This document shows positions 1 to 64,000 of a stretch of DNA of 64,000 nt, one piece after another (the first letter of the stretch is position 1; every line of letters begins with the position of its first letter). The notes beneath the pieces are model-generated. The model was given only the letters and a program-made list of their open reading frames with translations, ran no database searches and was not told the origin of the DNA. This DNA is from Streptomyces halobius (GTDB taxonomy: Bacteria; Actinomycetota; Actinomycetes; Streptomycetales; Streptomycetaceae): contig NZ_CP086322.1 in assembly GCF_023277745.1 (NCBI RefSeq), positions 7,874,001 to 7,938,000 of the forward strand, written 5' to 3'. The translations under genes and the position numbers were made by a program.

Positions 1-1
1 G

Positions 2-751
<750 letters not shown>

Positions 752-788
752 GGCGCCGGAGCCGCCCCCGGCTCCGTCCACGCCGCTG

Positions 789-821
789 ACCGGCCCCGCA
801 CCGAATCGGTGCGGGGCCGGT
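789..821 (+). terminator. Hairpin terminator after guaB1
   Basis: A perfect inverted repeat with 15-bp arms and a 3-nt loop (AAT) lies 38 bp after the guaB1 stop. It has no T-run, as is common for Streptomyces terminators. Confidence 0.75.
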
Positions 822-1011
822 CGCGTATGCGGCAGCGGCGGTGTCCACCCCTTGGGACACCGCGCCGGCGACGGCACGATCGGTCGTCCGAGTGCAACGA
901 ACCACCGCCTGCCGCGCCGGTGCGCAACGATCAGCTGTGGTTGCGCAAGGAACCCGCATTACGGCAGGTCAGGGACGGGCCGTAGGGTCATGCGCTAGTA
1001 CGTGGAGTGGC

Positions 1012-1036
1012 GGCGACCGCCTGCTCGGCGGTCGCC
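1012..1036. promoter_or_regulatory. 10-bp perfect inverted repeat upstream of the permease
   Basis: The arms GGCGACCGCC and GGCGGTCGCC are separated by TGCTC, about 90 bp before the permease start. It could be a leader hairpin, an attenuator or a regulator site. The sequence alone does not decide. The rest of the stretch from 822 to 1125 shows no gene. Confidence 0.4.
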
Positions 1037-1125
1037 TGCTGTGGGTTGTGTGAAGTGTGCTGCCCATGTGCCGATCGCCGCGGTCGCCCGTCATACGACC
1101 GGCAGCGATGAAGGAGCCCACCCCA

Positions 1126-2592
1126 GTGTTGGATCATGGCGCAGCCCCACCCGCAGGGGACACCAGGCCGCCCGCCCCCGGAGGCCCCGGTTCCCGGCTG
1201 ATGCGCCGTAAGCCGGTCGAGCGGCTGGTGGCCGAGGGCGGCCAGGGTGCGGGCGGTATGCTCCGCCGCTCGATGGGCGTATGGCAGCTGACCATGATCA
1301 GCATCGGTGCGACGCTCGGCACCGGCATCTTCGTGGTGCTCGGCGAGGCGGTGCCGGAGGCGGGGCCCGCGGTCATCATCTCGTTCGTCCTCGCGGGCAT
1401 CACCGCCCTGTTCTCCGCGCTGTCGTACGCGGAGCTGGCCGGCTCCATCCCGGTCTCCGGCTCGTCCTACTCGTACACCTACGCCACCCTCGGCGAGCTG
1501 GTCGCCTGGGTCTGCGGATGGTGTCTGATCCTGGAGTACGGCGTCTCGGTCGCGGCCGTCGCCGTCGGCTGGGGTGAGTATCTGAACGAATTCCTCGGCG
1601 GCACCCTCGGGTTCACCATCCCCGACGCGCTGTCCCAGCCGCCCGGTGACGGCGGCATCTTCAATTTCCCGGCCCTGCTGGTCGTGATGCTGGCGATGGT
1701 GTTCCTGCTGGGCGGCGCCAGGGAGAGCGCCCGCGCCAACACCATCATGGTGGTCGTCAAGATCGCTGCGCTGCTGCTGTTCTGCGGAGTGGCCGTGCAG
1801 GGCGTGCGGTCGGGGAACTACGCCAACTTCATGCCGCTGGGCATCGCGGGCGTCAGCGGTGCCGGCGCGACCCTGTTCTTCTCCTACATCGGCTTCGACG
1901 CGGCCTCCACGGCCGGTGAGGAGGCCAAGAACCCGCAGCGCGACCTGCCACGCGCGATCATGCTCTCGCTGGTGATCGTCACCGCGCTGTACTGCCTGGT
2001 CGCGGCCATCGCCGTGGGCGCGATGCCCTGGCAGAGGTTCGACGGCACGGAGGCCGCGCTGGCCGGGATCATGAAGGACGTCACGGGCCAGGGATTCTGG
2101 GCCGTGCTGCTCGCCTTCGGTGCGGTCATCGCCATCGCCAGCGTCGTGCTGACCGTGCTCTACGGCCAGACCCGTATCCTCTTCGCGATGTCCCGGGACG
2201 GGCTGGTGCCGAAGACGTTCTCCAAGGTGCACCCGAAGAGCGGAGTGCCGCGCGTCAACACCGTGATCGTCTCGCTGTTCTGCGCGGTGCTGGCCGCGGT
2301 GGTGCCGCTCGGCAAGCTGGCCGACGCCACCAGTATCGGCACCCTCTTCGCCTTCGCACTGGTCAATGTGGCGGTGATCGTGCTGCGCCGCACCCGGCCG
2401 GAGATGCCGCGCTCCTTCCGCACACCGCTCTCCCCGCTGTTCCCGGCGATCGGCTTTCTGCTCTGCGTCTACATGATGGGCAGCCTCGACCTCGTGACCT
2501 GGGTGGTCTTCGGTGTCTGGATGGCCATCGGCCTTGTGGTCTACTTCGGATACGGCATGCGCCGATCCCGATTGGCCTCAGCAGAGAAGTGA
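1126..2592 (+). CDS. APC-superfamily cationic amino-acid permease
   Basis: This encodes a 488-residue polytopic membrane protein of the amino acid-polyamine-organocation superfamily, most like the CAT branch. The unwound-helix motif GATLGTGIFVVLG opens TM1, and about 12 hydrophobic segments follow. GTG at this position is preferred as the start because AAGGAG lies 9 bp upstream; an earlier in-frame ATG would add a non-conserved leader. It is followed after 10 bp by an Lrp/AsnC regulator and then by DavA- and DavB-like enzymes. Lysine, or another cationic amino acid, is therefore a reasonable substrate, but that is inferred from context. Confidence 0.88.
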   Translation: MLDHGAAPPAGDTRPPAPGGPGSRLMRRKPVERLVAEGGQGAGGMLRRSMGVWQLTMISIGATLGTGIFVVLGEAVPEAGPAVIISFVLAGITALFSALSYAELAGSIPVSGSSYSYTYATLGELVAWVCGWCLILEYGVSVAAVAVGWGEYLNEFLGGTLGFTIPDALSQPPGDGGIFNFPALLVVMLAMVFLLGGARESARANTIMVVVKIAALLLFCGVAVQGVRSGNYANFMPLGIAGVSGAGATLFFSYIGFDAASTAGEEAKNPQRDLPRAIMLSLVIVTALYCLVAAIAVGAMPWQRFDGTEAALAGIMKDVTGQGFWAVLLAFGAVIAIASVVLTVLYGQTRILFAMSRDGLVPKTFSKVHPKSGVPRVNTVIVSLFCAVLAAVVPLGKLADATSIGTLFAFALVNVAVIVLRRTRPEMPRSFRTPLSPLFPAIGFLLCVYMMGSLDLVTWVVFGVWMAIGLVVYFGYGMRRSRLASAEK

Positions 2593-2602
2593 TCCACCCG
2601 CA

Positions 2603-3058
2603 GTGCGACTGAACGATCTCGACGAACGCATCGTCCACGCCCTCGCCGAGGACGCCCGCCGCAGCTATGCGGACATCGGCCAGGAAGTCGGTCTGTCCGC
2701 ACCGGCCGTCAAACGCCGGGTGGACCGGCTGCGGGCCGACGGCGCCATCACCGGCTTCACCGTACGGGTCGATCCGGCGGCGCTCGGCTGGGAGACCGAG
2801 GGGTTCATCGAGCTCTACTGCAGCCGGAACACCTCGCCCGAGGCGATCCACCGCGGTCTGTCGCGCTACCCGGAAGTGGCGTCCGCCTCCACCGTCACCG
2901 GTGAGGCGGACGCCATCGTCCAGGTCTTCGCCTCGGACATGCGGCATTTCGAGCGGGTGCTGGAGCGGATAGCGGGCGAGCCGTTCGTCGAGCGGACGAA
3001 GTCCGTGCTGGTGCTCTCGCCACTGCTGCGGCGGTTCGGGTCGGGGGCGCCGCGTTAG
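2603..3058 (+). CDS. Lrp/AsnC family transcriptional regulator
   Basis: This 151-residue protein has an N-terminal AsnC-type winged helix-turn-helix (residues about 1-60, with LNDLDERIVHAL and LSAPAVKRRVDRL). A RAM ligand-binding domain follows (about 70-145), with the usual GEADAIVQVF strand. Such regulators form dimers and octamers and respond to amino acids. GTG is chosen as the start because it places the HTH at the N-terminus. The gene sits 10 bp behind the permease, so it probably controls amino-acid uptake and the neighbouring catabolic genes in response to the imported amino acid. Confidence 0.92.
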   Translation: MRLNDLDERIVHALAEDARRSYADIGQEVGLSAPAVKRRVDRLRADGAITGFTVRVDPAALGWETEGFIELYCSRNTSPEAIHRGLSRYPEVASASTVTGEADAIVQVFASDMRHFERVLERIAGEPFVERTKSVLVLSPLLRRFGSGAPR

Positions 3059-3274
3059 GGCCTGATCCACCGGACATCCCCGGGGTGCGTTCATGAGCCG
3101 AGTCCGGGGGGAAGCCGGGGCGGGGTGCCCCGCGTCCCTGCGATGCGCAGCGGCGAGGTGGCGATCCGCCTGCCGTCCGGGGGCCCGACCAGCTCGTCAT
3201 CGGAGTGTCCCGCCGAGATGAAGACGCCCTCGGAACCGTCCGCCAGGACATGGGTGCTCAGCTGGGCGCCGCGG

Positions 3275-3502
3275 GCGATCAGGGCCGAAGCGCGGCGGCT
3301 GGTGGAGGCTGCGCACGGTGTGCCCGCCCCGTCCGCCCCTGCCGAACCGGCCCGGCTGGCCCGGGTGTTCACCGTCAACGCCAACGATCTCCTGGTCACA
3401 GCCGTCGGCCCGCGCCTCGTCGCCCGTGCCGCACGGGAGACGCCAATGCGGTTCACCGCCGCCCCCCTCGGCTGGAACGCGGAGGTTCGCCCGGCATTCC
3501 GG
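3275..3502 (+). pseudogene. LysR-type regulator remnant (linker and start of effector domain)
   Basis: One frame contains a piece that resembles the linker helix and first strand-helix of a LysR substrate-binding domain (APRAIRAEARRLVEA, then RVFTVNANDLLVTAVGPRLVARAARE). No LysR helix-turn-helix is visible upstream and no effector-domain remainder downstream. The rest of the stretch from 3059 to 3782 holds no gene I can support on either strand. This looks like a decayed regulator. The family call rests on recognition by eye. Confidence 0.4.
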
Positions 3503-3782
3503 ACGCTTCTCACTGTGCCGTCGGCACCCCCGCCCGCACATCACGCCGCGATTTGGCATGCTGTAGCTGCGCCGTCACACCACGGGTCGATGCCGTGACG
3601 ATCACGGCGGCCGCCCCGCCCCCGGCCGACCTGCACGGACGCCGGGCGCAACGAATCGCCGCCGAGTCCCTTGAACGCGCAATGAATCCTCCGCGGGCAC
3701 GCAACGGTGGCGCCTTGTCCGGGATCGGCGGCGGCCCGTACCGTCAATGCGTCCCGCCCGAACCGTTCCGCCGAGGGGTCCC

Positions 3783-4763
3783 ATGTCGTCGCTGCGCACC
3801 GCCCTGCTCCAGAGTTCAGGACGGCCCGGCGACGTGGAATACAACCTGAAGGTGCTGGCCTGGGCCGCCGGGGACGCGGCCGGGTCCGGCGCCGGGCTGC
3901 TGGTCTGCCCCGAGCTGTTCCTCACCGGTTATGCGATCGGCTCAGGCGTCAGCGAACTCGCGGAACCGGCCGACGGCGAGAGCGCGGACGAGGTGGCCCG
4001 GATCGCCGTCGAGCACGGCATCGCGATCCTCTATGGATACCCGGAGCGTGCCCGGCAGGAAGAGAGCGCTTCGGACGGCGGCAGCGCCGCGGACGGCGGC
4101 AGCGCCGCGGACGGCGGCAGCGCCGCGGACGGCGGCAGCGCCGCGGACGGCGGCAGCGCCGCGGACGGCGGCAGCGCCGCGGACGGCGGCAGCGCCGCGA
4201 ACGCCGAGAGCACCACGTACGACGAGACCACCGCCACCACCCCCGTCTACAACTCCGCGCAGCTCATCGGCCCCGACGGCGCCCGCCTCGCGAACTACCG
4301 CAAGACGCATCTCTTCGGCTGCTTCGAGCGCGAGTGGTTCACGCCCGGCGACATCCCCGTCGTGCAGGCCCTGCTGGACGGCGTCCGCATCGGCATCATG
4401 ATCTGCTACGACGTCGAATTCCCCGAGAACGTCCGGGCGCACGCCCTGGCCGGTACCGATCTGCTGCTGGTGCCCACCGCGCAGATGCACCCCTTCCAGT
4501 TCGTCGCCGAGTCCGTCATCCCGGTGCGCGCCTTCGAAAACCAGATGTATGTCGCGTACGTCAACCGGGTCGGTGCGGAGGGCGAGTTCGAGTTCGTCGG
4601 TCTCAGCTGTCTGGCGGGCCCGGACGGTGTGGTACGCACCCGCGCCGGCCGCGCCGAGCAGATGGTGACGGCCGATGTCGACGCCGCCTTCCTGAAGGAG
4701 TCACGGGCGGACAACCCGTATCTGCACGACCGACGGGCGGAACTGTACGGCTCGCTGATGTGA
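3783..4763 (+). CDS. davA: Carbon-nitrogen hydrolase, DavA-like (5-aminovaleramide amidase candidate)
   Basis: This is a nitrilase-superfamily hydrolase of 326 residues. The Glu-Lys-Cys triad is visible as E44 (CPELFLTGY), K174 (YRKTHLFG) and C208 (IMICYDVEFPE). Between YGYPER and the next conserved strand sits an insertion of about 60 residues that includes seven perfect DGGSAA repeats (residues 98-139). Without it the protein has the usual length of about 265. ATG is chosen because GAGGGG precedes it closely and the family begins there. It is followed by a lysine 2-monooxygenase-like gene. The likely reaction is 5-aminovaleramide to 5-aminovalerate, though other omega-amides are possible. 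Confidence 0.8.
   Translation: MSSLRTALLQSSGRPGDVEYNLKVLAWAAGDAAGSGAGLLVCPELFLTGYAIGSGVSELAEPADGESADEVARIAVEHGIAILYGYPERARQEESASDGGSAADGGSAADGGSAADGGSAADGGSAADGGSAADGGSAANAESTTYDETTATTPVYNSAQLIGPDGARLANYRKTHLFGCFEREWFTPGDIPVVQALLDGVRIGIMICYDVEFPENVRAHALAGTDLLLVPTAQMHPFQFVAESVIPVRAFENQMYVAYVNRVGAEGEFEFVGLSCLAGPDGVVRTRAGRAEQMVTADVDAAFLKESRADNPYLHDRRAELYGSLM
4074..4199 (+). repeat. Seven perfect 18-bp tandem repeats inside the amidase gene
   Basis: The unit GACGGCGGCAGCGCCGCG occurs seven times in a row without a mismatch and stays in frame, encoding (DGGSAA)7. Perfect identity implies recent expansion, and the copy number is likely to vary between strains. It falls in a surface loop of the nitrilase fold between the catalytic Glu and Lys. 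Confidence 0.97.
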
Positions 4764-4908
4764 TCTGATCCGCCCCCGCCTTCCGGCCACCCGCCCGTCC
4801 GCTCCGCCCCGTGACTCACCCCTGCCTGCGCTGCCCCCGCCTCTCCTGATCCCCCCTGCCCTGCCCCGCCCCGTTCTGCCCTGCTCTGCCCGCAAGGAGT
4901 CGTACCCG

Positions 4909-6603
4909 ATGACGTCCACGGTGCCCACCGCCGCCGCCCACCACGAGGATGTCCAGCCGCCGATCACCATGTTCGGCCCGGACTTCCCGTACGCCTACGA
5001 CGACTTCCTCGCCCACCCGGCGGGCCTCGGCCAGGTCCCCGCGGTCGAGCACGGCAAGGAGGTCGCGGTCATCGGCGGCGGACTCTCCGGCATCATCACC
5101 GCCTACGAGCTGATGAAGATGGGCCTCAAGCCCGTCGTCTACGAGGCGGACCGGATAGGCGGCCGGCTGCGCACCGTCGGCTTCGAGGGCTGCGACCCTT
5201 CCCTGACCGCCGAGATGGGCGCGATGCGCTTCCCGCCCAGCTCCACCGCCCTCCAGCACTACATCGACCTGGTGGGCCTGAAGACCAAGCCGTTCCCCAA
5301 CCCGCTGGCGCCCGACACCCCTTCGACCGTCGTCGACCTCAAGGGAGAGTCGCACTACGCCCGCACCGTGGACGACCTCCCCGAGGTCTACCACCAGGTC
5401 ATGGATGCCTGGAACGCCTGCCTCGAAGAGGGCGCGGACTTCTCCGACATGAACCGGGCGATCCGCGAGCGCGACGTACCGCGGATCCGTGAGATCTGGT
5501 CCCGCCTGGTCGAGAAGCTCGACAACCAGACCTTCTACGGGTACCTCTGCGACTCGACCGCGTTCCGCTCCTTCCGCCACCGGGAGGTCTTCGGGCAGGT
5601 CGGCTTCGGCACCGGCGGCTGGGACACCGACTTCCCCAACTCCATCCTGGAGATCCTCCGCGTCGTCTACACCGAGGCCGACGACCACCACCGCGGCATC
5701 ATCGGCGGCAGCCAGCAGCTTCCGCTGCGCCTCTGGGAGCGCGAGCCGGAGAAGATCGTCCACTGGGCGCCGGGCACTTCGCTCGCCTCGCTGCACGACG
5801 GCGCCCCGCGTCCGGCCGTCACCCGGCTCCACCGGACGGCCGGCAACCGGATCACCGTCACGGACGCCGACGGCGATATCCGCACCTATGAGGCGGCCGT
5901 CTTCACCGCGCAGTCCTGGATGCTGCTGTCGAAGATCGCCTGTGACGACTCGCTGTTCCCCATCGACCACTGGACGGCGATCGAGCGCACCCACTACATG
6001 GAGTCCTCCAAGCTCTTCGTGCCGGTGGACCGGCCGTTCTGGCTGGACACCGACGAGGAGACCGGCCGGGACGTGATGAGCATGACGCTCACCGACCGGA
6101 TGACCCGCGGTACGTATCTGCTCGACAACGGACCGGACGAGCCGGCCGTCATCTGCCTCTCGTACACCTGGTGCGACGACAGCCTCAAGTGGCTGCCACT
6201 GAACGCCAACGAGCGGATGGAGGTCATGCTGAAGTCGCTGTCGGAGATCTATCCGAAGGTCGACATCCGCAAGCACATCATCGGCAACCCGGTCACCGTG
6301 TCCTGGGAGAACGAGCCCTATTTCATGGGCGCGTTCAAGGCCAATCTGCCCGGTCACTACCGCTACCAGCGCCGGCTGTTCACCCACTTCGTGCAGGACC
6401 GGCTGCCCGAGGACAAGCGCGGCATCTTCCTCGCCGGCGACGACATCTCGTGGACGGCGGGCTGGGCCGAGGGGGCCGTGCAGACCGCGCTGAACGCCGT
6501 ATGGGGTGTGATGCACCACTTCGGCGGGAGTACGGACGCCACCAACCCGGGCCCCGGTGATGTGTACGACGAGATCGCGCCGGTCGAGCTCCCGGAGGAC
6601 TGA
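4909..6603 (+). CDS. davB: Lysine 2-monooxygenase-like flavin amine oxidase (DavB)
   Basis: This FAD-dependent amino-acid monooxygenase has 564 residues, the same length class as Pseudomonas DavB. The Rossmann motif VIGGGLSGI lies at 53-61 and a GGRLR motif follows. Family-diagnostic stretches include GPDFPYAYDDFLAHPAGLG, EVFGQVGFGTGGWDTDFPNS, a DRMTRGTYL segment and the C-terminal FAD-contact GDDISWTAGWAEGAVQT. As I remember it, the match to DavB runs along the whole chain. The enzyme would oxidatively decarboxylate L-lysine to 5-aminovaleramide, the substrate of the amidase upstream. AAGGAG precedes the ATG. Tryptophan 2-monooxygenases are related but less similar at the N-terminus. Confidence 0.85.
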   Translation: MTSTVPTAAAHHEDVQPPITMFGPDFPYAYDDFLAHPAGLGQVPAVEHGKEVAVIGGGLSGIITAYELMKMGLKPVVYEADRIGGRLRTVGFEGCDPSLTAEMGAMRFPPSSTALQHYIDLVGLKTKPFPNPLAPDTPSTVVDLKGESHYARTVDDLPEVYHQVMDAWNACLEEGADFSDMNRAIRERDVPRIREIWSRLVEKLDNQTFYGYLCDSTAFRSFRHREVFGQVGFGTGGWDTDFPNSILEILRVVYTEADDHHRGIIGGSQQLPLRLWEREPEKIVHWAPGTSLASLHDGAPRPAVTRLHRTAGNRITVTDADGDIRTYEAAVFTAQSWMLLSKIACDDSLFPIDHWTAIERTHYMESSKLFVPVDRPFWLDTDEETGRDVMSMTLTDRMTRGTYLLDNGPDEPAVICLSYTWCDDSLKWLPLNANERMEVMLKSLSEIYPKVDIRKHIIGNPVTVSWENEPYFMGAFKANLPGHYRYQRRLFTHFVQDRLPEDKRGIFLAGDDISWTAGWAEGAVQTALNAVWGVMHHFGGSTDATNPGPGDVYDEIAPVELPED

Positions 6604-6767
6604 CGGGGAGGGCCGGCGGAGCGGCGGGCCCGTTGGCGGAGGCTGCCGACGGGCCCCGCCCGCCGTGCGTCAGTGCCGACGGGCCCCGCTTCCGCCATGC
6701 GGCGCGCCGGCGGGCACCGCCTGCCCCGCCGTGCGTCATGCCTGCGGCCCCGCCTGCCCCCCGTGCG
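6604..6767. repeat. Short imperfect direct repeats between convergent genes
   Basis: GCCGACGGGCCCCGC occurs twice and CCGTGCGTCA three times. The last copy runs to the 3' end of the DUF5995 gene, which suggests small local duplications. No gene is visible. Confidence 0.5.
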
Positions 6768-7523
6768 TCAGTTCAGCGGGGTGAGCAGGCACCGTCCGAC
6801 CAGGCCCACCCCCGCGTCCAGCCGCTCGGTGAACTCCTCGACCACCTCCGGCAGCCGACGCACGCCCCACAGCATCCGGGCCGCGGCCCAGGCGCCGTCC
6901 CTGGCCCTCTCCAGGCTCCAGGAACCGGCGAGATGGGTGAGCGGATCGGCGATGTCCAGCACGTCCGGGCCGGGCATCAGACTCTCCCTGATCCGCTCCT
7001 CAAGGCCCGTCAGGACGTCCCCGACGCGGTCGAAATCCCCTTCCAGGGACGGCGGTTCACAGTCCAGGGCCCGGCAGGTGTCCACCACCGCGAGCGTCAG
7101 GTCGTGCCCGATGTGCGCATTGATACCGGCCAGCGCGAACTGCAGCGGACGGATGCCCGGATGGCGGCGCAGCTGGAAGAGCGGCCGCCAGCAGGCCGGC
7201 GGCCGCAGCCCCGCGGCCGCGGCGTCCACCGCGCCGAAGTAGCGCCGCGCGAACCGGATGTCCAGCTCGCCGGCGGCCGTCGGATCGTGGAAGGCACCGT
7301 CACCGATGCGCCGCGCCACTGTCTCGGTGACGCTCAGATAGACCCGGTTGAAGACGGCCACCCCGTCGTCGGCGTCCAGAGCGGCGTCCAGCGCCCGCAT
7401 CCTCGCCAGCACCCCCGCCACACCCGTGACCGTCGCGGGCTCCGCGCCACCGGCGGGCGCTGCCTCCGACTCCCCGGTCCGGTCCTGTCCGCCGTGCCCG
7501 TCGTGCTGCTGAATCGTGGTCAT
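6768..7523 (-). CDS. DUF5995 family protein
   Basis: This is a 251-residue cytosolic protein of a family common in actinobacteria and without an established function. Family features are ARMRALDAALDADDGVAVFNRVYL near residue 40, the helix RRYFGAVDAAAAG, and the segment RHPGIRPLQFALAGINAHIGHDL. The start is the ATG that gives the compact protein; longer in-frame extensions upstream lack conservation. No membrane segment or signal is seen. It stands alone between the davB gene, which converges on it, and a zone of broken transporter genes. Confidence 0.8.
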   Translation of the reverse strand: MTTIQQHDGHGGQDRTGESEAAPAGGAEPATVTGVAGVLARMRALDAALDADDGVAVFNRVYLSVTETVARRIGDGAFHDPTAAGELDIRFARRYFGAVDAAAAGLRPPACWRPLFQLRRHPGIRPLQFALAGINAHIGHDLTLAVVDTCRALDCEPPSLEGDFDRVGDVLTGLEERIRESLMPGPDVLDIADPLTHLAGSWSLERARDGAWAAARMLWGVRRLPEVVEEFTERLDAGVGLVGRCLLTPLN

Positions 7524-7885
7524 TCGCTCAGCGTGGCATCCGGTCCGCGTATATCGACGGCTGTTGTCCGGCGATGACCGGATCGGGGTAATGAACGGCG
7601 CGCCTGTTGTGGCTATTCGGTGGAGCCGTGGAGAGCGGCAACGGCTTGAGAAACGCATAATTTCGGCGCGGCGAGGACAGTTGCCTGGGAACAGCCGGGT
7701 TCAACACGGTGCCGAATTCCGGGGGTTGACGCACGTTGCCGTATGGTGACGTATGTCGCGCGTGTCCTGGCGACGTGCGGTGATGTACGGCGACGTGCGT
7801 CAAGGTGTTCCGGATAGTGGCCCGCGGAAATCCGTCGCAATGGTCGAAGAAATACCGGTCGGCTCTTCTCCGGGGCACCCGTCGT

Positions 7886-8177
7886 TTCGTCGTACGACGC
7901 GGTTCCCTCGGCCAAGAGCGGAGGCTGCGTCTTGAGATGCGCGGGGGCCGGCGCGCGCGGCACGTGGTAGCCGGAGAGCACCACTTTTCGTGCCCAGCGC
8001 GATCCTGCTCGGCTCGAAGTTGTCGCTGATCCGCGGGCTGACGCCGCCGATTCCGATGATGACGCCCGCGGCCACCGGCACGAGATTCAGCGGATTTTGC
8101 AGATCCACCTTGTTGTGCACCTGGATCTGGGCACCGTGCAGGCCGATCCTGCCGTACAGGATGACGGTGATGCCGCC
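7886..8177 (-). pseudogene. Uracil/xanthine permease C-terminal remnant, frameshifted
   Basis: The minus strand encodes LYGRIGLHGAQIQVHNKVDL and, a little further on, VAAGVIIGIGG. This resembles the last transmembrane part of uracil-xanthine permeases (NCS2 family). After a frameshift near 7986 the typical tail continues in another frame as VLSGYHVPRAPAPAHLKTQ and EGTASYDE. There is no N-terminal two thirds; the fragment abuts a piece of a different transporter. It is clearly not functional. Nothing else is recognisable between 7524 and 7885. Confidence 0.7.
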
Positions 8178-8184
8178 GCGCCGC

Positions 8185-8558
8185 CATGACCGGCAGGGCG
8201 CCGACGACGGCCGGCACGCCGCCCGCCCGTACCGTCCGCACCGCGCCGAAGCGGGCCACCACCTTGTCACCGGCCAGCCGGGCGGCCGCCATCGTGCAGG
8301 CGAAGGCGGTGGTCGTGGCGGCCGCCAGGCCCGCTCCGGTACCCAGGACGTCCCGGAGACAGACCGCCGACCAGTCCAGCCCGGCGCCCTCCGCGAAGAT
8401 CGCGCAGAACCCGACCGCGCCGATGAGCAGGGCTTCGGCGGCAGTGCGAAGCGTGGCGGCGGGTGTTCCTCGGGCGCGCCGCGCAGATCGAGTACGCCCT
8501 GGCAGGCGAGCGCGCCCAGAGCAGTCAGGGCCAGGGCGGCGCCGCCCAGATGGAGCCG
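8185..8558 (-). pseudogene. MFS transporter internal remnant, frameshifted
   Basis: Two frames together give a mid-section of a YbjJ-like major facilitator. One piece is LHLGGAALALTALGALA with GVLDLRGAPEEHPPP. After a shift near 8438 it continues as GAVGFCAIFAEGAGLDWSAV, LRDVLGTGAG and ARLAGDKVVARFG, the loop motif after TM8. Both ends of the transporter are missing, and downstream the sequence passes directly into the uracil-permease remnant. Confidence 0.65.
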
Positions 8559-8721
8559 GGCGTCCGTTCCGCGACCGGCTGGTGAGGGCCGACAGCAACT
8601 GCTCTGAACCAAGGGCGGGTTGGGTGCGGGAAGGTGGGAACAGGCTGGATCTGGATTTCGACACACGCCGGATCTGGATCCCGACCGCCGCGCACGGGCA
8701 TCGCCCGCCCCGGACGCCCCG

Positions 8722-9501
8722 TCACCCCCGCGCCTCCCCCGGGATCCGCTCCGCCAGGAACTCGGCATAGGTCCGCGTCCCGTCGGCGTGCTCGGGCGTG
8801 AGATTCTCGCCCCGCCGGAACGCCGCAAACGACGGGCCCGGCAGCCACAGCGGCAGCAGCAGCCGGCGCCGCCCGCCGGCCTTCAGGGTGGCCCGTGCGA
8901 GATCCCCGAAGTCCAGCACCTCCGGCCCGCCCATGTCCGGGACCCGGCCGGCCGGCTCGCCGACCGCCAATTCGGCCAGCCGGTCGGCCACTTCACGCAC
9001 ATCGACCGGCTGCGCCCGTACGCCCGGCAGCACCGGCAGCACCGGAGAGCGGGCGCCGGCCTTGATCACACGGAGCACCAGATCGTGGAACTGCGTGGTC
9101 CGCAGTACTGTCCAGCCCAGCCCCGACTCCTCGATCGCCCCCTCCACCGCGAGCTTGGCGCGGTAGTAGCGCAGCGGGATCCGGTCCACGCCGACGATCG
9201 AGATATAGACGAGATGCGGGACATGCGCCGCCTTCGCCGCCGCGATGAGCCGGCCGGCCGCGTCCGTGTCGCCTCCGGTCGGCGTCGTGGCACAGTGCAC
9301 GATCGCGTCCACGCCGGCGACCGCCGCGTCGAGCCCGGTGCCGTCGCGCAGATCGACCGCGTACACCCGCAGCCGGGGCCGCTCGGTGCCGGTGTGCGGG
9401 CGCCGGCTCAGTGACCGGACGTCATGGCCGGCGTCGAGCAGCCGGTCGATCAGGGGCCGCCCGAGTGTGCCCGTACCGCCGGTCACCAGAATTGTCGCCA
9501 T
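8722..9501 (-). CDS. NAD(P)-binding atypical SDR (NmrA/epimerase-like)
   Basis: This 259-residue atypical short-chain dehydrogenase has an N-terminal TILVTGGTGTLGRPL nucleotide-binding motif, SRRP after strand 2 (NADP preference likely), VYISIVGVDRI, and YYRAKLAVE in place of the classic YxxxK. The C-terminal half is small and hydrophilic. Many such proteins are NmrA-like sensors or NAD(P)H-dependent reductases; the substrate cannot be named. AAGGA lies 10 bp before the ATG, and a GTG directly before it is an alternative start. It is transcribed away from the riboflavin operon. Confidence 0.85.
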   Translation of the reverse strand: MATILVTGGTGTLGRPLIDRLLDAGHDVRSLSRRPHTGTERPRLRVYAVDLRDGTGLDAAVAGVDAIVHCATTPTGGDTDAAGRLIAAAKAAHVPHLVYISIVGVDRIPLRYYRAKLAVEGAIEESGLGWTVLRTTQFHDLVLRVIKAGARSPVLPVLPGVRAQPVDVREVADRLAELAVGEPAGRVPDMGGPEVLDFGDLARATLKAGGRRRLLLPLWLPGPSFAAFRRGENLTPEHADGTRTYAEFLAERIPGEARG

Positions 9502-9783
9502 CACGGATCAGTCCTTGGGGGAGAGAAGGGGAGTGCTCTTGTGCGGTTGTTCGGTGCGGGGTTCTTGGTGTGTAGTGCTTCGTCGGGGTGGGTGCTCGTG
9601 GGGGCAATCGAGGTGGGTGGGTCCCGTCCTGCGTCCGTCGTGCGTCCTTTCGTTATGACGAAGCACGCGTCCCGGCTGTGACACCCCCGACGCGCCGGGG
9701 GCTGTGAGGCAGCCCACAGGCTTCGCTCGCATGGGCGACGACCGGACATGGCAGACTGAAGCCGTACTGACATAAGAGCAGCA

Positions 9784-9910
9784 GCGCACTCCGGGGTCGG
9801 TGTAATTCCGAACCGGCGGTAACAGTCCGCGACCCGTCCGCAGCCAGCGGCCGGTTGAGCAGGTGAAATTCCTGCACCGACGGTGAAAGTCCGGATGGGA
9901 GGCAGTGCGC
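9784..9910 (+). ncRNA. FMN riboswitch (RFN element)
   Basis: The P1 stem is formed by GCGCAC(T) and (A)GTGCGC. Between them lie the conserved RFN segments: GGGTCGGTGTAATTCCGAACC, the GGCGGTAACAGTCCGCGACCC arm, GGTGAAATTCCTGCACC, CGACGGTGAAAGTCCGGATGGGAGG. It ends about 150 bp before ribD and should repress the riboflavin operon when FMN is bound. The stretch from 9502 to 9783 has no gene; it is unusually T-rich and contains a small GGGCTGTGAGGCAGCCC hairpin near 9704. Confidence 0.96.
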
Positions 9911-10060
9911 GGCGGGCGAGCTTCGGTACACCGCCGTCGGCGGCGCGTCCGGTCGTTCCCGGGCGGCCCGTTTTCCGGTCGCGGTGTTCCCGTGGCTCCG
10001 TTTCCGCTTCTGTCGTTCAGACAGCCCCGGAGTCCGTGCCCTGAGAGGCAGGAGGACCCG

Positions 10061-11188
10061 GTGGCCACCCCAGCCCCCGATGAGACCGCGGCGATGCGCC
10101 GGGCCATTGAGCTGGCCGCGCGCGGCCTCGGGCACACCAGCCCGAACCCCGTGGTCGGCTGTGTCGTCCTGGACTCCGCAGGCCGTACCGTCGGCGAGGG
10201 CTGGCACCGGCGCGCCGGCGGGCCGCACGCCGAGATCCACGCCCTGCGCGCGGCCGGCGAGCGGGCCCGGGGCGGCACCGCCGTCGTCTCGCTGGAACCC
10301 TGCAACCACACCGGCCGCACCGGCCCCTGCGCCCGGGCGCTGATCGACGCCGGGATCGCCCGCGTCGTCTACGCCGTCCCCGACCCCACCCCTTCCGCCA
10401 CCGGCGGCGCGGTGACCCTGGCCGAGGCCGGGGTCGATGTCGAGGGCGGGCTGCTGGCCGACGAGGCCGCCGCGGGCAACGAAGCCTGGCTGACCTCCGT
10501 CCTGCGCCGCCGCCCCTTCGTGCTGTGGAAGTACGCCGCCAGCCTCGACGGCCGGATCGCCGCCGCGGACGGCACCAGCCGCTGGATCTCGTCACCCGAG
10601 TCGCGCGCCGATGTGCACCGGCTCCGGGCCGCCGCGGACGCCGTCATCGTCGGCTCCGGCACCGCCCGCGCCGACGACCCGCAGCTCGGTGCCCGGATCG
10701 GCGGACTCTCGGACGACGAGATCAGCCAGCCGCTGCGGGTCGTCGTCGACACCGGCGCCACCGCCGTCAAGGCCGGCGCCCGGGTCCTGGACGGCACCGC
10801 GCCCGTCCTCATCGCCGTCGCCGAGGACGCCGACACCAGCCACCTCGACGGGCTCGCCCCCCTCGTCCGGCTGCCGCGCGCCGCCATCGGGCCCGGCCTG
10901 CACATCCCCGCACTGCTCCAGGTCCTCCACGAGCGCGAGGTGCGCTCCCTACTGCTCGAAGGCGGGCCCACGCTCGCCGGGGCCTTCCTCGCCGCCGGCG
11001 CCGTCGACAAGGTCGTCGGCTATCTCGCGCCGGTGCTGCTCGGCGCCGGCCCGGCCGCCCTCGGCGACGCCGGGATCGGCACCATCGCCGAGGCCTTGCG
11101 GCTCGATGTGACCGACACCGCGCGGCTCGGCCCCGATCTGCGCATCACCGCCACTCCCATTCGCCACGCCCTCCCCGAGGAGAAGTGA
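10061..11188 (+). CDS. ribD: Bifunctional pyrimidine deaminase/reductase RibD
   Basis: This 375-residue protein has an N-terminal cytidine-deaminase-like zinc domain (residues 1-150, motifs PHAEIHAL and LEPCNHTGRTGPC supplying His/Glu and two Cys). The C-terminal reductase domain starts with LWKYAASLDGRIA and has GTARADDPQL and LLEGGPTLAGAFL. It catalyses two consecutive steps, deamination and NADPH-dependent ribose reduction, that lead to 5-amino-6-ribitylaminouracil phosphate. GTG with GGAGGA 4 bp upstream is chosen; an upstream in-frame GTG would overlap the riboswitch. First gene of the FMN-controlled operon. Confidence 0.96.
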   Translation: MATPAPDETAAMRRAIELAARGLGHTSPNPVVGCVVLDSAGRTVGEGWHRRAGGPHAEIHALRAAGERARGGTAVVSLEPCNHTGRTGPCARALIDAGIARVVYAVPDPTPSATGGAVTLAEAGVDVEGGLLADEAAAGNEAWLTSVLRRRPFVLWKYAASLDGRIAAADGTSRWISSPESRADVHRLRAAADAVIVGSGTARADDPQLGARIGGLSDDEISQPLRVVVDTGATAVKAGARVLDGTAPVLIAVAEDADTSHLDGLAPLVRLPRAAIGPGLHIPALLQVLHEREVRSLLLEGGPTLAGAFLAAGAVDKVVGYLAPVLLGAGPAALGDAGIGTIAEALRLDVTDTARLGPDLRITATPIRHALPEEK

Positions 11189-11189
11189 A

Positions 11190-11852
11190 GTGTTCACCGG
11201 AATCGTCGAAGAACTGGGTGAGGTCGTCGCCGTCGAGGACCTCGGCGACAGCCCCCCCGCTCACGCTGGAGGTACCCCCACCCGGTTCCGACTGCGGGGC
11301 CCCCTCGTCACCGAAGACGCCAAGCACGGAGACTCGATCGCCGTCAACGGTGTCTGTCTGACCGTCGTGGACACCGCCGAGGGTGAATTCACCGCGGATG
11401 TGATGGCCGAGACGCTCCGGCGCTCCAGCCTCGGTGCGCTGGCCGCCGGGTCGCGGGTCAACCTGGAGCGCCCGATGGCGCTGGGCGGCCGGCTCGGCGG
11501 GCACCTCGTCCAGGGCCATGTCGACGGCACCGGCACGATCACGGAGCGGACACCCGGCGAACACTGGGAGATCGTCAAGGTCGCCCTGCCCCCGCATCTC
11601 GCCCGTTACGTCGTCGAGAAGGGCTCCATCACCGTCGACGGTGTCAGCCTCACGGTCGTCGACGCCGCGGACGACTACTTCACCATCAGCCTCATCCCCA
11701 CCACCCTCGACCTGACCACGCTGGGCATCAAGAAGGCCGGCGACCCGGTCAACCTCGAGGTCGATGTGCTCGCCAAGTACGTCGAGCGGCTGCTGGGCCG
11801 GGGCGCAGACGACCGCGACGACATCGAGGCGGCCAAGGAGACGGCCCGGTGA
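11190..11852 (+). CDS. ribE: Riboflavin synthase alpha chain
   Basis: This 220-residue enzyme carries two lumazine-binding repeats. The first has MFTGIVEELGEV and VNGVCLTVVD; the second has GGHLVQGHVDGTG, ITVDGVSLTVVD and a typical SLIPTTLDLTTLG end. It dismutates two 6,7-dimethyl-8-ribityllumazines into riboflavin. It starts with GTG two bases after ribD and overlaps ribM by 4 bp. In the first repeat, around 11253-11282, there is a proline-rich insertion (SPPAHAGGTPT) built from a C-rich stretch that resembles small dispersed Streptomyces repeats. It stays in frame. Confidence 0.96.
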   Translation: MFTGIVEELGEVVAVEDLGDSPPAHAGGTPTRFRLRGPLVTEDAKHGDSIAVNGVCLTVVDTAEGEFTADVMAETLRRSSLGALAAGSRVNLERPMALGGRLGGHLVQGHVDGTGTITERTPGEHWEIVKVALPPHLARYVVEKGSITVDGVSLTVVDAADDYFTISLIPTTLDLTTLGIKKAGDPVNLEVDVLAKYVERLLGRGADDRDDIEAAKETAR

Positions 11853-12502
11853 GCGCTCTCGACTGGCTGAACGGCGAGGCGGTCACGGCCTTCGGACAGC
11901 ACGTCATCTGGTCCGACATGATCGGCAACACCATCGGCCTGGCCGCCCTGGCCCTCGGCTGGCGGCGCTCCATCTGGACCTGGCCCGCCCAGTTCCTCTC
12001 CGGCGTCATCCTCGTCGCCGCCTACGCCTCCGCCCACCTCAGCGGTGGCGTCGGCAAACAGCTGCTGGTCATCGGCGTGGCGGTGTGGGGCTGGCGGCAG
12101 TGGCAGCGCGGCCGTCGGCAGGCGCAGGACGGCTCGATAGCCGTCCGCTTCGCGAGCTGGCGGGAGCGCGGCCTGCTGCTGGGGGCCACGGCCCTCGGCA
12201 CCGCCGCCGTCGGCACCCTCTTCACCCTGGTCCCGAAGCTGTCCTGGAACCCCTGGCCGGACGCCTACATCTTCGTCGGCACGCTCGCCGCGATGGTCGC
12301 CCAAGCGCGCGGTCTGGTCGAGTTCTGGTTCGCCTGGCTGCTGGTCGATCTGGTCGGCGTCCCGCTCGCCTTCAGCAGCGGGCTCGCCTTCTCCGGCCTC
12401 GTCTACGTCGTCTATCTCGCCCTCGTCGTGTGGGGCATGCGCGACTGGTGGCTGCGCTCGCGCCGCGTGGGCCGCCCCGTCCTGGAAGGAGCACTCTCGT
12501 GA
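11849..12502 (+). CDS. ribM: PnuC-family riboflavin transporter RibM
   Basis: This 217-residue integral membrane protein of the PnuC fold has about seven hydrophobic segments. Family motifs are IGNTIGLAALALGWRRS, a WGWRQW helix and the WNPWPDAYIFVGTLAAM segment. Its place inside an FMN-riboswitch operon and its length agree with RibM, the facilitator described from Streptomyces davawensis and Corynebacterium. Riboflavin rather than nicotinamide riboside is therefore the likely substrate. It overlaps ribE by GTGA, implying translational coupling. Confidence 0.88.
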   Translation: MSALDWLNGEAVTAFGQHVIWSDMIGNTIGLAALALGWRRSIWTWPAQFLSGVILVAAYASAHLSGGVGKQLLVIGVAVWGWRQWQRGRRQAQDGSIAVRFASWRERGLLLGATALGTAAVGTLFTLVPKLSWNPWPDAYIFVGTLAAMVAQARGLVEFWFAWLLVDLVGVPLAFSSGLAFSGLVYVVYLALVVWGMRDWWLRSRRVGRPVLEGALS

Positions 12503-12657
12503 GCGACGCACGCGCGGCCGTCGGGCCGCGGACAGTTGGGGGTACCGCCCAGGCCCTTGAGGCACTGGGAGAGAAAGCAGCACCTCTGCGCCGAGCGGGC
12601 GGAGATGGGGGCGCCCCCGGGCGAAGCCTGGGGGAGAACAAAGGGGCAGGCGCATGA
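12499..12657 (+). CDS. Small coupled ORF between ribM and ribBA
   Basis: A 52-codon frame opens with GTG overlapping the ribM stop and ends with TGA overlapping the ribBA ATG, so it bridges the two genes translationally. Its protein is Gly/Ala-rich (VSDARAAVG, later LGENKGAGA) and matches nothing I know. Part of the DNA (GGGGGTACCGCCC, GGGCGAAGCCTGGGGGAG) resembles short palindromic repeats scattered in Streptomyces genomes. It may be a repeat inserted in the operon rather than a real gene. Confidence 0.35.
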
Positions 12658-13943
12658 CCGCACTGCAGAGCTGGTACGACGCGGAGAGCACCGAGGACCT
12701 CACGCTCGACCCCGTCGAGCAGGCCGTCGCCGAGATCGCCGCGGGCCGCCCCGTCGTCGTGGTGGACGACGAGAACCGCGAGAACGAGGGCGACCTCGTC
12801 ATCGCGGCGGAGATGGCCACCCCCGAGATCGTCGCGTTCATGATGAGCGAGTGCCGGGGGCTGATCTGCGCGCCCATGGAGGGCCCGGAGCTGGACCGGC
12901 TCGAACTTCCGCAGATGGTCGAGAACAACACCGAGTCGATGCGGACCGCCTTCACGGTCTCCGTCGACGCCACCGCCGCGCACGGCGTCAGCACCGGCAT
13001 CTCCGCCGCCGACCGCGCCACCACGCTCCGGCTGCTCGCCTCCGGCGCGTCCGTCCCCGGCGACTTCGTGCGCCCCGGCCATATCTTCCCGCTGCGTGCC
13101 AGGCCCGGCGGTGTGCTGGTCCGCAACGGCCACACCGAGGCCGGTGTCGACCTCGCCCGGCTCGCCGGACTGCGGCCGGCCGCCGCCATCGTGGAGATCG
13201 CCGGCGAGGACGGCACCATGCTGCGGCTGCCCGAGCTGGTGCCGTTCGCCCGTAAGCACGGCCTGACGATCATCTCCATCGAGGATCTGATCGCCCACCG
13301 GCAGCGGTCCGCCCCCACCGTCCGCCGCGAGGCCGAGACCCGGCTGCCCACCGCACACGGCGAGTTCACCGCGTACGGTTACCGCTCCACCGCCGACGGC
13401 GTCGAGCACATCGCACTGGTCTCCGGCGACCTCGGCGACGGCGAGGACGTCCTGGTCCGGGTCCACTCCGAGTGCCTGACCGGCGATATCTTCCACTCGC
13501 TGCGCTGCGACTGCGGCCCCCAGCTGGAGGCGTCGCTGGAGCGGATCACCGAGGCCGGCCGTGGCGTGGTGATCTACCTGCGCGGCCACGAAGGACGCGG
13601 TATCGGCCTGCTGTCCAAGCTGCGCGCCTACGAACTCCAGGAACGCGGCCGCGACACCCTCGACGCCAACCTGGAGCTGGGGCTGCCCGCCGACTCCCGC
13701 GACTACGCCGCGGGCGCGCAGATGCTGCGGGACCTCGGCGTGCGCTCGCTGCGCCTGATGACCAACAACCCTGATAAGACCGCCGCCCTGGTGCGGTACG
13801 GCCTGCAGGTCACCGGCCGTGAGCCGATGCCCGTCCAGGCCGGCGAACACAACCTCCGGTATCTGCGCACCAAGCGGGACCGGATGGGACACGACCTGCC
13901 CTGGCTGGACGGCGACCGCGCGTCCGCCTGCGACCACCAGTAG
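12654..13943 (+). CDS. ribBA: Bifunctional DHBP synthase/GTP cyclohydrolase II
   Basis: This 429-residue fusion has an N-terminal 3,4-dihydroxy-2-butanone-4-phosphate synthase domain ([42 protein letters not shown]). A C-terminal GTP cyclohydrolase II follows ([20 protein letters not shown] with the three zinc cysteines, [22 protein letters not shown]). It makes both precursors of riboflavin, from ribulose-5-phosphate and GTP. An unrelated small frame and repeat-like DNA separate it from ribM. Confidence 0.96.
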
Positions 13944-13969
13944 CCGGTATGCAGAGTCGGCACAGCACC

Positions 13970-14005
13970 GTCAACCATCACCTGTACGTCAACCATCACC
14001 TGTAC
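13970..14005 (+). repeat. 18-bp tandem duplication in the ribH leader
   Basis: GTCAACCATCACCTGTAC is present twice back to back, directly before the GAGGAG ribosome-binding site of ribH. It is perfect and so recent. It only lengthens the spacer between ribBA and ribH. Confidence 0.95.
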
Positions 14006-14015
14006 GAGGAGAACC

Positions 14016-14501
14016 GTGAGCGGCAAGGGCGCACCCGAACTGACCGTGAAGAACTGTGGCGACCTGCGGGTGGCCGTGATCGCCGCGCAGTGGCACGAGA
14101 AGGTGATGGACGGCCTGGTGGACGGCGCGCTGCGCGCCCTCGCCGAGCTCGGCATCGACGAGCCGACGCTGCTTCGGGTGCCCGGTACCTTCGAGCTGCC
14201 GGTCCTCGCCAAGGTCCTGGCCGGCCGCGGCTATGACGCGGTCGTCGCCCTGGGCGTGGTGATCAGGGGCGGCACCCCGCACTTCGACTATGTCTGCCAG
14301 GGCGTCACCCAGGGCCTGACCCAGGTCGCGGTGGACACCGGCGTACCGGTCGGCTTCGGCGTACTGACCTGCGACACCGAGGAGCAGGCCGTGGACCGTG
14401 CGGGCCTGGAGGGCTCCGCCGAGGACAAGGGCCACGAAGCGGTCACCGCCGCGATCGCCACCGCCGCCACCCTGCGGACGGTGTCCGAGCCCTGGCGCTA
14501 G
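14016..14501 (+). CDS. ribH: 6,7-dimethyl-8-ribityllumazine synthase
   Basis: This 161-residue protein is of the lumazine synthase family, with [20 protein letters not shown], the RVPGTFELP loop, [15 protein letters not shown] with the catalytic His, and [17 protein letters not shown]. It condenses 5-amino-6-ribitylaminouracil with DHBP, and such enzymes usually form pentamers or 60-mers. GTG is preceded by GAGGAG. It is the last gene of the riboflavin operon; about 80 bp separate it from hisE. Confidence 0.97.
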
Positions 14502-14583
14502 GCGCCCGCCCGTCGCCCGCCGCCACCCTTCAGCCGAGGCGCTGCGCGCCGCTGCAACTCAACCGCGTAGGGTAGTCACCATC

Positions 14584-14856
14584 ATGTCCAAGAAGACGTT
14601 CGAGGAGCTGTTCTCCGAGCTCCAGCAGAAGGCCGCCACCGGCGACCCGGCCACCTCCCGCACCGCCGAGCTGGTGCAGGCCGGTGTCCATACGATCGGC
14701 AAGAAGGTCGTCGAAGAGGCCGCCGAGGTCTGGATGGCCGCGGAGTACGAGTCCCACGAGGCCGCCGCGGAGGAGATCTCCCAGCTTCTCTACCACCTTC
14801 AGGTGATGATGGTCGCCAAGGGGATCTCCCTCGACGACGTCTACGCCCACCTCTGA
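14584..14856 (+). CDS. hisE: Phosphoribosyl-ATP diphosphatase
   Basis: This 90-residue all-alpha NTP-pyrophosphohydrolase has the metal-binding [17 protein letters not shown] and [16 protein letters not shown] helices. It carries out the second step of histidine synthesis, PR-ATP to PR-AMP. The ATG start fits the family. The neighbouring hisG, 57 bp downstream, forms the usual actinobacterial hisE-hisG pair. Confidence 0.96.
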
Positions 14857-14913
14857 TCCCGCCTCCCGGCACTCTCACCCCAACACTCTTCGGCCGTAAA
14901 GGAATTCGCTCTC

Positions 14914-15762
14914 ATGCTGCGCATCGCTGTCCCCAACAAGGGTTCACTGTCCGAGCCTGCGTCGGCGATGCTCCATGAGGCCGGCTACCGCCAGCGCAAG
15001 GACCGCAGGGAACTGGTCCTCGTCGACGCCGAGAACGAGGTCGAGTTCTTCTTCCTGCGCCCCCGCGACATCGCGGTCTACGTCGGCTCCGGCAAGCTCG
15101 ACATCGGGATCACCGGCCGTGACCTGCTGCTGGACTCCGGAGCCGACGCCGAGGAGATCCTGCAGCTCGGCTTCGCCGACTCGACGTTCCGCTACGCGAC
15201 CCGCCCGGGCACCGCGAAGGACGTCACCGAGTTCGGCGGCATGACGGTCGCCACCTCGTTCGCCGGCCTGGTCACCCAGCACCTCGCCGACAACGGCGTG
15301 GACGCCTCCGTCGTGCACCTCGACGGCGCCGTGGAGACCGCCATCCAGCTCGGCGTCGCCGAGATCATCGCGGATGTCGTGGAGACCGGCACCACCCTGC
15401 GCAACGCGGGCCTGGAGACCATCGGCGACCCGATCCTCCGGTCCGAGGCCGTGGTCGTCCGCGGTACCGGCGCCCCGGACGACGACCCGAAGGTGCGCCA
15501 GTTCCTGCGCCGTATGCAGGGCGTCCTGGTGGCCCGCCGCTACGTGATGATGGACTACGACATCCGTGTGGAGCACGTCGAGAAGGCCGTCGCGCTCACC
15601 CCGGGCCTGGAGTCGCCGACCGTCTCCCCGCTGCACCACGAAGGCTGGGTCGCGGTCCGCTCGATGGTTCCGTCCAAGGACGCCCAGCGCATCATGGACG
15701 AGCTCTACGACCTCGGCGCCCGCGCGATCCTGACCACCGGCATCCACGCCTGCCGGCTCTGA
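14914..15762 (+). CDS. hisG: ATP phosphoribosyltransferase (long form)
   Basis: This 282-residue enzyme starts at MLRIAVPNKGSLSEPA. The catalytic bilobed part includes GSGKLDIGITGRDLL, the PRPP site EIIADVVETGTTLRNAGL, and ATSFAGLVTQHL. The last 75 residues form the regulatory ACT-like domain of the long HisG form (TPGLESPTVSPL, GWVAVRSMV), which binds histidine for feedback inhibition. First committed step of histidine synthesis. Confidence 0.97.
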   Translation: MLRIAVPNKGSLSEPASAMLHEAGYRQRKDRRELVLVDAENEVEFFFLRPRDIAVYVGSGKLDIGITGRDLLLDSGADAEEILQLGFADSTFRYATRPGTAKDVTEFGGMTVATSFAGLVTQHLADNGVDASVVHLDGAVETAIQLGVAEIIADVVETGTTLRNAGLETIGDPILRSEAVVVRGTGAPDDDPKVRQFLRRMQGVLVARRYVMMDYDIRVEHVEKAVALTPGLESPTVSPLHHEGWVAVRSMVPSKDAQRIMDELYDLGARAILTTGIHACRL

Positions 15763-15803
15763 CCGGCCACCACCCACCCCTACGTACGACGGAAGACCAC
15801 GAC

Positions 15804-16268
15804 GTGTCCGCGGCACCCCAGCCCCCTGTGACCGGCCTCCCGGTGACGTTCCGGCCGACCCGCACCCGGGTCGTCCTCCTCACCGTCGGCATCGCCCAGC
15901 TCGCCGTCCTCACGGCGATCGCGCTGGCACTGCCGAAGCTGAGCGGCGGCGAGCGGATCAGCTTCGCGCTCACCGGAGTGCTGGTGCTGGCCGTCCTCCT
16001 GCTGCTGAGCCGCCCCAAGGTGGTCGCGCGGCAAGAGGGCGTCACGGTCGTCAATCTCACCGCCAAGCGCGAACTCGCCTGGGCACAGATCATCCGTGTC
16101 AATCTCCGGGCCGGCGACCCCTGGGTCCATCTCGACCTGGCCGACGGCACCAGCCTCCCCGCGATGGGCATCCAGCCCGGCATCGGCAGGGAGCAGGCCC
16201 TCCGGGACGCCCGCGCGCTGCGTGACCTCGCCGAGAAACACGGTGCCGTCGAACACACGGCCCGGTGA
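15804..16268 (+). CDS. PH-domain-containing membrane protein
   Basis: A 154-residue protein with two hydrophobic helices near the N-terminus (about residues 25-42 and 51-66) and a bacterial PH-like beta domain after them (VVARQEGVTVVNLTAKRELAWAQI, PWVHLDLADGTSLPAMGI). Proteins of this type commonly sit after hisG in Streptomyces. The function is unknown. GTG is the first start after hisG. The C-terminal helix is charged and cytosolic. From 16269 to 16433 no gene is seen. Confidence 0.8.
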   Translation: MSAAPQPPVTGLPVTFRPTRTRVVLLTVGIAQLAVLTAIALALPKLSGGERISFALTGVLVLAVLLLLSRPKVVARQEGVTVVNLTAKRELAWAQIIRVNLRAGDPWVHLDLADGTSLPAMGIQPGIGREQALRDARALRDLAEKHGAVEHTAR

Positions 16269-16433
16269 GCCTGCCCTAATCCCGTTCCCGCTGACTACCC
16301 TGTTCCCCGGAGCGCGCCGAGCGCCCGGCCCCTCAGTGGGACAACTGCGACCCGAGGAGTGACTCCCTCCGGCAATGGACGGATCGTCCTGTAGTACCTG
16401 CGCCGCCCCTCCGCATACGATGGGGGCGGCGGC

Positions 16434-17813
16434 ATGACCGGCCCCCTGATCCTGCTTGCGGCGGCATTTGTCCTGATTCTGGCCAACGGCTTCTTCGTGG
16501 CCGCGGAGTTCGGACTCGTCACCGTCGAAAAGGCGGACGCCGAACGGGCCGCGGCCGACGGCGACCGCCGCGCCCGCACCGTCGTCTCCGCGCTGCGTGA
16601 ACTCTCCTTCCAGCTCTCCGGCACGCAACTCGGCATCACGATCACCTCCTTGGTGGTCGGTATGCTCGCCGAGCCCGCGCTGGCCCAGCTGCTCTCCGGC
16701 CCGCTGCTCGCCGTCGGCCTCCCCAAGGGAGCGGTCCCCGGCGTCGCCGTCGCGATAGGCATGCTGTTGGCCTCCGCCGTCCAGATGGTCATCGGCGAGC
16801 TGGTGCCCAAGAACTGGGCGGTCTCCAAGCCGCTGCAGGTCGCACGGTTCGTCGCCGGCCCGCAGCACGCCTTCTCCCGGTTCTTCCGCCCGGTGATCAC
16901 CCTGCTGAACACCGTCGCCAACCGCCTCGTCCGCTTCCTGGGCGTGGAGCCGACCGATGAGCTGGCCTCCGCCCGCACCCCCGGCGAGCTGGTCTCGCTC
17001 GCCCGCCACTCCGCGCAGGCCGGCGCGATCGAGCAGAACACCGCGGACCTCTTCGTCCGCACCCTCTCGCTCGGCGGCCTGACCACGGAGAACGTCATGA
17101 CGCCCCGCGTACGGGTCAGTGCCCTGCAGGCGTCCGCGACCGCCGAGGACGTCGTCAACCTCACCCGCGCCACCGGACTCTCCCGCTTTCCTGTCTACCG
17201 CACCCGGATCGACGAGATCGTCGGTATGGTCCACCTCAAGGACGCGCTGGCCGTCCCGGCGCACGAGCGGCTGCGCACCCCGGCCGGCCGGATCGCCATG
17301 CCGCCGCTCCTGGTCCCCGAGACGCTGCCCGTCCAGCCGCTGCTGGAGCGGCTCCGCAGCGAACAGCCGATAGCGGTCGTCGTCGACGAATACGGCGGCA
17401 CCGCCGGTGTGGTCACCCTGGAGGACATCGTCGAGGAACTCGTCGGCGAGGTCCGCGACGAGCACGACGGGGTGGACCTGCCCGAACTGGGCCAGGCCCC
17501 GGCCGAGGACGGCCGCCCCGCCTGGGACGCCGACGGCGGCTGCCGGGTGGACACCCTGCGGCGGATCGGCCTGGCGGCCCCCGACGGCCCGTACGAGACG
17601 GTGGCGGGACTGGTGGCCCACATACTCGGCAGGATCCCGGCCCCCGGTGACACCGCCGAACTCGACGGCTGGCGGCTGCGGGTGCGGCTGGTGTCCCACC
17701 ACCGCGCCGAGCGGATAAGGATCGTCCGGACGGTGGCCGCCGGGGCGGCGATCCCGGTCCCTCCCGAAGCGCCCCGCGAACCCATCGTGGCCGGTGCGGA
17801 GGTGGCCCGGTGA
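16434..17813 (+). CDS. CNNM/CorC-family membrane protein (hemolysin-type, DUF21-CBS)
   Basis: This 459-residue protein has an N-terminal DUF21/CNNM transmembrane domain (residues 1-200, opening with LILLAAAFVLILANGFFVAAEF). A CBS pair follows (about 205-330, with MTPRVRVSALQ and VVVDEYGGTAGVVTLEDIVEELVG), then a C-terminal CorC_HlyC domain (about 350-435). Such proteins are linked to magnesium or cobalt efflux and membrane homeostasis; the old hemolysin label is historical. It overlaps its paralogue by GTGA, so the two probably work as a heteromeric pair. Confidence 0.9.
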   Translation: MTGPLILLAAAFVLILANGFFVAAEFGLVTVEKADAERAAADGDRRARTVVSALRELSFQLSGTQLGITITSLVVGMLAEPALAQLLSGPLLAVGLPKGAVPGVAVAIGMLLASAVQMVIGELVPKNWAVSKPLQVARFVAGPQHAFSRFFRPVITLLNTVANRLVRFLGVEPTDELASARTPGELVSLARHSAQAGAIEQNTADLFVRTLSLGGLTTENVMTPRVRVSALQASATAEDVVNLTRATGLSRFPVYRTRIDEIVGMVHLKDALAVPAHERLRTPAGRIAMPPLLVPETLPVQPLLERLRSEQPIAVVVDEYGGTAGVVTLEDIVEELVGEVRDEHDGVDLPELGQAPAEDGRPAWDADGGCRVDTLRRIGLAAPDGPYETVAGLVAHILGRIPAPGDTAELDGWRLRVRLVSHHRAERIRIVRTVAAGAAIPVPPEAPREPIVAGAEVAR

Positions 17814-18931
17814 CCCTGGCCCAGCTCCTGTTCGCCATCCTCCTCGTGCTCGCCAACGGCTTCTTCGTGGGTGCCGAGTTCGCCCTGGTCTCGGTGCGCC
17901 GCAGCCAGATCGAACCACTGGCGACGGAAGGCTCCAAACGGGCCCGGCAGGTCCTGCACGGTCTGCAGAACCTGCCGCAGATGATGGCCGCCGCCCAGTT
18001 CGGCATCACCGTCTGCTCGTTGACGCTCGGCGCGGTCGCCGAACCGACCGTCGCCCACCTCCTGGAGCCGGTCTTCCACGCGGTGCACCTCCCCGGGGCG
18101 CTGATCCATCCCCTCGGGTATGTCATAGCCCTCGCCGTGGTGGTCTTCCTCCACCTCGTCATCGGCGAAATGGTCCCCAAGAACCTCGCGATGGCGGCCC
18201 CCGAGAAGACCGCCCTGTGGTTCAGCCCCACCCTGGTCGCCTTCGCGCGGCTGTGCCGTCCCGTCACCGCGCTGCTCGGCGCCTGCGCCCACGGCGTGCT
18301 CCGGCTCTTCCGCGTCGAGCCCAAGGACGAGGTGGCGGCGGTCTTCACCAGCGAGCAGCTCACCCATCTCGTCGAGGACGCCGGCCAGGCGGGCCTGCTC
18401 GCCCCGGCCGAACAGGAGCGGCTGTCCGACGCGCTGGAGCTCGGCAGCCGGCCCGTCACCGATGTCCTCCTCGACCCGGCGGGACTGGTCACCATCGATC
18501 CGACGGTGACGCCCCGCCAGGTGGAAGAGTTGACCGTACGGACCGGCTACTCCCGTTTCCCGGTCTGCACGGCCGGCGGCGCCTATATGGGCTATCTGCA
18601 CGTCAAGGACGTCCTGGACCTGGAGGAGCGGGACCGCGCGGTGCCACAGCGGGTGTGGCACCCGATGGCGACGCTCCGCGCCGAGCTGCCCCTGGACGAC
18701 GCCCTGACGGCGATGCGCCGGGCCGCCTCCCATCTGGCGGCGGTCGCCGACGCGACCGGGCGGGTGCTGGGCCTGGTGGCGCTGGAGGACGTACTGGAGA
18801 TGCTGGTGGGCGAGGTCCGCGACCCCGCCCACCGCACCAGGCCGGCCGGCCGCCGCGGACGGGCGCTGGCGGCGGACCACCTCACCGAACCGAGAGGAGA
18901 ACTACCGGCGGAGGACCGGGCGCTGGCTTAG
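17810..18931 (+). CDS. CNNM/CorC-family membrane protein, second paralogue
   Basis: A 373-residue partner of the preceding gene with the same start, AILLVLANGFFVGAEFALVSVR, a DUF21 domain to about residue 195 and a CBS pair (about 205-335, VALEDVLEMLVGEVRD). It lacks the CorC_HlyC C-terminal domain; the end is a short basic-acidic tail. This long-plus-short arrangement is common in actinobacteria. It is translationally coupled to the upstream gene. Confidence 0.9.
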   Translation: MTLAQLLFAILLVLANGFFVGAEFALVSVRRSQIEPLATEGSKRARQVLHGLQNLPQMMAAAQFGITVCSLTLGAVAEPTVAHLLEPVFHAVHLPGALIHPLGYVIALAVVVFLHLVIGEMVPKNLAMAAPEKTALWFSPTLVAFARLCRPVTALLGACAHGVLRLFRVEPKDEVAAVFTSEQLTHLVEDAGQAGLLAPAEQERLSDALELGSRPVTDVLLDPAGLVTIDPTVTPRQVEELTVRTGYSRFPVCTAGGAYMGYLHVKDVLDLEERDRAVPQRVWHPMATLRAELPLDDALTAMRRAASHLAAVADATGRVLGLVALEDVLEMLVGEVRDPAHRTRPAGRRGRALAADHLTEPRGELPAEDRALA

Positions 18932-19049
18932 GGGAACGTCGCCGGGGCGTTGTCAGGGGCGTGCTTAACGCTTCGTGCTTACGGGTGTGCCCCCTCTGGG
19001 AACACCGCGCCGGGCCCCGCCGCGTTGGGGCCTGCAAGGGGCCCCTCCG

Positions 19050-19128
19050 CCCCCTGGGGGATCTGTTCGACCACCCCTAGGGGAAGCGCCGCCCACCCCA
19101 TAGGGCAGCATTCTCCACCTCTTAGGGG
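19050..19128. repeat. Four spaced CCCC/GGGG mini-palindromes between convergent genes
   Basis: CCCCTGGGGG, CACCCCTAGGGG, CACCCCATAGGG and CACCTCTTAGGGG recur about every 22-24 bp. They lie between the convergent CorC-like and EccA-like genes. They could serve as bidirectional termination signals or as a phased protein-binding array. Otherwise nothing is seen from 18932 to 19154. Confidence 0.45.
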
Positions 19129-19154
19129 GAGCACCCCCGTCCTCCGCTCCCGTC

Positions 19155-21071
19155 CTAAAGATCCAGCCCCTTGGGCGGCGGCCCCTGCGGGTCCGGCCCG
19201 CGGCCGGAGAGGACCTCGCCGTACGCCTGCATCAGATCGGGCAGCCGAAGCGTGGCGAGATCGTCGCGGGTCGGGGTGCCGCGCCAGGTGGACAGTCGCA
19301 GATCCCGGTAGGCGCAGCTCTTCTCGTACAGGGTGCGCAGGAAACGACCGTTGCCGAGTTCGTCGATCCACCCCTGTTCGACGACATGGCCGCTGATGCT
19401 GCACAGCTCGTCGCGGGCCTCCTCGTCCCAGCGGTCGCCGTTCTCGGCGGCCAGCACCTCACCGATCGCGGTCAGCTCCAGCGGCCGGTAGCTGGGGAAG
19501 TCGACGCGGGTGGTGAAGCGGGAGGACAGGCCGGGGTTGGCGGCCAGCAGCCGGTCCATGCCCTCCGGATAACCGGCCAGGATGACGACCAGCCGGTCGC
19601 GGTTGTCCTCGGCGCGCTTGAGCAGCACCTGAAGGGCCTCGTCGCCGTACGCGTCGCCCTTGCTGTAGCCGGAGTTGGACAGGCTGTACGCCTCGTCGAC
19701 GAACAGCACCCCGCCCAGCGCCGAGTCGATCAGCTCATTCGCCTTGACCGCGGTCTGGCCGAGGAACTCGCCCACCAGATCGGCCCGTTGGGCCTCCACG
19801 AGATGGTCGCCGCCGAGCAGTCCCAGGGCGTAGAAGACCCGCCCGAGTATGCGGGCCACGGTCGTCTTGCCGGTGCCCGACGGCCCGGAGAAGACGAAGT
19901 GCCGCTTGGGCGGCTGCACCGGCAGGCCCTGGCTCGCGCGCAGCCGTGCCATCCGCAGCTGCGCGGACAGCGCCCGTACCTGCCGTTTGACCGGCTCCAT
20001 GCCGACCATCCGCTCCAGCTCCGCCAGCGCCTTCTCCAGCAGCACCGGATCGGAGGGCCCGGCGGGCAGCCGCTCGGCGCCGCGCGGGCCCGGTGCGGCG
20101 GTCTTGCGCCGGGCCGTGGTGCCGGCCCCGGCCGCCGTACCGTCCACCTCGCCGCCCGGGTCGCCGTGCGGCCCGTCGGGATCGCCGGTCGCCAGCAGCT
20201 CACGGCCGTCGACCGGGTCGAGCGGGGCGAGCGGATCCAGATCGCCGCCGGCCTCCTGGCCGAAGCCGGAGGCGGAGACCGTCGCCAGATCGGCGCCCTC
20301 GTCCAGGCCGTCCCCCTCGGCGATGGCGGCGAGCCGGGCGGCGGTGTCCATGAACGCCGGGTCGACGCGGTGCACCGCGCGGTAGAGGGGCAGCGCCGCG
20401 GCGCTGCGCCCGGTGCCCTCGTGGGCGCGGGCGAGCCAGTAGCGCAGCTCCTTGCGCTGCGGCTGCTCGCTGCGGCAGCGCATCAGCGCCGCGGACAGCA
20501 GCGGCTCGGCCTGCCCGTACATCTCCAGCCGCACCCGGGCCATCCCGCCGAACAGCCCGGCCTCGATGCCCAGGACCGGGTCGCCCAGCAGTGGCTCGGT
20601 GTGCCGTACGAGCTGATCCCAGTCCTTGACGAGATAGGCGCGGCAGGCGTGCAGAAAACGGACCTGCGGATCGGTGTCCACCGGCGGGCAGCCGGCCAAC
20701 GCCTGGTCCAGCTCGGCGACATGGCGGCCGTCCAGCCAGTGGGAGGCGTGTGCGAGCAGCAGATCGCGGCCGGTCTCCAGTACCGGCTGCACCCACCAGC
20801 CGAGCCAGTACCAGGAGTTGAGGGTGCGCCGGTGGCGGCTGCGCTGCTCACCGAAGCGGTCGCGGTGCCGGTGCATCCGCAGCAGCGCGGTGGAGGTGTC
20901 GATGCGCAGTGCGTGCAGTCCGAGCCAGGCGTCGGCCATCGCCGGATCGAGTCGTACCGCGGCCCGGAACTCCTCCTCGGCCTGCGGGTAGGCGCCCACG
21001 GTGTAGGCGTCGACCGCGCGCAGCCAGGCGAGTTCGGCCGGGGCGGGCGAGCCTTGTGTGCCGAATTCCAT
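19155..21071 (-). CDS. AAA ATPase of the CbbX/EccA type with N-terminal TPR region
   Basis: This 638-residue protein has an N-terminal helical TPR-like half (residues 10-250, AEEEFRAAVRLDPAMADAWLGL), an acidic Gly/Pro-rich linker (250-340) and a CbbX-type AAA domain. Walker A GPSGTGKTT is at 396-404, Walker B GVLFVDEA at 454-461, and sensor/arginine-finger segments (NPGLSSRFTTRVDFP) follow. EccA proteins of type VII secretion have this architecture, but no esx or ecc neighbours are in view, so the partner is unknown. ATG is chosen because GGGGGA precedes it and the TPR starts there; upstream codons are unlike protein. Confidence 0.85.
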   Translation of the reverse strand: MEFGTQGSPAPAELAWLRAVDAYTVGAYPQAEEEFRAAVRLDPAMADAWLGLHALRIDTSTALLRMHRHRDRFGEQRSRHRRTLNSWYWLGWWVQPVLETGRDLLLAHASHWLDGRHVAELDQALAGCPPVDTDPQVRFLHACRAYLVKDWDQLVRHTEPLLGDPVLGIEAGLFGGMARVRLEMYGQAEPLLSAALMRCRSEQPQRKELRYWLARAHEGTGRSAAALPLYRAVHRVDPAFMDTAARLAAIAEGDGLDEGADLATVSASGFGQEAGGDLDPLAPLDPVDGRELLATGDPDGPHGDPGGEVDGTAAGAGTTARRKTAAPGPRGAERLPAGPSDPVLLEKALAELERMVGMEPVKRQVRALSAQLRMARLRASQGLPVQPPKRHFVFSGPSGTGKTTVARILGRVFYALGLLGGDHLVEAQRADLVGEFLGQTAVKANELIDSALGGVLFVDEAYSLSNSGYSKGDAYGDEALQVLLKRAEDNRDRLVVILAGYPEGMDRLLAANPGLSSRFTTRVDFPSYRPLELTAIGEVLAAENGDRWDEEARDELCSISGHVVEQGWIDELGNGRFLRTLYEKSCAYRDLRLSTWRGTPTRDDLATLRLPDLMQAYGEVLSGRGPDPQGPPPKGLDL

Positions 21072-21437
21072 CCCGTCCCCCCACAAAACGTCCCCCCGTG
21101 GTGTGCCGCCGGACGCGTGCCGGGCCGTGGCCTCCCGAACCGGCGGACGGCGGACGGGAGTTGGCCGCCGTCGCGCACCTCGGTCGGTGTCCTCCGGTGG
21201 CACGGACTCGCATCGTACCTGCGGAAACGGTACGGGCCGAAGAGGGCCGTACGGGGGAGATGACGAGGGCGGGTGAGGGCGGGACGCGGACGGGAGGGTG
21301 CGGGGGAGGGGGACGGCGCGAGGCCGGGACGCCGGGAAACGGCCGGGAAGCCTCAGCTGGACGGCGCGAAGAATGCGGTGACCCAGGGTGAGGGAAGGGC
21401 GGCGCGGGACGCGGCGGAAGGGGCGAATCGCACAGAA

Positions 21438-21475
21438 CGAAGCCCCCGATCACGGGGGAACAACCGGGGGCTTCG
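21438..21475. terminator. Strong hairpin with 11-bp arms
   Basis: CGAAGCCCCCG and CGGGGGCTTCG flank a 16-nt loop that holds a second GGGGG, so alternative pairing is possible. The region from 21212 to 21626 has no gene. It lies downstream of the minus-strand kinase gene and could end that transcript. Confidence 0.6.
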
Positions 21476-21626
21476 CATCTGCGGGCGGTCCGTAGAACCG
21501 CACATTGAGAACGTAAGTCCTGTACGCCCCCCAGGTCAAGCCGAGTTGGGACAGTCGGCGGGTCCCTGTCGGCGGGATCCGGCGCGGCGGCCGCGGTCCG
21601 CTACGGAGGGTGAGATCCGGGGCGGT

Positions 21627-22211
21627 TCAGGGTGGCAAAGGAGGCCCCACGTGTACCTCGTATCCCGCCTGTCCCTGGTGCACCAGGAAATCGGCGTACG
21701 GGCGGGAAGGGTCCTCCGCGAAGTGCGTCAGCTCCGCCGGGATCCAGCCATCCCAGAAGGCGGAGAGCCCCGGACCATCCCTGAGTTGACCCCTTTCCCA
21801 TGAGTGCTCGCTCGTCAGTTCCATCCACAGCAGGCACGCCAGATACGGTCGCAGGGACCGGCGGCCCGTACCGACGCCCTCCACCAGCACCACCGGCGCG
21901 GGCGGCACGACCCGCTGTTCCGTGAACGCCCGGTGCACCCAGTCATAGACCCCGTACCGCGCGTCCTCGCCCCGGGACAGCGGCTCCAGCACCTGCGCCC
22001 GGAACCGGTCGCTCCAGGCGAACAGCTCCTCATGGGTGGCGAGGTCATCGGTGTGCACCACCGGCGCACCGTCGAGGGCGTGCGCCAGCAGTTCGGCGAA
22101 GGTGGTCTTGCCGGACCCCGCGTGCCCGTCGATCGCGATCAGCCGCACCGGCCCGCAGGACGGCGGCAGGGCCCGCAACCGGGCGGCGAGCGAGGTCGGA
22201 TCAGGGGCCAT
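21627..22211 (-). CDS. Uridine-kinase-like P-loop protein
   Basis: This 194-residue P-loop kinase has the Walker A motif AIDGHAGSGKTTFAELLA at residues 25-42, a VVHTDDLATHEE acid motif after it and VVLVEGVGTGRRSLRP as the LID-side strand. Actinobacterial proteins of this form are labelled uridine kinase; the true phosphate acceptor is not shown by the sequence. No clear Shine-Dalgarno precedes the ATG, so the mRNA may be leaderless. Longer in-frame starts upstream are not supported. Confidence 0.8.
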   Translation of the reverse strand: MAPDPTSLAARLRALPPSCGPVRLIAIDGHAGSGKTTFAELLAHALDGAPVVHTDDLATHEELFAWSDRFRAQVLEPLSRGEDARYGVYDWVHRAFTEQRVVPPAPVVLVEGVGTGRRSLRPYLACLLWMELTSEHSWERGQLRDGPGLSAFWDGWIPAELTHFAEDPSRPYADFLVHQGQAGYEVHVGPPLPP

Positions 22212-22416
22212 CACACCAGCGTATGACAGTGGTCCACACCAATAATGTGGCGCGACACGGGAATACTGTTGCCGCGAGGCGCGCCGAACCGCTGGCCGAA
22301 GGGTGAGCGGAGCGGTGATAGTTGAGCCACGCCCGACCGCCCCGTACCCGCGCACCCGCTGACCCGGCCCGCATCCTCGTACCCGATCGCACGCATCCGA
22401 CTGGGGGACTCTCACG

Positions 22417-23820
22417 ATGACCAGCTCCGCGCCCCGGCGCACCGTCCTGGCGGCAGCGCTCGCCGTCGCGGCGGGCGCTGCCACCCCCTTGGCGATGGCC
22501 GCCGACACCTCCCGCGGGGCTGCCGGGGGCACCGGCGCCCCGCCTGAAAACACCACCCCGGGCGCTTCCGTGCGCCGGTCGAAGAGCTACGTGGACTATC
22601 ACGCCTGGACCACCGCGACCGACTGGAGCCGGGGCACCGGCAAGGGCACCGCCGTCGTGGACGGCCCGCGCCCCGGTGTCTGCATCGCTCGCCCCGTCGG
22701 CACCGTCGACTACCAAGACCCGCACACCCACAAGACCACCACCTGGGAGTACGCCACCTGGACCTCCCCGGTGCACCGGCTGAAGCCCCCCGCCACCGAG
22801 GCCGTCGCCTCCTGGAACGCGCACGCCCCGGCCGGCACCTGGATCGCCGTCGAGCTGCGCGGCACCTACAGCGACGGCGGTCGCACTCCGTGGTACGTGA
22901 TGGGCCGCTGGGCCGCCGGGGACGGGGACATCCGCCGCACCTCGGTCGACGACCAGAAGGACGGCAGGAGCAGCATCTCCACCGACACCCTCGCCGTCGA
23001 CGACCCGGCGAGCGGCCTGCGCCTGGTCTCGTACCAGCTGCGGCTGACCCTCCACCGCAAGCCGGGCAGCGGGCTCACCCCCACCGTCTGGCGGCTGGGC
23101 GCGATGGGCTCGGACGTCCCGGACCGCTTCGAGGTGCCGGCCTCCGAGCCGGGTGTCGGCGCCGGCTGCGAACTGGCCGTCCCCCGCTACTCCCAGGAGA
23201 TCCACAAGGGCCAGTACCCGGAGTACGACAACGGCGGCGAAGCCTGGTGCAGCCCCACCTCGTCCCAGATGATCATCGAGTACTGGGGCCGCGCGCCCAC
23301 CCCCGAGGACCTCGCCTGGGTCAACCCCGACTACGCCGACCCACAGGTCTGCCACGCCGCCCGCTTCACCTACGACTACCAGTACGAGGGCTGCGGCAAC
23401 TGGCCCTTCAACGCCGCCTACGCCGCGACGTACCGGGGCCTCCAGGGCGTGGTCACCCGGCTGAACTCGCTGAGCGAAGCCGAGGCCCTCGTCCACGCCG
23501 GGATTCCGCTCATCACCTCCCAGTCCTTCGTGAAGGGGGAGCTGGACGGCGCGGGATACGGCACGCCCGGCCACATCATGACCGTCATCGGCTTCACCGG
23601 GAACGGCGACGTCATCGCCAACGATCCGAACTCGCCGACCAATGAGGCGGTCCGGCACGTCTACAAGCGGCGGCAGTTCGAGAACATCTGGCTGCGGACG
23701 AAGCGCTACGACGAAAAAGGCCAGGTCACAAGCGGTACGGGGGGCGTCTGCTACCTCTACTTCCCGGTGAAGTCAGCACCAAGTCAGCACCGCGTCCTGC
23801 GGGAGCTGGGGATCCTGTAG
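22417..23820 (+). CDS. Secreted peptidase C39-like protein
   Basis: This 467-residue exported protein has a twin-arginine-like signal (PRRTVLAAALAVAAGAATPLAMAA). The middle region (40-250) is a beta-rich domain with WNAHAPAGTWIAVELRG. The C-terminal C39-like papain-fold domain has a visible triad candidate: Cys in EAWCSPTSSQM, His in TPGHIMTVIGF and Asp/Asn in IANDPNSP. It probably cleaves or binds extracellular peptides. Its last codons carry a tandem 11-mer and a phage-type integrase begins 4 bp beyond, so the 3' end is the likely attachment site and the final residues may be element-supplied. Confidence 0.88.
   Translation: MTSSAPRRTVLAAALAVAAGAATPLAMAADTSRGAAGGTGAPPENTTPGASVRRSKSYVDYHAWTTATDWSRGTGKGTAVVDGPRPGVCIARPVGTVDYQDPHTHKTTTWEYATWTSPVHRLKPPATEAVASWNAHAPAGTWIAVELRGTYSDGGRTPWYVMGRWAAGDGDIRRTSVDDQKDGRSSISTDTLAVDDPASGLRLVSYQLRLTLHRKPGSGLTPTVWRLGAMGSDVPDRFEVPASEPGVGAGCELAVPRYSQEIHKGQYPEYDNGGEAWCSPTSSQMIIEYWGRAPTPEDLAWVNPDYADPQVCHAARFTYDYQYEGCGNWPFNAAYAATYRGLQGVVTRLNSLSEAEALVHAGIPLITSQSFVKGELDGAGYGTPGHIMTVIGFTGNGDVIANDPNSPTNEAVRHVYKRRQFENIWLRTKRYDEKGQVTSGTGGVCYLYFPVKSAPSQHRVLRELGIL
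23770..23791. repeat. Tandem 11-mer at the island's left edge (candidate att core)
   Basis: AAGTCAGCACC occurs twice in tandem within the last codons of the C39 peptidase gene, 34 bp before the integrase stop. Position and repetition make this the best candidate for the recombination core or an arm site. I did not find the matching right-hand copy in the window. Confidence 0.4.
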
Positions 23821-23824
23821 CGGA

Positions 23825-24943
23825 TCAAGCCGCCAGGCCCACCGACAGCTCCTCTGGCAGGTAGCCCTCGAAGGTCGCCGCCACCACCTGACGGCAGCGC
23901 TCGCGGCCGTCCTGGGTGAGGTGACCGTAGCGGTCGACCGTGACCTTGATGGACCGGTGCCCCAGCCACCGGGACACCTCGTGAATGGACACTCCATTCG
24001 TCAAGGTCACGGTCGCCCATTTATGCCTCAGGTCATGAGGCTTGTATTCCCTGAGCCCCAGCCGCTTGATGGTCCGATCCCAGGAAGCGCGGACAAGCCC
24101 TGGATACGTCATCCCTCCCTGCTGGTTCAGAATGGGGAACCGATCAGCGAAGGCAGCGAAGTATTCCGGTACCGGTACGTCGCGCCATTCACCCTCTTTC
24201 CGGTGCTTCAAGGGCGCGTATCGCGCCACGTAGGGTCCGTCCCTACCCCGATACCGGACGACCTGGCGCCGCAGGCGTAGCATGCCGTCCTGAAAATCCT
24301 CGGGAAAAACGCCAAGTGATTCGCCGATACGCAGACCGCCGCAAGCCATCAGCCACACAGTAGGTTCCAAGCGCGGTCCGATGGTGTGCGCTATAGCCTT
24401 GATCTCTTCGAGACTCGGAAGGCTCCGCTCATCGACCGGAACCACCGAGTTATCAGGCTTCTCCGCTTCCTTGACCGGGTTGTTGGCTATGCGCTTATGG
24501 CGCACGGCATGGGAGAATAGCGACGACAGCGCGATGCTGCGTGCGTCGATCGTATTGGGCTTGGCCCCGCCCTTCGCCCACCGAGCGTACAGCTCCTCCA
24601 CGTCGGCTGCCGTGACCTGAGCGATCGTCTTGCGGCCCAGGTGCGGCAGGACGTGGAGCCGCAGGATGCGCTCGTATGACTCAAGGGTGCCGTCCGACAT
24701 AACCACCGCATTGAGCCAGTCATCCGCATAGCGGCGCAGGGGCACTTTTCCAGCGGTCGGGTCGACGTATGTGTTCTCGCGTTTGTCGTTCTCAACCTTG
24801 GTGGCGAAGTCCACCGCGTCCTTCTTGCGGTCGAATGACTTCTGGCGCTGCTGAGCGCTACGCCCGCCGGGCTCGCGGTAGCGAACAACCCAACGCTTTC
24901 CGGGTGCATCAGCGCCCTTGTCCAGGACCGTAGCCAAAACCAC
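23825..24943 (-). CDS. int: Tyrosine recombinase (integrase)
   Basis: This is a 372-residue site-specific recombinase. The arm-binding N-terminus (RWVVRYREPGGR, basic) precedes a SAM-like core-binding domain (about 65-160) and the catalytic domain with R205 (GGLRIGES), H303 and R306 (HDLRHKWAT), H329 (LGHRS) and nucleophile Y339 (VDRYGHL). It is of the type carried by actinomycete integrative elements. It points toward the C39 gene end, as usual for an integrase next to its attachment site. GTG start. No excisionase or transfer genes are recognised nearby, so the element is probably not self-mobile any more. Confidence 0.95.
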   Translation of the reverse strand: MVLATVLDKGADAPGKRWVVRYREPGGRSAQQRQKSFDRKKDAVDFATKVENDKRENTYVDPTAGKVPLRRYADDWLNAVVMSDGTLESYERILRLHVLPHLGRKTIAQVTAADVEELYARWAKGGAKPNTIDARSIALSSLFSHAVRHKRIANNPVKEAEKPDNSVVPVDERSLPSLEEIKAIAHTIGPRLEPTVWLMACGGLRIGESLGVFPEDFQDGMLRLRRQVVRYRGRDGPYVARYAPLKHRKEGEWRDVPVPEYFAAFADRFPILNQQGGMTYPGLVRASWDRTIKRLGLREYKPHDLRHKWATVTLTNGVSIHEVSRWLGHRSIKVTVDRYGHLTQDGRERCRQVVAATFEGYLPEELSVGLAA

Positions 24944-25338
24944 ACCAATCCATCCGAGCGTTCCCGACGGGTCTTCCCGGCAGGGTGTGTTGTTGTAGCT
25001 CGGAATTCCGGCCGCGCCAAATCTGGGCTGCGGGGGAGATTTTTGCTACGTGGCCCCCGTCAGGGGACTTCGACTGCAGCATTGACGAGGTCTCGTGGGC
25101 CGGCCGCCACGTGCCAGCTCACAGCCAGAGCGGGCTGAAACCTCGCGACTGACTCGCGCGTTGCTCCCTGAGGAGTGAGGCGATGAAGTACTTCGAGGCC
25201 GAGTCGGTGAGTTGAGATTCCAGGAGCTCTGATTCGCCTCCGACTGCGCTACTGGTGGGTCGGTGGTCCTGAATGCGTGGATTTGACCTCACAGCGTGAT
25301 TCCGGCTCCCCGAGGGCTGGCCCCTGTCGGCGCGGAGG
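24944..25338. other. Gene-free stretch next to the integrase
   Basis: I see no supported gene here. It includes a T-run (GATTTTTGC), the palindromic GGCCGGCC and a 10-codon frame (MKYFEAESVS) after a GAGG. It may hold the integrase promoter and the remains of a lost excisionase region. Confidence 0.4.
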
Positions 25339-26217
25339 TCAGTGGATGGCCCAGCTCTTTGTACGGTCGCCGCGTTTCAGGGTGTCCAGTCGGAAGGTGA
25401 GCTGGGCAGCCGCCTCCGGGTCGCCCACGTCGGCGCGGCGGATGAAGGAGCCGAGCGTGTGGAGGTCCCGTAGCTCGGTGAGGACGGAGAGCCCTGGCCA
25501 GTCAGTGAGGTCGTAGCCGTATGCGTCGGAGAAGGCGCGCAGCTGGGCCGTGGTGCGACCGAAGCGGACGCCCTGGAAGGTGTTGGCCAGGTCGGTCTCC
25601 CGGGGGCCGATCGCCGCTTCGTCCCAGTCGCCGAGCCTGGCGACGGTACCGTCCCAGAGCGTGTTGCCTGGGTAGGCGTCACCGTGGACCAATCCCTGGC
25701 CGAGGGGGAAGTCGAGCCGCGCGTAGGTGTCCAGGAGTTCGTCGGAGCGGGCCAGTATCCACTCGCGATCGCTGGGCGCAAGGACGGTGCTGAACTCGAC
25801 GACAGGGCGCAGAGTCAGATGGGGGCGATAGGCGGGCAGGTCGATAGGGGGCTCAGGGAGCCGATGCAGCAGGTTGAGCAGGCGGCCAAGATGTTCCGGG
25901 CCAGGGGGCGTACCGTCGGGCTGCGGGTAGTGCCGCCACAGGGTGATCACGTATCCGTGGACGTCCAAGGGCTGCGATACGTCGAGCGACTCGGTGACCT
26001 CAAGCCCCTGGCCGGCCAGCCAGCGGGTGAGGCCGATGGCTCGTTGAAGCGAGGCACGCTGCTCGACCCGGCTGACTCGGACAACGGCGTCGGCATGGGG
26101 CAGGAAATAGACGAAGGTGGCATGGGTACGCAGGGGTGAGATGCCGCGTGCCGAAAGCCCCCAGACCTTGCAGGCTCGTTGAGCGGCGCCTTGGGGCGTA
26201 AGAGATGTCGTGGTCAT
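25339..26217 (-). CDS. APH-fold phosphotransferase
   Basis: A 292-residue protein of the aminoglycoside phosphotransferase/choline kinase fold. The catalytic loop is GLVHGDAYPGNTLW (HGD and N) and the metal-binding DFG-equivalent is RLGDWDEAAIGPRETDLAN. The N-lobe is short (FVYFLPHADAVVRVSR supplies the Lys/Arg side). The acceptor is unknown. Its ATG overlaps the TGA of the HTH regulator gene upstream by 4 bp, so both are co-translated and this kinase is probably part of the regulatory pair of the island. Confidence 0.85.
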   Translation of the reverse strand: MTTTSLTPQGAAQRACKVWGLSARGISPLRTHATFVYFLPHADAVVRVSRVEQRASLQRAIGLTRWLAGQGLEVTESLDVSQPLDVHGYVITLWRHYPQPDGTPPGPEHLGRLLNLLHRLPEPPIDLPAYRPHLTLRPVVEFSTVLAPSDREWILARSDELLDTYARLDFPLGQGLVHGDAYPGNTLWDGTVARLGDWDEAAIGPRETDLANTFQGVRFGRTTAQLRAFSDAYGYDLTDWPGLSVLTELRDLHTLGSFIRRADVGDPEAAAQLTFRLDTLKRGDRTKSWAIH

Positions 26218-27659
26218 CGCTCCGACCGTAGCGCGCCCGTGCCGTCGATGACTTGGTAGCCGTGAATGAGGTCCGCCAGCTGCCCGATGGTCCGGTTGCC
26301 CTTGAGGTCGGTTCGGCGCACGAGACTGCTGAGCCGATCCATGGCGCTGCCGAGCTGGCGGATGCGCATCTGCGGGGGCAGGTCCAGTACATGCTGGAGG
26401 GCGGTTGTCGCCCCGGCGGGGTCCCCCTGGAGGATGCCCGTGGTGATCAGATCGATATGAGCCAGAGCCTCATCCCCGTACGAGCGTTCTTCTCTCGGTC
26501 CGCTGCGATAGGCCGCAATGGCCTCGGTGGAGTGCTGGTGGGCTTCCTCGTACTTCCCGAGGAGCGTGTAAGTGCCGCCGAGGTAGTAATCCTGCTTCGC
26601 GAGGGGAAAGGTCAGCAGGCCGCCGAACTGCTCGACCTCGTCATGGAGCGGGGTCTCTTCCCTGGCCTGCCGCATCCGGTCGATCGCGGCCAGTGACAGT
26701 TCGCGATCGCCGATTCGGGCTGCCGCACGAGCTTCGATCGCGGCGATACGGATACGGGCCTCGCCGGCCGGAGCGAGCTCGGCAGCGTGCTCCGTCAGCT
26801 TCAGCGCCATCCGATTCTGCGGCGACCACTCGGTGATCAGCGCGGCCGTGCCAGTAGTCCACGCCCGCAGCCCCGTGTGATCCGCCTGCTCGGCGCACGC
26901 GCGCGCGGTCCGGATCTGCGCCATCGCGGATGCCTGTTCGCCGAGGTTCTGCGAGGCGTGCGCGAGCAGCAGACACGCCGTCCCCGCGAGCATGAACAGC
27001 TCGCGGCTCTGCTGGGGGCGCTGGCGGCCTTGCAGGCGCTCGAAGAGATCATCCCGTACTGCAACGAGCTCGGTGAACAGCGGGAGCAGAGGTGCGTGGA
27101 CGTAGTCGGTGGCGATGCGGGCGAGAGTGAATCCGAACTGCTCAAGCTCGTCTGCGCTGACGTTGCTGGACGACATGAACTCAGCGAATGCGCTGGACGA
27201 TTGTGCCGCCCCGGTGGCGAGCGAGCGCAAGTGATCGGCTTCTTCACGGTCGGGCTCCGGTGCCTCGCGCACAGGCGCACTGCCGGGAGCGAGCGGACGG
27301 AGTTCGACGGGCACATCCAGAGCGTTCAGGAATGCCTGGGTCTTGTCGAGGCGGGTGAGACGCCGGGCTCCGGATTCGAGCTGGGAGAGGTAGCCCTGGC
27401 TGAGGCCGGTGAGGCGAGCGAGGTCGTCTTGCCGCAACCTGGCGAGTTGCCGTAGGAGACGGCTCACCTGCCCGAAGTCCAGTACCCGGAGGGCTTCTTG
27501 GATCCCAGGATTCGACCAGACCCGAGTTGGGATGGAGGGCAGCTCGGGCGTTGTCGAAGATGGGACGCCTCGTGCGCACGCCCCACACAGTTCCCGTTCG
27601 TCTGGGTTGTAGCGGCTGAGGCGACACCCGCACTTCAGGCAACGACGCTCACCGCTCAC
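26214..27659 (-). CDS. Helix-turn-helix regulator with zinc ribbon and TPR-like domain
   Basis: The protein of 481 residues begins with a CxxC...CxxC ribbon (RRCLKCGCRLSRYNPDERELCGAC). An XRE-type HTH follows at about 60-120 (LRQDDLARLTGLSQGYLSQLESGARR), then about 320 residues of helical TPR-like repeats. Such regulators in Streptomyces often sit beside cryptic clusters and sense a ligand through the repeats. GTG with a GGGAGGGG upstream is preferred; an ATG 45 bp further out is possible. It is divergent from the biosynthetic-type operon, with an inverted repeat between them. Confidence 0.82.
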   Translation of the reverse strand: MSGERRCLKCGCRLSRYNPDERELCGACARGVPSSTTPELPSIPTRVWSNPGIQEALRVLDFGQVSRLLRQLARLRQDDLARLTGLSQGYLSQLESGARRLTRLDKTQAFLNALDVPVELRPLAPGSAPVREAPEPDREEADHLRSLATGAAQSSSAFAEFMSSSNVSADELEQFGFTLARIATDYVHAPLLPLFTELVAVRDDLFERLQGRQRPQQSRELFMLAGTACLLLAHASQNLGEQASAMAQIRTARACAEQADHTGLRAWTTGTAALITEWSPQNRMALKLTEHAAELAPAGEARIRIAAIEARAAARIGDRELSLAAIDRMRQAREETPLHDEVEQFGGLLTFPLAKQDYYLGGTYTLLGKYEEAHQHSTEAIAAYRSGPREERSYGDEALAHIDLITTGILQGDPAGATTALQHVLDLPPQMRIRQLGSAMDRLSSLVRRTDLKGNRTIGQLADLIHGYQVIDGTGALRSER

Positions 27660-27742
27660 TGCCCCTCCCGACCTCGGTCGACTGACGTGGACGCTGATGT
27701 TCATGCTGGCATTGCAGTTGCCATATTGCAGCCAACTTCCTT

Positions 27743-27758
27743 TATCACTCCGGTGATA
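27743..27758. promoter_or_regulatory. Candidate operator in the divergent promoter region
   Basis: TATCAC-TCCG-GTGATA is a perfect 6-bp-arm palindrome in an unusually AT-rich pocket. Just beside it ATTGCAG is repeated directly at 27711 and 27725. This lies between the HTH regulator and the plus-strand operon and is a plausible site for that regulator. Confidence 0.45.
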
Positions 27759-27850
27759 TGCGGTCTCCCATGCGCGGTGGCAGCGTGAGCCGCAAGCCGT
27801 TGCCGAGACGAATTGTCCTCGGCGTGGCAGGGACCTTGGGAGGTATGTCC

Positions 27851-28039
27851 ATGACGGCGAACCACCAGATCGCGTTCCGCAATCTCCGCAGGGAGTCGTC
27901 GGTTGCTGAGGCCCGGCACCGTGTTGGCGTGGATCCGCATAACGCGACCATGTGTCAGCAGTATCCCTTCGCCCAGGCCCGAGGCTTCGCAGATCGAGCT
28001 GCCGCTCCGCTGCCGGTGCTGATGGAGACGGCCCGATGA
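27851..28039 (+). CDS. Small protein, unknown, coupled to the ATPase gene
   Basis: A 62-codon frame starts at ATG seven bases after GGGAGG and its TGA overlaps the ATG of the following gene as ATGA. The product (MTANHQIAFRNLRRESSVAE at the start) is basic and without a family I recognise. Coupling and the good ribosome-binding site argue that it is translated. It may be a leader or small regulator at the head of the operon. Confidence 0.5.
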   Translation: MTANHQIAFRNLRRESSVAEARHRVGVDPHNATMCQQYPFAQARGFADRAAAPLPVLMETAR

Positions 28040-28581
28040 ACTCGCTAGAGATCTTCGGCTGGCATGGCGGCTGCCGCGGAGCCCTTGATGGACCCTGGCG
28101 GGTGGCCTACGGGGCCGGCATGAATAACGCCGCCCTGGCCATGGAAGCCGTCATCGAGCACGCCGAGCTGCAATCGAGGATTTCACTGTCCTCCGACGAC
28201 CTGGCCCCCCGTCGGGCCCGAGCATTCACCCGGACGAAGCTCGCCGAGTGGGGCCTGGACGCTCTCGCCGATCGTGTACTGCTGATCGTCAGCGAACTCG
28301 TCACGAACGCACGTCGCCACGGCAGGACCAAACCCGAGGGCCTGTTGGAGGAGATAACCCTGACGATCTCCTTCCACAGCGGAGTCGTTGGGATCGAGCT
28401 GGACGACAACTCCGGCCAGCTCCCCGTACCGCGCAAGGGGCCGGTCGGTGCACTTGATGGCCGGGGCCTGCGCCTCGTAGCCGCTGAGGCGGATTCCTGG
28501 ATCTCGCACCTCAAACCGGACGGCACCGGTAAGCGGGTCCTTGCCTTCCTGCGCTGGCCATCGACGCCGCCGGCCGTCTGA
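28036..28581 (+). CDS. HATPase_c anti-sigma-like ATP-binding protein
   Basis: This 181-residue protein carries a GHKL ATPase domain of the Streptomyces RsbW-like type: ARAFTRTKLAEWGLD, the N-box VLLIVSELVTNARRHG, the G1 box GIELDDNSGQLP and LDGRGLRLVAAEADSW. Such proteins bind ATP and often act as anti-sigma factors or switch kinases. ATG overlapping the preceding small frame is chosen; a second ATG at residue 29 is possible. It heads the operon together with a truncated LuxR-type HTH and so is probably regulatory. Confidence 0.85.
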   Translation: MNSLEIFGWHGGCRGALDGPWRVAYGAGMNNAALAMEAVIEHAELQSRISLSSDDLAPRRARAFTRTKLAEWGLDALADRVLLIVSELVTNARRHGRTKPEGLLEEITLTISFHSGVVGIELDDNSGQLPVPRKGPVGALDGRGLRLVAAEADSWISHLKPDGTGKRVLAFLRWPSTPPAV

Positions 28582-28636
28582 CCGTAGCCAGCTCTCACCA
28601 CTCCACGCGTCCGATCAGATCCTGGAGCTGTTTGTC

Positions 28637-28816
28637 ATGCCCGTACACTCACCGCCTGCTCTGCTGTCCCTCCTGACACCGAGGGAAACCGAGGTCCTGG
28701 GCCTTGTCGTCGATGGCCCGAGGAACAGTGAGATCGAGCGTGTTCCGCGGGATCTCCTCCGGGTACTCGACACGCCGCGCGAGTCGGAGCCCTTCGTCGC
28801 AGGGAGCCTGCTGTGA
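28637..28816 (+). CDS. Truncated LuxR-type HTH mini-protein
   Basis: The 59-residue product contains LLTPRETEVLGLVVDGPRNSEI, which is the first two helices of a LuxR/GerE HTH. The recognition helix is replaced by ERVPRDLLRVLDTP, so DNA binding is doubtful. Its stop overlaps the GTG of the next gene (GTGA). It is either a degraded regulator kept as a translational coupler or a real small protein. Confidence 0.5.
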   Translation: MPVHSPPALLSLLTPRETEVLGLVVDGPRNSEIERVPRDLLRVLDTPRESEPFVAGSLL

Positions 28817-30114
28817 GCGTCTCGAAGAGGAGTGCCCTCGGCCTCGTCCGGACTTCAGTGGGGGAGCAGACCGTCTGGGCGCTCGTCGGGGAAGCCTCCC
28901 TGCGGCACATAACGGCTGCCCGCATCACCACGCTGGAGCTTGAGGCTCTACCTGTTGACCGAGCAGAGGCGAGCCGGCACGTCGCCGAGGTCATGTCTGC
29001 CCTGGAGGCGTACAGCTCACGACGCGCCGAGACGCCGGGTGGTGCCTCGTGGCTATACGTGCAGCACGTTCCCGTACGGCGCCTGATCACACAGCTGGTG
29101 CGGAAGCTCCTGGCACTGAGCGCCTGGAGTGAGTTCGCCGAGGCCCCGGGCCCGGTGACGCTTGCCCCATACGAGGGGTTGCTCGGGCTGCGGGACAGCA
29201 GTTCACGCGAGTACCGCGCCTACACCGTCACCTGGTCAGGTGTCGCGTACATCCTCGGTGCGCGGGCGCCGCATACCACGGTGAACGTCCAGCACGGTGC
29301 GTGGATGCCCGAGTCGGTAGCCTGGCCTGCCCTCCACAGCCGTCACATCGTTGTGATGGGCGACCGCGATGTCGCTCCGGCGAGGGCATGGGTTCGCCAC
29401 CCCAAGGCGGAGATCCACGTTCTGGGGCAGCCGCGCTTCGATGCGCTAGCTGGCCTCGGACGCGAAGCACAGCGTCGCTATCTCCAGAAGCTGCTCGGCG
29501 CTGGCAACGAGCGGGGTCCGGAGCGGATCGCGGTATGGGCCTGCCAGCCGTTCGGCCCCGATCGCCTGCGGGCTCAGGCGGACATCATCCTCGAAGGAGT
29601 GTGGAAGACCCAGAGCAGCTGGGGCCTGGTCGTTGCCCCGCACCCGGCCCAAGGGAACCACGCCTTCGACCACTTACTGCGGCGAGACGTAAGGCCGCTG
29701 GTGGCCGTGGCCGACCCGCGCGTTGGAGCGCGCGGCTGCCTGGCAGGGGCGGACGCGGTGGTGAGTGTGTCCTCGACGTGCGGCATCGAAGCCGTACTCC
29801 TCGACGTGCCCGTCGTCGAACTGGATCGCCCCGGTGACCGCACGCTCGGTCTTGCCGAGCACGCCATCGCGCATCGCTGCCGTACGGCTGCCGACGTTAC
29901 GGAGGCGCTCGACCTCGTGAGCCGGGGGAGTGCCCGAGTGCCGGCAGAAGCGTGCGATGCGGTGTGCCGCTGGCGAGGCCACAGCGCTGGCGACATCGCC
30001 CAGCTCATCATCCGCCAGGCCGAAGTCGGCATCTCGCACGCCGACCCAACCGACCACGATGCCCGCGGCGCCACGTTCGGCCTGCTCCGGGGTGAGGGAG
30101 CCACCATCCGATGA
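28813..30114 (+). CDS. GT-B-fold glycosyl- or glycerophosphotransferase-like protein
   Basis: This 433-residue protein looks like the two-Rossmann GT-B group that includes surface-carbohydrate transferases and UDP-GlcNAc 2-epimerase relatives. Features are TVNVQHGAWMPESVAWPAL in the first half, HVLGQPRFDALAGLG between domains, then VVAPHPAQGNHAFD, and the nucleotide-binding-like ADAVVSVSSTCGIEAVLLDVPVVELD in the second. The donor and acceptor are unknown. It overlaps the TS-like gene by ATGA. I infer a transfer step on the modified nucleoside made by the next genes. Confidence 0.6.
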   Translation: MSVSKRSALGLVRTSVGEQTVWALVGEASLRHITAARITTLELEALPVDRAEASRHVAEVMSALEAYSSRRAETPGGASWLYVQHVPVRRLITQLVRKLLALSAWSEFAEAPGPVTLAPYEGLLGLRDSSSREYRAYTVTWSGVAYILGARAPHTTVNVQHGAWMPESVAWPALHSRHIVVMGDRDVAPARAWVRHPKAEIHVLGQPRFDALAGLGREAQRRYLQKLLGAGNERGPERIAVWACQPFGPDRLRAQADIILEGVWKTQSSWGLVVAPHPAQGNHAFDHLLRRDVRPLVAVADPRVGARGCLAGADAVVSVSSTCGIEAVLLDVPVVELDRPGDRTLGLAEHAIAHRCRTAADVTEALDLVSRGSARVPAEACDAVCRWRGHSAGDIAQLIIRQAEVGISHADPTDHDARGATFGLLRGEGATIR

Positions 30115-31064
30115 CAAACCTGACCGCCGACAGCGTCGCCGAACTCTTCACCATGGCCGTCACGTTGGCCAAGAGCGGGGAGAAGGTCAGCCCGCGCGGG
30201 ATGGCTACTCGCGAGGTCCTCGATCTCAACATGCGCCTGACTCAGCCCCGGGCACGGCTCCTGTACGCGCCGCCCGCCCGCATCTTGAACCCCGCCTTCG
30301 CGGTGGCCGAGACCGTCTGGCACCTTTCCGGCTCCGACGCCCCATGGATCTTCGACTACAACGCGCGGCTGCGGCAGTACACCGACGACGGGATCCTGCG
30401 CGGCGCCTATGGGCCCAGGATGCGGAACTGGGGCGGGGAGGTCGACCAGCTCCACCGTGTCGTCGAGATCCTCAAGGATGACCCCGACTCCCGGAGAGCG
30501 ACCATCCAGCTCTACGACCCGGCTCGCGACGCCGCGGGCCACAAAGACGTCCCCTGCACACTCGGCTTCCGCTTCCACGTACGCGGCGGACGTCTGCACA
30601 TGTCGACCACGATGCGCGGCCAGGACGTGTGGATCGGCATGCCGTACGACGTGTTCTTCTTCACCACGCTCCACGAGCTGGTCGCCGGATGGCTGGACAT
30701 CGGCCTGGGCGACTACCACCACCATGTCGACTCTCTGCACATCTACGAGCGCGACATCGACAAGGCTGATGCGCTGACCGACGTGGCGGCGAGTCCGGTG
30801 ATGCCTGAACTGTCCACGCCATGGGAGGGGTTCGAGACGCTCCTCGATCAGGTTGAAGCCCGTGATGAAACGGGGCACCCGGGCTGGGATGCCATGGCGG
30901 AGGTAATACGCAGCTACCAGTTGTGGAAGGGCGGCCAGCGCGAGCAGGCGTGGCGTATCGCCGACGCCATCGATGGTCCGCTCGGAGAAGCCCTGACCGC
31001 CTGGTACACCGAGCTGACCCGCCGCATCAGCAGCACGCCGGCATCAGCAGCGGGGACGAGGTGA
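30111..31064 (+). CDS. Thymidylate-synthase-fold (d)CMP-type hydroxymethylase/methylase
   Basis: A 317-residue TS homologue. Conserved are R128-R129 (DPDSRRAT), nucleophile C149 (DVPCTLGF), R169, D172, and H210 and Y212 (SLHIY). The Asn that reads the uracil ring in ThyA (E. coli N177 in GLPFN) is Asp here, D180 in GMPYD. The same change marks T4 dCMP hydroxymethylase and alters ThyA to dCMP preference. I therefore predict a cytidine nucleotide substrate, with methylene-tetrahydrofolate giving hydroxymethyl or methyl at C5. The chain is longer at both ends than ThyA. It is coupled to its neighbours by 4-bp overlaps. Confidence 0.78.
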   Translation: MTNLTADSVAELFTMAVTLAKSGEKVSPRGMATREVLDLNMRLTQPRARLLYAPPARILNPAFAVAETVWHLSGSDAPWIFDYNARLRQYTDDGILRGAYGPRMRNWGGEVDQLHRVVEILKDDPDSRRATIQLYDPARDAAGHKDVPCTLGFRFHVRGGRLHMSTTMRGQDVWIGMPYDVFFFTTLHELVAGWLDIGLGDYHHHVDSLHIYERDIDKADALTDVAASPVMPELSTPWEGFETLLDQVEARDETGHPGWDAMAEVIRSYQLWKGGQREQAWRIADAIDGPLGEALTAWYTELTRRISSTPASAAGTR

Positions 31065-32791
31065 CGGCCGCCATGGACCACGTTCCGTCCGTTGTCCTGG
31101 GCGTGTGCTCCTTCACCCACGATTCCGCCGCTGCGCTCCTCATTGACGGCGAGCTGGTGGGCTTCGTCGAGGAGGAACGCCTGTCCCAGCGGAAACACAC
31201 GCGTGAGTACCCCCGCCACGCCATCGGATGGCTGCTGGACGAGGCTGGCATCACGCCAGGTGACGTCGATGCCGTCGCGTACAACTTCCAGCCCATCCGC
31301 TACCTCGCCGAGACCCCCGCCGCCTTGCGGATGACTTCGTCGGGGATGACCCGCTCACGTGCCTTGCCGCGTGCGGCGGGGTTCGCCAAGGTCGCCATGC
31401 GCACTCGGCGTCGCCTGCAGGTCCTTGCTTGGTACTTCCCCGGTGCCCAGGTCACCCCGGTACTGCACCACCGCGCGCATCAGCTTGCGGCGTTCACAGC
31501 ATCGGGCTGGGACGAGTCGGCAGTTCTCGTCGTCGACAGTCTCGGTGAGCGGCAGACCACCACCATCGCCCACGCCCACCAGGGCGTTCGTCCGCGGGTG
31601 CGCATGCTGGACGCGCTGATGGACCCGGCTTCGCTGGGCTATGTGTACGGGGCGGTCACTGAGTACCTCGGCTGGCGGCGCGGCGACGAAGAGGGCACCG
31701 TCATGGCTCTCGCGGCGCTTGGCGACCCCGCCCGGTTCCGGGACCTCTTCAGCCGTGCAGTCCGCACAACAGCCACCGGCTTCGCCGTGGATCCGGCGTA
31801 CTTCCTGCCCCGCGTGCTTGCCTCCGGCTATCCGCGCATTGCGCCTCGGTTCGTCGATGAGACCTGCCCGCCCCGGCACCCGGGCGAGCCGGTTCAGGAG
31901 ATCCACCAGGACCTGGCCGCCGCCCTCCAAGAGCGCACCGAGCAGATCATGGTGCACCTCGCGCGGCGAGCCCGCGTAGTGAGTGGCTCGCGCCGGCTGT
32001 GCGTGGGTGGCGGTGTGGCCACCAACTGCGTCAGCATTGGACGGATCGTCGAGTCCGGCGTCTTCGACGAGGTCTTCGTCCCACCGGCCCCCGGCGACGC
32101 CGGCACGGCGATCGGCGCAGCGGTCGCCGTGCACACCGACAGCGGCAGTCGACGGCCCCTCACCGGGATCGCTCGTACCTGCTACCTCGGCCCGTCCTTT
32201 CCGGAGCCGGTGCTGCACCTCACCCCGTGGCCCGGACTGAAGCAGAAGATCCTCGGCGCGGACGCCGCGGAGTTTCTCGCGGACCAGTTGGCCCACGGGA
32301 TGATCGTGGGGCTCTTCCAGGGCCGCGTCGAGGCCGGCCCCCGTGCCCTCGGGAACCGTTCGATTCTCGCTTCGCCCCTCGAAGCCGGGGTGGTCGAGCG
32401 GCTGAACGCCACGGTGAAGTTCCGCGAGCCCTTCCGCCCGTTCGCACCCATGGTCGCCGCCGCCTGTGCCGGTGAGTTCTTCACCCTCGGTCAGGACGCG
32501 CCGTACATGTCCATGGCCTCCCAGGTGACCAACGCCGCCCGCGAGCGCCTCCCCGCGATCGTCCACGCCAACGGCACCGCCCGCCTCCAGACCGTCACCG
32601 CGACACAGAACCCGTTCATGCACGAGGTCCTGGAGGCGTTCGCTCGCCGTACGGGAGTCCCGGTCCTGATCAACACCTCCCTCAACGTCAAGGGAAAACC
32701 CATCTGCGGCACCCCGGAGATGGCGTTGGACTGCTTCGCGAACTCCGGGCTGGACGCCCTGCTGCTCGAAGGGCGGTGGATCACCAAGTGA
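31061..32791 (+). CDS. NodU/CmcH/TobZ-type carbamoyltransferase
   Basis: This 576-residue enzyme of the O-carbamoyltransferase family has an N-terminal Kae1-like ATPase domain (LGVCSFTHDSAAALLIDG, VEEERLSQRKH, TPVLHHRAHQLAAF with metal-binding His, LVVDSLGE, LCVGGGVATNC). The C-terminal YrdC-like domain follows (FQGRVEAGPRALGNRSILA, FREPFRPFAPMV, VLINTSLNVKGKPICGTP). It moves carbamoyl phosphate to a hydroxyl via carbamoyl-AMP. The hydroxymethyl group expected from the TS-like enzyme is an obvious acceptor, but a sugar hydroxyl is equally possible. GTG overlaps the preceding stop; an ATG 12 bases later is an alternative. Confidence 0.93.
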   Translation: MTAAMDHVPSVVLGVCSFTHDSAAALLIDGELVGFVEEERLSQRKHTREYPRHAIGWLLDEAGITPGDVDAVAYNFQPIRYLAETPAALRMTSSGMTRSRALPRAAGFAKVAMRTRRRLQVLAWYFPGAQVTPVLHHRAHQLAAFTASGWDESAVLVVDSLGERQTTTIAHAHQGVRPRVRMLDALMDPASLGYVYGAVTEYLGWRRGDEEGTVMALAALGDPARFRDLFSRAVRTTATGFAVDPAYFLPRVLASGYPRIAPRFVDETCPPRHPGEPVQEIHQDLAAALQERTEQIMVHLARRARVVSGSRRLCVGGGVATNCVSIGRIVESGVFDEVFVPPAPGDAGTAIGAAVAVHTDSGSRRPLTGIARTCYLGPSFPEPVLHLTPWPGLKQKILGADAAEFLADQLAHGMIVGLFQGRVEAGPRALGNRSILASPLEAGVVERLNATVKFREPFRPFAPMVAAACAGEFFTLGQDAPYMSMASQVTNAARERLPAIVHANGTARLQTVTATQNPFMHEVLEAFARRTGVPVLINTSLNVKGKPICGTPEMALDCFANSGLDALLLEGRWITK

Positions 32792-33840
32792 AGATCGGAT
32801 ACAGCTTCTGGGGCTTCCTCGGAAACGGGGTCACCGACACCCCAGACGGAGGCCGCAGCCACCGCCGGCCGCTAATCGACGCGCTTCTCAGGCGTGGTCA
32901 CGACATCGTGTTTCTGCAGGCTGACCGCGATCGGCTCGAATCGGGCGACGCTCTCGGCGGCGTGTACACCTTCGACGCCGGCATCCCGGACATCGACGCG
33001 TTGTTCCTCGAATGGCGCTGGCCCATCGAGGGGCGCAACACCACCGCCTGCGGCACCGGAGGCCACACCTGTGATCTCCACCGTCAGGCGGAGCTGCTCC
33101 AGCACTACACCGTTCGACGCCGTACCCCCACCGTGATCTGGGACAAAGACCGGCAACTGCGCGAGGACAGCATCTGGCGGCGGATCCGGAACGTCGAGGT
33201 GTGCGAGGCCGCCCTCATGCCCACCCCCGGTGCCCACCGCCTGCTCTTCCCGGTTGACGATGCGCTCCTGGACGGCGCCGACCCCCTAGCCCTGGCCAGC
33301 GAGGACCGGAAGACGCCGCTCGGTTACGTCGGCAACCAGTACGACCGCGACGACGAGTTCGACCGCTTCTTCGCTCCAGCCGCCGCCCGCTTCGAGCACC
33401 GGGTGGGTGGCAAGTGGACCAGTACCGAGCGCTGGCCACACGTCACCTTCCTCGGCCGAATCCCATTCAACGCCGTCTCCCGGCTCTACCGCAGCACACT
33501 GGCCACGGTCCTGCTCCTGCCCGAGCGGTACGCCGCGGCCGGACAGATGACGCAGCGGATCTTCGAAGCCGTCCTCGCCGGATGCCTGCCGCTGGCGCCG
33601 GTCGGCATCCGGCACGTCGAGCGAATCGTCCCCGAGGACTTGGTGGTCAAGACGGGCGGCCAAGTGATCCGGCGGATCGATGACCTCCAGAAGACCGCGG
33701 GCAGCCGGCAGCACGCCGAACTGATCTCGGAGTGCATCGGTCGGCTGGAGCTGTTCCGGCTCAGCCACCAGGTCAAGGCGCTGGAGTCCGTGCTGAAGAT
33801 GGCCACCGCCGCCGCGCTGTCAAGGCAGGGGGCCGCGTGA
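32788..33840 (+). CDS. CgeB-like glycosyltransferase
   Basis: This 350-residue protein resembles CgeB/spore-maturation glycosyltransferases: KIGYSFWGFLGNG at the N-terminus, TPTVIWDKDRQLRED in the centre, LGYVGNQYDRDDEFDRFF at the domain switch, and QMTQRIFEAVLAGCLPLAPVGI, the donor-site helix of GT-B enzymes. GTG overlaps the carbamoyltransferase stop. It probably glycosylates the pathway intermediate; the sugar donor may be supplied through the downstream epimerase. Confidence 0.72.
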   Translation: MKIGYSFWGFLGNGVTDTPDGGRSHRRPLIDALLRRGHDIVFLQADRDRLESGDALGGVYTFDAGIPDIDALFLEWRWPIEGRNTTACGTGGHTCDLHRQAELLQHYTVRRRTPTVIWDKDRQLREDSIWRRIRNVEVCEAALMPTPGAHRLLFPVDDALLDGADPLALASEDRKTPLGYVGNQYDRDDEFDRFFAPAAARFEHRVGGKWTSTERWPHVTFLGRIPFNAVSRLYRSTLATVLLLPERYAAAGQMTQRIFEAVLAGCLPLAPVGIRHVERIVPEDLVVKTGGQVIRRIDDLQKTAGSRQHAELISECIGRLELFRLSHQVKALESVLKMATAAALSRQGAA

Positions 33841-33936
33841 TGAACCGCCTCGCTCGGGCCGGCAGGCCCAGATCATCCGTATGTGTTCCGGCGGCCGGGC
33901 CGTCCGGGCACCCGAGCACCTCTAGGCTGGAGCACC

Positions 33937-34449
33937 ATGAAGAAGGTCGCCATCGTCGGCTGCGGAGGCAGCGGCAAGTCGGATCTTGCCCGCAAGCTGG
34001 CCAAGATCCTGGATGCTCCGGTGACGCATCTGGATGCCGCGTTCTACGACGACGAGTGGAACGCCCTGCCCATGGAGAAATTTGCCGAGATGCAGCGCGG
34101 CCTGGTCGCGCAGCCGACGTGGATCATCGACGGCAACTACAACTCCACGCTGCAGGTCCGGCTCGAAGCCTGCGACACCGTGGTGCTGATGGACGTCTCG
34201 ACACCGGCGGCACTGTGGGGGATCGTCTCCCGGCAGATCAGGCACGGCGCCGGGCACAAGGGCAACGGGGTGCACAACCGCATCACCTGGGGCGTGATCA
34301 AGTACGTGGCGACGTACCGGCGCAAGATGCGACCGCGGGTCATGGCCAAGACCGAGGAGTTCGCCGCCGGGCACGCCGAAGTGGTGCTCCTCACCAGCCG
34401 CCGGCACACGCGACGCTGGCTGCAGCAGGTCGCCGCACAGCACACCTGA
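33937..34449 (+). CDS. P-loop small-molecule kinase (topology-modulation/adenylate-kinase-like)
   Basis: A 170-residue P-loop protein with Walker A GCGGSGKSDLARKL at residues 8-21, HLDAAFYDDEWN as the acceptor-side motif, WIIDGNYNSTL and a basic LID region (RQIRHGAGHKGNGVHNR). It is of the group annotated as topology modulation protein or adenylate kinase-like. A nucleoside or nucleotide substrate would fit the operon. A 96-bp gap and a weak AGGCTGGAG ribosome-binding site separate it from the genes before, so it may have its own initiation. Confidence 0.75.
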   Translation: MKKVAIVGCGGSGKSDLARKLAKILDAPVTHLDAAFYDDEWNALPMEKFAEMQRGLVAQPTWIIDGNYNSTLQVRLEACDTVVLMDVSTPAALWGIVSRQIRHGAGHKGNGVHNRITWGVIKYVATYRRKMRPRVMAKTEEFAAGHAEVVLLTSRRHTRRWLQQVAAQHT

Positions 34450-34471
34450 GCACTCCGCGCCCCGAGCGGGG

Positions 34472-35323
34472 GTGCGGCTCGTGATCACCAACCCCTTTCT
34501 CGACCCCGACCGCCAGGGCGAGCTGTACGGCAATGCCACCCGGCTGGCCAGCCGCTCCAGCGCCCTGATGCGGGCCAAGACCGCAGGTCGTTTCGTTCCA
34601 GAGGTCATCGTCCAGCTGGCCCAGGCGCACCGAGCCGGGGCCGATCGCCGTCTCGGTCTGGTAGCGGACATCGGATGCGGTCGGGGCACCAGCAGCCGCG
34701 TCCTGGCCAAGCAGCTGAAGCCGCAGCAGCTCGTGGGTATCGACGCTTCTCCTGCCCTCCTGGCCGCTGCCCGCAGTCGTGCCGGCCACTACCCCGGAAC
34801 CCAAGTGGCGTTCCTTCAAGGGGACTTCCACCAGCTTCCCCTGCCCGATGATTCGTGTGAGCTGGCCGTTGCAGCGTTCTGCCTGTACCACTCACTCGAC
34901 CCCGGGCGGGCCATTGTGGAAATCGCCCGCTCCCTGGCCCCTGGCGGGCTCGCCGTGCTGGTCACCAAGGCGCTCGACAGTTACAGAGAGATGGATGCCC
35001 TGGTCGCCGGGCCCCTTGACCCGCGCGCCGAGCGGCACGAGAGCCTCTACGCCACCGCGCACGGAGGCAACCTCGCCGACATGGCGCAGTGGGCCATGGA
35101 CTTGGTGGCGGTCGAGCGCGAGGAGCACCGCTTCGAGTTCTCCGGCCTTGACCACGCCGCCGAGTACCTCGCCACCAACCCCAAGTACGACCTCGCACCC
35201 GGCCTGTACGGCAACCCCGGCGCCCTGGCCGCCGCGCTGCACGAGTGGCACCCGGACAAGCCGATCACCACCACCTCGGTCATCACCTATCTCGTGGCCC
35301 GGCCGCATGGAGGTCGGACGTGA
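34472..35323 (+). CDS. Class I SAM-dependent methyltransferase
   Basis: A 283-residue methyltransferase of the ubiE/Methyltransf_11 type, with SAM motif I VADIGCGRGTSSR (about residues 63-75), acidic VGIDASPALLAAA, motif II LPDDSCELAVAAFCLYHS and post-motif ARSLAPGGLAVLV. The C-terminal half (HHAAEYLATNPKYDL-type cap, here DHAAEYLATNPKY) probably forms the acceptor lid. The acceptor is unknown; an O-methylation of the sugar or base is likely in context. GTG start; it overlaps the next gene by GTGA. Confidence 0.88.
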   Translation: MRLVITNPFLDPDRQGELYGNATRLASRSSALMRAKTAGRFVPEVIVQLAQAHRAGADRRLGLVADIGCGRGTSSRVLAKQLKPQQLVGIDASPALLAAARSRAGHYPGTQVAFLQGDFHQLPLPDDSCELAVAAFCLYHSLDPGRAIVEIARSLAPGGLAVLVTKALDSYREMDALVAGPLDPRAERHESLYATAHGGNLADMAQWAMDLVAVEREEHRFEFSGLDHAAEYLATNPKYDLAPGLYGNPGALAAALHEWHPDKPITTTSVITYLVARPHGGRT

Positions 35324-36084
35324 AGCTCTTCCACTTCAGCAAGCACTACGAGACCCCCGCGAAGGCAGCCGCCGCAGCCTGCCACTACGGATGGCTCGCT
35401 ACCCATGCGAAGCCGCTGCGGCAGCCGGGGCTAACGGTAGTCGGGCCGACCAGCCTGACCTTCGAGCACATCGACGGTCGTCATGCGCAGAAGGAGGACC
35501 TGCTGCCGCTTGCGGCCCTCCTGGGCGATGCGCACGGTGCTGCCTGGGCAACTGACCTGCACCGAGCACAGCTGGACATGCCGCACGAACTCGGGAACGG
35601 CAGCCTCCTCGCGGATTTCCGCTCCTGCCGGGAAGTAGCCCTGCGCAGCCGGCTGGAGCAGGGTTTTCTCCCCGACACAGGCGCCCTGCACGCGATGCTG
35701 ACGCTGCTGGAGCGCTCCACTGACGGGCCGGCCGCCTTCTACAAGGACAGCAACCCGCGGAACTTCCTGCTCACCCAGGACGGCACGATCTTCAGCGTCG
35801 ACACCGACGACCTGACCCTCGCGCCCTTCGGATACGACCTGGCCAAGCTGATCACGACGCTGATCATGACGCACGGCCCGATCGACCCACCCGACATCGA
35901 TGCAGCCCTGAACAGCTACAACCACGCCGCCGCCAGTCACGACGCCCAGCTAGGTGCGACGAGCCGAGAGTGCCTCGGCGACTTCCTCGCACTGCATGCC
36001 GTACTGACCGCGCCGTACGCCGGGCGCAACGGTTACCGCTACGGCTGGCTGCATCAGCACCAACCAACCCAAGGCTCCTCATGA
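35320..36084 (+). CDS. APH-fold small-molecule kinase A
   Basis: This 254-residue kinase-fold protein has catalytic motif FYKDSNPRNFLLT, where the usual HGD is replaced by YKD, and the metal motif FSVDTDDLTLAPFGYDLAKL. The start VKLFHFSKHYETPAKA is compact and the N-lobe is reduced. It probably phosphorylates a hydroxyl of the pathway compound or an amino-alcohol. Overlaps on both sides (GTGA and ATGA) tie it to the methyltransferase and the phosphatase. Kinase before and after a phosphatase suggests a protected, phosphorylated intermediate. Confidence 0.75.
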   Translation: MKLFHFSKHYETPAKAAAAACHYGWLATHAKPLRQPGLTVVGPTSLTFEHIDGRHAQKEDLLPLAALLGDAHGAAWATDLHRAQLDMPHELGNGSLLADFRSCREVALRSRLEQGFLPDTGALHAMLTLLERSTDGPAAFYKDSNPRNFLLTQDGTIFSVDTDDLTLAPFGYDLAKLITTLIMTHGPIDPPDIDAALNSYNHAAASHDAQLGATSRECLGDFLALHAVLTAPYAGRNGYRYGWLHQHQPTQGSS

Positions 36085-36737
36085 TCACCACAGAACTCGT
36101 CTTCGTCCGCCACGGCGAGGCCCGGTGCAACGCTGACGGCCGCGTCGGCGGTCCCGCAACCTGCACAGGGCTCACCCACCTCGGATACCTCCAGGTCGAG
36201 AGGGCTGCAGCCCTCCTGGCCACCGAGCACCGAGCCCAGCCCTTCACCGCGCTCTACGCCGGCCCCCGACTGCGCCTCCAGCAGAGCGGACAGATCCTCG
36301 GGCACGCCCTCGGCCTGGAGCCCCTCGTAGAACCCGGCCTCGATGGACCCGTTCACGGCGAGGCTGACGGCAAGCCCTGGCACTACGTGAAGACCGCAGC
36401 CAACGGCGGACCACATGCCCACCCAGACCAACCGTGGGCCGCCGGATCCGACACCTGGAACGGCTACCTCCAGCGAGCCGAAGCGTTCCTCCACGACCTC
36501 ATCAACCGCCACGAAGGCGACCGCGTATTGTTCGCCGCCCACGGCGAGACGATCCTCGCCGCACACGCCCTCCTACTCGGACTCGGGTCGATGACGGAAG
36601 CCGGCTTCACGGTCTCCCACGCCTCCGTCACCCGCTGGCAGCACCACCGAAACCGGCTCGGCCAGCGCCGCTGGATGCTCGACCGGCACAACGACACCGC
36701 CCACCTCGCCGCATTACCAACGGGAGCGACGCCGTGA
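36081..36737 (+). CDS. Histidine phosphatase family protein
   Basis: This 218-residue member of the phosphoglycerate-mutase-like phosphatases has the catalytic VFVRHGEARCN at residues 7-17, AGPRLRLQQSGQIL (second Arg) and the second catalytic His in LFAAHGETILAAH. The substrate cannot be read from the sequence; in this operon it may remove the phosphate added by one of the flanking kinases or dephosphorylate a nucleotide. The C-terminal HRNRLGQRRWMLDRHNDTAHL is typical of the small-molecule branch. Confidence 0.85.
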   Translation: MITTELVFVRHGEARCNADGRVGGPATCTGLTHLGYLQVERAAALLATEHRAQPFTALYAGPRLRLQQSGQILGHALGLEPLVEPGLDGPVHGEADGKPWHYVKTAANGGPHAHPDQPWAAGSDTWNGYLQRAEAFLHDLINRHEGDRVLFAAHGETILAAHALLLGLGSMTEAGFTVSHASVTRWQHHRNRLGQRRWMLDRHNDTAHLAALPTGATP

Positions 36738-37573
36738 GCAGCACGGCTGACGCCGACCCGCGCATCGAACTCGCGCGCCAAACGGTCGGATCTGTCAGCA
36801 TCGTCGCCGACCCGACGCTTCCGCCCCACCTCCTGCAGCTCGTCGACACCCGGGGCAACACCTACTTCGCAAAGCAGCACGCAAGCCAGGCCCGCTACGT
36901 TCAAGAGACGCACGCATATCTGTCCTGGAGGGTCCATCTCCAGGACCGCGCCCCCGAGTTAGTCGACCGCCAGGACTCGACGCACATCCTCCTGCTCACC
37001 GCGGTGCCCGGTCGGAGCGGTGACGCACTGCTCCCTGGTTCGGACGACGAGGAGAAGGCGCACCACGACGCCGGAGTTGCCCTTCGCGCTCTTCATCACG
37101 CGACGAACCGGCGTAGCACCGGAGCCGTAGGAAGCGCGCTCGCAGATCGTCTCCGCAGCTGGGTTGCCAGGGCCGACAGCACGGACCTCCTTTCGGGCGC
37201 CGAGCGGAAGCTCCTCCTGCAGATCGCGGACGAGCTGGCCGGCACCTGCATGGACAGCGCCGTCTGCCACCTCGACTACCAACCCAGGAACTGGCGCGTC
37301 GGAGACGGCTTCTGGACCCTCGACTTCGAGCACATGCGACGCGACGCCCGCATCCGGGACTTCTCCCGCCTTGAGTTCCGCCACTGGCAGCAGGCCCCTC
37401 GACTGCGCGAGGCGTTCTTCACCGGATACGGCAGTCCTCCCTCGGACACCGAACGACGGCTACTGGAGCGCTTCGGCGCCATCGAAGCCATCACCGCACT
37501 CGTCCGCGGTCACGACAAGGGCGACGCCGTCCTGAGCGCCCACGGCCGCACCGTCCTGTCCCAACTGAACTGA
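36734..37573 (+). CDS. APH-fold small-molecule kinase B
   Basis: A 279-residue aminoglycoside-phosphotransferase-fold protein. The N-lobe Lys is in TYFAKQHAS, the catalytic loop is VCHLDYQPRNWRV (HxD and N) and the metal motif is WTLDFEHMRRDARIRDFSRL. It differs clearly from the other kinase two genes upstream, so they are not a recent duplication. GTG overlaps the phosphatase stop. It could act in self-resistance or in a phosphate-protected intermediate. Confidence 0.82.
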   Translation: MSSTADADPRIELARQTVGSVSIVADPTLPPHLLQLVDTRGNTYFAKQHASQARYVQETHAYLSWRVHLQDRAPELVDRQDSTHILLLTAVPGRSGDALLPGSDDEEKAHHDAGVALRALHHATNRRSTGAVGSALADRLRSWVARADSTDLLSGAERKLLLQIADELAGTCMDSAVCHLDYQPRNWRVGDGFWTLDFEHMRRDARIRDFSRLEFRHWQQAPRLREAFFTGYGSPPSDTERRLLERFGAIEAITALVRGHDKGDAVLSAHGRTVLSQLN

Positions 37574-37591
37574 TCACTGGCCACCCCACCT

Positions 37592-38599
37592 ATGGAGAGT
37601 TCCGTGTCAGACAGCCCCTCCTCCGCGACCGCATCGAGCCCTCGGCGCGCGCTGGTGACCGGCGCGGCCGGCTTCATCGGATCCCACCTCGCCCACGCTC
37701 TGCTCCAGACAGGAACCACCGTCATCGGCGTCGATCGCCGCGACCCCGCAAGAGACCAGACGGCCGCCGCCAACATGGCCCCATTGCGCGGCCTCCCGGG
37801 CTACATGCACATCACCGCCGACCTCCTCACCTGCGCGATCGATCCGCTCCTCATCGACGCAGACGTGATCTTTCACCTGGCCGGCATTCCCGGCGTACGG
37901 CCCTCGTGGGGACCGCAATTCGGCGAGTACGTCAACTCCAACATCCTCGCCACCCAGCGGCTCATGGACGCCGCCACCCGCATGCGGGTCCCGCGGCTCG
38001 TCGTGGCCTCCTCCTCCAGCGTCTACGGCCCCACCAACGGCGGCCCCAGCGTCGAAGGCGATCACCCCCGCCCGGCCTCCCCGTACGCGGTCACCAAGCT
38101 CGCCGAGGAACAGCTCTGCCTCGCCCACGCCTCCCGAGCCGACTACCCCACCAGCGTCATCGCCCTGCGCTACTTCACGGTCTACGGCCCCCGCCAGCGC
38201 CCCGACATGTTCACCCACCGCGCCCTCCATGCCGCCATGACCGGGCAGCCGCTGCGGCTGTACGGAGACGGTCACCAGCGTCGCGACTTCACGTACATCG
38301 ACGATGCCGTCGCCGCGACCATCTCCGCTGCGGGCGCCCCCATCTACACAGGCATCGTCAATGTCGGCGGCGGAGCCAACGCCTCCCTGATCGACGTCAT
38401 CAACATCGCCAACAACCTCGTCGGCCGAGAAATCCAGATCCACGCCGACAACGCCCGCAACGGAGACGTACAGACCACCCGCGCCGACCCCCGCCGCGCC
38501 CAGGCCGTACTCGGCTGGCAGCCCACGGTCGACCTGCCCACCGGCATGCGCGCACAGATGCGAGCCCTGACCCAGCCCTCGTACCGGACTGCCGCCTGA
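37592..38599 (+). CDS. NAD-dependent sugar-nucleotide epimerase/dehydratase
   Basis: This 335-residue extended SDR has ALVTGAAGFIGSHL (NAD motif, about residues 20-33), VIFHLAGIPGVRPSW, SSSSVYGPTNGG and the catalytic SPYAVTKLAEE (Tyr and Lys). The C-terminal half has ALRYFTVYGPRQRPDM and YGDGHQRRDFTYIDDAV, which contact the UDP- or dTDP-sugar. It is of the GalE/WbpP/RmlB type. It probably prepares the sugar donor for the two glycosyltransferase-like enzymes upstream. A small gap (18 bp) separates it from the kinase gene. Confidence 0.92.
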   Translation: MESSVSDSPSSATASSPRRALVTGAAGFIGSHLAHALLQTGTTVIGVDRRDPARDQTAAANMAPLRGLPGYMHITADLLTCAIDPLLIDADVIFHLAGIPGVRPSWGPQFGEYVNSNILATQRLMDAATRMRVPRLVVASSSSVYGPTNGGPSVEGDHPRPASPYAVTKLAEEQLCLAHASRADYPTSVIALRYFTVYGPRQRPDMFTHRALHAAMTGQPLRLYGDGHQRRDFTYIDDAVAATISAAGAPIYTGIVNVGGGANASLIDVINIANNLVGREIQIHADNARNGDVQTTRADPRRAQAVLGWQPTVDLPTGMRAQMRALTQPSYRTAA

Positions 38600-38626
38600 C
38601 CACTGCGCGACGACAGAGGAGTTGCC

Positions 38627-39748
38627 GTGGAGAGCCCAGAGAAAGCCCGGCTGGACGCCTTCTTCCGACGAATCACCGAGCGCTTCCCCGCTGCCGGTCA
38701 GGCCACCTCGTTGATCATTACGCACCTGCTCCCCGAACGCCCGGCGTTCCTGCGCGCGATGGCCCGCACGACCACGGTCGCCGCCGTTCTTCCCAAACCC
38801 AAGTCCGTGACCGAGGAGGCCCTGGCAGAGGTCCGCCGCTCATACGTGGTCCACGCCCTCACCCGTGAACTGTTCGCCGATCCGACCAGCGCCCTGAAGT
38901 ACCTCGAAGACACCGCGCCCTGTCGTGACGTTGTCGTCCTCGACATCGGCGGCTACTACGCCCCCAGCCTCGACACCATGGTCGACAAATTCTCCGGCCG
39001 CATCCTGGGAGTCGTCGAGGACACCGAAAACGGTCACCAGCGATACGAAGCGCTCGGCCAACTGCCCTGCCCCGTGTTCTCCGTGGCCCGCTCACCGCTC
39101 AAGGACTGCGAGGACCACCTCGTCGGGCGGTCCATCGTCTTCTCCACGGAAGCCCTCGTCCGCACCCGAGGCGACATCCTTGCCAGCCGCGATGCCTGCG
39201 TCATCGGATTCGGCAAAGTCGGCCGCAGCGTCGCCCAGACCCTGCGAGCCCACGACCTGCGCGTAGTCGTCTACGACAACGATCCCGTCAAGCAGGTGCA
39301 AGCCCACGCCCAGGGCTTCCGTACCACCGCCTCCTGCACGGAAGCGATCCACGAGGCCGGACTCGTGCTGTGCGCCACCGGCAACCTGGCCCTGCGGCAG
39401 AGCGACTTCGCAGCCCTGCACAATGGCGCGTACCTCGCTTCGGTCACCTCCTCCGAGGACGAACTCGAACTCGATGCGCTCGACGACCTCTACCGGCGTA
39501 CCCCAGTCGGGGATCAGCTGACTCGCTACGACGTGACCGGCCACTACTTCTACGTGCTCGCCAACGGCAACGCCGTCAACTTCCTGCACGGTGCGGCTGT
39601 CGGCACATACATCCACCTTGTCCAGGCCGAGATACTCGCCGCCACATCCGCCCTCAGCCGGGGCACGCACGCCCCGATCCTCCACGAGATGTCCGCAGAC
39701 GCCCGCCAGGCCATCGCCAGAGCCTGGCTCGACCACTTCGCCGGGTGA
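38627..39748 (+). CDS. Divergent S-adenosylhomocysteine-hydrolase-like NAD enzyme
   Basis: At 373 residues it is about 100 shorter than SahH. The NAD-binding core is clear (CVIGFGKVGRSVAQTLRAHD, VVVYDNDPVK, LVLCATGN), and other SahH landmarks are altered: VLDIGGYYAP for the DDGGDLT region, VVEDTENGHQR for EETTTG, and a C-terminal NAVNFLHGAAVGTYIHLVQAE. SahH oxidises the ribose 3'-OH with tightly bound NAD. A nucleoside 3'-keto chemistry on the pathway compound is therefore an attractive idea; ordinary SAH recycling is less likely. GTG with AGAGGA upstream. Confidence 0.7.
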   Translation: MESPEKARLDAFFRRITERFPAAGQATSLIITHLLPERPAFLRAMARTTTVAAVLPKPKSVTEEALAEVRRSYVVHALTRELFADPTSALKYLEDTAPCRDVVVLDIGGYYAPSLDTMVDKFSGRILGVVEDTENGHQRYEALGQLPCPVFSVARSPLKDCEDHLVGRSIVFSTEALVRTRGDILASRDACVIGFGKVGRSVAQTLRAHDLRVVVYDNDPVKQVQAHAQGFRTTASCTEAIHEAGLVLCATGNLALRQSDFAALHNGAYLASVTSSEDELELDALDDLYRRTPVGDQLTRYDVTGHYFYVLANGNAVNFLHGAAVGTYIHLVQAEILAATSALSRGTHAPILHEMSADARQAIARAWLDHFAG

Positions 39749-40764
39749 TCCACATGCCCCCGTCCCGCAGCCATATCCACAACACGACTGAGGCGTACCT
39801 CGGGCGTCACCCCGAGGAGCGGGAAGCGCTCGTGCCTCTCCTGAACGCCCTGACGCGCCCGGAGGGCCCGACCAGCCGTGAGACCTACCCCGGCCACGTC
39901 ACCTGCAGCGCCATCGTGATCGACGGGCACGACCAGGTGCTGCACATCCACCACAAGATCCTCGACAAGGACCTCGCGCCCGGTGGGCACACCGAGCCTG
40001 CCGACACGGCTCTTCCCAACGTCGCCCTGCGCGAACTCCAAGAGGAAGCCGGCATTCCGCCCAAGGTCGTGGTGCCGCTCTTGGGATACGAAGGCATTCC
40101 GCTCGATATCGACGTACACGACATCGCTGCCAACACCGACAAGGGCGAACCGGCGCACCAGCACTACGACTTCCGCTTCGCTTTCCGGCTCCTCGGCAAG
40201 CAGAAGATCCACCTCCACGCCGAGGAAATCACGAACTACCGATGGCCGGCGGGCAGGTCGACGCCCTCGCCGAGGACCTGGGCGTTGGTCAGGATGCCGC
40301 GGCTGGCGGCGATGAAGCGGTCCTGGATCTGGTGGCGTTGGTCTGCCAAATCCCGTGCCGATCACCAGAATCCGAAAAGATCACTAAACCTGCAGCACAA
40401 CCCCTACCGCCAACCGAGCACCATGAAAGCCCCATCCCACAACCGCACTTCACCACAGCCACAGAGTCCGGGAATGACCACTACACCCCCAGACCACAGC
40501 TCCACATACCCAGTGATCACCTCCGGATTTGGCACTGTCCCCGTCAGATCCGCCAGCCCGCCCGGACACACGGCGTTGATGACGCGGCGGATCGTTGCGG
40601 TGCTCGGCGCGAGGCGCACGTTCAGCGAGGCCACCAACCGGGCACCGAGCCGGGCGCGGGTCTGCTGCGGGGCATGGGCGGCCCACTGTCCGATCGCCGC
40701 GAACGAGCGGGCGCCCGCCACCACCGCAGAGGCGGCGACCAGCAGCACGGCCGGGAACGGATGA
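39745..40764 (+). pseudogene. NUDIX hydrolase, 3' end replaced
   Basis: The first about 166 residues are a NUDIX domain with PGGHTEPADTALPNVALRELQEEAGI-type box (the part read is GGHTEPADTALP then VALRELQEEAGI), HYDFRFAFRL and an HAEEITNYRW strand. Right after that strand, near 40243, the DNA changes to minus-strand helicase and transposase fragments, and the frame runs on as meaningless sequence for another 170 codons. The natural C-terminal helix is missing. The catalytic box is complete, so residual activity is possible. GTG overlaps the preceding stop. It would hydrolyse a nucleotide diphosphate bond. Confidence 0.75.
40243..40355 (-). pseudogene. Helicase C-terminal-domain fragment
   Basis: The minus strand reads HQIQDRFIAASRGILTNAQV followed by LGEGVDLPA, which matches motif V of large DEAD/DEAH helicases found in actinomycete mobile elements. 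Only about 35 residues remain, with a stop just upstream and the NUDIX gene joined directly downstream. Confidence 0.6.
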
Positions 40765-40805
40765 CGTCTGCTCGCCGGTGACGCGGGTGGAAGCATCACG
40801 ATCAC
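40404..40805 (-). pseudogene. ISAs1-family transposase N-terminal fragment
   Basis: The minus-strand frame has HPFPAVLLVAASAVVAGARSF, AIGQWAAHAPQQTRARLGAR and STATIRRVINAV. This is the DDE_Tnp_1-associated N-terminal region of ISAs1/H-repeat transposases. The catalytic DDE part is absent and the tail after GLADLTG is unrelated. It marks recombination at the right border of the island. Confidence 0.7.
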
Positions 40806-40814
40806 AGCGAGCGA

Positions 40815-41780
40815 CGGACGCTTACTGGGAAAGGCTCAGTGGAAGGACGTGGTGGCGCGGACGGTTCCGCACGGCCTCGCCCCGCTCAGCGGCTCCGCCC
40901 CGCACACCGGGGTGGCGGGCTACACGCTGGGCGGCGGAATCGGCCTGCTGGGCCGCGAGTTCGGCTACGCGGCGGACCGGGTACGCTCGCTCGACGTCGT
41001 CACCGCCGACGGCGCCCTGCGTCACGTGACCGGCACGAGCGACCCCGACCTGTACTGGGCGCTGCTGGGCGGCCGGGACAACTTCGGCATCGTCACCGCC
41101 CTTGAGATGGAACTGCTGCCCGTCGCCCGGCTCTACGGCGGCGGGATCTACTACGACGCGGACGACGCCGAGGCCCTCTTCGGCTTCTTCCGCGAGTGGA
41201 CAGCGAGCGCGCCGGAGTCGGTCACCGCCTCGATCGGCATGATCGAATACCCGCCGATCCCGGTCTTCCCCGAGGCGCTGCGCGGTCGGCACGTGGTGCA
41301 CGTCCGCTTCGCCAGCACCGACCTGGCGGGCGGTTCCGAACTGACCCGTCCCTGGCTGGAGGTGGCGACGCCGGTCCTTGAGCACCTCGGCGAGATCGGC
41401 TACGACGAGGTCGGCTCCATCTACCGCGAGCCCGACTTCGCCCACTCCTACTTCGGCAACAACGTGCTGCTCGACGAGCTGACCCCGGCCGCGCTCGACG
41501 CCGTGCGCGAACTGGCGGGCAAGACCGCGCCGGTGGGCTGCATCGTCGACCTGCGGCACCTCGGCGGGGCCATGGCGCGCCCGCCGCGTACGCCGAACGC
41601 CGTGCCGTTTCGTGAGGCGCAGTACATCCTGCGCATCCTCTCCGGGCTCGATGGCAACGAGGAGGAGTCACGGATCAGGTGTACGACAAGGCCACCCTGC
41701 GGCGCCTTGCCGAGCTGAAGCGGACCTACGACCCGGGCAACCTCTTCCGCCGCAACCAGAACATCCGGCCACTGGTGTAA
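40815..41780 (+). pseudogene. BBE-type FAD-linked oxidase, 5' truncated and frameshifted
   Basis: Recognisable parts are WKDVVARTVPHGLAPLSGS and VAGYTLGGGIGLLGREFGYA of the FAD-binding PCMH domain, then a substrate domain with GGRDNFGIVTALEMELLPVA. Near 41665-41680 the frame changes and the berberine-bridge tail continues as LRRLAELKRTYDPGNLFRRN and NIRPLV. The N-terminal FAD region with the covalent His is missing, cut at the island scar. It was probably a chromosomal gene broken when the region was rearranged. Confidence 0.8.
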
Positions 41781-41800
41781 CCGGCCCTGCCCTGCGACCG

Positions 41801-41844
41801 GCCGGTGCTCGGCCGCGGCGACCGTGCGGCGGCCGAGCACCGGC
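41801..41844. terminator. Bidirectional hairpin terminator
   Basis: GCCGGTGCTCGGCCGC and its exact complement form 16-bp arms around a 12-nt loop. It lies between the convergent oxidase pseudogene and the VOC gene. Confidence 0.75.
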
Positions 41845-41895
41845 GCGTGCGGCGGGGCGAGGGGCCCTGGCAGGCTCCGGCCCGTCGGCCCGGTG

Positions 41896-42318
41896 TCAGC
41901 CGCCGGCCGGGGAGGCGAGAGCGACGCTGTTGCCGTCCGGGTCGGCCACCCGCGCCACCCGTTCCCCCCAGGGCATGTCCACCGGCTCGCCAAGCACGGG
42001 CACGCCCGCGTTGCGCAGCCGCTCCAGGGCCTGGTCGACGTCCTCGACGAAGACGAACATCTCGTACGGCCCGCCCGGCTCCCGTGGCTCCGTGGCGGCG
42101 GAGACGGCGAGCTCCGCGCCGTCCCGGTGGAGGCCGACGAAGGCGGGCTCGCCCGTGGGCGGGTGCTGGACGAGACGGGTGAAGCCGAGCCGTTCGTAGA
42201 AGGCCGCGGTCCGCGCCACGTGGTGCGCGGACAGGAGCGGAAAGGCCCGCAGCGGCCGTGGCGCCGCCGTGCCCCCGGACGCCCCCTCCGGCTCCGCGGC
42301 GGCCGTACGGGTGCTCAT
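41896..42318 (-). CDS. VOC-superfamily (glyoxalase/bleomycin-resistance-like) protein
   Basis: This 140-residue protein has one visible beta-alpha-beta-beta-beta unit pair: FPLLSAHHVARTAAFYERLGF, GAELAVSAATEP, YEMFVFVEDVDQALERLRNAG and RVARVADPDGNSVALA. Typical two-module VOC monomer that dimerises. It may be a metal enzyme or a drug-binding protein; next to a phenazine cluster a self-resistance role is conceivable but unproved. ATG start, with a Gly/Ala-rich lead of about 20 residues. Confidence 0.85.
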   Translation of the reverse strand: MSTRTAAAEPEGASGGTAAPRPLRAFPLLSAHHVARTAAFYERLGFTRLVQHPPTGEPAFVGLHRDGAELAVSAATEPREPGGPYEMFVFVEDVDQALERLRNAGVPVLGEPVDMPWGERVARVADPDGNSVALASPAGG

Positions 42319-42557
42319 TAGAGGACCATCCCTTCTGCAGCCCTCACGGGTAGGGTTGTGACCTCTCGGTCCCGGTGGGGTACGGCCAGTGTCGCGAGCT
42401 GCTCGACGGCCATCATGAGTTCCGCCGGCCCTGCCGGGCCCGAGGCCGTCTGACCGGCTTCAGGGACACGCCCCTTCGAGGGCCGATTAATGAGCTCCCG
42501 GCAGACGTCCTCACTACCGAGCAGGTGCTCCGCGCACGACACAGGAGTACTTCTTTC

Positions 42558-43577
42558 GTGTTCATCGGATGGGACTGGGCGACCGAGACCCATGACGTGA
42601 CGGTCATGGACGCCTCCGGCAAGCGCGTCGACCGGTGGGAACTGGCCCACACCGAGGAGGGGTTCGCCAAGACCCTTGCCCGGCTGCGCCGGCACGGCAC
42701 CCCGGCGGATCTGCCGGTGGCGATCGAGACCACCCGCGGCCTGGCCGTGGACCGGCTGCTGGCCGCCGGGCACCCGGTGGTGCCGGTGCGCCCCAACGCC
42801 TTCCACGCGATGCGGCCGCGCTGGGGTGCCTCCAAGGCCAAGACCGATGCGGGCGACAGCATGAAGCTCGCCGACTCCCTGCGCACTGACGGCCACCTGC
42901 TGCCCCGCCCGGAGCCCACCGAGCAGGCCACCCTCGCTCTCCAGGCCCTCACCCGGACCCGCGCCGACCATGTCGAAGCGCGCGTCGCCGCCGTCAACCA
43001 GCTCGCCGCGCTGCTGGACGAGCACTGGCCCGGCGGCAAGGCCGTCTTCGCCAGTCTCGACAGCGACATCGCGCTTGCCTTCCTGGAGCGGTACCCCACC
43101 CCGGCCTCCGCGGCCAAGCTCACCGCCACACGCCTCAAAGCCTGGTGCAAGCGCCGCCACTACTCCGGCAAGAAGCCCGGTAGCGTCCTGATCGAGCGTC
43201 TGCGCGCCGCACCGAAGGCGGCCTCCCGCCTCGGTGAAGCCGTCGTCGAACAGCTCGTCCGCGTCCAGGTCCAGCTCGTGCAGGGCATACGCGCCACCAT
43301 CCGCGCGCTGGACAAGGCCATCACCACAGCCACCGAGACGCACCCCTACGCGCCGCTGTCCGCCACCATGCCCCGCACCGGCAAGGTCAGCTGGGCCACA
43401 AAGATCTACAACGACGCCCGGGCCCGCAAGAAGCGCCCCCACGCCACCCGCATCCTGGCCCGCGCCTGGCTCCGCGTGATGCGGGCCTGCTGGCGCGACG
43501 GGGCCTGCTACGACCCGGTCATCCACCAGGCCAACGGCAAGATCAACACGACTGCCGACACGCCTCTGGCGGCATAG
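42558..43577 (+). pseudogene. IS110-family transposase with internal deletion
   Basis: The RuvC-like DEDD domain is intact: FIGWDWATETHDV, VAIETTRGLAVDRLL, SKAKTDAGDSMKLAD. After PLSATMPRTGKV the frame jumps directly to SWATKIYNDARARKKRPHAT, so most of the C-terminal Transposase_20 domain, including the region that carries the catalytic serine, is lost (my estimate 80-100 residues). The reading frame is kept. It is therefore probably inactive. The 240 bp before the start (42319-42557) are non-coding and are where IS110 elements encode their bridge RNA. Confidence 0.8.
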
Positions 43578-43594
43578 AGGTTGACCCAGGAAAC

Positions 43595-44296
43595 TCATGC
43601 CGGGACCCGGTCCGCGTAGACCTTCCACACCGGCAGCCGGGTGCGGCCCTTCTCGTCCAGCTCGGGGCGCTTGCCGGTGCGCTCGAAGAACTCCTTGACC
43701 GGTCCCGCGACCCCGGCGTACACGGAGAGCGCCAGCTGGGTGACGGACCAGCCCGCCTCGCCAAGCACCCCGCGCACCTCCTCCTCCGACACTGACAGCG
43801 GCGCTGGCATGCCGCCGGGCACGTCGGCGAAGCACAGCATGCTCAGCCGGGCACCCGGGCGGGTGGCGCGGTGCAGGGCGGCGGCGTAGCGGGCGCGTTC
43901 GGGAGCGCCCAGGGTGTGGAAGAGGGCGCTGTCGAGGACGGAGTCGAAGCGGCCCTCGTAGCCGTCGAGCCGGGTGGCGTCGGCGACGGCGAAGGTGATG
44001 TCGAGGCCACGGGCCCGTATTTCGGCCTGGGCGATGGCCGCGGAGGCGGCGTCGACGGCGGTGACGTGGTGGCCGCGCCCCGCGAGGTGCACGGCGTTGT
44101 CCCCCGGTCCGCAGCCGATGTCGAGGACCTCGCCGCTGAAGCGTCCCTCCCGTTCCATGGCGACGACATCGGGCTGCGGCTCCCCGATGTCCCAGGGCAC
44201 ACCCTTGATGTGGGCGCCGGGCAGCAGGTCGCCGCCGGTGTAGACGGCGTTGAAGTCGGCGGTGGTGAAGTCGTAGCGCTGTTCGGTGGTACTCAC
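43595..44296 (-). CDS. Class I SAM-dependent methyltransferase
   Basis: This 233-residue protein begins with a DFTTADFNAVYTGGDLLPGA lead and the WDIGEPQPDVVAMEREG motif of a family common in actinobacteria. SAM motif I is VLDIGCGPGDNAVHLAGRG, then VTAVDAASAAIAQA and FDSVLDSALFHTLG. GTG is chosen, with GAGGAG 6 bp upstream. It points away from the phenazine genes across a region with a 35-bp palindrome. It may methylate a phenazine or the cluster product; detoxification by S-methylation is another option. Confidence 0.85.
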   Translation of the reverse strand: MSTTEQRYDFTTADFNAVYTGGDLLPGAHIKGVPWDIGEPQPDVVAMEREGRFSGEVLDIGCGPGDNAVHLAGRGHHVTAVDAASAAIAQAEIRARGLDITFAVADATRLDGYEGRFDSVLDSALFHTLGAPERARYAAALHRATRPGARLSMLCFADVPGGMPAPLSVSEEEVRGVLGEAGWSVTQLALSVYAGVAGPVKEFFERTGKRPELDEKGRTRLPVWKVYADRVPA

Positions 44297-44465
44297 GCGG
44301 ATCTCCTCGAGTCGGTGCGGTGCGCTGGAACACCGGATTCCGGCGCTGTCCGGCGCCCCCATGCAGCCAGGTGCATTCCCAGGAGTATTGCCATGGCCCG
44401 TACGCCGGGGGGAAGGACGTAAGGAGCCGGTCGGCGAAAGCGGTGGGTGTCAAGAGCCCGGGACT

Positions 44466-44500
44466 GCTGTCCGACCGCGGAAATTCCGCGGTCGGACAGC
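44466..44500. promoter_or_regulatory. 35-bp near-perfect palindrome in the divergent promoter region
   Basis: Arms of 17 bp (GCTGTCCGACCGCGGAA and its exact complement) surround a single A. It lies between the minus-strand methyltransferase and the plus-strand SDR at the head of the phenazine genes. A regulator operator or a cruciform/terminator are both possible. The remaining part of 44297-44688 shows no gene. Confidence 0.6.
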
Positions 44501-44688
44501 AGGAAGATTTCTCCGGAAACCCCTTCAAGCTGCGGCTTCGCATCCCCGGACAGCGTCCTTCGGAATCCCTTCCGGTCCGCCGTGGACAATCCAGAAGGAA
44601 GTCGTGGTGAATGAATTCCGGCGCCGGGCGAGGTGATCCCGCCGGGCCGGGAAATTTCGCACTGGCCGATGGCGAAAGGAGAGCAACA

Positions 44689-45492
44689 GTGTCCGGCAGG
44701 GTCTGGTTCATCACCGGGACGTCCCGCGGGTTCGGCAGGATCTGGGCGCGGGCCGCGCTTGCGCGGGGCGACCGCGTCGCCGCCACCGCCCGGGACGTCG
44801 CGAGCCTGGCGGACCTCGTCACCGAGTTCGGCGACGCGGTGCTGCCGGTGCGACTCGACGTCGCCGACAAGCATCAGGTGACCAAGGCGGTCGCCACAGC
44901 ACGGGAGGCGTTCGGCCGCATCGACGTGGTCGTGAACAACGCGGGCTACGGGCTGTTCGGGCCGGTCGAGGACGTCACCGAGGAGCAGGCCAGGGCCCAG
45001 CTGGACACGAACTTCTTCGGCACGCTCTGGGTCACGCAGGCGGTGCTGCCCGTCCTGCGGGAGCAGGGCAGCGGCCACCTGCTTCAGGTGTCGAGTATCG
45101 CCGGCATTGCCTCCTGGCCGATGCTGGGCCTCTACCACGCCTCCAAGTGGGCGGTCGAGGGCCTGACGGACGCCCTCGCGCAGGAGGTGGCGCCCTTCGG
45201 GATCCATGTGACGCTGCTGGAACCCGGCCCGTACCGCACCGATTGGCGCGGCAGTTCGGCCGTGTGGGCAAAGGCCGCACCGCCCTACGCCGAGCGCGCC
45301 CACGCCCCGTCGGCCCCCGGCGACCCGGAGGCCACCGCCGGCCCGCTGATGGAGCTGGTCGACGCCGAACGGCCCCCGCTGCGTGCCTTCCTCGGCGCCT
45401 CGGCCCTGGAGACCGCCCGCGCCGTGTACGAGGACCGGCTGCACACCTGGGAGCTGTGGGACCCCGTTGCCAAGGCCGCCCAGGGCAACTGA
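44689..45492 (+). CDS. Short-chain dehydrogenase/reductase
   Basis: A classical SDR of 267 residues: VWFITGTSRGFGRIWA (TGxxxGxG), LDVADKHQV, VVNNAGYGLFGPVE, QVSSIAGIASW and catalytic YHASKWAVEGL (Tyr, Lys). The loop EPGPYRTDWRGSS and a longer C-terminal section resemble the subfamily that reduces small ketones. GTG is preceded by AAAGGAGAG. First gene of the plus-strand phenazine run, so a tailoring ketone/alcohol step is likely. Confidence 0.9.
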   Translation: MSGRVWFITGTSRGFGRIWARAALARGDRVAATARDVASLADLVTEFGDAVLPVRLDVADKHQVTKAVATAREAFGRIDVVVNNAGYGLFGPVEDVTEEQARAQLDTNFFGTLWVTQAVLPVLREQGSGHLLQVSSIAGIASWPMLGLYHASKWAVEGLTDALAQEVAPFGIHVTLLEPGPYRTDWRGSSAVWAKAAPPYAERAHAPSAPGDPEATAGPLMELVDAERPPLRAFLGASALETARAVYEDRLHTWELWDPVAKAAQGN

Positions 45493-45546
45493 CCGCCGCA
45501 GACCGCCCGTGATCCGGGCGCAAGGCCCTGTCGAGAGGAACCCGCC

Positions 45547-46804
45547 ATGCTGACCACCGACACGCTGCCCAGTGCAGCCACACCACCGCCCCCGCCGCGG
45601 TCCGCCGAGCAGTCCGCGCCCCCGGCCGCCCCGCTGCCGGAGGGCGAACTCCTCGCCCGGGCCGAGGCATTGGTCCCGACGCTCTGGGAGGACGCGGACG
45701 AGACCGACCGCGGGCGGCGGCTGACCGACCACGGCATCGACGCCATCACCGGACAGGGTCTGATGCGCCTGCTGACCCCGCCCCGGCTCGGCGGCCACGG
45801 CACCGGAGTCCGCACGCTCCTTGACGTGGCGACCACGCTCGGCCGCGGCTGCCCGAGCGCGGCCTGGGTCACGGGCGTGCTCAACGTGGGCAACTTCGTC
45901 GCCTCGCTCTTCCCCGAAGCCGCCCAGGACGACGTGTGGGGGGGACGATCCCGACGCCCGTACCGCCCAGGTCCTTGGGATGCCCGCGAAGGGCGTCGAG
46001 CCCTGCGCGGACGGCGTCGTCGTCACCGGCCAGTGGGCCTACATGTCCGGCTCGCTGCACGCCGAATGGGTCGGAGTGCTGCTGGCCCGCGGGCCCGAGG
46101 ACGGCGCGCCCGGGGTGCACTTCGCCCTGCTGCCGCGCCAGGAGCTGGGGCTGGAGGACACCTGGCACTTCGCCGGCATGCGCGGCACCGGCAGCAACAC
46201 CGTCACCGCCGACCGGGTGTTCGTGCCCCGGCACCGGCTGCGGCCCTACCTGCCGGTGCTGAACGGCGAGCTGACGCCCGAGGACGCGGCCACCCCGTAC
46301 CGGAACAGCCTCACCGGGATCTTCTCGCTCGGCCTCCTCGGCTCCCTCATCGGGGCTGCCGATGCGGCCCTGGAATACGTACGCGGGAAGGTGCCCACGC
46401 GCCCCGCGGCCGGCTCCACCTATCCCAGCCAGGCCGAATCCCCGACCACCCGGCTCCACCTGGCCGAGGCCGCCACCAAGATCGACTCGGCGAGGATGCA
46501 CGCGCAGCGGCTCGCCGACACCGTCGATGCCTGCGCCTCACAGGGCCGCACCGCCGACACGCTCATCCGGGCCCGGGCCCGGATGGAGTCCACGCACGTG
46601 GCCGAGCTGTGCCGGGAAGCGGTCGACCTGCTGCTCACCACGTACGGCTCCTCCGCCTTCCACGAGGCGAATCCGCTGCAACGCATCTGGCGGGACGTTC
46701 ACGTCGGCAGCCGGCACGCCGGATTCGGCATGGGCATCCCGCAGCAGGTGTACGGCCACGCGCTGGTCGGCAAGGACCCGCGCGAGATCAGCCTCCTGGT
46801 CTGA
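45547..46804 (+). pseudogene. Acyl-CoA-dehydrogenase-like flavin monooxygenase, frameshifted
   Basis: The two parts together give about 419 residues of the group that includes class D two-component monooxygenases such as DszC or ActVA-type hydroxylases: MRLLTPPRLGGHGTGVRTLL, CPSAAWVTGVLNVGNFVAS, then GQWAYMSGSLHAEWVGVLL, FAGMRGTGSNTVTADRVFVP and a helical C-terminus. The frame breaks in a run of seven G at 45938-45944; with six G the protein reads DDVWGDDPDARTAQ. It would hydroxylate the phenazine core using FMNH2 from the flavin reductase nearby. The break may be real or a sequencing error. Confidence 0.8.
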
Positions 46805-46911
46805 GCCGCGCCGCGCGCCCGGTGCGCACCCGCCCGCGCCCCGCGCACGAACCCGCATCACCGCCACGCACCTGCTCACGTTCGCAACCCACCGACAGCG
46901 GAAGGACACGC

Positions 46912-47415
46912 ATGTCTGCCAGCCACGCCACCACCGCCCGCCCGGGCGATGTGCCCACCGACCCGGACGCACTGCGTGCGCACAACCGCGCCATCGTCGA
47001 CCAGTACATGAACACGCGCGGGCAGGACCGGCTCCGCCGCCACCTGCTCTTCACCGAGGACGGCGTCGGCGGGCTGTGGACCACGGACACCTGCGAGCCG
47101 ATCACCATCAACGGCCGGGACCGGCTCGGCGAGCACGCCGTCTGGTCGCTCAAGTGCTTTCCGGACTGGGCCTGGATCAACATCGAGATCTTCGACACCC
47201 AGGACCCGAACCGCTTCTGGGTCGAGTGCGACGGCGAGGGCACGATCCGCTTCGACGGCTATCCGGAAGGTCACTACCGCAACCACTTCCTCCATTCGTT
47301 CACCTTCGAGGGCGGAAAGATCAAGATCCAGCGCGAGTTCATGAACGTCTGCGCACAGTTCCGCGCCCTGGGCATCGAGGTTCCCGTCGTGAAACGGGCC
47401 GGCATTCCCACCTGA
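46912..47415 (+). CDS. phzB: Phenazine biosynthesis protein PhzB (PhzA/B family)
   Basis: This 168-residue SnoaL/NTF2-fold protein has motifs LRAHNRAIVDQYMNTRGQDR, HLLFTEDGVGGLWTTDTCEP, KCFPDWAWINIEIFDTQDPN and FHSFTFEGGKIKIQREFMN-type end (here HSFTFEGGKIKIQREFMN). PhzB-type proteins bring together two aminoketone intermediates and promote their condensation to the tricyclic phenazine precursor. As in other Streptomyces clusters there is a single copy, without the PhzA duplicate of pseudomonads. Confidence 0.95.
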   Translation: MSASHATTARPGDVPTDPDALRAHNRAIVDQYMNTRGQDRLRRHLLFTEDGVGGLWTTDTCEPITINGRDRLGEHAVWSLKCFPDWAWINIEIFDTQDPNRFWVECDGEGTIRFDGYPEGHYRNHFLHSFTFEGGKIKIQREFMNVCAQFRALGIEVPVVKRAGIPT

Positions 47416-47553
47416 CGCACCGCACCGACGGCGGGGCCCGGGCCCGCTTCCCCTCGCCGGGCCCGCCGCTGCCCACGGCCCCGCCCCCCGTCCTGCCCCC
47501 TGCACGGCGCTCGCACCGCCCTGTCCTCGCCCTGCACGCGAAGGAGTCGTCCG

Positions 47554-48180
47554 ATGACGGCCGGCCTGCCGACCATCCCGTCCTATCCGCTCCCGGCGCA
47601 GGAGACGCTGCCCGGCAACACCGCCCGCTGGCGCCCGTCCGCGGACCGGGCCGTGCTCCTGGTCCACGACATGCAGCGGTACTTCCTCGCCGCCTTCCCC
47701 GACCCCCTCCGCTCCGAGCTGGTGCACAATGCCGCGCAGCTGCGCAAGCGTGCCGCGGCCGCCGAAGTGCCCGTCGCCTACACCGCCCAGCCCGGCGGCA
47801 TGGACGCCCAACAGCGCGGCCTGCTCCGGGACTTCTGGGGGCCCGGCATGCGCACCGACCCGGAGGACCGGGACGTGGTCCCCGAACTGGCGCCCGAGCA
47901 GGGCGACTGGGAGTTCACCAAGCTCCGCTACAGCGCCTTCTTCCGCTCCGGCCTGCTGGCGCGGATGCGGCAGGCGGGACGCGACCAGCTGGTGCTGTGC
48001 GGCGTGTACGCGCACGTCGGCGTCCTCGCCACCGCCCTGGAGGCCTACCAGCACGACATTCAGCCCTTCCTCGCCGCCGACGCGCTCGGTGACTTCACCG
48101 AGGCCGACCACCGCCTCGCCCTCGACTACGCGGCCCGCCGCTGCGGGGTCGTCCTCCCGTCCGCGGAGGTGTTCGCATGA
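47554..48180 (+). CDS. phzD: 2-amino-2-desoxyisochorismate hydrolase PhzD
   Basis: This 208-residue isochorismatase-superfamily enzyme has the catalytic Asp in [12 protein letters not shown] and the Lys in [11 protein letters not shown]. The place of the usual nucleophilic Cys is Val ([10 protein letters not shown]), as in known PhzD, which hydrolyses the vinyl ether by acid catalysis without a covalent step. It yields trans-2,3-dihydro-3-hydroxyanthranilate. AAGGAG precedes the ATG; it overlaps phzE by ATGA. Confidence 0.96.
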
Positions 48181-50096
48181 GCCCGCAGCCGCTCACGCCG
48201 GCGGGCCCGGACACCGACCTCCTCGACCGCATCCTCGCCGCCACCGGCCCGCAGTCCGGCAACGCACCCGCGTTCGCGCTGCTGCACCGCCCCGACAGCG
48301 GCCCGCGCGGCACCGTCGACGTGCTCACCGGCACCGTGACTTTCCCCGCCGTGCTCGCCGACGTCCCGCTCGGCACGGACCGGCCGGCCGCTGCCCCGGC
48401 CCACGACGTACTCGTCCTCATGCCCTACCGGCAGCTCGCCGAACGAGGCTTCGCCGCTCCCGACGACGGCGCCCCGCTGATCGCCATGGCCGCCGAGGAA
48501 CAGGCCGTGCTGCCACTGGCCGACGTGCTCGAGCGCATCCCCGAAACCCCGGTGGCCCTCACTGGCGGCGGCTTCGACACCGACGACGAGACCTACGCGG
48601 ACACCGTCCGCCGGGTCGTGGCCGACGAGATCGGTACCGGGGCCGGCTCCAACTTCGTCGTCCGGCGCAGCTACGAGGCAGCCGTCGACGGCTGCCCGCC
48701 GCGCGCCGCGCTCACCCTCTTCCGGCGGCTCCTTGAGCGGGAGGAGGGCGCCTACTGGACGTTCGTGATCTGCACCGGGGAGCGCACCTTCGTCGGGGCC
48801 ACCCCGGAGCGCCATGTGTCGCTCGGCGGCGGCACGGCCGTGATGAACCCCATCAGCGGCACCTACCGCTATCCGCCGACCGGACCCACACTGCGCGGCG
48901 TCACCGACTTCCTCGCCGACGGCAAGGAGGCCGACGAGTTGTACATGGTCGTCGACGAGGAACTGAAGATGATGGGCCGGATCTGCCCCTCCGGCGGCAG
49001 GGTCGTCGGCCCGTACCTGAAGGAGATGGCCCGACTCGCCCACACCGAGTACTTCATCGAGGGCCGCACCGACCGTGACGTGCGGGACATCCTGCGCGAG
49101 ACGATGTTCGCGCCGACCGTCACCGGCAGCCCGCTGGAGAGCGCGGCCCGGGTGATCAGCCGGTACGAGCCGCAGGGCCGGGGCTACTACAGCGGGGTCG
49201 CCGCCCTCATCGGCCGCGACGCCAACGGCGAACGCTCCCTCGACTCCGCCCTGCTGATCCGTACTGCGGACATCGCGGCCGACGGGCGGATGCGGATCGG
49301 GGTGGGCGCCACCCTGGTGCGGCACTCCGACCCCGAGTCCGAGGTCGCCGAGACCAAGGCCAAGGCCGCGGGGCTGCTCAGCGCCTTCGAGCAGGGCGGG
49401 AACGCCCGCTTCAGCACGCACCCCGAGGTACTGGCGGCGCTGCACGCCCGCAACACCCGCATCGCCGACTTCTGGCTGCGCGACTCCGGCCGCACCTTCC
49501 CCGAGGTGGGCTGTCTGACCGGCCTGAACACCCTGGTCGTGGACGCCGAGGACACCTTCACGGCCATGATCGGCCAGCAGCTGTCCGCGCTGGGCCTGGA
49601 CGTGACCGTCCGCCGCTTCGACGAGCCGTACGACGTCGCGGCACACGACCTTGTCGTCCTGGGCCCCGGGCCCGGCGACCCCTGCGACGGGGACGATCCG
49701 CGCATCGCCCAGCTGCGCACGGCGGTGGACCGGCTGCTCGCCGAGCGGCGGCCCTTCCTCGCCGTGTGCCTCAGCCACCAGGTGCTCAGCCGGCGGCTCG
49801 GCCTTGAGCTGGAGCGCAGACAGGTCCCCAACCAGGGGGTGCAGCTGGAGATCGACCTCTACGGCAGCCGCGAACGCGTCGGCTTCTACAACACCTTTGC
49901 CGCCCACAGCAGCGAGGAGAAGCTGGAGGCGGACGGGATCGGTCTGGTCGAGGTCAGCCGGGACCCGGACACCCACGAGGTGCACGGGTTGCGCGGCCCG
50001 CACTTCGCCGGCATGCAGTTCCACGCCGAATCGGTGCTCACCATCGACGGCCCGCGCATCGCGGCCGAGGTGATCCGCCGGGTGGTGGGCCGATGA
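48177..50096 (+). CDS. phzE: 2-amino-2-desoxyisochorismate synthase PhzE
   Basis: A 639-residue fusion of an anthranilate-synthase-I-like chorismate domain (to about residue 400: [49 protein letters not shown]) with a class I glutamine amidotransferase (from about 440; GPGPGDP oxyanion strand, [13 protein letters not shown] with the Cys nucleophile, [11 protein letters not shown]is). It converts chorismate and glutamine to ADIC, the committed step of phenazine synthesis. It overlaps the neighbours on both sides by 4 bp. Confidence 0.97.
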
Positions 50097-50524
50097 GAGC
50101 CGACATCGCCTGGTGGGATCTGGACGGCACGGCGCAGACCGTCGACTCGCTCACCGCGCACCTGCGCGGCGGCGCGGCGGCGGCCTGGGACCGGGTGCCC
50201 GGTCTGCTCGGCAAGGTCTGGATCGCCGACCGGCGCACGAACCGGTGGGGCGCGGTGATGCTCTGGGCGGACCGGCGCCCGGCCCTCGCGGAGCTGCCTG
50301 CGAACCACGCGGCCCGGCTGCTCGGCGGCCCGCCCACGCACCGCGACGGCTTCGACATCGAGGCGGTGGCTGGCGGTGCCCTCGCCCCGGCCCGCGTCGC
50401 CCCGGCCGCGGGCGGTACGCCGGTCGAGCCGTCCGCCTCGACCGTGGCGCCCCCGCCGCTTCCGGACGCCGGGCCCGCCCCTGCGCACCGTCCTCCGTAT
50501 CCAGGGAGCCCCCGTCATGCATGA
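50093..50524 (+). CDS. YdhR/ABM-like small protein within the phz operon
   Basis: The 143-residue product begins with ADIAWWDLDGTAQTVDSLTAH, then GKVWIADRRTNRWGAVMLWADR and PPTHRDGFDIEAVAG. The pattern is like the dimeric alpha+beta barrel YdhR/antibiotic-monooxygenase group, with about 95 structured residues and a Pro/Ala-rich tail of 45. ATG overlaps the phzE stop, and its own stop lies 8 bp inside phzF, so it is clearly part of the operon. The role is not known to me; it might assist oxidation or ring formation. Confidence 0.6.
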   Translation: MRADIAWWDLDGTAQTVDSLTAHLRGGAAAAWDRVPGLLGKVWIADRRTNRWGAVMLWADRRPALAELPANHAARLLGGPPTHRDGFDIEAVAGGALAPARVAPAAGGTPVEPSASTVAPPPLPDAGPAPAHRPPYPGSPRHA

Positions 50525-51356
50525 CTACCTCGTCGTGGACGCCTTCACGCGCACCCCGCTCAAGGGCAATCCCGTCGCCGTCTTCCTCGAGAGCGCGGAC
50601 CTGAGCGCCGAGGTGATGCAGGCGGTCGCGCGGGAGATGAACCTCTCCGAGACCACCTTCGTCCTGCCGCCCGAGGGCGAGGCCGACGCACGCGTCCGGA
50701 TCTTCACGCCGGTGAACGAACTCCCGTTTGCCGGACACCCGTTGCTCGGTACCGCCGTCGCGCTCGGCCTGGTCCGCAAGGCGGACCGGCTGCGGCTGGA
50801 GACGGCCATGGGCACGGTCCCCTTCGAGCTGTCCCCGGAGGCGAGTGACGGTTCCGTGCTGGCCTGGATGCGGCAGCCGGTGCCCGAGTGGCGGCCGTAC
50901 GAGCACGCGACGGAACTCCTGTCGGCGCTCGGCGTGGCGGAGTCCACTGCCCCCGTGGAGATCTACCGGAACGGCCCCCGGCACGTGTTCGTCGGCCTGG
51001 AGAGCGTCGACGCCCTGTCGGCGCTCCGCCCCGACCACCGCGCTCTGTCCGCCTTCCCCGACATGGCGGCCAACTGCTTCGCCGGGCAGGGAACCGCCTG
51101 GCGCAGCCGGATGTTCTCGCCGGCGTACGGCGTCGTCGAGGACGCGGCGACGGGCTCGGCGGCGGGTCCGCTCGCCGTCCATCTGGCACGGCACGGGCTC
51201 GCGCCCTGGGGCCGGGAGACCGGCATCCTGCAGGGCGTCGAGATGGGCCGGACCTCGCTGATGCGCGCGCTCGCCGAGGGACGGGGCGAGCGGGTCGCGT
51301 CGGTGCGGGTCGGCGGGCACGGGGTGCTCGTGGCGGACGGAGTGCTGCATGTCTGA
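50517..51356 (+). CDS. phzF: Isomerase PhzF
   Basis: This 279-residue protein has the diaminopimelate-epimerase fold. The known catalytic set is in register: E45 (MNLSETTFV), H74 ([10 protein letters not shown]) and D209 ([12 protein letters not shown]). It isomerises 2,3-dihydro-3-hydroxyanthranilate to the aminoketone that self-condenses. The ATG lies after GGGAG and inside the end of the preceding gene. It overlaps phzG by 8 bp. Confidence 0.97.
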
Positions 51357-52041
51357 CCTGACCGGCTTCCAGCCCGCCCCGCCCGCAGGGCGGGACCAGC
51401 TGGGTGACGCCGCCCGGTTCGAGTCGCTGACCGGCGAGGAGCACCTCGCCTTCCCCGAGTACGAGGAGCCGCCGCCGGAGCCGCTCGGCCTGGCCGCGCG
51501 CTGGCTCGAGGCGGCCACGGCCCGCGGGGTGCGGGAGCCGCGCTCGCTCGCCCTGGCCACCGCGGACGCCGACGGCCGCCCCTCCAACCGGATCGTCACG
51601 GTCGGCCGACTCGACGCCCGTGGACTGGCGTTCACCACCCACAGCACCAGCAGGAAAGGCCGCGAGCTGGCCATGAACGGCTGGGCCTCCGGCGTGCTGT
51701 ACTGGCGCGAGACCTCACAGCAGCTCGTTCTCTCCGGCCCGGTACGGAAGGTGACCCCCGCCGAGTGCGACGCGCTGTGGCAGGCGCGGCCGGTGCCGCT
51801 GCACTCCATGACGGCCGCATCCCGGCAGAGCGAACCACTGCCGGAGGTGTCGGCCCTGCGCGAGCGGGCCCGCGCACTGGGAGTCCCCGGTCTGCCGCTG
51901 CCCCGTCCGGACCGCTTCGCCGGCTACCTCCTTGAGCCCGCGGAGGTGGAGTTCTGGCTGGCACGCCCGGACCGGCTGCACTGCCGTCTGCACTACGTCC
52001 GCGACGGCGCCCGCTGGCATGTCGGCCGGCTCCAGCCCTGA
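51349..52041 (+). CDS. phzG: Flavin-dependent oxidase PhzG
   Basis: This 230-residue FMN protein is of the PNPOx family: EPRSLALATADADGRPSNRIVT, FTTHSTSRKGRELAMNG, SGVLYWRETSQQLVLSGPV, RPDRLHCRLHYVRDGARWHV. PhzG oxidises the tricyclic precursor toward dihydro-phenazine-1-carboxylate or -1,6-dicarboxylate. It completes the core set phzB-D-E-F-G; the mono- or dicarboxylic outcome cannot be read from the sequence. Confidence 0.95.
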   Translation: MSDLTGFQPAPPAGRDQLGDAARFESLTGEEHLAFPEYEEPPPEPLGLAARWLEAATARGVREPRSLALATADADGRPSNRIVTVGRLDARGLAFTTHSTSRKGRELAMNGWASGVLYWRETSQQLVLSGPVRKVTPAECDALWQARPVPLHSMTAASRQSEPLPEVSALRERARALGVPGLPLPRPDRFAGYLLEPAEVEFWLARPDRLHCRLHYVRDGARWHVGRLQP

Positions 52042-52060
52042 CCGACCAGGAGGAACAGCC

Positions 52061-52582
52061 GTGGAAGCAGCGGACTTCACCCGGGCGATGGCCCGGGTCC
52101 CAGGACCGGTGACGGTGGTGACCACCGTCGACGCCGCGGGCACCCGCAGCGGCTTCACCGCCAGTTCGTTCAGCTCCGTCTCGCTGGACCCGCCGCTGGT
52201 GCTGGTCTGCCTGGACCGGGCGGCGAGCACCCACGCGGCCTTCGCGGCGGCGGACCGCTTTCTCGTCAACGTGCTGGCGGAGGGTCAGGAGGCCATCGCG
52301 CTGCGCTTCGCCGCGTCCGGCATCGACCGCTTTGCCGCGGGGGACCTGAAGCCCTGCGAGGCCGGGCTGCCAGGGCTGCCGGACGCCTGCGCACGGGTGG
52401 CGTGCACGCTGCACGCCCTGGTCGAGGCGGGGGACCACAGCATCCTCGTCGGGCGGGTCGAGCAGGCCCACACCAGGGACCGGCCGCCGCTCGTCCACTG
52501 TGACCGCACCTTCTCCCGGCCGGTGCCGGTGGCCCGGCCCGATGAAGAACTCCTGAGCGCACTTCATCTCACCGAATGGTGA
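52061..52582 (+). CDS. NAD(P)H:flavin reductase
   Basis: This 173-residue protein belongs to the HpaC/flavin reductase-like split-barrel family, with MARVPGPVTVVTTVDAAGTR, GFTASSFSSVSLDPPLVLVCL and RFLVNVLAEGQEAIALRFA. Such enzymes supply free reduced FMN or FAD to a two-component oxygenase. The frameshifted ACAD-like oxygenase upstream is the natural partner. GTG with AGGAGG upstream, 20 bp after phzG. Confidence 0.92.
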   Translation: MEAADFTRAMARVPGPVTVVTTVDAAGTRSGFTASSFSSVSLDPPLVLVCLDRAASTHAAFAAADRFLVNVLAEGQEAIALRFAASGIDRFAAGDLKPCEAGLPGLPDACARVACTLHALVEAGDHSILVGRVEQAHTRDRPPLVHCDRTFSRPVPVARPDEELLSALHLTEW

Positions 52583-52622
52583 ATTCCTGGACTACACCGG
52601 TGACCACCGAGGAGTCAGCACC

Positions 52623-53231
52623 GTGCACACCGACGTCAGAATTTCCGTCATCTACTATTCCTTCACTGGAACCGTCGCCGAGATTGCCCGGGAAATGGCC
52701 GAGACCGCGGAGAAAGAAGGCGCCGAGGTCCGGCTGCGGAAGGTCCCCGACGCCGCTTCCGCGACCGGCAAGGCGGCCGCACCGGCCGGCGCCGCACCCG
52801 CAGGGGACACCGTGGAGGCGCCCGTGGCCTGCGTGGACGACCTGCTGTGGGCGGACGGCGTGCTGCTTGGCTCACCCACCCGATTCGGCAACATCGCAGG
52901 CCCGCTGAAATCTTTTCTCGATTCGCTCGGTGGAGCCTGGCGGAAACAGCAGCTGGCCGACAAGGTGTACAGCGGATTCACCGCGACGAGCAGTCTGCAC
53001 GGCGGCCAGGAATCCACGCTGCTGGCGCTTACGACGTCCTTCCACCATTTCGGTGGCGTCGTCGTCGCGCCCGGATACACCAGCCCGGAGAAATTCGCCG
53101 ACGGAAATCCGTACGGCACCGCGCACTGCGACGAGGGCCGGACCCGCCCGGTTGACGACACCACCCGGACCGCGGCCCGGATCCAGGCCGCCCGCGTCGT
53201 GCGCTTCGCACGCGCCGTCACCGCGGCCTGA
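52623..53231 (+). CDS. WrbA-type NAD(P)H:quinone oxidoreductase
   Basis: A 202-residue flavodoxin-fold protein with FMN loop YYSFTGTVAEIAREMAETAE at residues 10-29, ADGVLLGSPTRFGNIAGPLK and TATSSLHGGQESTLLAL. It catalyses two-electron quinone reduction. Phenazines redox-cycle, so it may keep the product or an ortho-quinone intermediate reduced, or protect the producer. GTG with GAGGAG upstream is chosen. Confidence 0.92.
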   Translation: MHTDVRISVIYYSFTGTVAEIAREMAETAEKEGAEVRLRKVPDAASATGKAAAPAGAAPAGDTVEAPVACVDDLLWADGVLLGSPTRFGNIAGPLKSFLDSLGGAWRKQQLADKVYSGFTATSSLHGGQESTLLALTTSFHHFGGVVVAPGYTSPEKFADGNPYGTAHCDEGRTRPVDDTTRTAARIQAARVVRFARAVTAA

Positions 53232-53290
53232 CCACCCCGGTGTCCGTACACCCGACCCACCCGCCCACGCATCACAGGAGGTGTTCCCGC

Positions 53291-54946
53291 ATGACAGCGC
53301 CGCTCGCTCCGCCACCCGCGGAGCACGACACACCCCAGGAGCGCCCCGGCCGGCCCGCCGTGCCGCAACAGTCCGCCGCCCGGCAGGTGTCCGCCCGGAC
53401 TCTGACCGATGCTTTCGCCGACAGCCTCGCCGCGAACGCTGACGGCAGCGCGATCACCGCCGACGGCGCATCCGTCAGCTACCGCGATCTCGACACCTGG
53501 GCCCGCGCCATCGCCAGGCTGCTCCGCTCGCACGGCATCGGCCGCGGCGACCGGGTGGCCCTGCGGATGCCGCCGGGCGCAACCGCCCTCGCGTCGATGC
53601 TCGGCATCCTGTGGGCCGGTGCCGCCTATGTGCCGCTGGACATCCGCAACCCGCCGTCCCGTAACCGCTTCATCCTTCAGGACGCCGGTGCCGCCGCCTT
53701 TCTCGGCGACCCGGACGGCTGCCGGCCCGGCGACGTGCCTGTGCTCGGCGAGGAGCGACTGCACGCCCTGCGGGACACCCCGGCCCCGCACCATCCCGAG
53801 CCGCTGACCTGCGCGGAGCTTGGCCCGCACGACACCGCGTACGTGATCTACACCTCCGGCACGACGGGGAAGCCGAAGGGCGTCCCCATCCACCACGGCG
53901 CAGTGACGGCGCTGCTGGCGGGCGCGGCCCAGAGGTTCGCGTTCACCACCGAGGACAGCTGGCTGCTGTTCCACTCCATCGCTTTCGACGTGTCCGTCTG
54001 GGAGATCTGGGGCGCCTTCGCGACCGGCGGCAGGCTCGTGGTGCTGCCGCACTGGACGGCGCGTTCCCCGCAGGGAGTGCTGCGGGTCGTCGAGGAGGAG
54101 CGGATCTCCGTCCTTGGCCAGACTCCGACCGCTTTCGGTACGTTCGCGGCCGCGGCGCTCGCCGCGGACGCCGCCCTGCTGGCCCTGCGCTACGTCGTCT
54201 TCGCGGGCGAGAAGCTGCTCCCGGGCACCCTGCGAGCCTGGGCCGGACGGTACGGCCTGGGACACCCGGCGCTGGTGAACATGTACGGGATCACCGAAAC
54301 CACCGTGCACTCCACCTACCACGAGCTGACCGCCGCCGACCTGGCCGGTGCCGACTCCGTCATCGGCCATCCGCTACCCGGCTTCACCCACCGGGTGCTC
54401 ACCGACGCCGGAGACGAGGCCGCGCCCGGCGAGCAGGGGCTGCTGTGGCTGGCTGGCCCGCAGGTCAGCAAGGGCTATCTGCACCGGCCGGACCTCAACG
54501 CCGAGCGCTTTCGGACCCTGGAGTCACCCAAGGACGGTCTGCTGCGCCGCTACTACTGCTCCGGCGATCTGGTCTCCCGCCGTCCCGACGGCGTTCTCGT
54601 CTACCACGGGCGCGAGGACCTCCAGGTCAAACTGCGCGGCCATCGCATCGAGCTGAGCGACATCGAGGCCGCTGTCCGGACCCACGAACAGGTCGTGGAC
54701 GCCGTGGTGTGGCTGCGCCGCTTCGGCCCCGGCGACGAGCGGCTGGTGTGCGCCTACGCCACCACCGGCGAGGGCGTACGGATACCGGCCAGAGAACTGC
54801 GCGAGCACGTCAAACGGCTACTGCCTTCCTACATGTGGCCCGCCGTCCACCAGCGGCTGCCCGATCTGCCGCGCACTGTCAACGGAAAGCTCGACCGGGA
54901 CGCGGTGTCCCGGCGCTTTGACGAGGAAAGGGAACATCGCTCATGA
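53291..54946 (+). CDS. Free-standing NRPS adenylation domain
   Basis: The 551-residue enzyme has a full set of A-domain core motifs: A3 YVIYTSGTTGKPKGVPI, A4 FDVSVWEIWGAF, A5 NMYGITETTVHSTY, A7 YYCSGDL, A8 REDLQVKLRGHRIELSDIEA, A10 LPRTVNGKLD. By eye the binding-pocket code is D-V-W-G-V-A-M-V-H-K, nearest to the threonine code DFWNIGMVHK but with smaller residues at several positions. It should load the coupled carrier protein downstream. It has no condensation or carrier domain of its own. GGAGG precedes the ATG. Confidence 0.9.
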   Translation: MTAPLAPPPAEHDTPQERPGRPAVPQQSAARQVSARTLTDAFADSLAANADGSAITADGASVSYRDLDTWARAIARLLRSHGIGRGDRVALRMPPGATALASMLGILWAGAAYVPLDIRNPPSRNRFILQDAGAAAFLGDPDGCRPGDVPVLGEERLHALRDTPAPHHPEPLTCAELGPHDTAYVIYTSGTTGKPKGVPIHHGAVTALLAGAAQRFAFTTEDSWLLFHSIAFDVSVWEIWGAFATGGRLVVLPHWTARSPQGVLRVVEEERISVLGQTPTAFGTFAAAALAADAALLALRYVVFAGEKLLPGTLRAWAGRYGLGHPALVNMYGITETTVHSTYHELTAADLAGADSVIGHPLPGFTHRVLTDAGDEAAPGEQGLLWLAGPQVSKGYLHRPDLNAERFRTLESPKDGLLRRYYCSGDLVSRRPDGVLVYHGREDLQVKLRGHRIELSDIEAAVRTHEQVVDAVVWLRRFGPGDERLVCAYATTGEGVRIPARELREHVKRLLPSYMWPAVHQRLPDLPRTVNGKLDRDAVSRRFDEEREHRS

Positions 54947-55272
54947 CCACCTCTCCCGTGCACCGCACGACCACGACCGCCACGGCCCCCGCGGCCGGGA
55001 ACGCCGACCCGGTCGACGAGGCCGAGCGGCTGACCGTCGAGTGGGCCGCCCGTGTCCTGGAGGACCCGGAGGCCTGCGCCGAGGACAACTTCCTGGACCT
55101 CGGCGGGCATTCGCTCCTCGCGCTCCGCATGTGCCGGTACGCCAAGGAGCGGTTCGGCGTCGAGTATGACCTGATGGTGCTCTTCGAGGCCGACCTCGCC
55201 ACGGCGGCTCGCGACCTCGTGTCCCGCGCCGGGAACGCGGCTACCGGGACGGCCACGGACGGCGAGGGGTGA
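54943..55272 (+). CDS. Peptidyl carrier protein
   Basis: A 109-residue discrete carrier with the phosphopantetheine site S57 in LDLGGHSLLALRM, an acidic helix 1 region and flexible Thr/Ala-rich ends. ATG overlaps the adenylation gene stop and its own stop overlaps the KASIII-like gene, so the three are made together. It presumably carries the aminoacyl thioester on which the KASIII-like enzyme, methyltransferase or reductase acts. Confidence 0.93.
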   Translation: MTTSPVHRTTTTATAPAAGNADPVDEAERLTVEWAARVLEDPEACAEDNFLDLGGHSLLALRMCRYAKERFGVEYDLMVLFEADLATAARDLVSRAGNAATGTATDGEG

Positions 55273-56327
55273 GCGCCATGACTCCGCCACGGACCGCGAC
55301 CCCGCCTGCCGCCGTGCAGTGCGGCATCGCGGCCTTCGGCCTCGCCTTCGGCGAGGACCGGGACGTGGCCGCCACTGCGGCCGACTACGTCGACAACCCC
55401 GAGCGGGTCGTCAACTGGGGCTTCCGCACCTATCACCGCGCCCCGGACGACGTGCACGCCACCGGCCTCGCACACGCCGCCGCCCAGCGGGCGCTGGACC
55501 GGCTCGGCCTCGCCGCCGAGGATCTCGACCTCGTCGTCGTCGCCAACTCCGACCTGCCGGAGTACGCCTACCGCGACGGAGCCGCCGCGCTCGCCCGCGA
55601 GCTGGGCATCGAGCGCACCCAGACCCTGCTGCTCACCGAGGGCTGCGGCGCGGGCGTCCACGGGCTGTACTACGTGGCCTCCACGATGGCAATGCAGCCC
55701 GAGGTGGAGACGGCGCTGTTCGTCGCCGTGAACCGGGTCAGCGAGTACCACCGCAATCGGATGAACGTCTTCAGCGCGGTGCTCAGCGACGGCGCCGCCG
55801 CTGTCGTCCTGCGCCGCGGACACGGTGCCAATCAGTGGCTCGCCACCGAGCAGTTCACCGAACCAGAACACTGCGATCTGCTGCGGGTGGACTTCGGCGG
55901 GACGGTCAACCCGGTGCCGCCCGAGGGCTGGTCGAGCCGCGAGGCCCCTGGCGGGCACGAGTCCGTACGCCGCCAGTTCGGCGATGATCCGGTGGTGCTC
56001 CAGCGCTTCCTCACCAACCGTTACGCGCGGCTGCTGGAGGTCGTCGACGGGGCCTGCCGTCGGGCCGGCCTCCAGCGGCGGGACATCGACCACCTCATCT
56101 ACCTCAACGACAGCGCGGCCAGCATCGATGCCGTGGCGGAGCCGCTGGGCGTGCCGCTGAGCCGTACCAACGCCGCGCTCGCCCCCGGCCACGGCCACAT
56201 GGGCGCCGCCGACCAGCTGGTGTCGCTCGCCCAGCAGCTGGAGCGCGGCGAGATCGCGTCCGGGGACGTCGTCGCCCTGTGCGGCATCTCGACCGACCGC
56301 TGGAGCGCCACCCTTGTCCGCGCCTAG
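55269..56327 (+). CDS. KASIII-like acyl/aminoacyl transferase
   Basis: This 352-residue thiolase-fold protein has nucleophile C126 in LLTEGCGAGVHGL. The remaining triad differs from FabH: the HQAN segment is IYLNDSA and the GNTSAA segment is GHGHMGAAD, so His replaces Asn and the usual His is absent. This suggests a transferase, as in CerJ-type enzymes, or an unusual condensing role instead of fatty-acid initiation. It probably moves the carrier-bound acyl group onto the phenazine or makes a C-C bond. GTG start overlapping the carrier gene. Confidence 0.82.
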   Translation: MSAMTPPRTATPPAAVQCGIAAFGLAFGEDRDVAATAADYVDNPERVVNWGFRTYHRAPDDVHATGLAHAAAQRALDRLGLAAEDLDLVVVANSDLPEYAYRDGAAALARELGIERTQTLLLTEGCGAGVHGLYYVASTMAMQPEVETALFVAVNRVSEYHRNRMNVFSAVLSDGAAAVVLRRGHGANQWLATEQFTEPEHCDLLRVDFGGTVNPVPPEGWSSREAPGGHESVRRQFGDDPVVLQRFLTNRYARLLEVVDGACRRAGLQRRDIDHLIYLNDSAASIDAVAEPLGVPLSRTNAALAPGHGHMGAADQLVSLAQQLERGEIASGDVVALCGISTDRWSATLVRA

Positions 56328-56372
56328 CGCGGCCGGGCAGGCCCGGCCCTTCCACTCTTCCGGGAGACAGAC

Positions 56373-57569
56373 ATGACCAAGCTCATATCCGAAGCAGCCG
56401 ACGCCCCAGATACCCCGACTGCCCCCGGCGGGGACCCGGCAGCCCGTACACCCCGTGCGCCTCAGGAGGGCGACGTCCCGGGCTCCGGTCTGCTGGACCT
56501 GCCCCCGCAGGCGCAGCCCGACCCCGATGCCTATGTCCGGGCCGCCATGGAGTGGCACTTCAGCTCCGAGACCGGCTCCCGGTACTGGCTGGAGCGCGCC
56601 CGTACCCTCGGCTTCGACCCGCGTACCGAGGTCCGCACCCACGAGGACCTGCGGCTGTTCCCGAACGTCGCCGCCGAGCTGCGGGACGTTCCCGCCGCCG
56701 ACCTGATCCCCCGCGGCTACGGGCCGCGCCCGGATGTCGTCGGCATCTTTGAGAGCGGCGGCACCACCGGCGCCCCCAAGCGGGTGGTCCTGATGCGTGA
56801 CTGGTTCGAGCGGATGCTCGCTGCCTCCAACGCCAATCTGGACGCGCATGGCTTCCCGCGCGGGGCGGACTGGCTCGGCATCGCCCCCTCGGGGCCGCAT
56901 ATCGTCGGCGAGTTCTTCCGCCGCTCAGCCGCCACGCACGGCCGGTACGGCTTCTCGATCGACCTGGACCCGCGCTGGGTGAAGAAACTCATTGCGCTCG
57001 GCCGCGTCAGGGAGGCCGGAGAATACGCCGAACACGTACTGGACCAGGCCGAGTTCGTACTCAGATCGCAGGAGATCGGGGTGCTCACGATCACCCCGTC
57101 GCTGATGGAGAGGCTCGCCCAGCGTGACGATCTGGTGGAGCTGGTGAACGAGAAGGTGCGGGCCATCCGCTGGGGCGGCACCCAGCTTGACCCGGATTCG
57201 CGGTACCTGTACCGGACGGAGGTGTTTCCCGAGGTCGACCTGTGCGGCAACTACGGCAGCACGATGATGCTCGGCGTCGCCGGCGAACGGCCCGGGCTGC
57301 CGGACGACGGGCCCTGCGTTTTCGACCCGCTCAGCCCGTACGTCACCTTCTCCGTCGTCGACCCGGACAGCGGGCGGCCCGTCGCCTACGGCGAACGCGG
57401 CCAGGTGCTGGTGCACCACGTCAGCAAGTCCTTCCTGCTGCCCAACAACCTGGAGCGGGACCTGGCCACCCGAGTCGAGGCGCCGCAGGGCCGGGCGGGC
57501 GACTCCGTTGCCGACATCGCGCCGGTCGCGACCTTCGAGAACGAGGCCGTCATCGAGGGCGTCTACTGA
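56373..57569 (+). CDS. LuxE/phenylacetate-CoA-ligase-like AMP-forming enzyme
   Basis: This 398-residue adenylate-forming enzyme has the ATP loop IFESGGTTGAPKRVVLM at about 125-141, RWGGTQLDPDSR, and DLCGNYGSTMMLG as the A5 equivalent. A full C-terminal subdomain is not seen. Its form is between phenylacetate-CoA ligases and LuxE acyl-protein synthetases. It may activate phenazine-1-carboxylate or another acid. Together with the LuxC-like reductase two genes later it could reduce a carboxylate to an aldehyde. Confidence 0.82.
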   Translation: MTKLISEAADAPDTPTAPGGDPAARTPRAPQEGDVPGSGLLDLPPQAQPDPDAYVRAAMEWHFSSETGSRYWLERARTLGFDPRTEVRTHEDLRLFPNVAAELRDVPAADLIPRGYGPRPDVVGIFESGGTTGAPKRVVLMRDWFERMLAASNANLDAHGFPRGADWLGIAPSGPHIVGEFFRRSAATHGRYGFSIDLDPRWVKKLIALGRVREAGEYAEHVLDQAEFVLRSQEIGVLTITPSLMERLAQRDDLVELVNEKVRAIRWGGTQLDPDSRYLYRTEVFPEVDLCGNYGSTMMLGVAGERPGLPDDGPCVFDPLSPYVTFSVVDPDSGRPVAYGERGQVLVHHVSKSFLLPNNLERDLATRVEAPQGRAGDSVADIAPVATFENEAVIEGVY

Positions 57570-57611
57570 CCGCCCGTTCGCCCACCCCGCCGCATCCCAG
57601 GAGCGAAACGC

Positions 57612-59144
57612 ATGATCTCCGAAACCCGGACCAGTACCACCCGCGAGCGGATCGCGGACCTCCTGATCCAGCACGAGCAGGTCTCCCGCGCCCTCGTCCT
57701 CCCGGCCACCGGCACCGCACCCGGAGCCGGCACCACTGCCTTCGTGGTCCCCGCCGGGGATGCCGACGGCGCCGGGCGCGCGGGCGCGGAGGAACAGGTC
57801 GAGGACTGGCAGCAGCTCTACGACCGGCTCTACGAGGACGCCGAACCGGGCCCCTGGGGTGACAATTTCGTGGGCTGGAACAGCAGTTACGACCGACGTC
57901 CGATCGACCGGGACGAGATGCGCCAGTGGCGGTCCCGTACCGTCGAGCGCATCCGGGACTTGCGGCCGCGCCGGGTGCTGGAGATCGGCGCCGGCAGCGG
58001 TCTGCTGCTCTCCCGGCTCGCCCGCGACTGCGTGTCCTACTGGGCCACCGACCTGTCCCCCGTGGCCGTCGACGACCTCGCCCGGCACGTCGCGGACGAC
58101 CCGGCGCTGGCGGACCGGGTCACGCTGCGTGCCCAGCCCGCCGACCGCGTGGACGGACTCCCCACCGGCTACTTCGACACCGTCGTCATCAACTCCGTCG
58201 TCCAGCTCTTCCCCTCCGGCGACTACCTCACCACCGTCGTCAACCGGGCGTTGACCCTGCTGGCCCCCGGCGGGCACGTCTTCCTGGGCGACATCCGCGA
58301 CCCCAGGAGCCTGAGCTGCCTGCACACGATTGTCGCGGTGGGCCGCCCGACCGCCAGGGACGCCGCATACGTCTTGCGCACGGCGCGCCGGACGCGGGCG
58401 CGTGAGGAGGAACTCTTCGTCCACCCCGACTACTTCGCCCGCCTGGCCCACTCCCACCCGGAGCTGGCCGGGGCCGACCTCCGGCTCAAGCGCGGCGACT
58501 ACCACAATGAGCTGTCCCGGCACCGCTACGACGTCGTGCTGCACAAGACCGGCGACGATCGGTTCACCGCGGTCGCCGACTGCGCCGAGCTGCGCTGGGG
58601 GAGCGACGCCGAGGACACGGGCGAGCTGGTGGAGCGGATGCGGGGCGCAGAGCTGCCCGTCCGGGTCACCGGCATCCCCAATGCGCGCCTCGCGGGCGAG
58701 TTCGCGGCCTGCCGGGCGCTGGAGGCGGGCGCGGGGCTGGAGCGGGCCAGGGAACTGCTCGCCCACCCCGAACGGCCCGACGCCGTCGACCCGCACACCC
58801 TGGATCTGCTCGCCGAGCGCGCCGGACTGCACGTCGCCCTCACCCCCGCACAGGGCGATCCGGCATGCTTCGAGGCGGTGTTCACGGATGCGGGAGCCCA
58901 CACGGATCCCGGTGACGGCATGGGCGCCGGCGCACCCGCGCTGACCGGCACCTACCGCCCCGAGCAGCTCGCCGACGAGCCCGGAAGCGGCTCGCTCACC
59001 GAGATACCGGCAGCTGTGCACCGTGCCGAAGCCTTCGCAGCCCGCGTGCACGACTGGCTGCGTGAGCGGCTCCCCGCCGACGAGCTGCCCACCGCCGTGG
59101 TCCCCGTCGGGACGCTGCCCCCGCTGCCGGAAGGAAGCCACTGA
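57612..59144 (+). CDS. Methyltransferase embedded in adenylation-subdomain remnants
   Basis: The 510-residue protein is like the methyltransferase part of an interrupted NRPS A domain, standing alone. The N-terminus RIADLLIQHEQVSRALVLP resembles the region after A8. The MT core follows, with LYDRLYEDAEPGPWGDNFVG, SSYDRRPIDRDEMRQW and SAM motif VLEIGAGSGLLLSRLA (122-137). The end LRERLPADELPTAVVPV then GTLPPLPEGS resembles A9-A10, with the A10 lysine lost. It probably N- or C-methylates the aminoacyl unit bound to the carrier protein. It overlaps the next gene by one base. Confidence 0.82.
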   Translation: MISETRTSTTRERIADLLIQHEQVSRALVLPATGTAPGAGTTAFVVPAGDADGAGRAGAEEQVEDWQQLYDRLYEDAEPGPWGDNFVGWNSSYDRRPIDRDEMRQWRSRTVERIRDLRPRRVLEIGAGSGLLLSRLARDCVSYWATDLSPVAVDDLARHVADDPALADRVTLRAQPADRVDGLPTGYFDTVVINSVVQLFPSGDYLTTVVNRALTLLAPGGHVFLGDIRDPRSLSCLHTIVAVGRPTARDAAYVLRTARRTRAREEELFVHPDYFARLAHSHPELAGADLRLKRGDYHNELSRHRYDVVLHKTGDDRFTAVADCAELRWGSDAEDTGELVERMRGAELPVRVTGIPNARLAGEFAACRALEAGAGLERARELLAHPERPDAVDPHTLDLLAERAGLHVALTPAQGDPACFEAVFTDAGAHTDPGDGMGAGAPALTGTYRPEQLADEPGSGSLTEIPAAVHRAEAFAARVHDWLRERLPADELPTAVVPVGTLPPLPEGSH

Positions 59145-60589
59145 TGTCGCTACCCGCAACCGCCCCTGCCCTCGCTGCCCAGTCTGCCCGCCCGCCGCGG
59201 GACGCCGTCCCGTCCCGCACCCTGTACGCGCTCGACGCGCTCGGGGCACGCGGCACCTACCGGGCCCGCACACGCCGTACCGTCACCGACGCCACCGGTC
59301 AGGAGCTGGCCGAACTCAGCCTGGTGCCACCGCTGTTCATCCACCGCACCATGGTGGCCCTGCGCCGCGCCGAGCCGCCGGAGGCCGACGAGCGGGCGGC
59401 ACTGCTGCACCGTGCTGCCCGGCTCTTCGCCACCGGCGAGGTCGCGGGCCTGTCCCCGGCCGCGTACGAGGAGGCGGCGAGCCGGGCTGGCGGTATCCCG
59501 GTGTCCATCGTGCGCCGGGCCACGGCCACAACCGCTGAACGGCTGCGCCGCGCGTACGAGAGCGTCCAGTACGCCCGTCCCGCCGGTACGGTGAACGGCT
59601 GGCAGGACCCGCTGACCCGGACCGGGCGCGGCACCTGGACCCGGCGCGGCGAGGTATTCGCCGTGCACGCGGCCGGAAACCACCCGGGCACCCACAGCAT
59701 CTGGCCGGAGGCGCTCGCGCTCGGCTACCGGGTGGCCGTGCGGCCCTCGCGCCGGGAACCGTTCACCCCACACCGGCTGGTCTCCGCACTGCGTGCCGCA
59801 GGCTTCGGCGACAACCAGGTCGCCCTGCTCCCCACCGAGCACCAGCACGCGGACGCGCTGCGCCGCGGCGCCGACCTGTCGCTGGTCTACGGCGGCGCGG
59901 GCATCGTCGAGCAATACGCCGGTGACCCGGCTGTGCGGGTGCAGGGCCCCGGCCGGTCCAAGATTCTGATCACTGCCGACACCGACTGGCGCGCGCACCT
60001 CGACACCCTCGTCGACTCCGTCAGCGGGCACGGCGGCACCGGCTGCGTGAACACCACCGCCGTGTTCGTCGAGGGCGATGCGGGCGAGCTGGCTGCCGCC
60101 CTTGCCGAGCGGCTCGCTGTCCTGCCCTCACTGCCGCCCTGCGACGACCGGGCCGTGCTGCCGGTCCAGCCTGCAGCAACTGCGCGGGCCGTGGCGGCCC
60201 ACCTGCTGCGTACAGCAGCCGGCACCCGGGCCTGGCTCGGCGGCGAAGGCGTGGCGGATGAGCTGGGCGACGGCAGCGCCGTACTGCGCCCGGCAGTCCA
60301 CCAGCTGCCCCGGGCAGACGCCCCGCAGGCCGCAGTCGAACTGCCCTTTCCCTGTGTCTGGGTAGCCCCGTGGCGCAGGACGGACGGGGTCGCGCCGCTG
60401 CGGGACAGCCTCGTACTCGCCGCCGTCACCCGGGACGAGGAGCTGGTGGGACGGCTGGTCGCGGAGCCGAGTATCAGCAACGTCTTCGTCGGCGGTGGCC
60501 ACCCCACCCATCTGAAGGAGCACGGCCTCCCGCACGACGGCTACCTCTCCGAGTTCCTCATGCGCAGCAAGTCCGTCATCCGTAACTGA
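59144..60589 (+). CDS. LuxC-like acyl reductase (aldehyde dehydrogenase fold)
   Basis: A 481-residue ALDH-superfamily protein with nucleophile Cys in GHGGTGCVNTTAVFVEG, ADLSLVYGGAGIVEQYAG and the NADPH-side WTRRGEVFAVHAAGNHPGTH. The form is closest to LuxC/acyl-CoA reductases rather than true aldehyde dehydrogenases. It should reduce an acyl thioester or acyl-enzyme to an aldehyde. ATG directly overlaps the methyltransferase stop. Its partner could be the LuxE-like ligase or the carrier protein. Confidence 0.85.
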   Translation: MSLPATAPALAAQSARPPRDAVPSRTLYALDALGARGTYRARTRRTVTDATGQELAELSLVPPLFIHRTMVALRRAEPPEADERAALLHRAARLFATGEVAGLSPAAYEEAASRAGGIPVSIVRRATATTAERLRRAYESVQYARPAGTVNGWQDPLTRTGRGTWTRRGEVFAVHAAGNHPGTHSIWPEALALGYRVAVRPSRREPFTPHRLVSALRAAGFGDNQVALLPTEHQHADALRRGADLSLVYGGAGIVEQYAGDPAVRVQGPGRSKILITADTDWRAHLDTLVDSVSGHGGTGCVNTTAVFVEGDAGELAAALAERLAVLPSLPPCDDRAVLPVQPAATARAVAAHLLRTAAGTRAWLGGEGVADELGDGSAVLRPAVHQLPRADAPQAAVELPFPCVWVAPWRRTDGVAPLRDSLVLAAVTRDEELVGRLVAEPSISNVFVGGGHPTHLKEHGLPHDGYLSEFLMRSKSVIRN

Positions 60590-60612
60590 CCCGCACCCGA
60601 AGGAACATCGCC

Positions 60613-61860
60613 ATGACTCCCACCGGGCCCCCTCCGACCGTCACCGCCGCCATCAGTTCCCGCCCGTACGCCGCTCAGCAGCCGGAGTGGCCGGACCCCG
60701 CACAGGTGCGTGAGGTTACCGACCTTCTGCGCGACCTGCCACCGCTGGTGTCCCCCGCCGAGACCGCTCGGGTACGCGCGCGCCTGGCCGAGGCCGCCAC
60801 CGGCAACGCGCTGCTGCTCCAAGGCGGCCACTGTGCCGAGGAGTTCGGTGCCCGGGCGCTGCGCGAGGCCACCGCCAACGCCGTCCTGCTGCGTCAGATG
60901 GCCACCGTGCTCTCCTACGGGACGACCCTGCCCGTGCTGCCCGTCGGCCGGATGGCCGGCCAGTACGCCAAGCCACGCTCGCGCCCCACCGAGACCCGCG
61001 AGGGCATGGAGCTGCCCTCCTACCGGGGTGACGCCGTGAACGCGGCCGGATTCAGCGCCAGAGAGCGACGGCCCGCCCCCCGGCGCATGGTCACCGCCTA
61101 CTACCAGTCCGCAGAGGTGCTGCACCGTATCCGCGCAGGTAACGCCGTACGGCCGGACGTCCCGGGGGCGACCGAGGCGGCAGTGGAGGGCCCGGTCGAG
61201 GACCTGTACGTCAGCCACGAGGCGCTGCTGCTCGACTACGAGCGTGCCCTGGTCCGTACTGACCCTGCCACGGGCGGTCGCTACGCCTCCTCCGGCCACC
61301 TGCTGTGGATCGGCGAACGTACCCGGCAAGTCGACGGCGCCCACGTCGAGTTCGCGGCCGGAGTGGACAACCCGGTGGCCGTCAAGGTCGGCCCGACGGC
61401 GACCCCGGACGAACTCCTGGCCCTGGCCGCCGCCCTCGACCCCGGTATGCGGCCCGGTCGGCTCACCTTCGTCAGCAGGATGGGCGCCGACCGCATCCGC
61501 GAGGTGCTGCCGGAACTCGTCGGCAAGGTCGCCGCCTCCGGCTCCCCAGCCCTGTGGGTGTGCGACCCGATGCATGGCAACACCCGCACCACCGAGGACG
61601 GGGCCAAGACACGCTGGATGTCCGACATCACGGACGAGGTCCGGGCATTCATCGCCGTTCACCGGGCGATCGGCACGCATCCCGGCGGCCTGCACCTGGA
61701 GCTGACAGCGGATGACGTCACCGAGTGCCTGGGCGGCTCCACCCCGGTGCGACCGGAAGATCTCGATCGTCACTACACCAGCGTCTGCGACCCACGGCTG
61801 AACCGCGGTCAGTCCCTGGACCTGGCCTTCTTTGCCGCGCACCTCTGGGGCACGCACTAA
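60613..61860 (+). CDS. phzC: Class II DAHP synthase PhzC
   Basis: This 415-residue plant-type 3-deoxy-D-arabino-heptulosonate 7-phosphate synthase has LLLQGGHCAEEF with the metal Cys, PVGRMAGQYAKPRS, ETREGMELPSYRGDAVN, VKVGPTATPDEL, FVSRMGADRIREVLP, WVCDPMHGNTRTT and GGLHLELT. It raises flux into the shikimate pathway for chorismate, as phzC does in other phenazine clusters. AAGGAAC lies before the ATG. An IS remnant follows immediately after the stop. Confidence 0.95.
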   Translation: MTPTGPPPTVTAAISSRPYAAQQPEWPDPAQVREVTDLLRDLPPLVSPAETARVRARLAEAATGNALLLQGGHCAEEFGARALREATANAVLLRQMATVLSYGTTLPVLPVGRMAGQYAKPRSRPTETREGMELPSYRGDAVNAAGFSARERRPAPRRMVTAYYQSAEVLHRIRAGNAVRPDVPGATEAAVEGPVEDLYVSHEALLLDYERALVRTDPATGGRYASSGHLLWIGERTRQVDGAHVEFAAGVDNPVAVKVGPTATPDELLALAAALDPGMRPGRLTFVSRMGADRIREVLPELVGKVAASGSPALWVCDPMHGNTRTTEDGAKTRWMSDITDEVRAFIAVHRAIGTHPGGLHLELTADDVTECLGGSTPVRPEDLDRHYTSVCDPRLNRGQSLDLAFFAAHLWGTH

Positions 61861-61863
61861 GCG

Positions 61864-62038
61864 GTGGGACGGCATCGAGACCTACCTGATCACCGGGATG
61901 GCCAACGCCGCATCCGAAGGCAACAACCGCTTCATCAAGCTCGAAGCACGCAACGCCTATCGAAATATATCTAGCGTTTCCAGCAAGCACTCACTGACCC
62001 AACCATTCATGCAACTGCTACGTCGAGAAGGCGAGTAA
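61864..62038 (+). pseudogene. ISL3-type transposase C-terminal remnant
   Basis: The short frame WDGIETYLITGMANAASEGN and NRFIKLEARNAYRN resembles the end of the DDE domain of ISL3 transposases (usually ANARSEGTNRLIKL). Only about 55 residues remain. The stretch is less GC-rich than its surroundings (GAAATATATCTAGCG). It shows that the 5-aminolevulinate synthase part was joined to the phz part by an insertion-sequence event. Confidence 0.65.
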
Positions 62039-63325
62039 ATGAACGCACACCTGGCTCCATACCTGAACGGGGAAATCGCTGGCGATCTTGCTGAAAGAAA
62101 GCGCGAATTCCTGGAGATCGGGCGTTGTTCCGGAAGCTACCCCATGGCCACGGCGCGGCGCGATGGGGTCGGTTCGGAAATAAGTGTCTGGTGCAGCAAC
62201 GACTATCTGGGAATGGGCCAGAACCGTCAGGCCATCGTGGCCATGAAGGCCGCCATCGACACCCACGGCGTAGGCTCCGGCGGTTCCCGGAACATCGGTG
62301 GGACCAACCACTACCACGTGTCTCTCGAAAATGAACTGGCGGACCTGCACGGTAAGGAAGCCGCGCTCCTGTTCACCTCGGGCTACACGGCCAACGAAGG
62401 CTCGCTCACCGTGCTGGCGGCGATGCCCAGGGACACCGTCGTGTTCTCCGACGCGAAGAACCACGCCTCGATTATCGATGGCCTCCGGCACAGCGGCGCG
62501 AAGAAGCACATCTTCCGGCACAACGACGTCGTCCACCTGGAAGAACTGCTCGCGGCCGCTCCCGCCGACTGCCCGAAGCTCATCGTCGCGGAGTCGGTCT
62601 ACTCCATGTCGGGCAACGTGGCGCCGCTCGCCGAGATTGCCGACCTTGCGGACAAGTACGGGGCCACGACCTTCATCGACGAGGTCCACGCGGTCGGCAT
62701 GTACGGCCCGCAGGGCGCCGGCATCGCCGCTCAGGAAGGCATCGCCGACCGTTTCACGGTCGTGATGGGCACCTTGGCAAAGGGTTTCGGAACGGTCGGC
62801 GGCTACATTGCGGGTCCTGCGGCCCTGGTGGACGCGGTGCGGACCTACGCGCGCTCGTTTGTCTTCACGACCTCGCTGCCGCCTGCGGTCGCGGCCGCTT
62901 CGCAGGCGTCGGTTCAGTACCTGCGGTCCTCCGATGTCGAGCGGAAGCTGCTTTTGGAGAATGCGCGGCTGCTGCACAGCCTTCTGATCGAGGCCGATAT
63001 CCCGTTCCTTTCCACGGACTCCCACATCGTTTCGGCCTTCGTCGGCGATGACGACATGTGCAAGCGGGCGTCCCAGATGCTGTTCGAGAAGTACGGGATC
63101 TACGTCCAGTCCATCAACGCCCCGAGCGTGCCCGCGGGCGAGGAGATCCTGCGGATCGCTCCGTCCGCCGTGCACGATCAGAGCGATGTCGAGAAGTTCG
63201 CCCGCGCCCTTCAGGAGATCTGGAAGCAACTGAACATCCCGACCGCGAGTGCCCGGGAATGGTCCACGTCCGGACTCCGCAGCGGCGGCGCCGACACCAC
63301 CGCGAAAGACGGACAGCCGGCCTGA
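62039..63325 (+). CDS. hemA: 5-aminolevulinate synthase
   Basis: A PLP enzyme of the alpha-oxoamine synthase family, 428 residues: [68 protein letters not shown] and the PLP lysine in [16 protein letters not shown]. It condenses glycine and succinyl-CoA. Streptomyces make heme from glutamyl-tRNA, so this copy is for secondary metabolism. With an AMP ligase overlapping its stop (TGATG) it is the signature pair for the C5N unit of manumycin-type compounds. Confidence 0.95.
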
Positions 63326-64000
63326 TGACCATGTCAGTTGCCGGCGTGCTGGCCGACACGGCGGCGCAGCGACCAGCCCACTCTGCCCTGATCTACGAGG
63401 GCGAGCACATCACCTACGGGTGGTTGTGGGAACAGGCGCGTCGCTACGCCGCCGTGCTGCGAGCCAACGGGGTACGGCCAGGAGACCGGGTCGCCGTGCT
63501 CCTGACCGACACCCCGCAGTTTCCCGTGGTGTACTTCGGCGTGCTGACGGCCGGCGCCGTCGCGGTTCCGCTGAATGCCTTGTCCACGGCGGCGGAGATC
63601 GAGCACGTACTGACCGATGCCGACGTCGGCTTTCTGGTGTGCGCCGCCGCGCTGCTCGATCAGGCGAAAGAGGCGGCGGCGCCGCTCGGCACAACACTCC
63701 TCACCATCGGGCCCGGCCCTGCGGGCACGGTCGACCTGGAGCACGCGGCACAGGAGACAGCGCCGGTCGAGACGTCCGCGGTGCGGGATCCCGACGATGT
63801 CGCCGTCGTGTTCTACACCTCCGGCACCACGGGTGAGCCGAAAGGCGTCATGCTCACCCACCGGAATATTCGGTACAACGTCGAAAGGATGGTCACCACT
63901 CCATACGCGTTCCGGAGTGACGACGTATTGCTCGGGTGCCTGCCGCTGGCACACGGCTTCGGCCAGATCTGCGGCATGCTGACCGGCTTCCGCGCCGGCA
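63325..64000 (+). CDS. AMP-forming acyl-CoA ligase (3' end outside window)
   Basis: The first 225 codons of an ANL-family ligase: ALIYEGEHITYGWLWEQARR, RPGDRVAVLLTDTPQFPVVY, VPLNALSTAAEIEHVL, ATP loop VVFYTSGTTGEPKGVMLTHR, then LPLAHGFGQICGM. In C5N pathways the partner ligase activates 5-aminolevulinate as CoA ester, which cyclises to 2-amino-3-hydroxycyclopent-2-enone. The overlap with the aminolevulinate synthase stop supports that role. An amide synthetase would be expected further on, beyond the window. Confidence 0.9.
   Translation, partial: MTMSVAGVLADTAAQRPAHSALIYEGEHITYGWLWEQARRYAAVLRANGVRPGDRVAVLLTDTPQFPVVYFGVLTAGAVAVPLNALSTAAEIEHVLTDADVGFLVCAAALLDQAKEAAAPLGTTLLTIGPGPAGTVDLEHAAQETAPVETSAVRDPDDVAVVFYTSGTTGEPKGVMLTHRNIRYNVERMVTTPYAFRSDDVLLGCLPLAHGFGQICGMLTGFRAG

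Follow-up and report, generated by a model that had tools for sequence, protein, structure and literature searches.

Our leading explanation, held at about even confidence, is that the window, a 64,000-nt stretch of a 9.24-Mb genome (G000:C1:7874001-7938000), carries a decayed copy of a conserved actinomycete operon on an integrative element and that fuller relatives of this operon make a small nucleotide or nucleoside from a 5-hydroxymethylated cytosine nucleotide. The hydroxymethyl-cytosine core of this proposal is well supported by predicted active-site residues, neighbouring genes and the phage precedent described in passages of PMC8670742. As predicted, the operon would combine reactions that mostly occur in separate systems: cytosine would be hydroxymethylated at C5 as in phages, the glycosyltransferase resembles that of T4, and the O-carbamoylation is of the antibiotic type. 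The result would be of interest whether the product is a nucleoside of a new class or the operon shows that bacteria hypermodify cytosine, and strains with fuller operons are available as places to seek the product.

Operon layout and conservation

We compared the window with 36 related loci obtained by scanning one genome per species for the thymidylate synthase (TS)-fold gene (TS 51-88% identical). Locus L002 was the nearest (89.6% DNA identity) and served as the reference for damage. The first-pass annotation had described a single plus-strand run of mostly overlapping genes encoding a TS-fold enzyme, a carbamoyltransferase (CarbT), two glycosyltransferase-like proteins, a kinase, a methyltransferase, APH folds around a phosphatase, an epimerase, a SahH-like enzyme and a NUDIX protein. 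All of these were located, all on the plus strand, with 4-base overlaps at 7 of the 11 gene junctions. In relatives the set is longer, with a HAD phosphatase and a KdsB-like gene added. The features of the region are:

23674..23815, no strand: attL-like repeat at the 3' end of a C39-peptidase-like gene; 142 bp, with a 91% identical copy at G000:C1:8009174-8009315
23825..24943, minus: tyrosine integrase (PF00589, E 4e-11); a 73% homologue holds the same place in L103 (genome G064)
25339..26217, minus: APH-family phosphotransferase (PF01636, E 2e-18)
26214..27704, minus: XRE-family regulator with weak TPR matches (PF13560); 88% in L002
28120..28581, plus: HATPase_c_2 regulator (PF13581 on the longer frame 27952-28581); 81% in L002
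28541..28816, plus: fusion remnant of a LuxR-like gene start and a HAD phosphatase gene end; about 941 bp absent relative to L002 7104-8046
28813..30114, plus: GT1, GT-B/UDP-GlcNAc-2-epimerase-like; 433 aa versus 624 in L002
30111..31064, plus: predicted TS-fold pyrimidine nucleotide C5-hydroxymethylase (PF00303; MilA E 7e-41; C149, D180, R128, G170)
31061..32791, plus: O-carbamoyltransferase CarbT of the GdmN/NovN/TobZ type (PF16861, PF02543; GdmN E 7e-92)
32788..33840, plus: CgeB-like GT-B glycosyltransferase
33937..34449, plus: P-loop kinase of the 'DNA topology modulation' family (NF005994 E 2e-43, below cut-off)
34472..35323, plus: class I SAM methyltransferase (PF08241 E 7e-21)
35320..36084, plus: APH-like kinase 1 (weak PF01636, E 0.004, below cut-off)
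36081..36737, plus: histidine phosphatase (PF00300 E 7e-24)
36734..37573, plus: APH-like kinase 2 (kinase motifs by eye, without a Pfam match; matched in 28 of 36 loci)
37592..38599, plus: NDP-sugar epimerase, nearest MoeE5 (257 bits)
38627..39748, plus: SahH-like NAD enzyme (PF00670 E 6e-17)
39745..~40245, plus: NUDIX protein with its C-terminus lost (PF00293; L002 homology stops at 40246)
40535..40787, no strand: 253-bp repeat with a 100% copy at G000:C1:7945172-7945424

The functions of the kinase, the APH-like proteins and GT1 are weakly assigned. GC content, measured in 2-kb steps, is 0.64-0.69 from 24 to 40 kb versus 0.70-0.75 in the other steps, except for 0.65 at 62-64 kb. A PF00303 search of the whole genome returned one TS-fold protein, that of the operon.

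It had been suggested that the TS, CarbT, CgeB-like and SahH-like genes should be sought together in other actinomycetes. The first three occur together in 35 of the 36 loci (any match; TS, as the search key, is given); the SahH-like gene is matched in 23. Any-match counts, in a set where some loci end early at contig ends or at the edge of the compared stretch, were 35 each for CarbT and CgeB, 33 for GT1, 32 for HAD, 31 each for the kinase and APH-like kinase 1, 30 for the epimerase, 28 each for the methyltransferase, the phosphatase and APH-like kinase 2, 26 for KdsB-like and 22 for NUDIX. At a coverage of at least 70%, the counts were 35 for TS, 34 for CarbT, 32 for CgeB, 22 for SahH-like and 21 for KdsB-like.

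Of the 294 other genomes in the genus, 22 have a close TS (at least 64% identity); in 14 regions around distant TS genes of the genus, neither CarbT nor CgeB was matched at E 1e-6. A class-wide survey for CgeB and TS in 394 genomes, this one included, gave ten further CgeB carriers, all with TS within 3 kb and eight with CarbT between TS and CgeB. TS was matched in 25 other genomes, 15 of them without a CgeB match. Among the maps listed, the order epimerase-TS-CarbT-CgeB-kinase-methyltransferase recurs in L034, L035, L144, L146, L147 and L148. In L149, CgeB and TS are accompanied by an NDK-family gene and by a protein that is radical-SAM-like by eye and without a Pfam match; a similar protein goes with TS in L150, where the CgeB match has one internal stop. 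Because gene order recurs in other genomes and dN/dS relative to L002 is 0.11-0.39 (15 genes compared), we take the operon to be more than a chance assembly; this range fits purifying selection in the family and is no proof that the window copy works.

Integrative element and damage to the window copy

The integrase beside a duplicated attachment-like site, together with a relative of the same layout, indicates that the operon is carried by an integrative element, the setting that the first-pass annotation had raised. In L103, the order is C39, integrase, APH, XRE (in two pieces) and operon. A search for the attachment site as a near direct repeat found only two 13-bp repeats between 21.5-25.4 and 40-45 kb; we therefore sought the end of the element further out. 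The second copy of the 142-bp repeat adjoins an apparent second integrase end, so tandem elements are possible and the 112-kb span may comprise more than one unit. Searches of plasmids gave no CgeB match and, at the DNA level, none for 23.7-28.9 kb.

Relative to L002, the window copy lacks about 0.94 kb, through which the LuxR-like gene has lost its end and the HAD gene, whose frame is broken in L002 too, most of its length. A further ~573 bp (0.57 kb) is missing inside GT1, removing about a third of the protein and most of its first Rossmann half. Homology breaks off inside the NUDIX gene, and everything beyond is absent; in relatives the operon continues past NUDIX with the KdsB-like gene, an open frame of 266 aa in G064. 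No intact KdsB-like gene was found in the window operon or elsewhere in its genome. A C-terminal piece of 76 residues (63% identical) lies at C1:7967771-7967998, about 53 kb beyond the operon, and the only other match was weak and unrelated-looking (E 4e-8). None of the ten genes from TS through SahH is shortened. Since most of HAD and KdsB-like, a third of GT1 and the NUDIX tail are lost, the window copy as a whole is probably dead. The first-pass annotation had overlooked these deletions; with a remnant in the window, expression of 27.8-40.2 kb would be no test of the pathway.

Downstream of KdsB in relatives, two gene families each occur in 6 of the 17 regions compared. Pfam searches with three proteins from there named only an IstB-like ATPase; assigning these genes to replication and mobilisation is only a reading.

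The TS-fold enzyme and its probable substrate

The window TS has its catalytic cysteine at C149 and an aspartate, D180, at the TS-Asn177 position, upholding the cytosine-type specificity residue claimed earlier. This aspartate is present in 17 of 17 operon TS rows examined, and an ordinary dUMP thymidylate synthase was rejected on these grounds. Passages of PMC8670742 link Asp177 of TS enzymes to dCMP. A second position, R128 in the window, is Arg throughout the 17 operon rows; T4 dCMP hydroxymethylase (gp42) and 18 of 19 phage rows share this Arg. The corresponding residue of MilA, the CMP 5-hydroxymethylase of mildiomycin, is Lys133, which with Ala176 forms what we take to be the residue pair of MilA-type CMP hydroxymethylases. 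At position 170, which faces the sugar, the operon rows have Ser in 10 of 17 and Gly in 7, including the window; Gly is neither the MilA (Ala176) nor the T4 (Ser) pattern. The Ser of gp42 is shared by only part of the family.

MilA nevertheless provides the nearest solved structures (PDB 5b6d, 5jnh) and shares the TS fold, the catalytic cysteine and the aspartate at the cytosine site, but it differs at both Lys133 and Ala176 and belongs to a separate clade. In our tree, the operon TS proteins formed a clade (100/100) apart from the MilA group (100/99, with MilA as a 207-residue piece); a grouping with phage enzymes had only 82/84 support, on long phage branches and in a tree that does not include T4 gp42 itself. 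With the TS outside the MilA clade and one dCMP-type residue, the second being an ambiguous Gly in the window, deoxycytidine appears at least as likely a substrate as cytidine. The earlier prediction of C5 hydroxymethylation of a cytidine nucleotide is supported, on residues, as far as the cytosine nucleotide is concerned.

Predicted carbamoylation, glycosylation and sugar supply

CarbT resembles antibiotic enzymes. In phmmer searches, it matched GdmN at 311 bits and decarbamoylnovobiocin carbamoyltransferase at 309 bits, both over nearly the full length, and TobZ at 248 bits, with the best stretch at 282-573. The acceptors of these three enzymes are ansamycin, noviose and tobramycin hydroxyls rather than a cytosine nucleotide. 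According to passages of PMC8670742, a phage enzyme O-carbamoylates 5hmC, as well as free 5hmdCTP, yielding 5cmdC, and its gene adjoins a TS gene with Asp177, as in the operon. CarbT is only 25% identical to that enzyme (71 bits by BLASTP, versus 311 bits for GdmN by phmmer). Two pattern-matching stretches in viral contigs were considered as close viral relatives of CarbT, and neither was confirmed.

For the CgeB-like protein, T4 beta-glucosyltransferase ranked first among fold matches to the predicted model, tied with other GT-B enzymes. In T4 the b-gt gene lies next to gene 42, which sets a hydroxymethylase gene beside a GT-B glycosyltransferase gene as in the operon; unlike the T4 pair, the operon is chromosomal and adds CarbT, the epimerase, APH-like kinases and more. 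GT1 resembles UDP-GlcNAc 2-epimerase folds, with MurG folds lower. The sequences of CarbT and CgeB thus agree with O-carbamoylation and glycosylation as tailoring steps, as had been proposed. The epimerase scored 257 bits with MoeE5, which we take to be a UDP-glucuronate 4-epimerase, 237 bits with 6zl6 and 122 bits with the best entry named UDP-glucose 4-epimerase; this points to a uronic acid sugar. The KdsB-like protein of relatives is nearest to CMP-Kdo synthetases. In the SahH-like protein (373 aa), H33, E131, K159 and D163 are invariant in 12 rows and line up with catalytic residues of S-adenosylhomocysteine hydrolase. The two proteins have the NAD domain in common, but the SahH-like protein lacks two further catalytic histidines of the hydrolase and its C-terminal NAD-binding tail.

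Proposed pathway and alternative readings

We infer that, in fuller relatives, the TS-fold enzyme would hydroxymethylate a cytosine nucleotide at C5; to judge from its residues, dCMP is the probable substrate and CMP the alternative. The new CH2OH, or a sugar placed there by the CgeB-like glycosyltransferase, would then be O-carbamoylated, and the sugar donor, probably a UDP-uronic acid, would come from the epimerase. The kinases, the methyltransferase and phosphatases may tailor the product and take off protecting phosphates. Two optional modules, SahH-like with NUDIX and HAD with GT1 and KdsB-like, could bring in an oxidation or elimination step and an acidic sugar activated by CMP. Most likely, a small nucleotide or nucleoside would result and no polymer. 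The presence of kinase, phosphatase, SahH-like and KdsB-like genes agrees with a small molecule, which is also favoured because CarbT is nearer to antibiotic enzymes than to the phage 5hmC enzyme. Several points tell against this reading: by eye, among the maps listed and the families of the window's genes, the operon showed neither an exporter nor a gene for self-resistance; the sugar-facing Gly of the window-type TS matches neither the MilA nor the T4 pattern; and the kinase, APH-like and GT1 functions are weakly assigned.

DNA or RNA hypermodification, already raised as an alternative in the first-pass annotation, is unlikely in our estimate. The 5hm-dCMP made by the TS would be raised to the triphosphate by the P-loop kinase together with enzymes of the host and enter DNA, and CgeB and CarbT would decorate the hydroxymethyl group, much as T4 uses its glucosyltransferases. 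Phage parallels add weight to this idea. Besides Arg128, the Ser170 of ten operon rows and the tied T4 fold match of CgeB, we found CgeB-like genes on 13 viral contigs, eight of them with a TS match in the stretch compared (weak in L160). On viral contig L157, CgeB, kinase, TS and epimerase genes follow one another, with DnaE-like and dCMP-deaminase-like genes close by (kinase, DnaE and deaminase by eye). Of three viral CgeB contigs read by eye, two (L157, L163) have CgeB and TS near a DnaE-like gene, which fits DNA modification. In one relative, L149, CgeB and TS are followed by an NDK-family gene. Against hypermodification stand the antibiotic-type CarbT and the two APH-like kinases, SahH-like, HAD and KdsB-like proteins, which have no obvious role in it, and a search for CgeB among 50,697 phage records came back empty at E 1e-5. 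Among 80 of 232 confirmed viral TS loci that were compared, one had a CarbT match (L170, 35% identical to the published phage 5hmC enzyme) and one a weak CgeB match (L171). A T4-like cytosine hypermodification on actinomycete mobile elements, combining 5-hydroxymethyl-dCMP, a uronic sugar and a carbamoyl group for use in host or element DNA or as an intracellular nucleotide analogue, is distinctly unlikely; if true, it would be a chromosomally encoded hypermodified cytosine outside phages.

A mildiomycin-like ribonucleoside antibiotic, in which a MilA-type enzyme would form 5hm-CMP before tailoring and export, has a poor chance. It could draw on MilA as the nearest solved structure and on Gly170, small like the Ala of MilA, but it is opposed by the TS tree, by Arg in place of Lys133 and by the operon maps listed, which by eye showed neither a CMP hydrolase nor a transporter.

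Cell-surface or glycan tailoring, with KdsB-like, GT1, epimerase and CarbT acting on sugars of the wall and the TS product being incidental, is very improbable: the CMP-Kdo synthetase likeness of KdsB and the GT1 folds would suit it, but none of HAD, GT1 and KdsB was matched in operons from other genera among the maps listed (L034, L035, L143-L148 and L027, the last cut by the contig start), where TS, CarbT and CgeB are kept, and the CgeB-TS link persists without CarbT in L149 and L150.

Anti-phage defence was not supported by PADLOC on 10 proteins (the set without phosphatase, epimerase, NUDIX and integrase): eight had no match, the methyltransferase matched one mad2 domain (E 2e-18) and the XRE regulator matched three HTH models.

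Related layouts in bacteria and viruses

A second bacterial layout around the CgeB-like glycosyltransferase and the TS-fold enzyme, the predicted cytosine-nucleotide C5-hydroxymethylase, is represented by locus L149 in genome G443:
L149, 10315-14085: CgeB-like protein, TS-fold enzyme, NDK-family protein and a radical-SAM-like protein, the last assigned by eye.
This gene set lacks the O-carbamoyltransferase, and its TS-fold enzyme has a Lys/Gly pattern. L150 (G493) resembles L149 in layout, but its CgeB match has an internal stop and no NDK gene was called in it.

Related genes also occur at viral loci:
L157, 7971-11581: uncultured viral contig with consecutive genes for a CgeB-like protein, a P-loop kinase (by eye), a TS and an epimerase; a DnaE-like gene lies nearby.
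L170, 4385-6049: relative (35%) of the published phage 5hmC carbamoyltransferase (PMC8670742).
A TS gene is likewise present at L170, and another viral locus, L246, encodes a relative of the same carbamoyltransferase (39%).

Probable operon decay and variation

In five additional operon copies (L005, L026, L036, L030 and L008), only the TS-fold enzyme, the CgeB-like protein or the second APH-like kinase was matched within the stretch examined per locus. These few matches suggest frequent decay or variation of the operon, while contig ends may account for some absences.

In the window, homology to the relative locus L002 stops at 40246 in the NUDIX gene, followed by:
40247-40534, minus strand: putative helicase gene fragment (by eye), adjoining the truncation point.
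42375-43577: IS110-type transposase (PF01548).

Two operon variants, L145 and L151, have one gene in common, sulfotransferase-like in L151 (PF13469); L145 additionally encodes a radical SAM protein.
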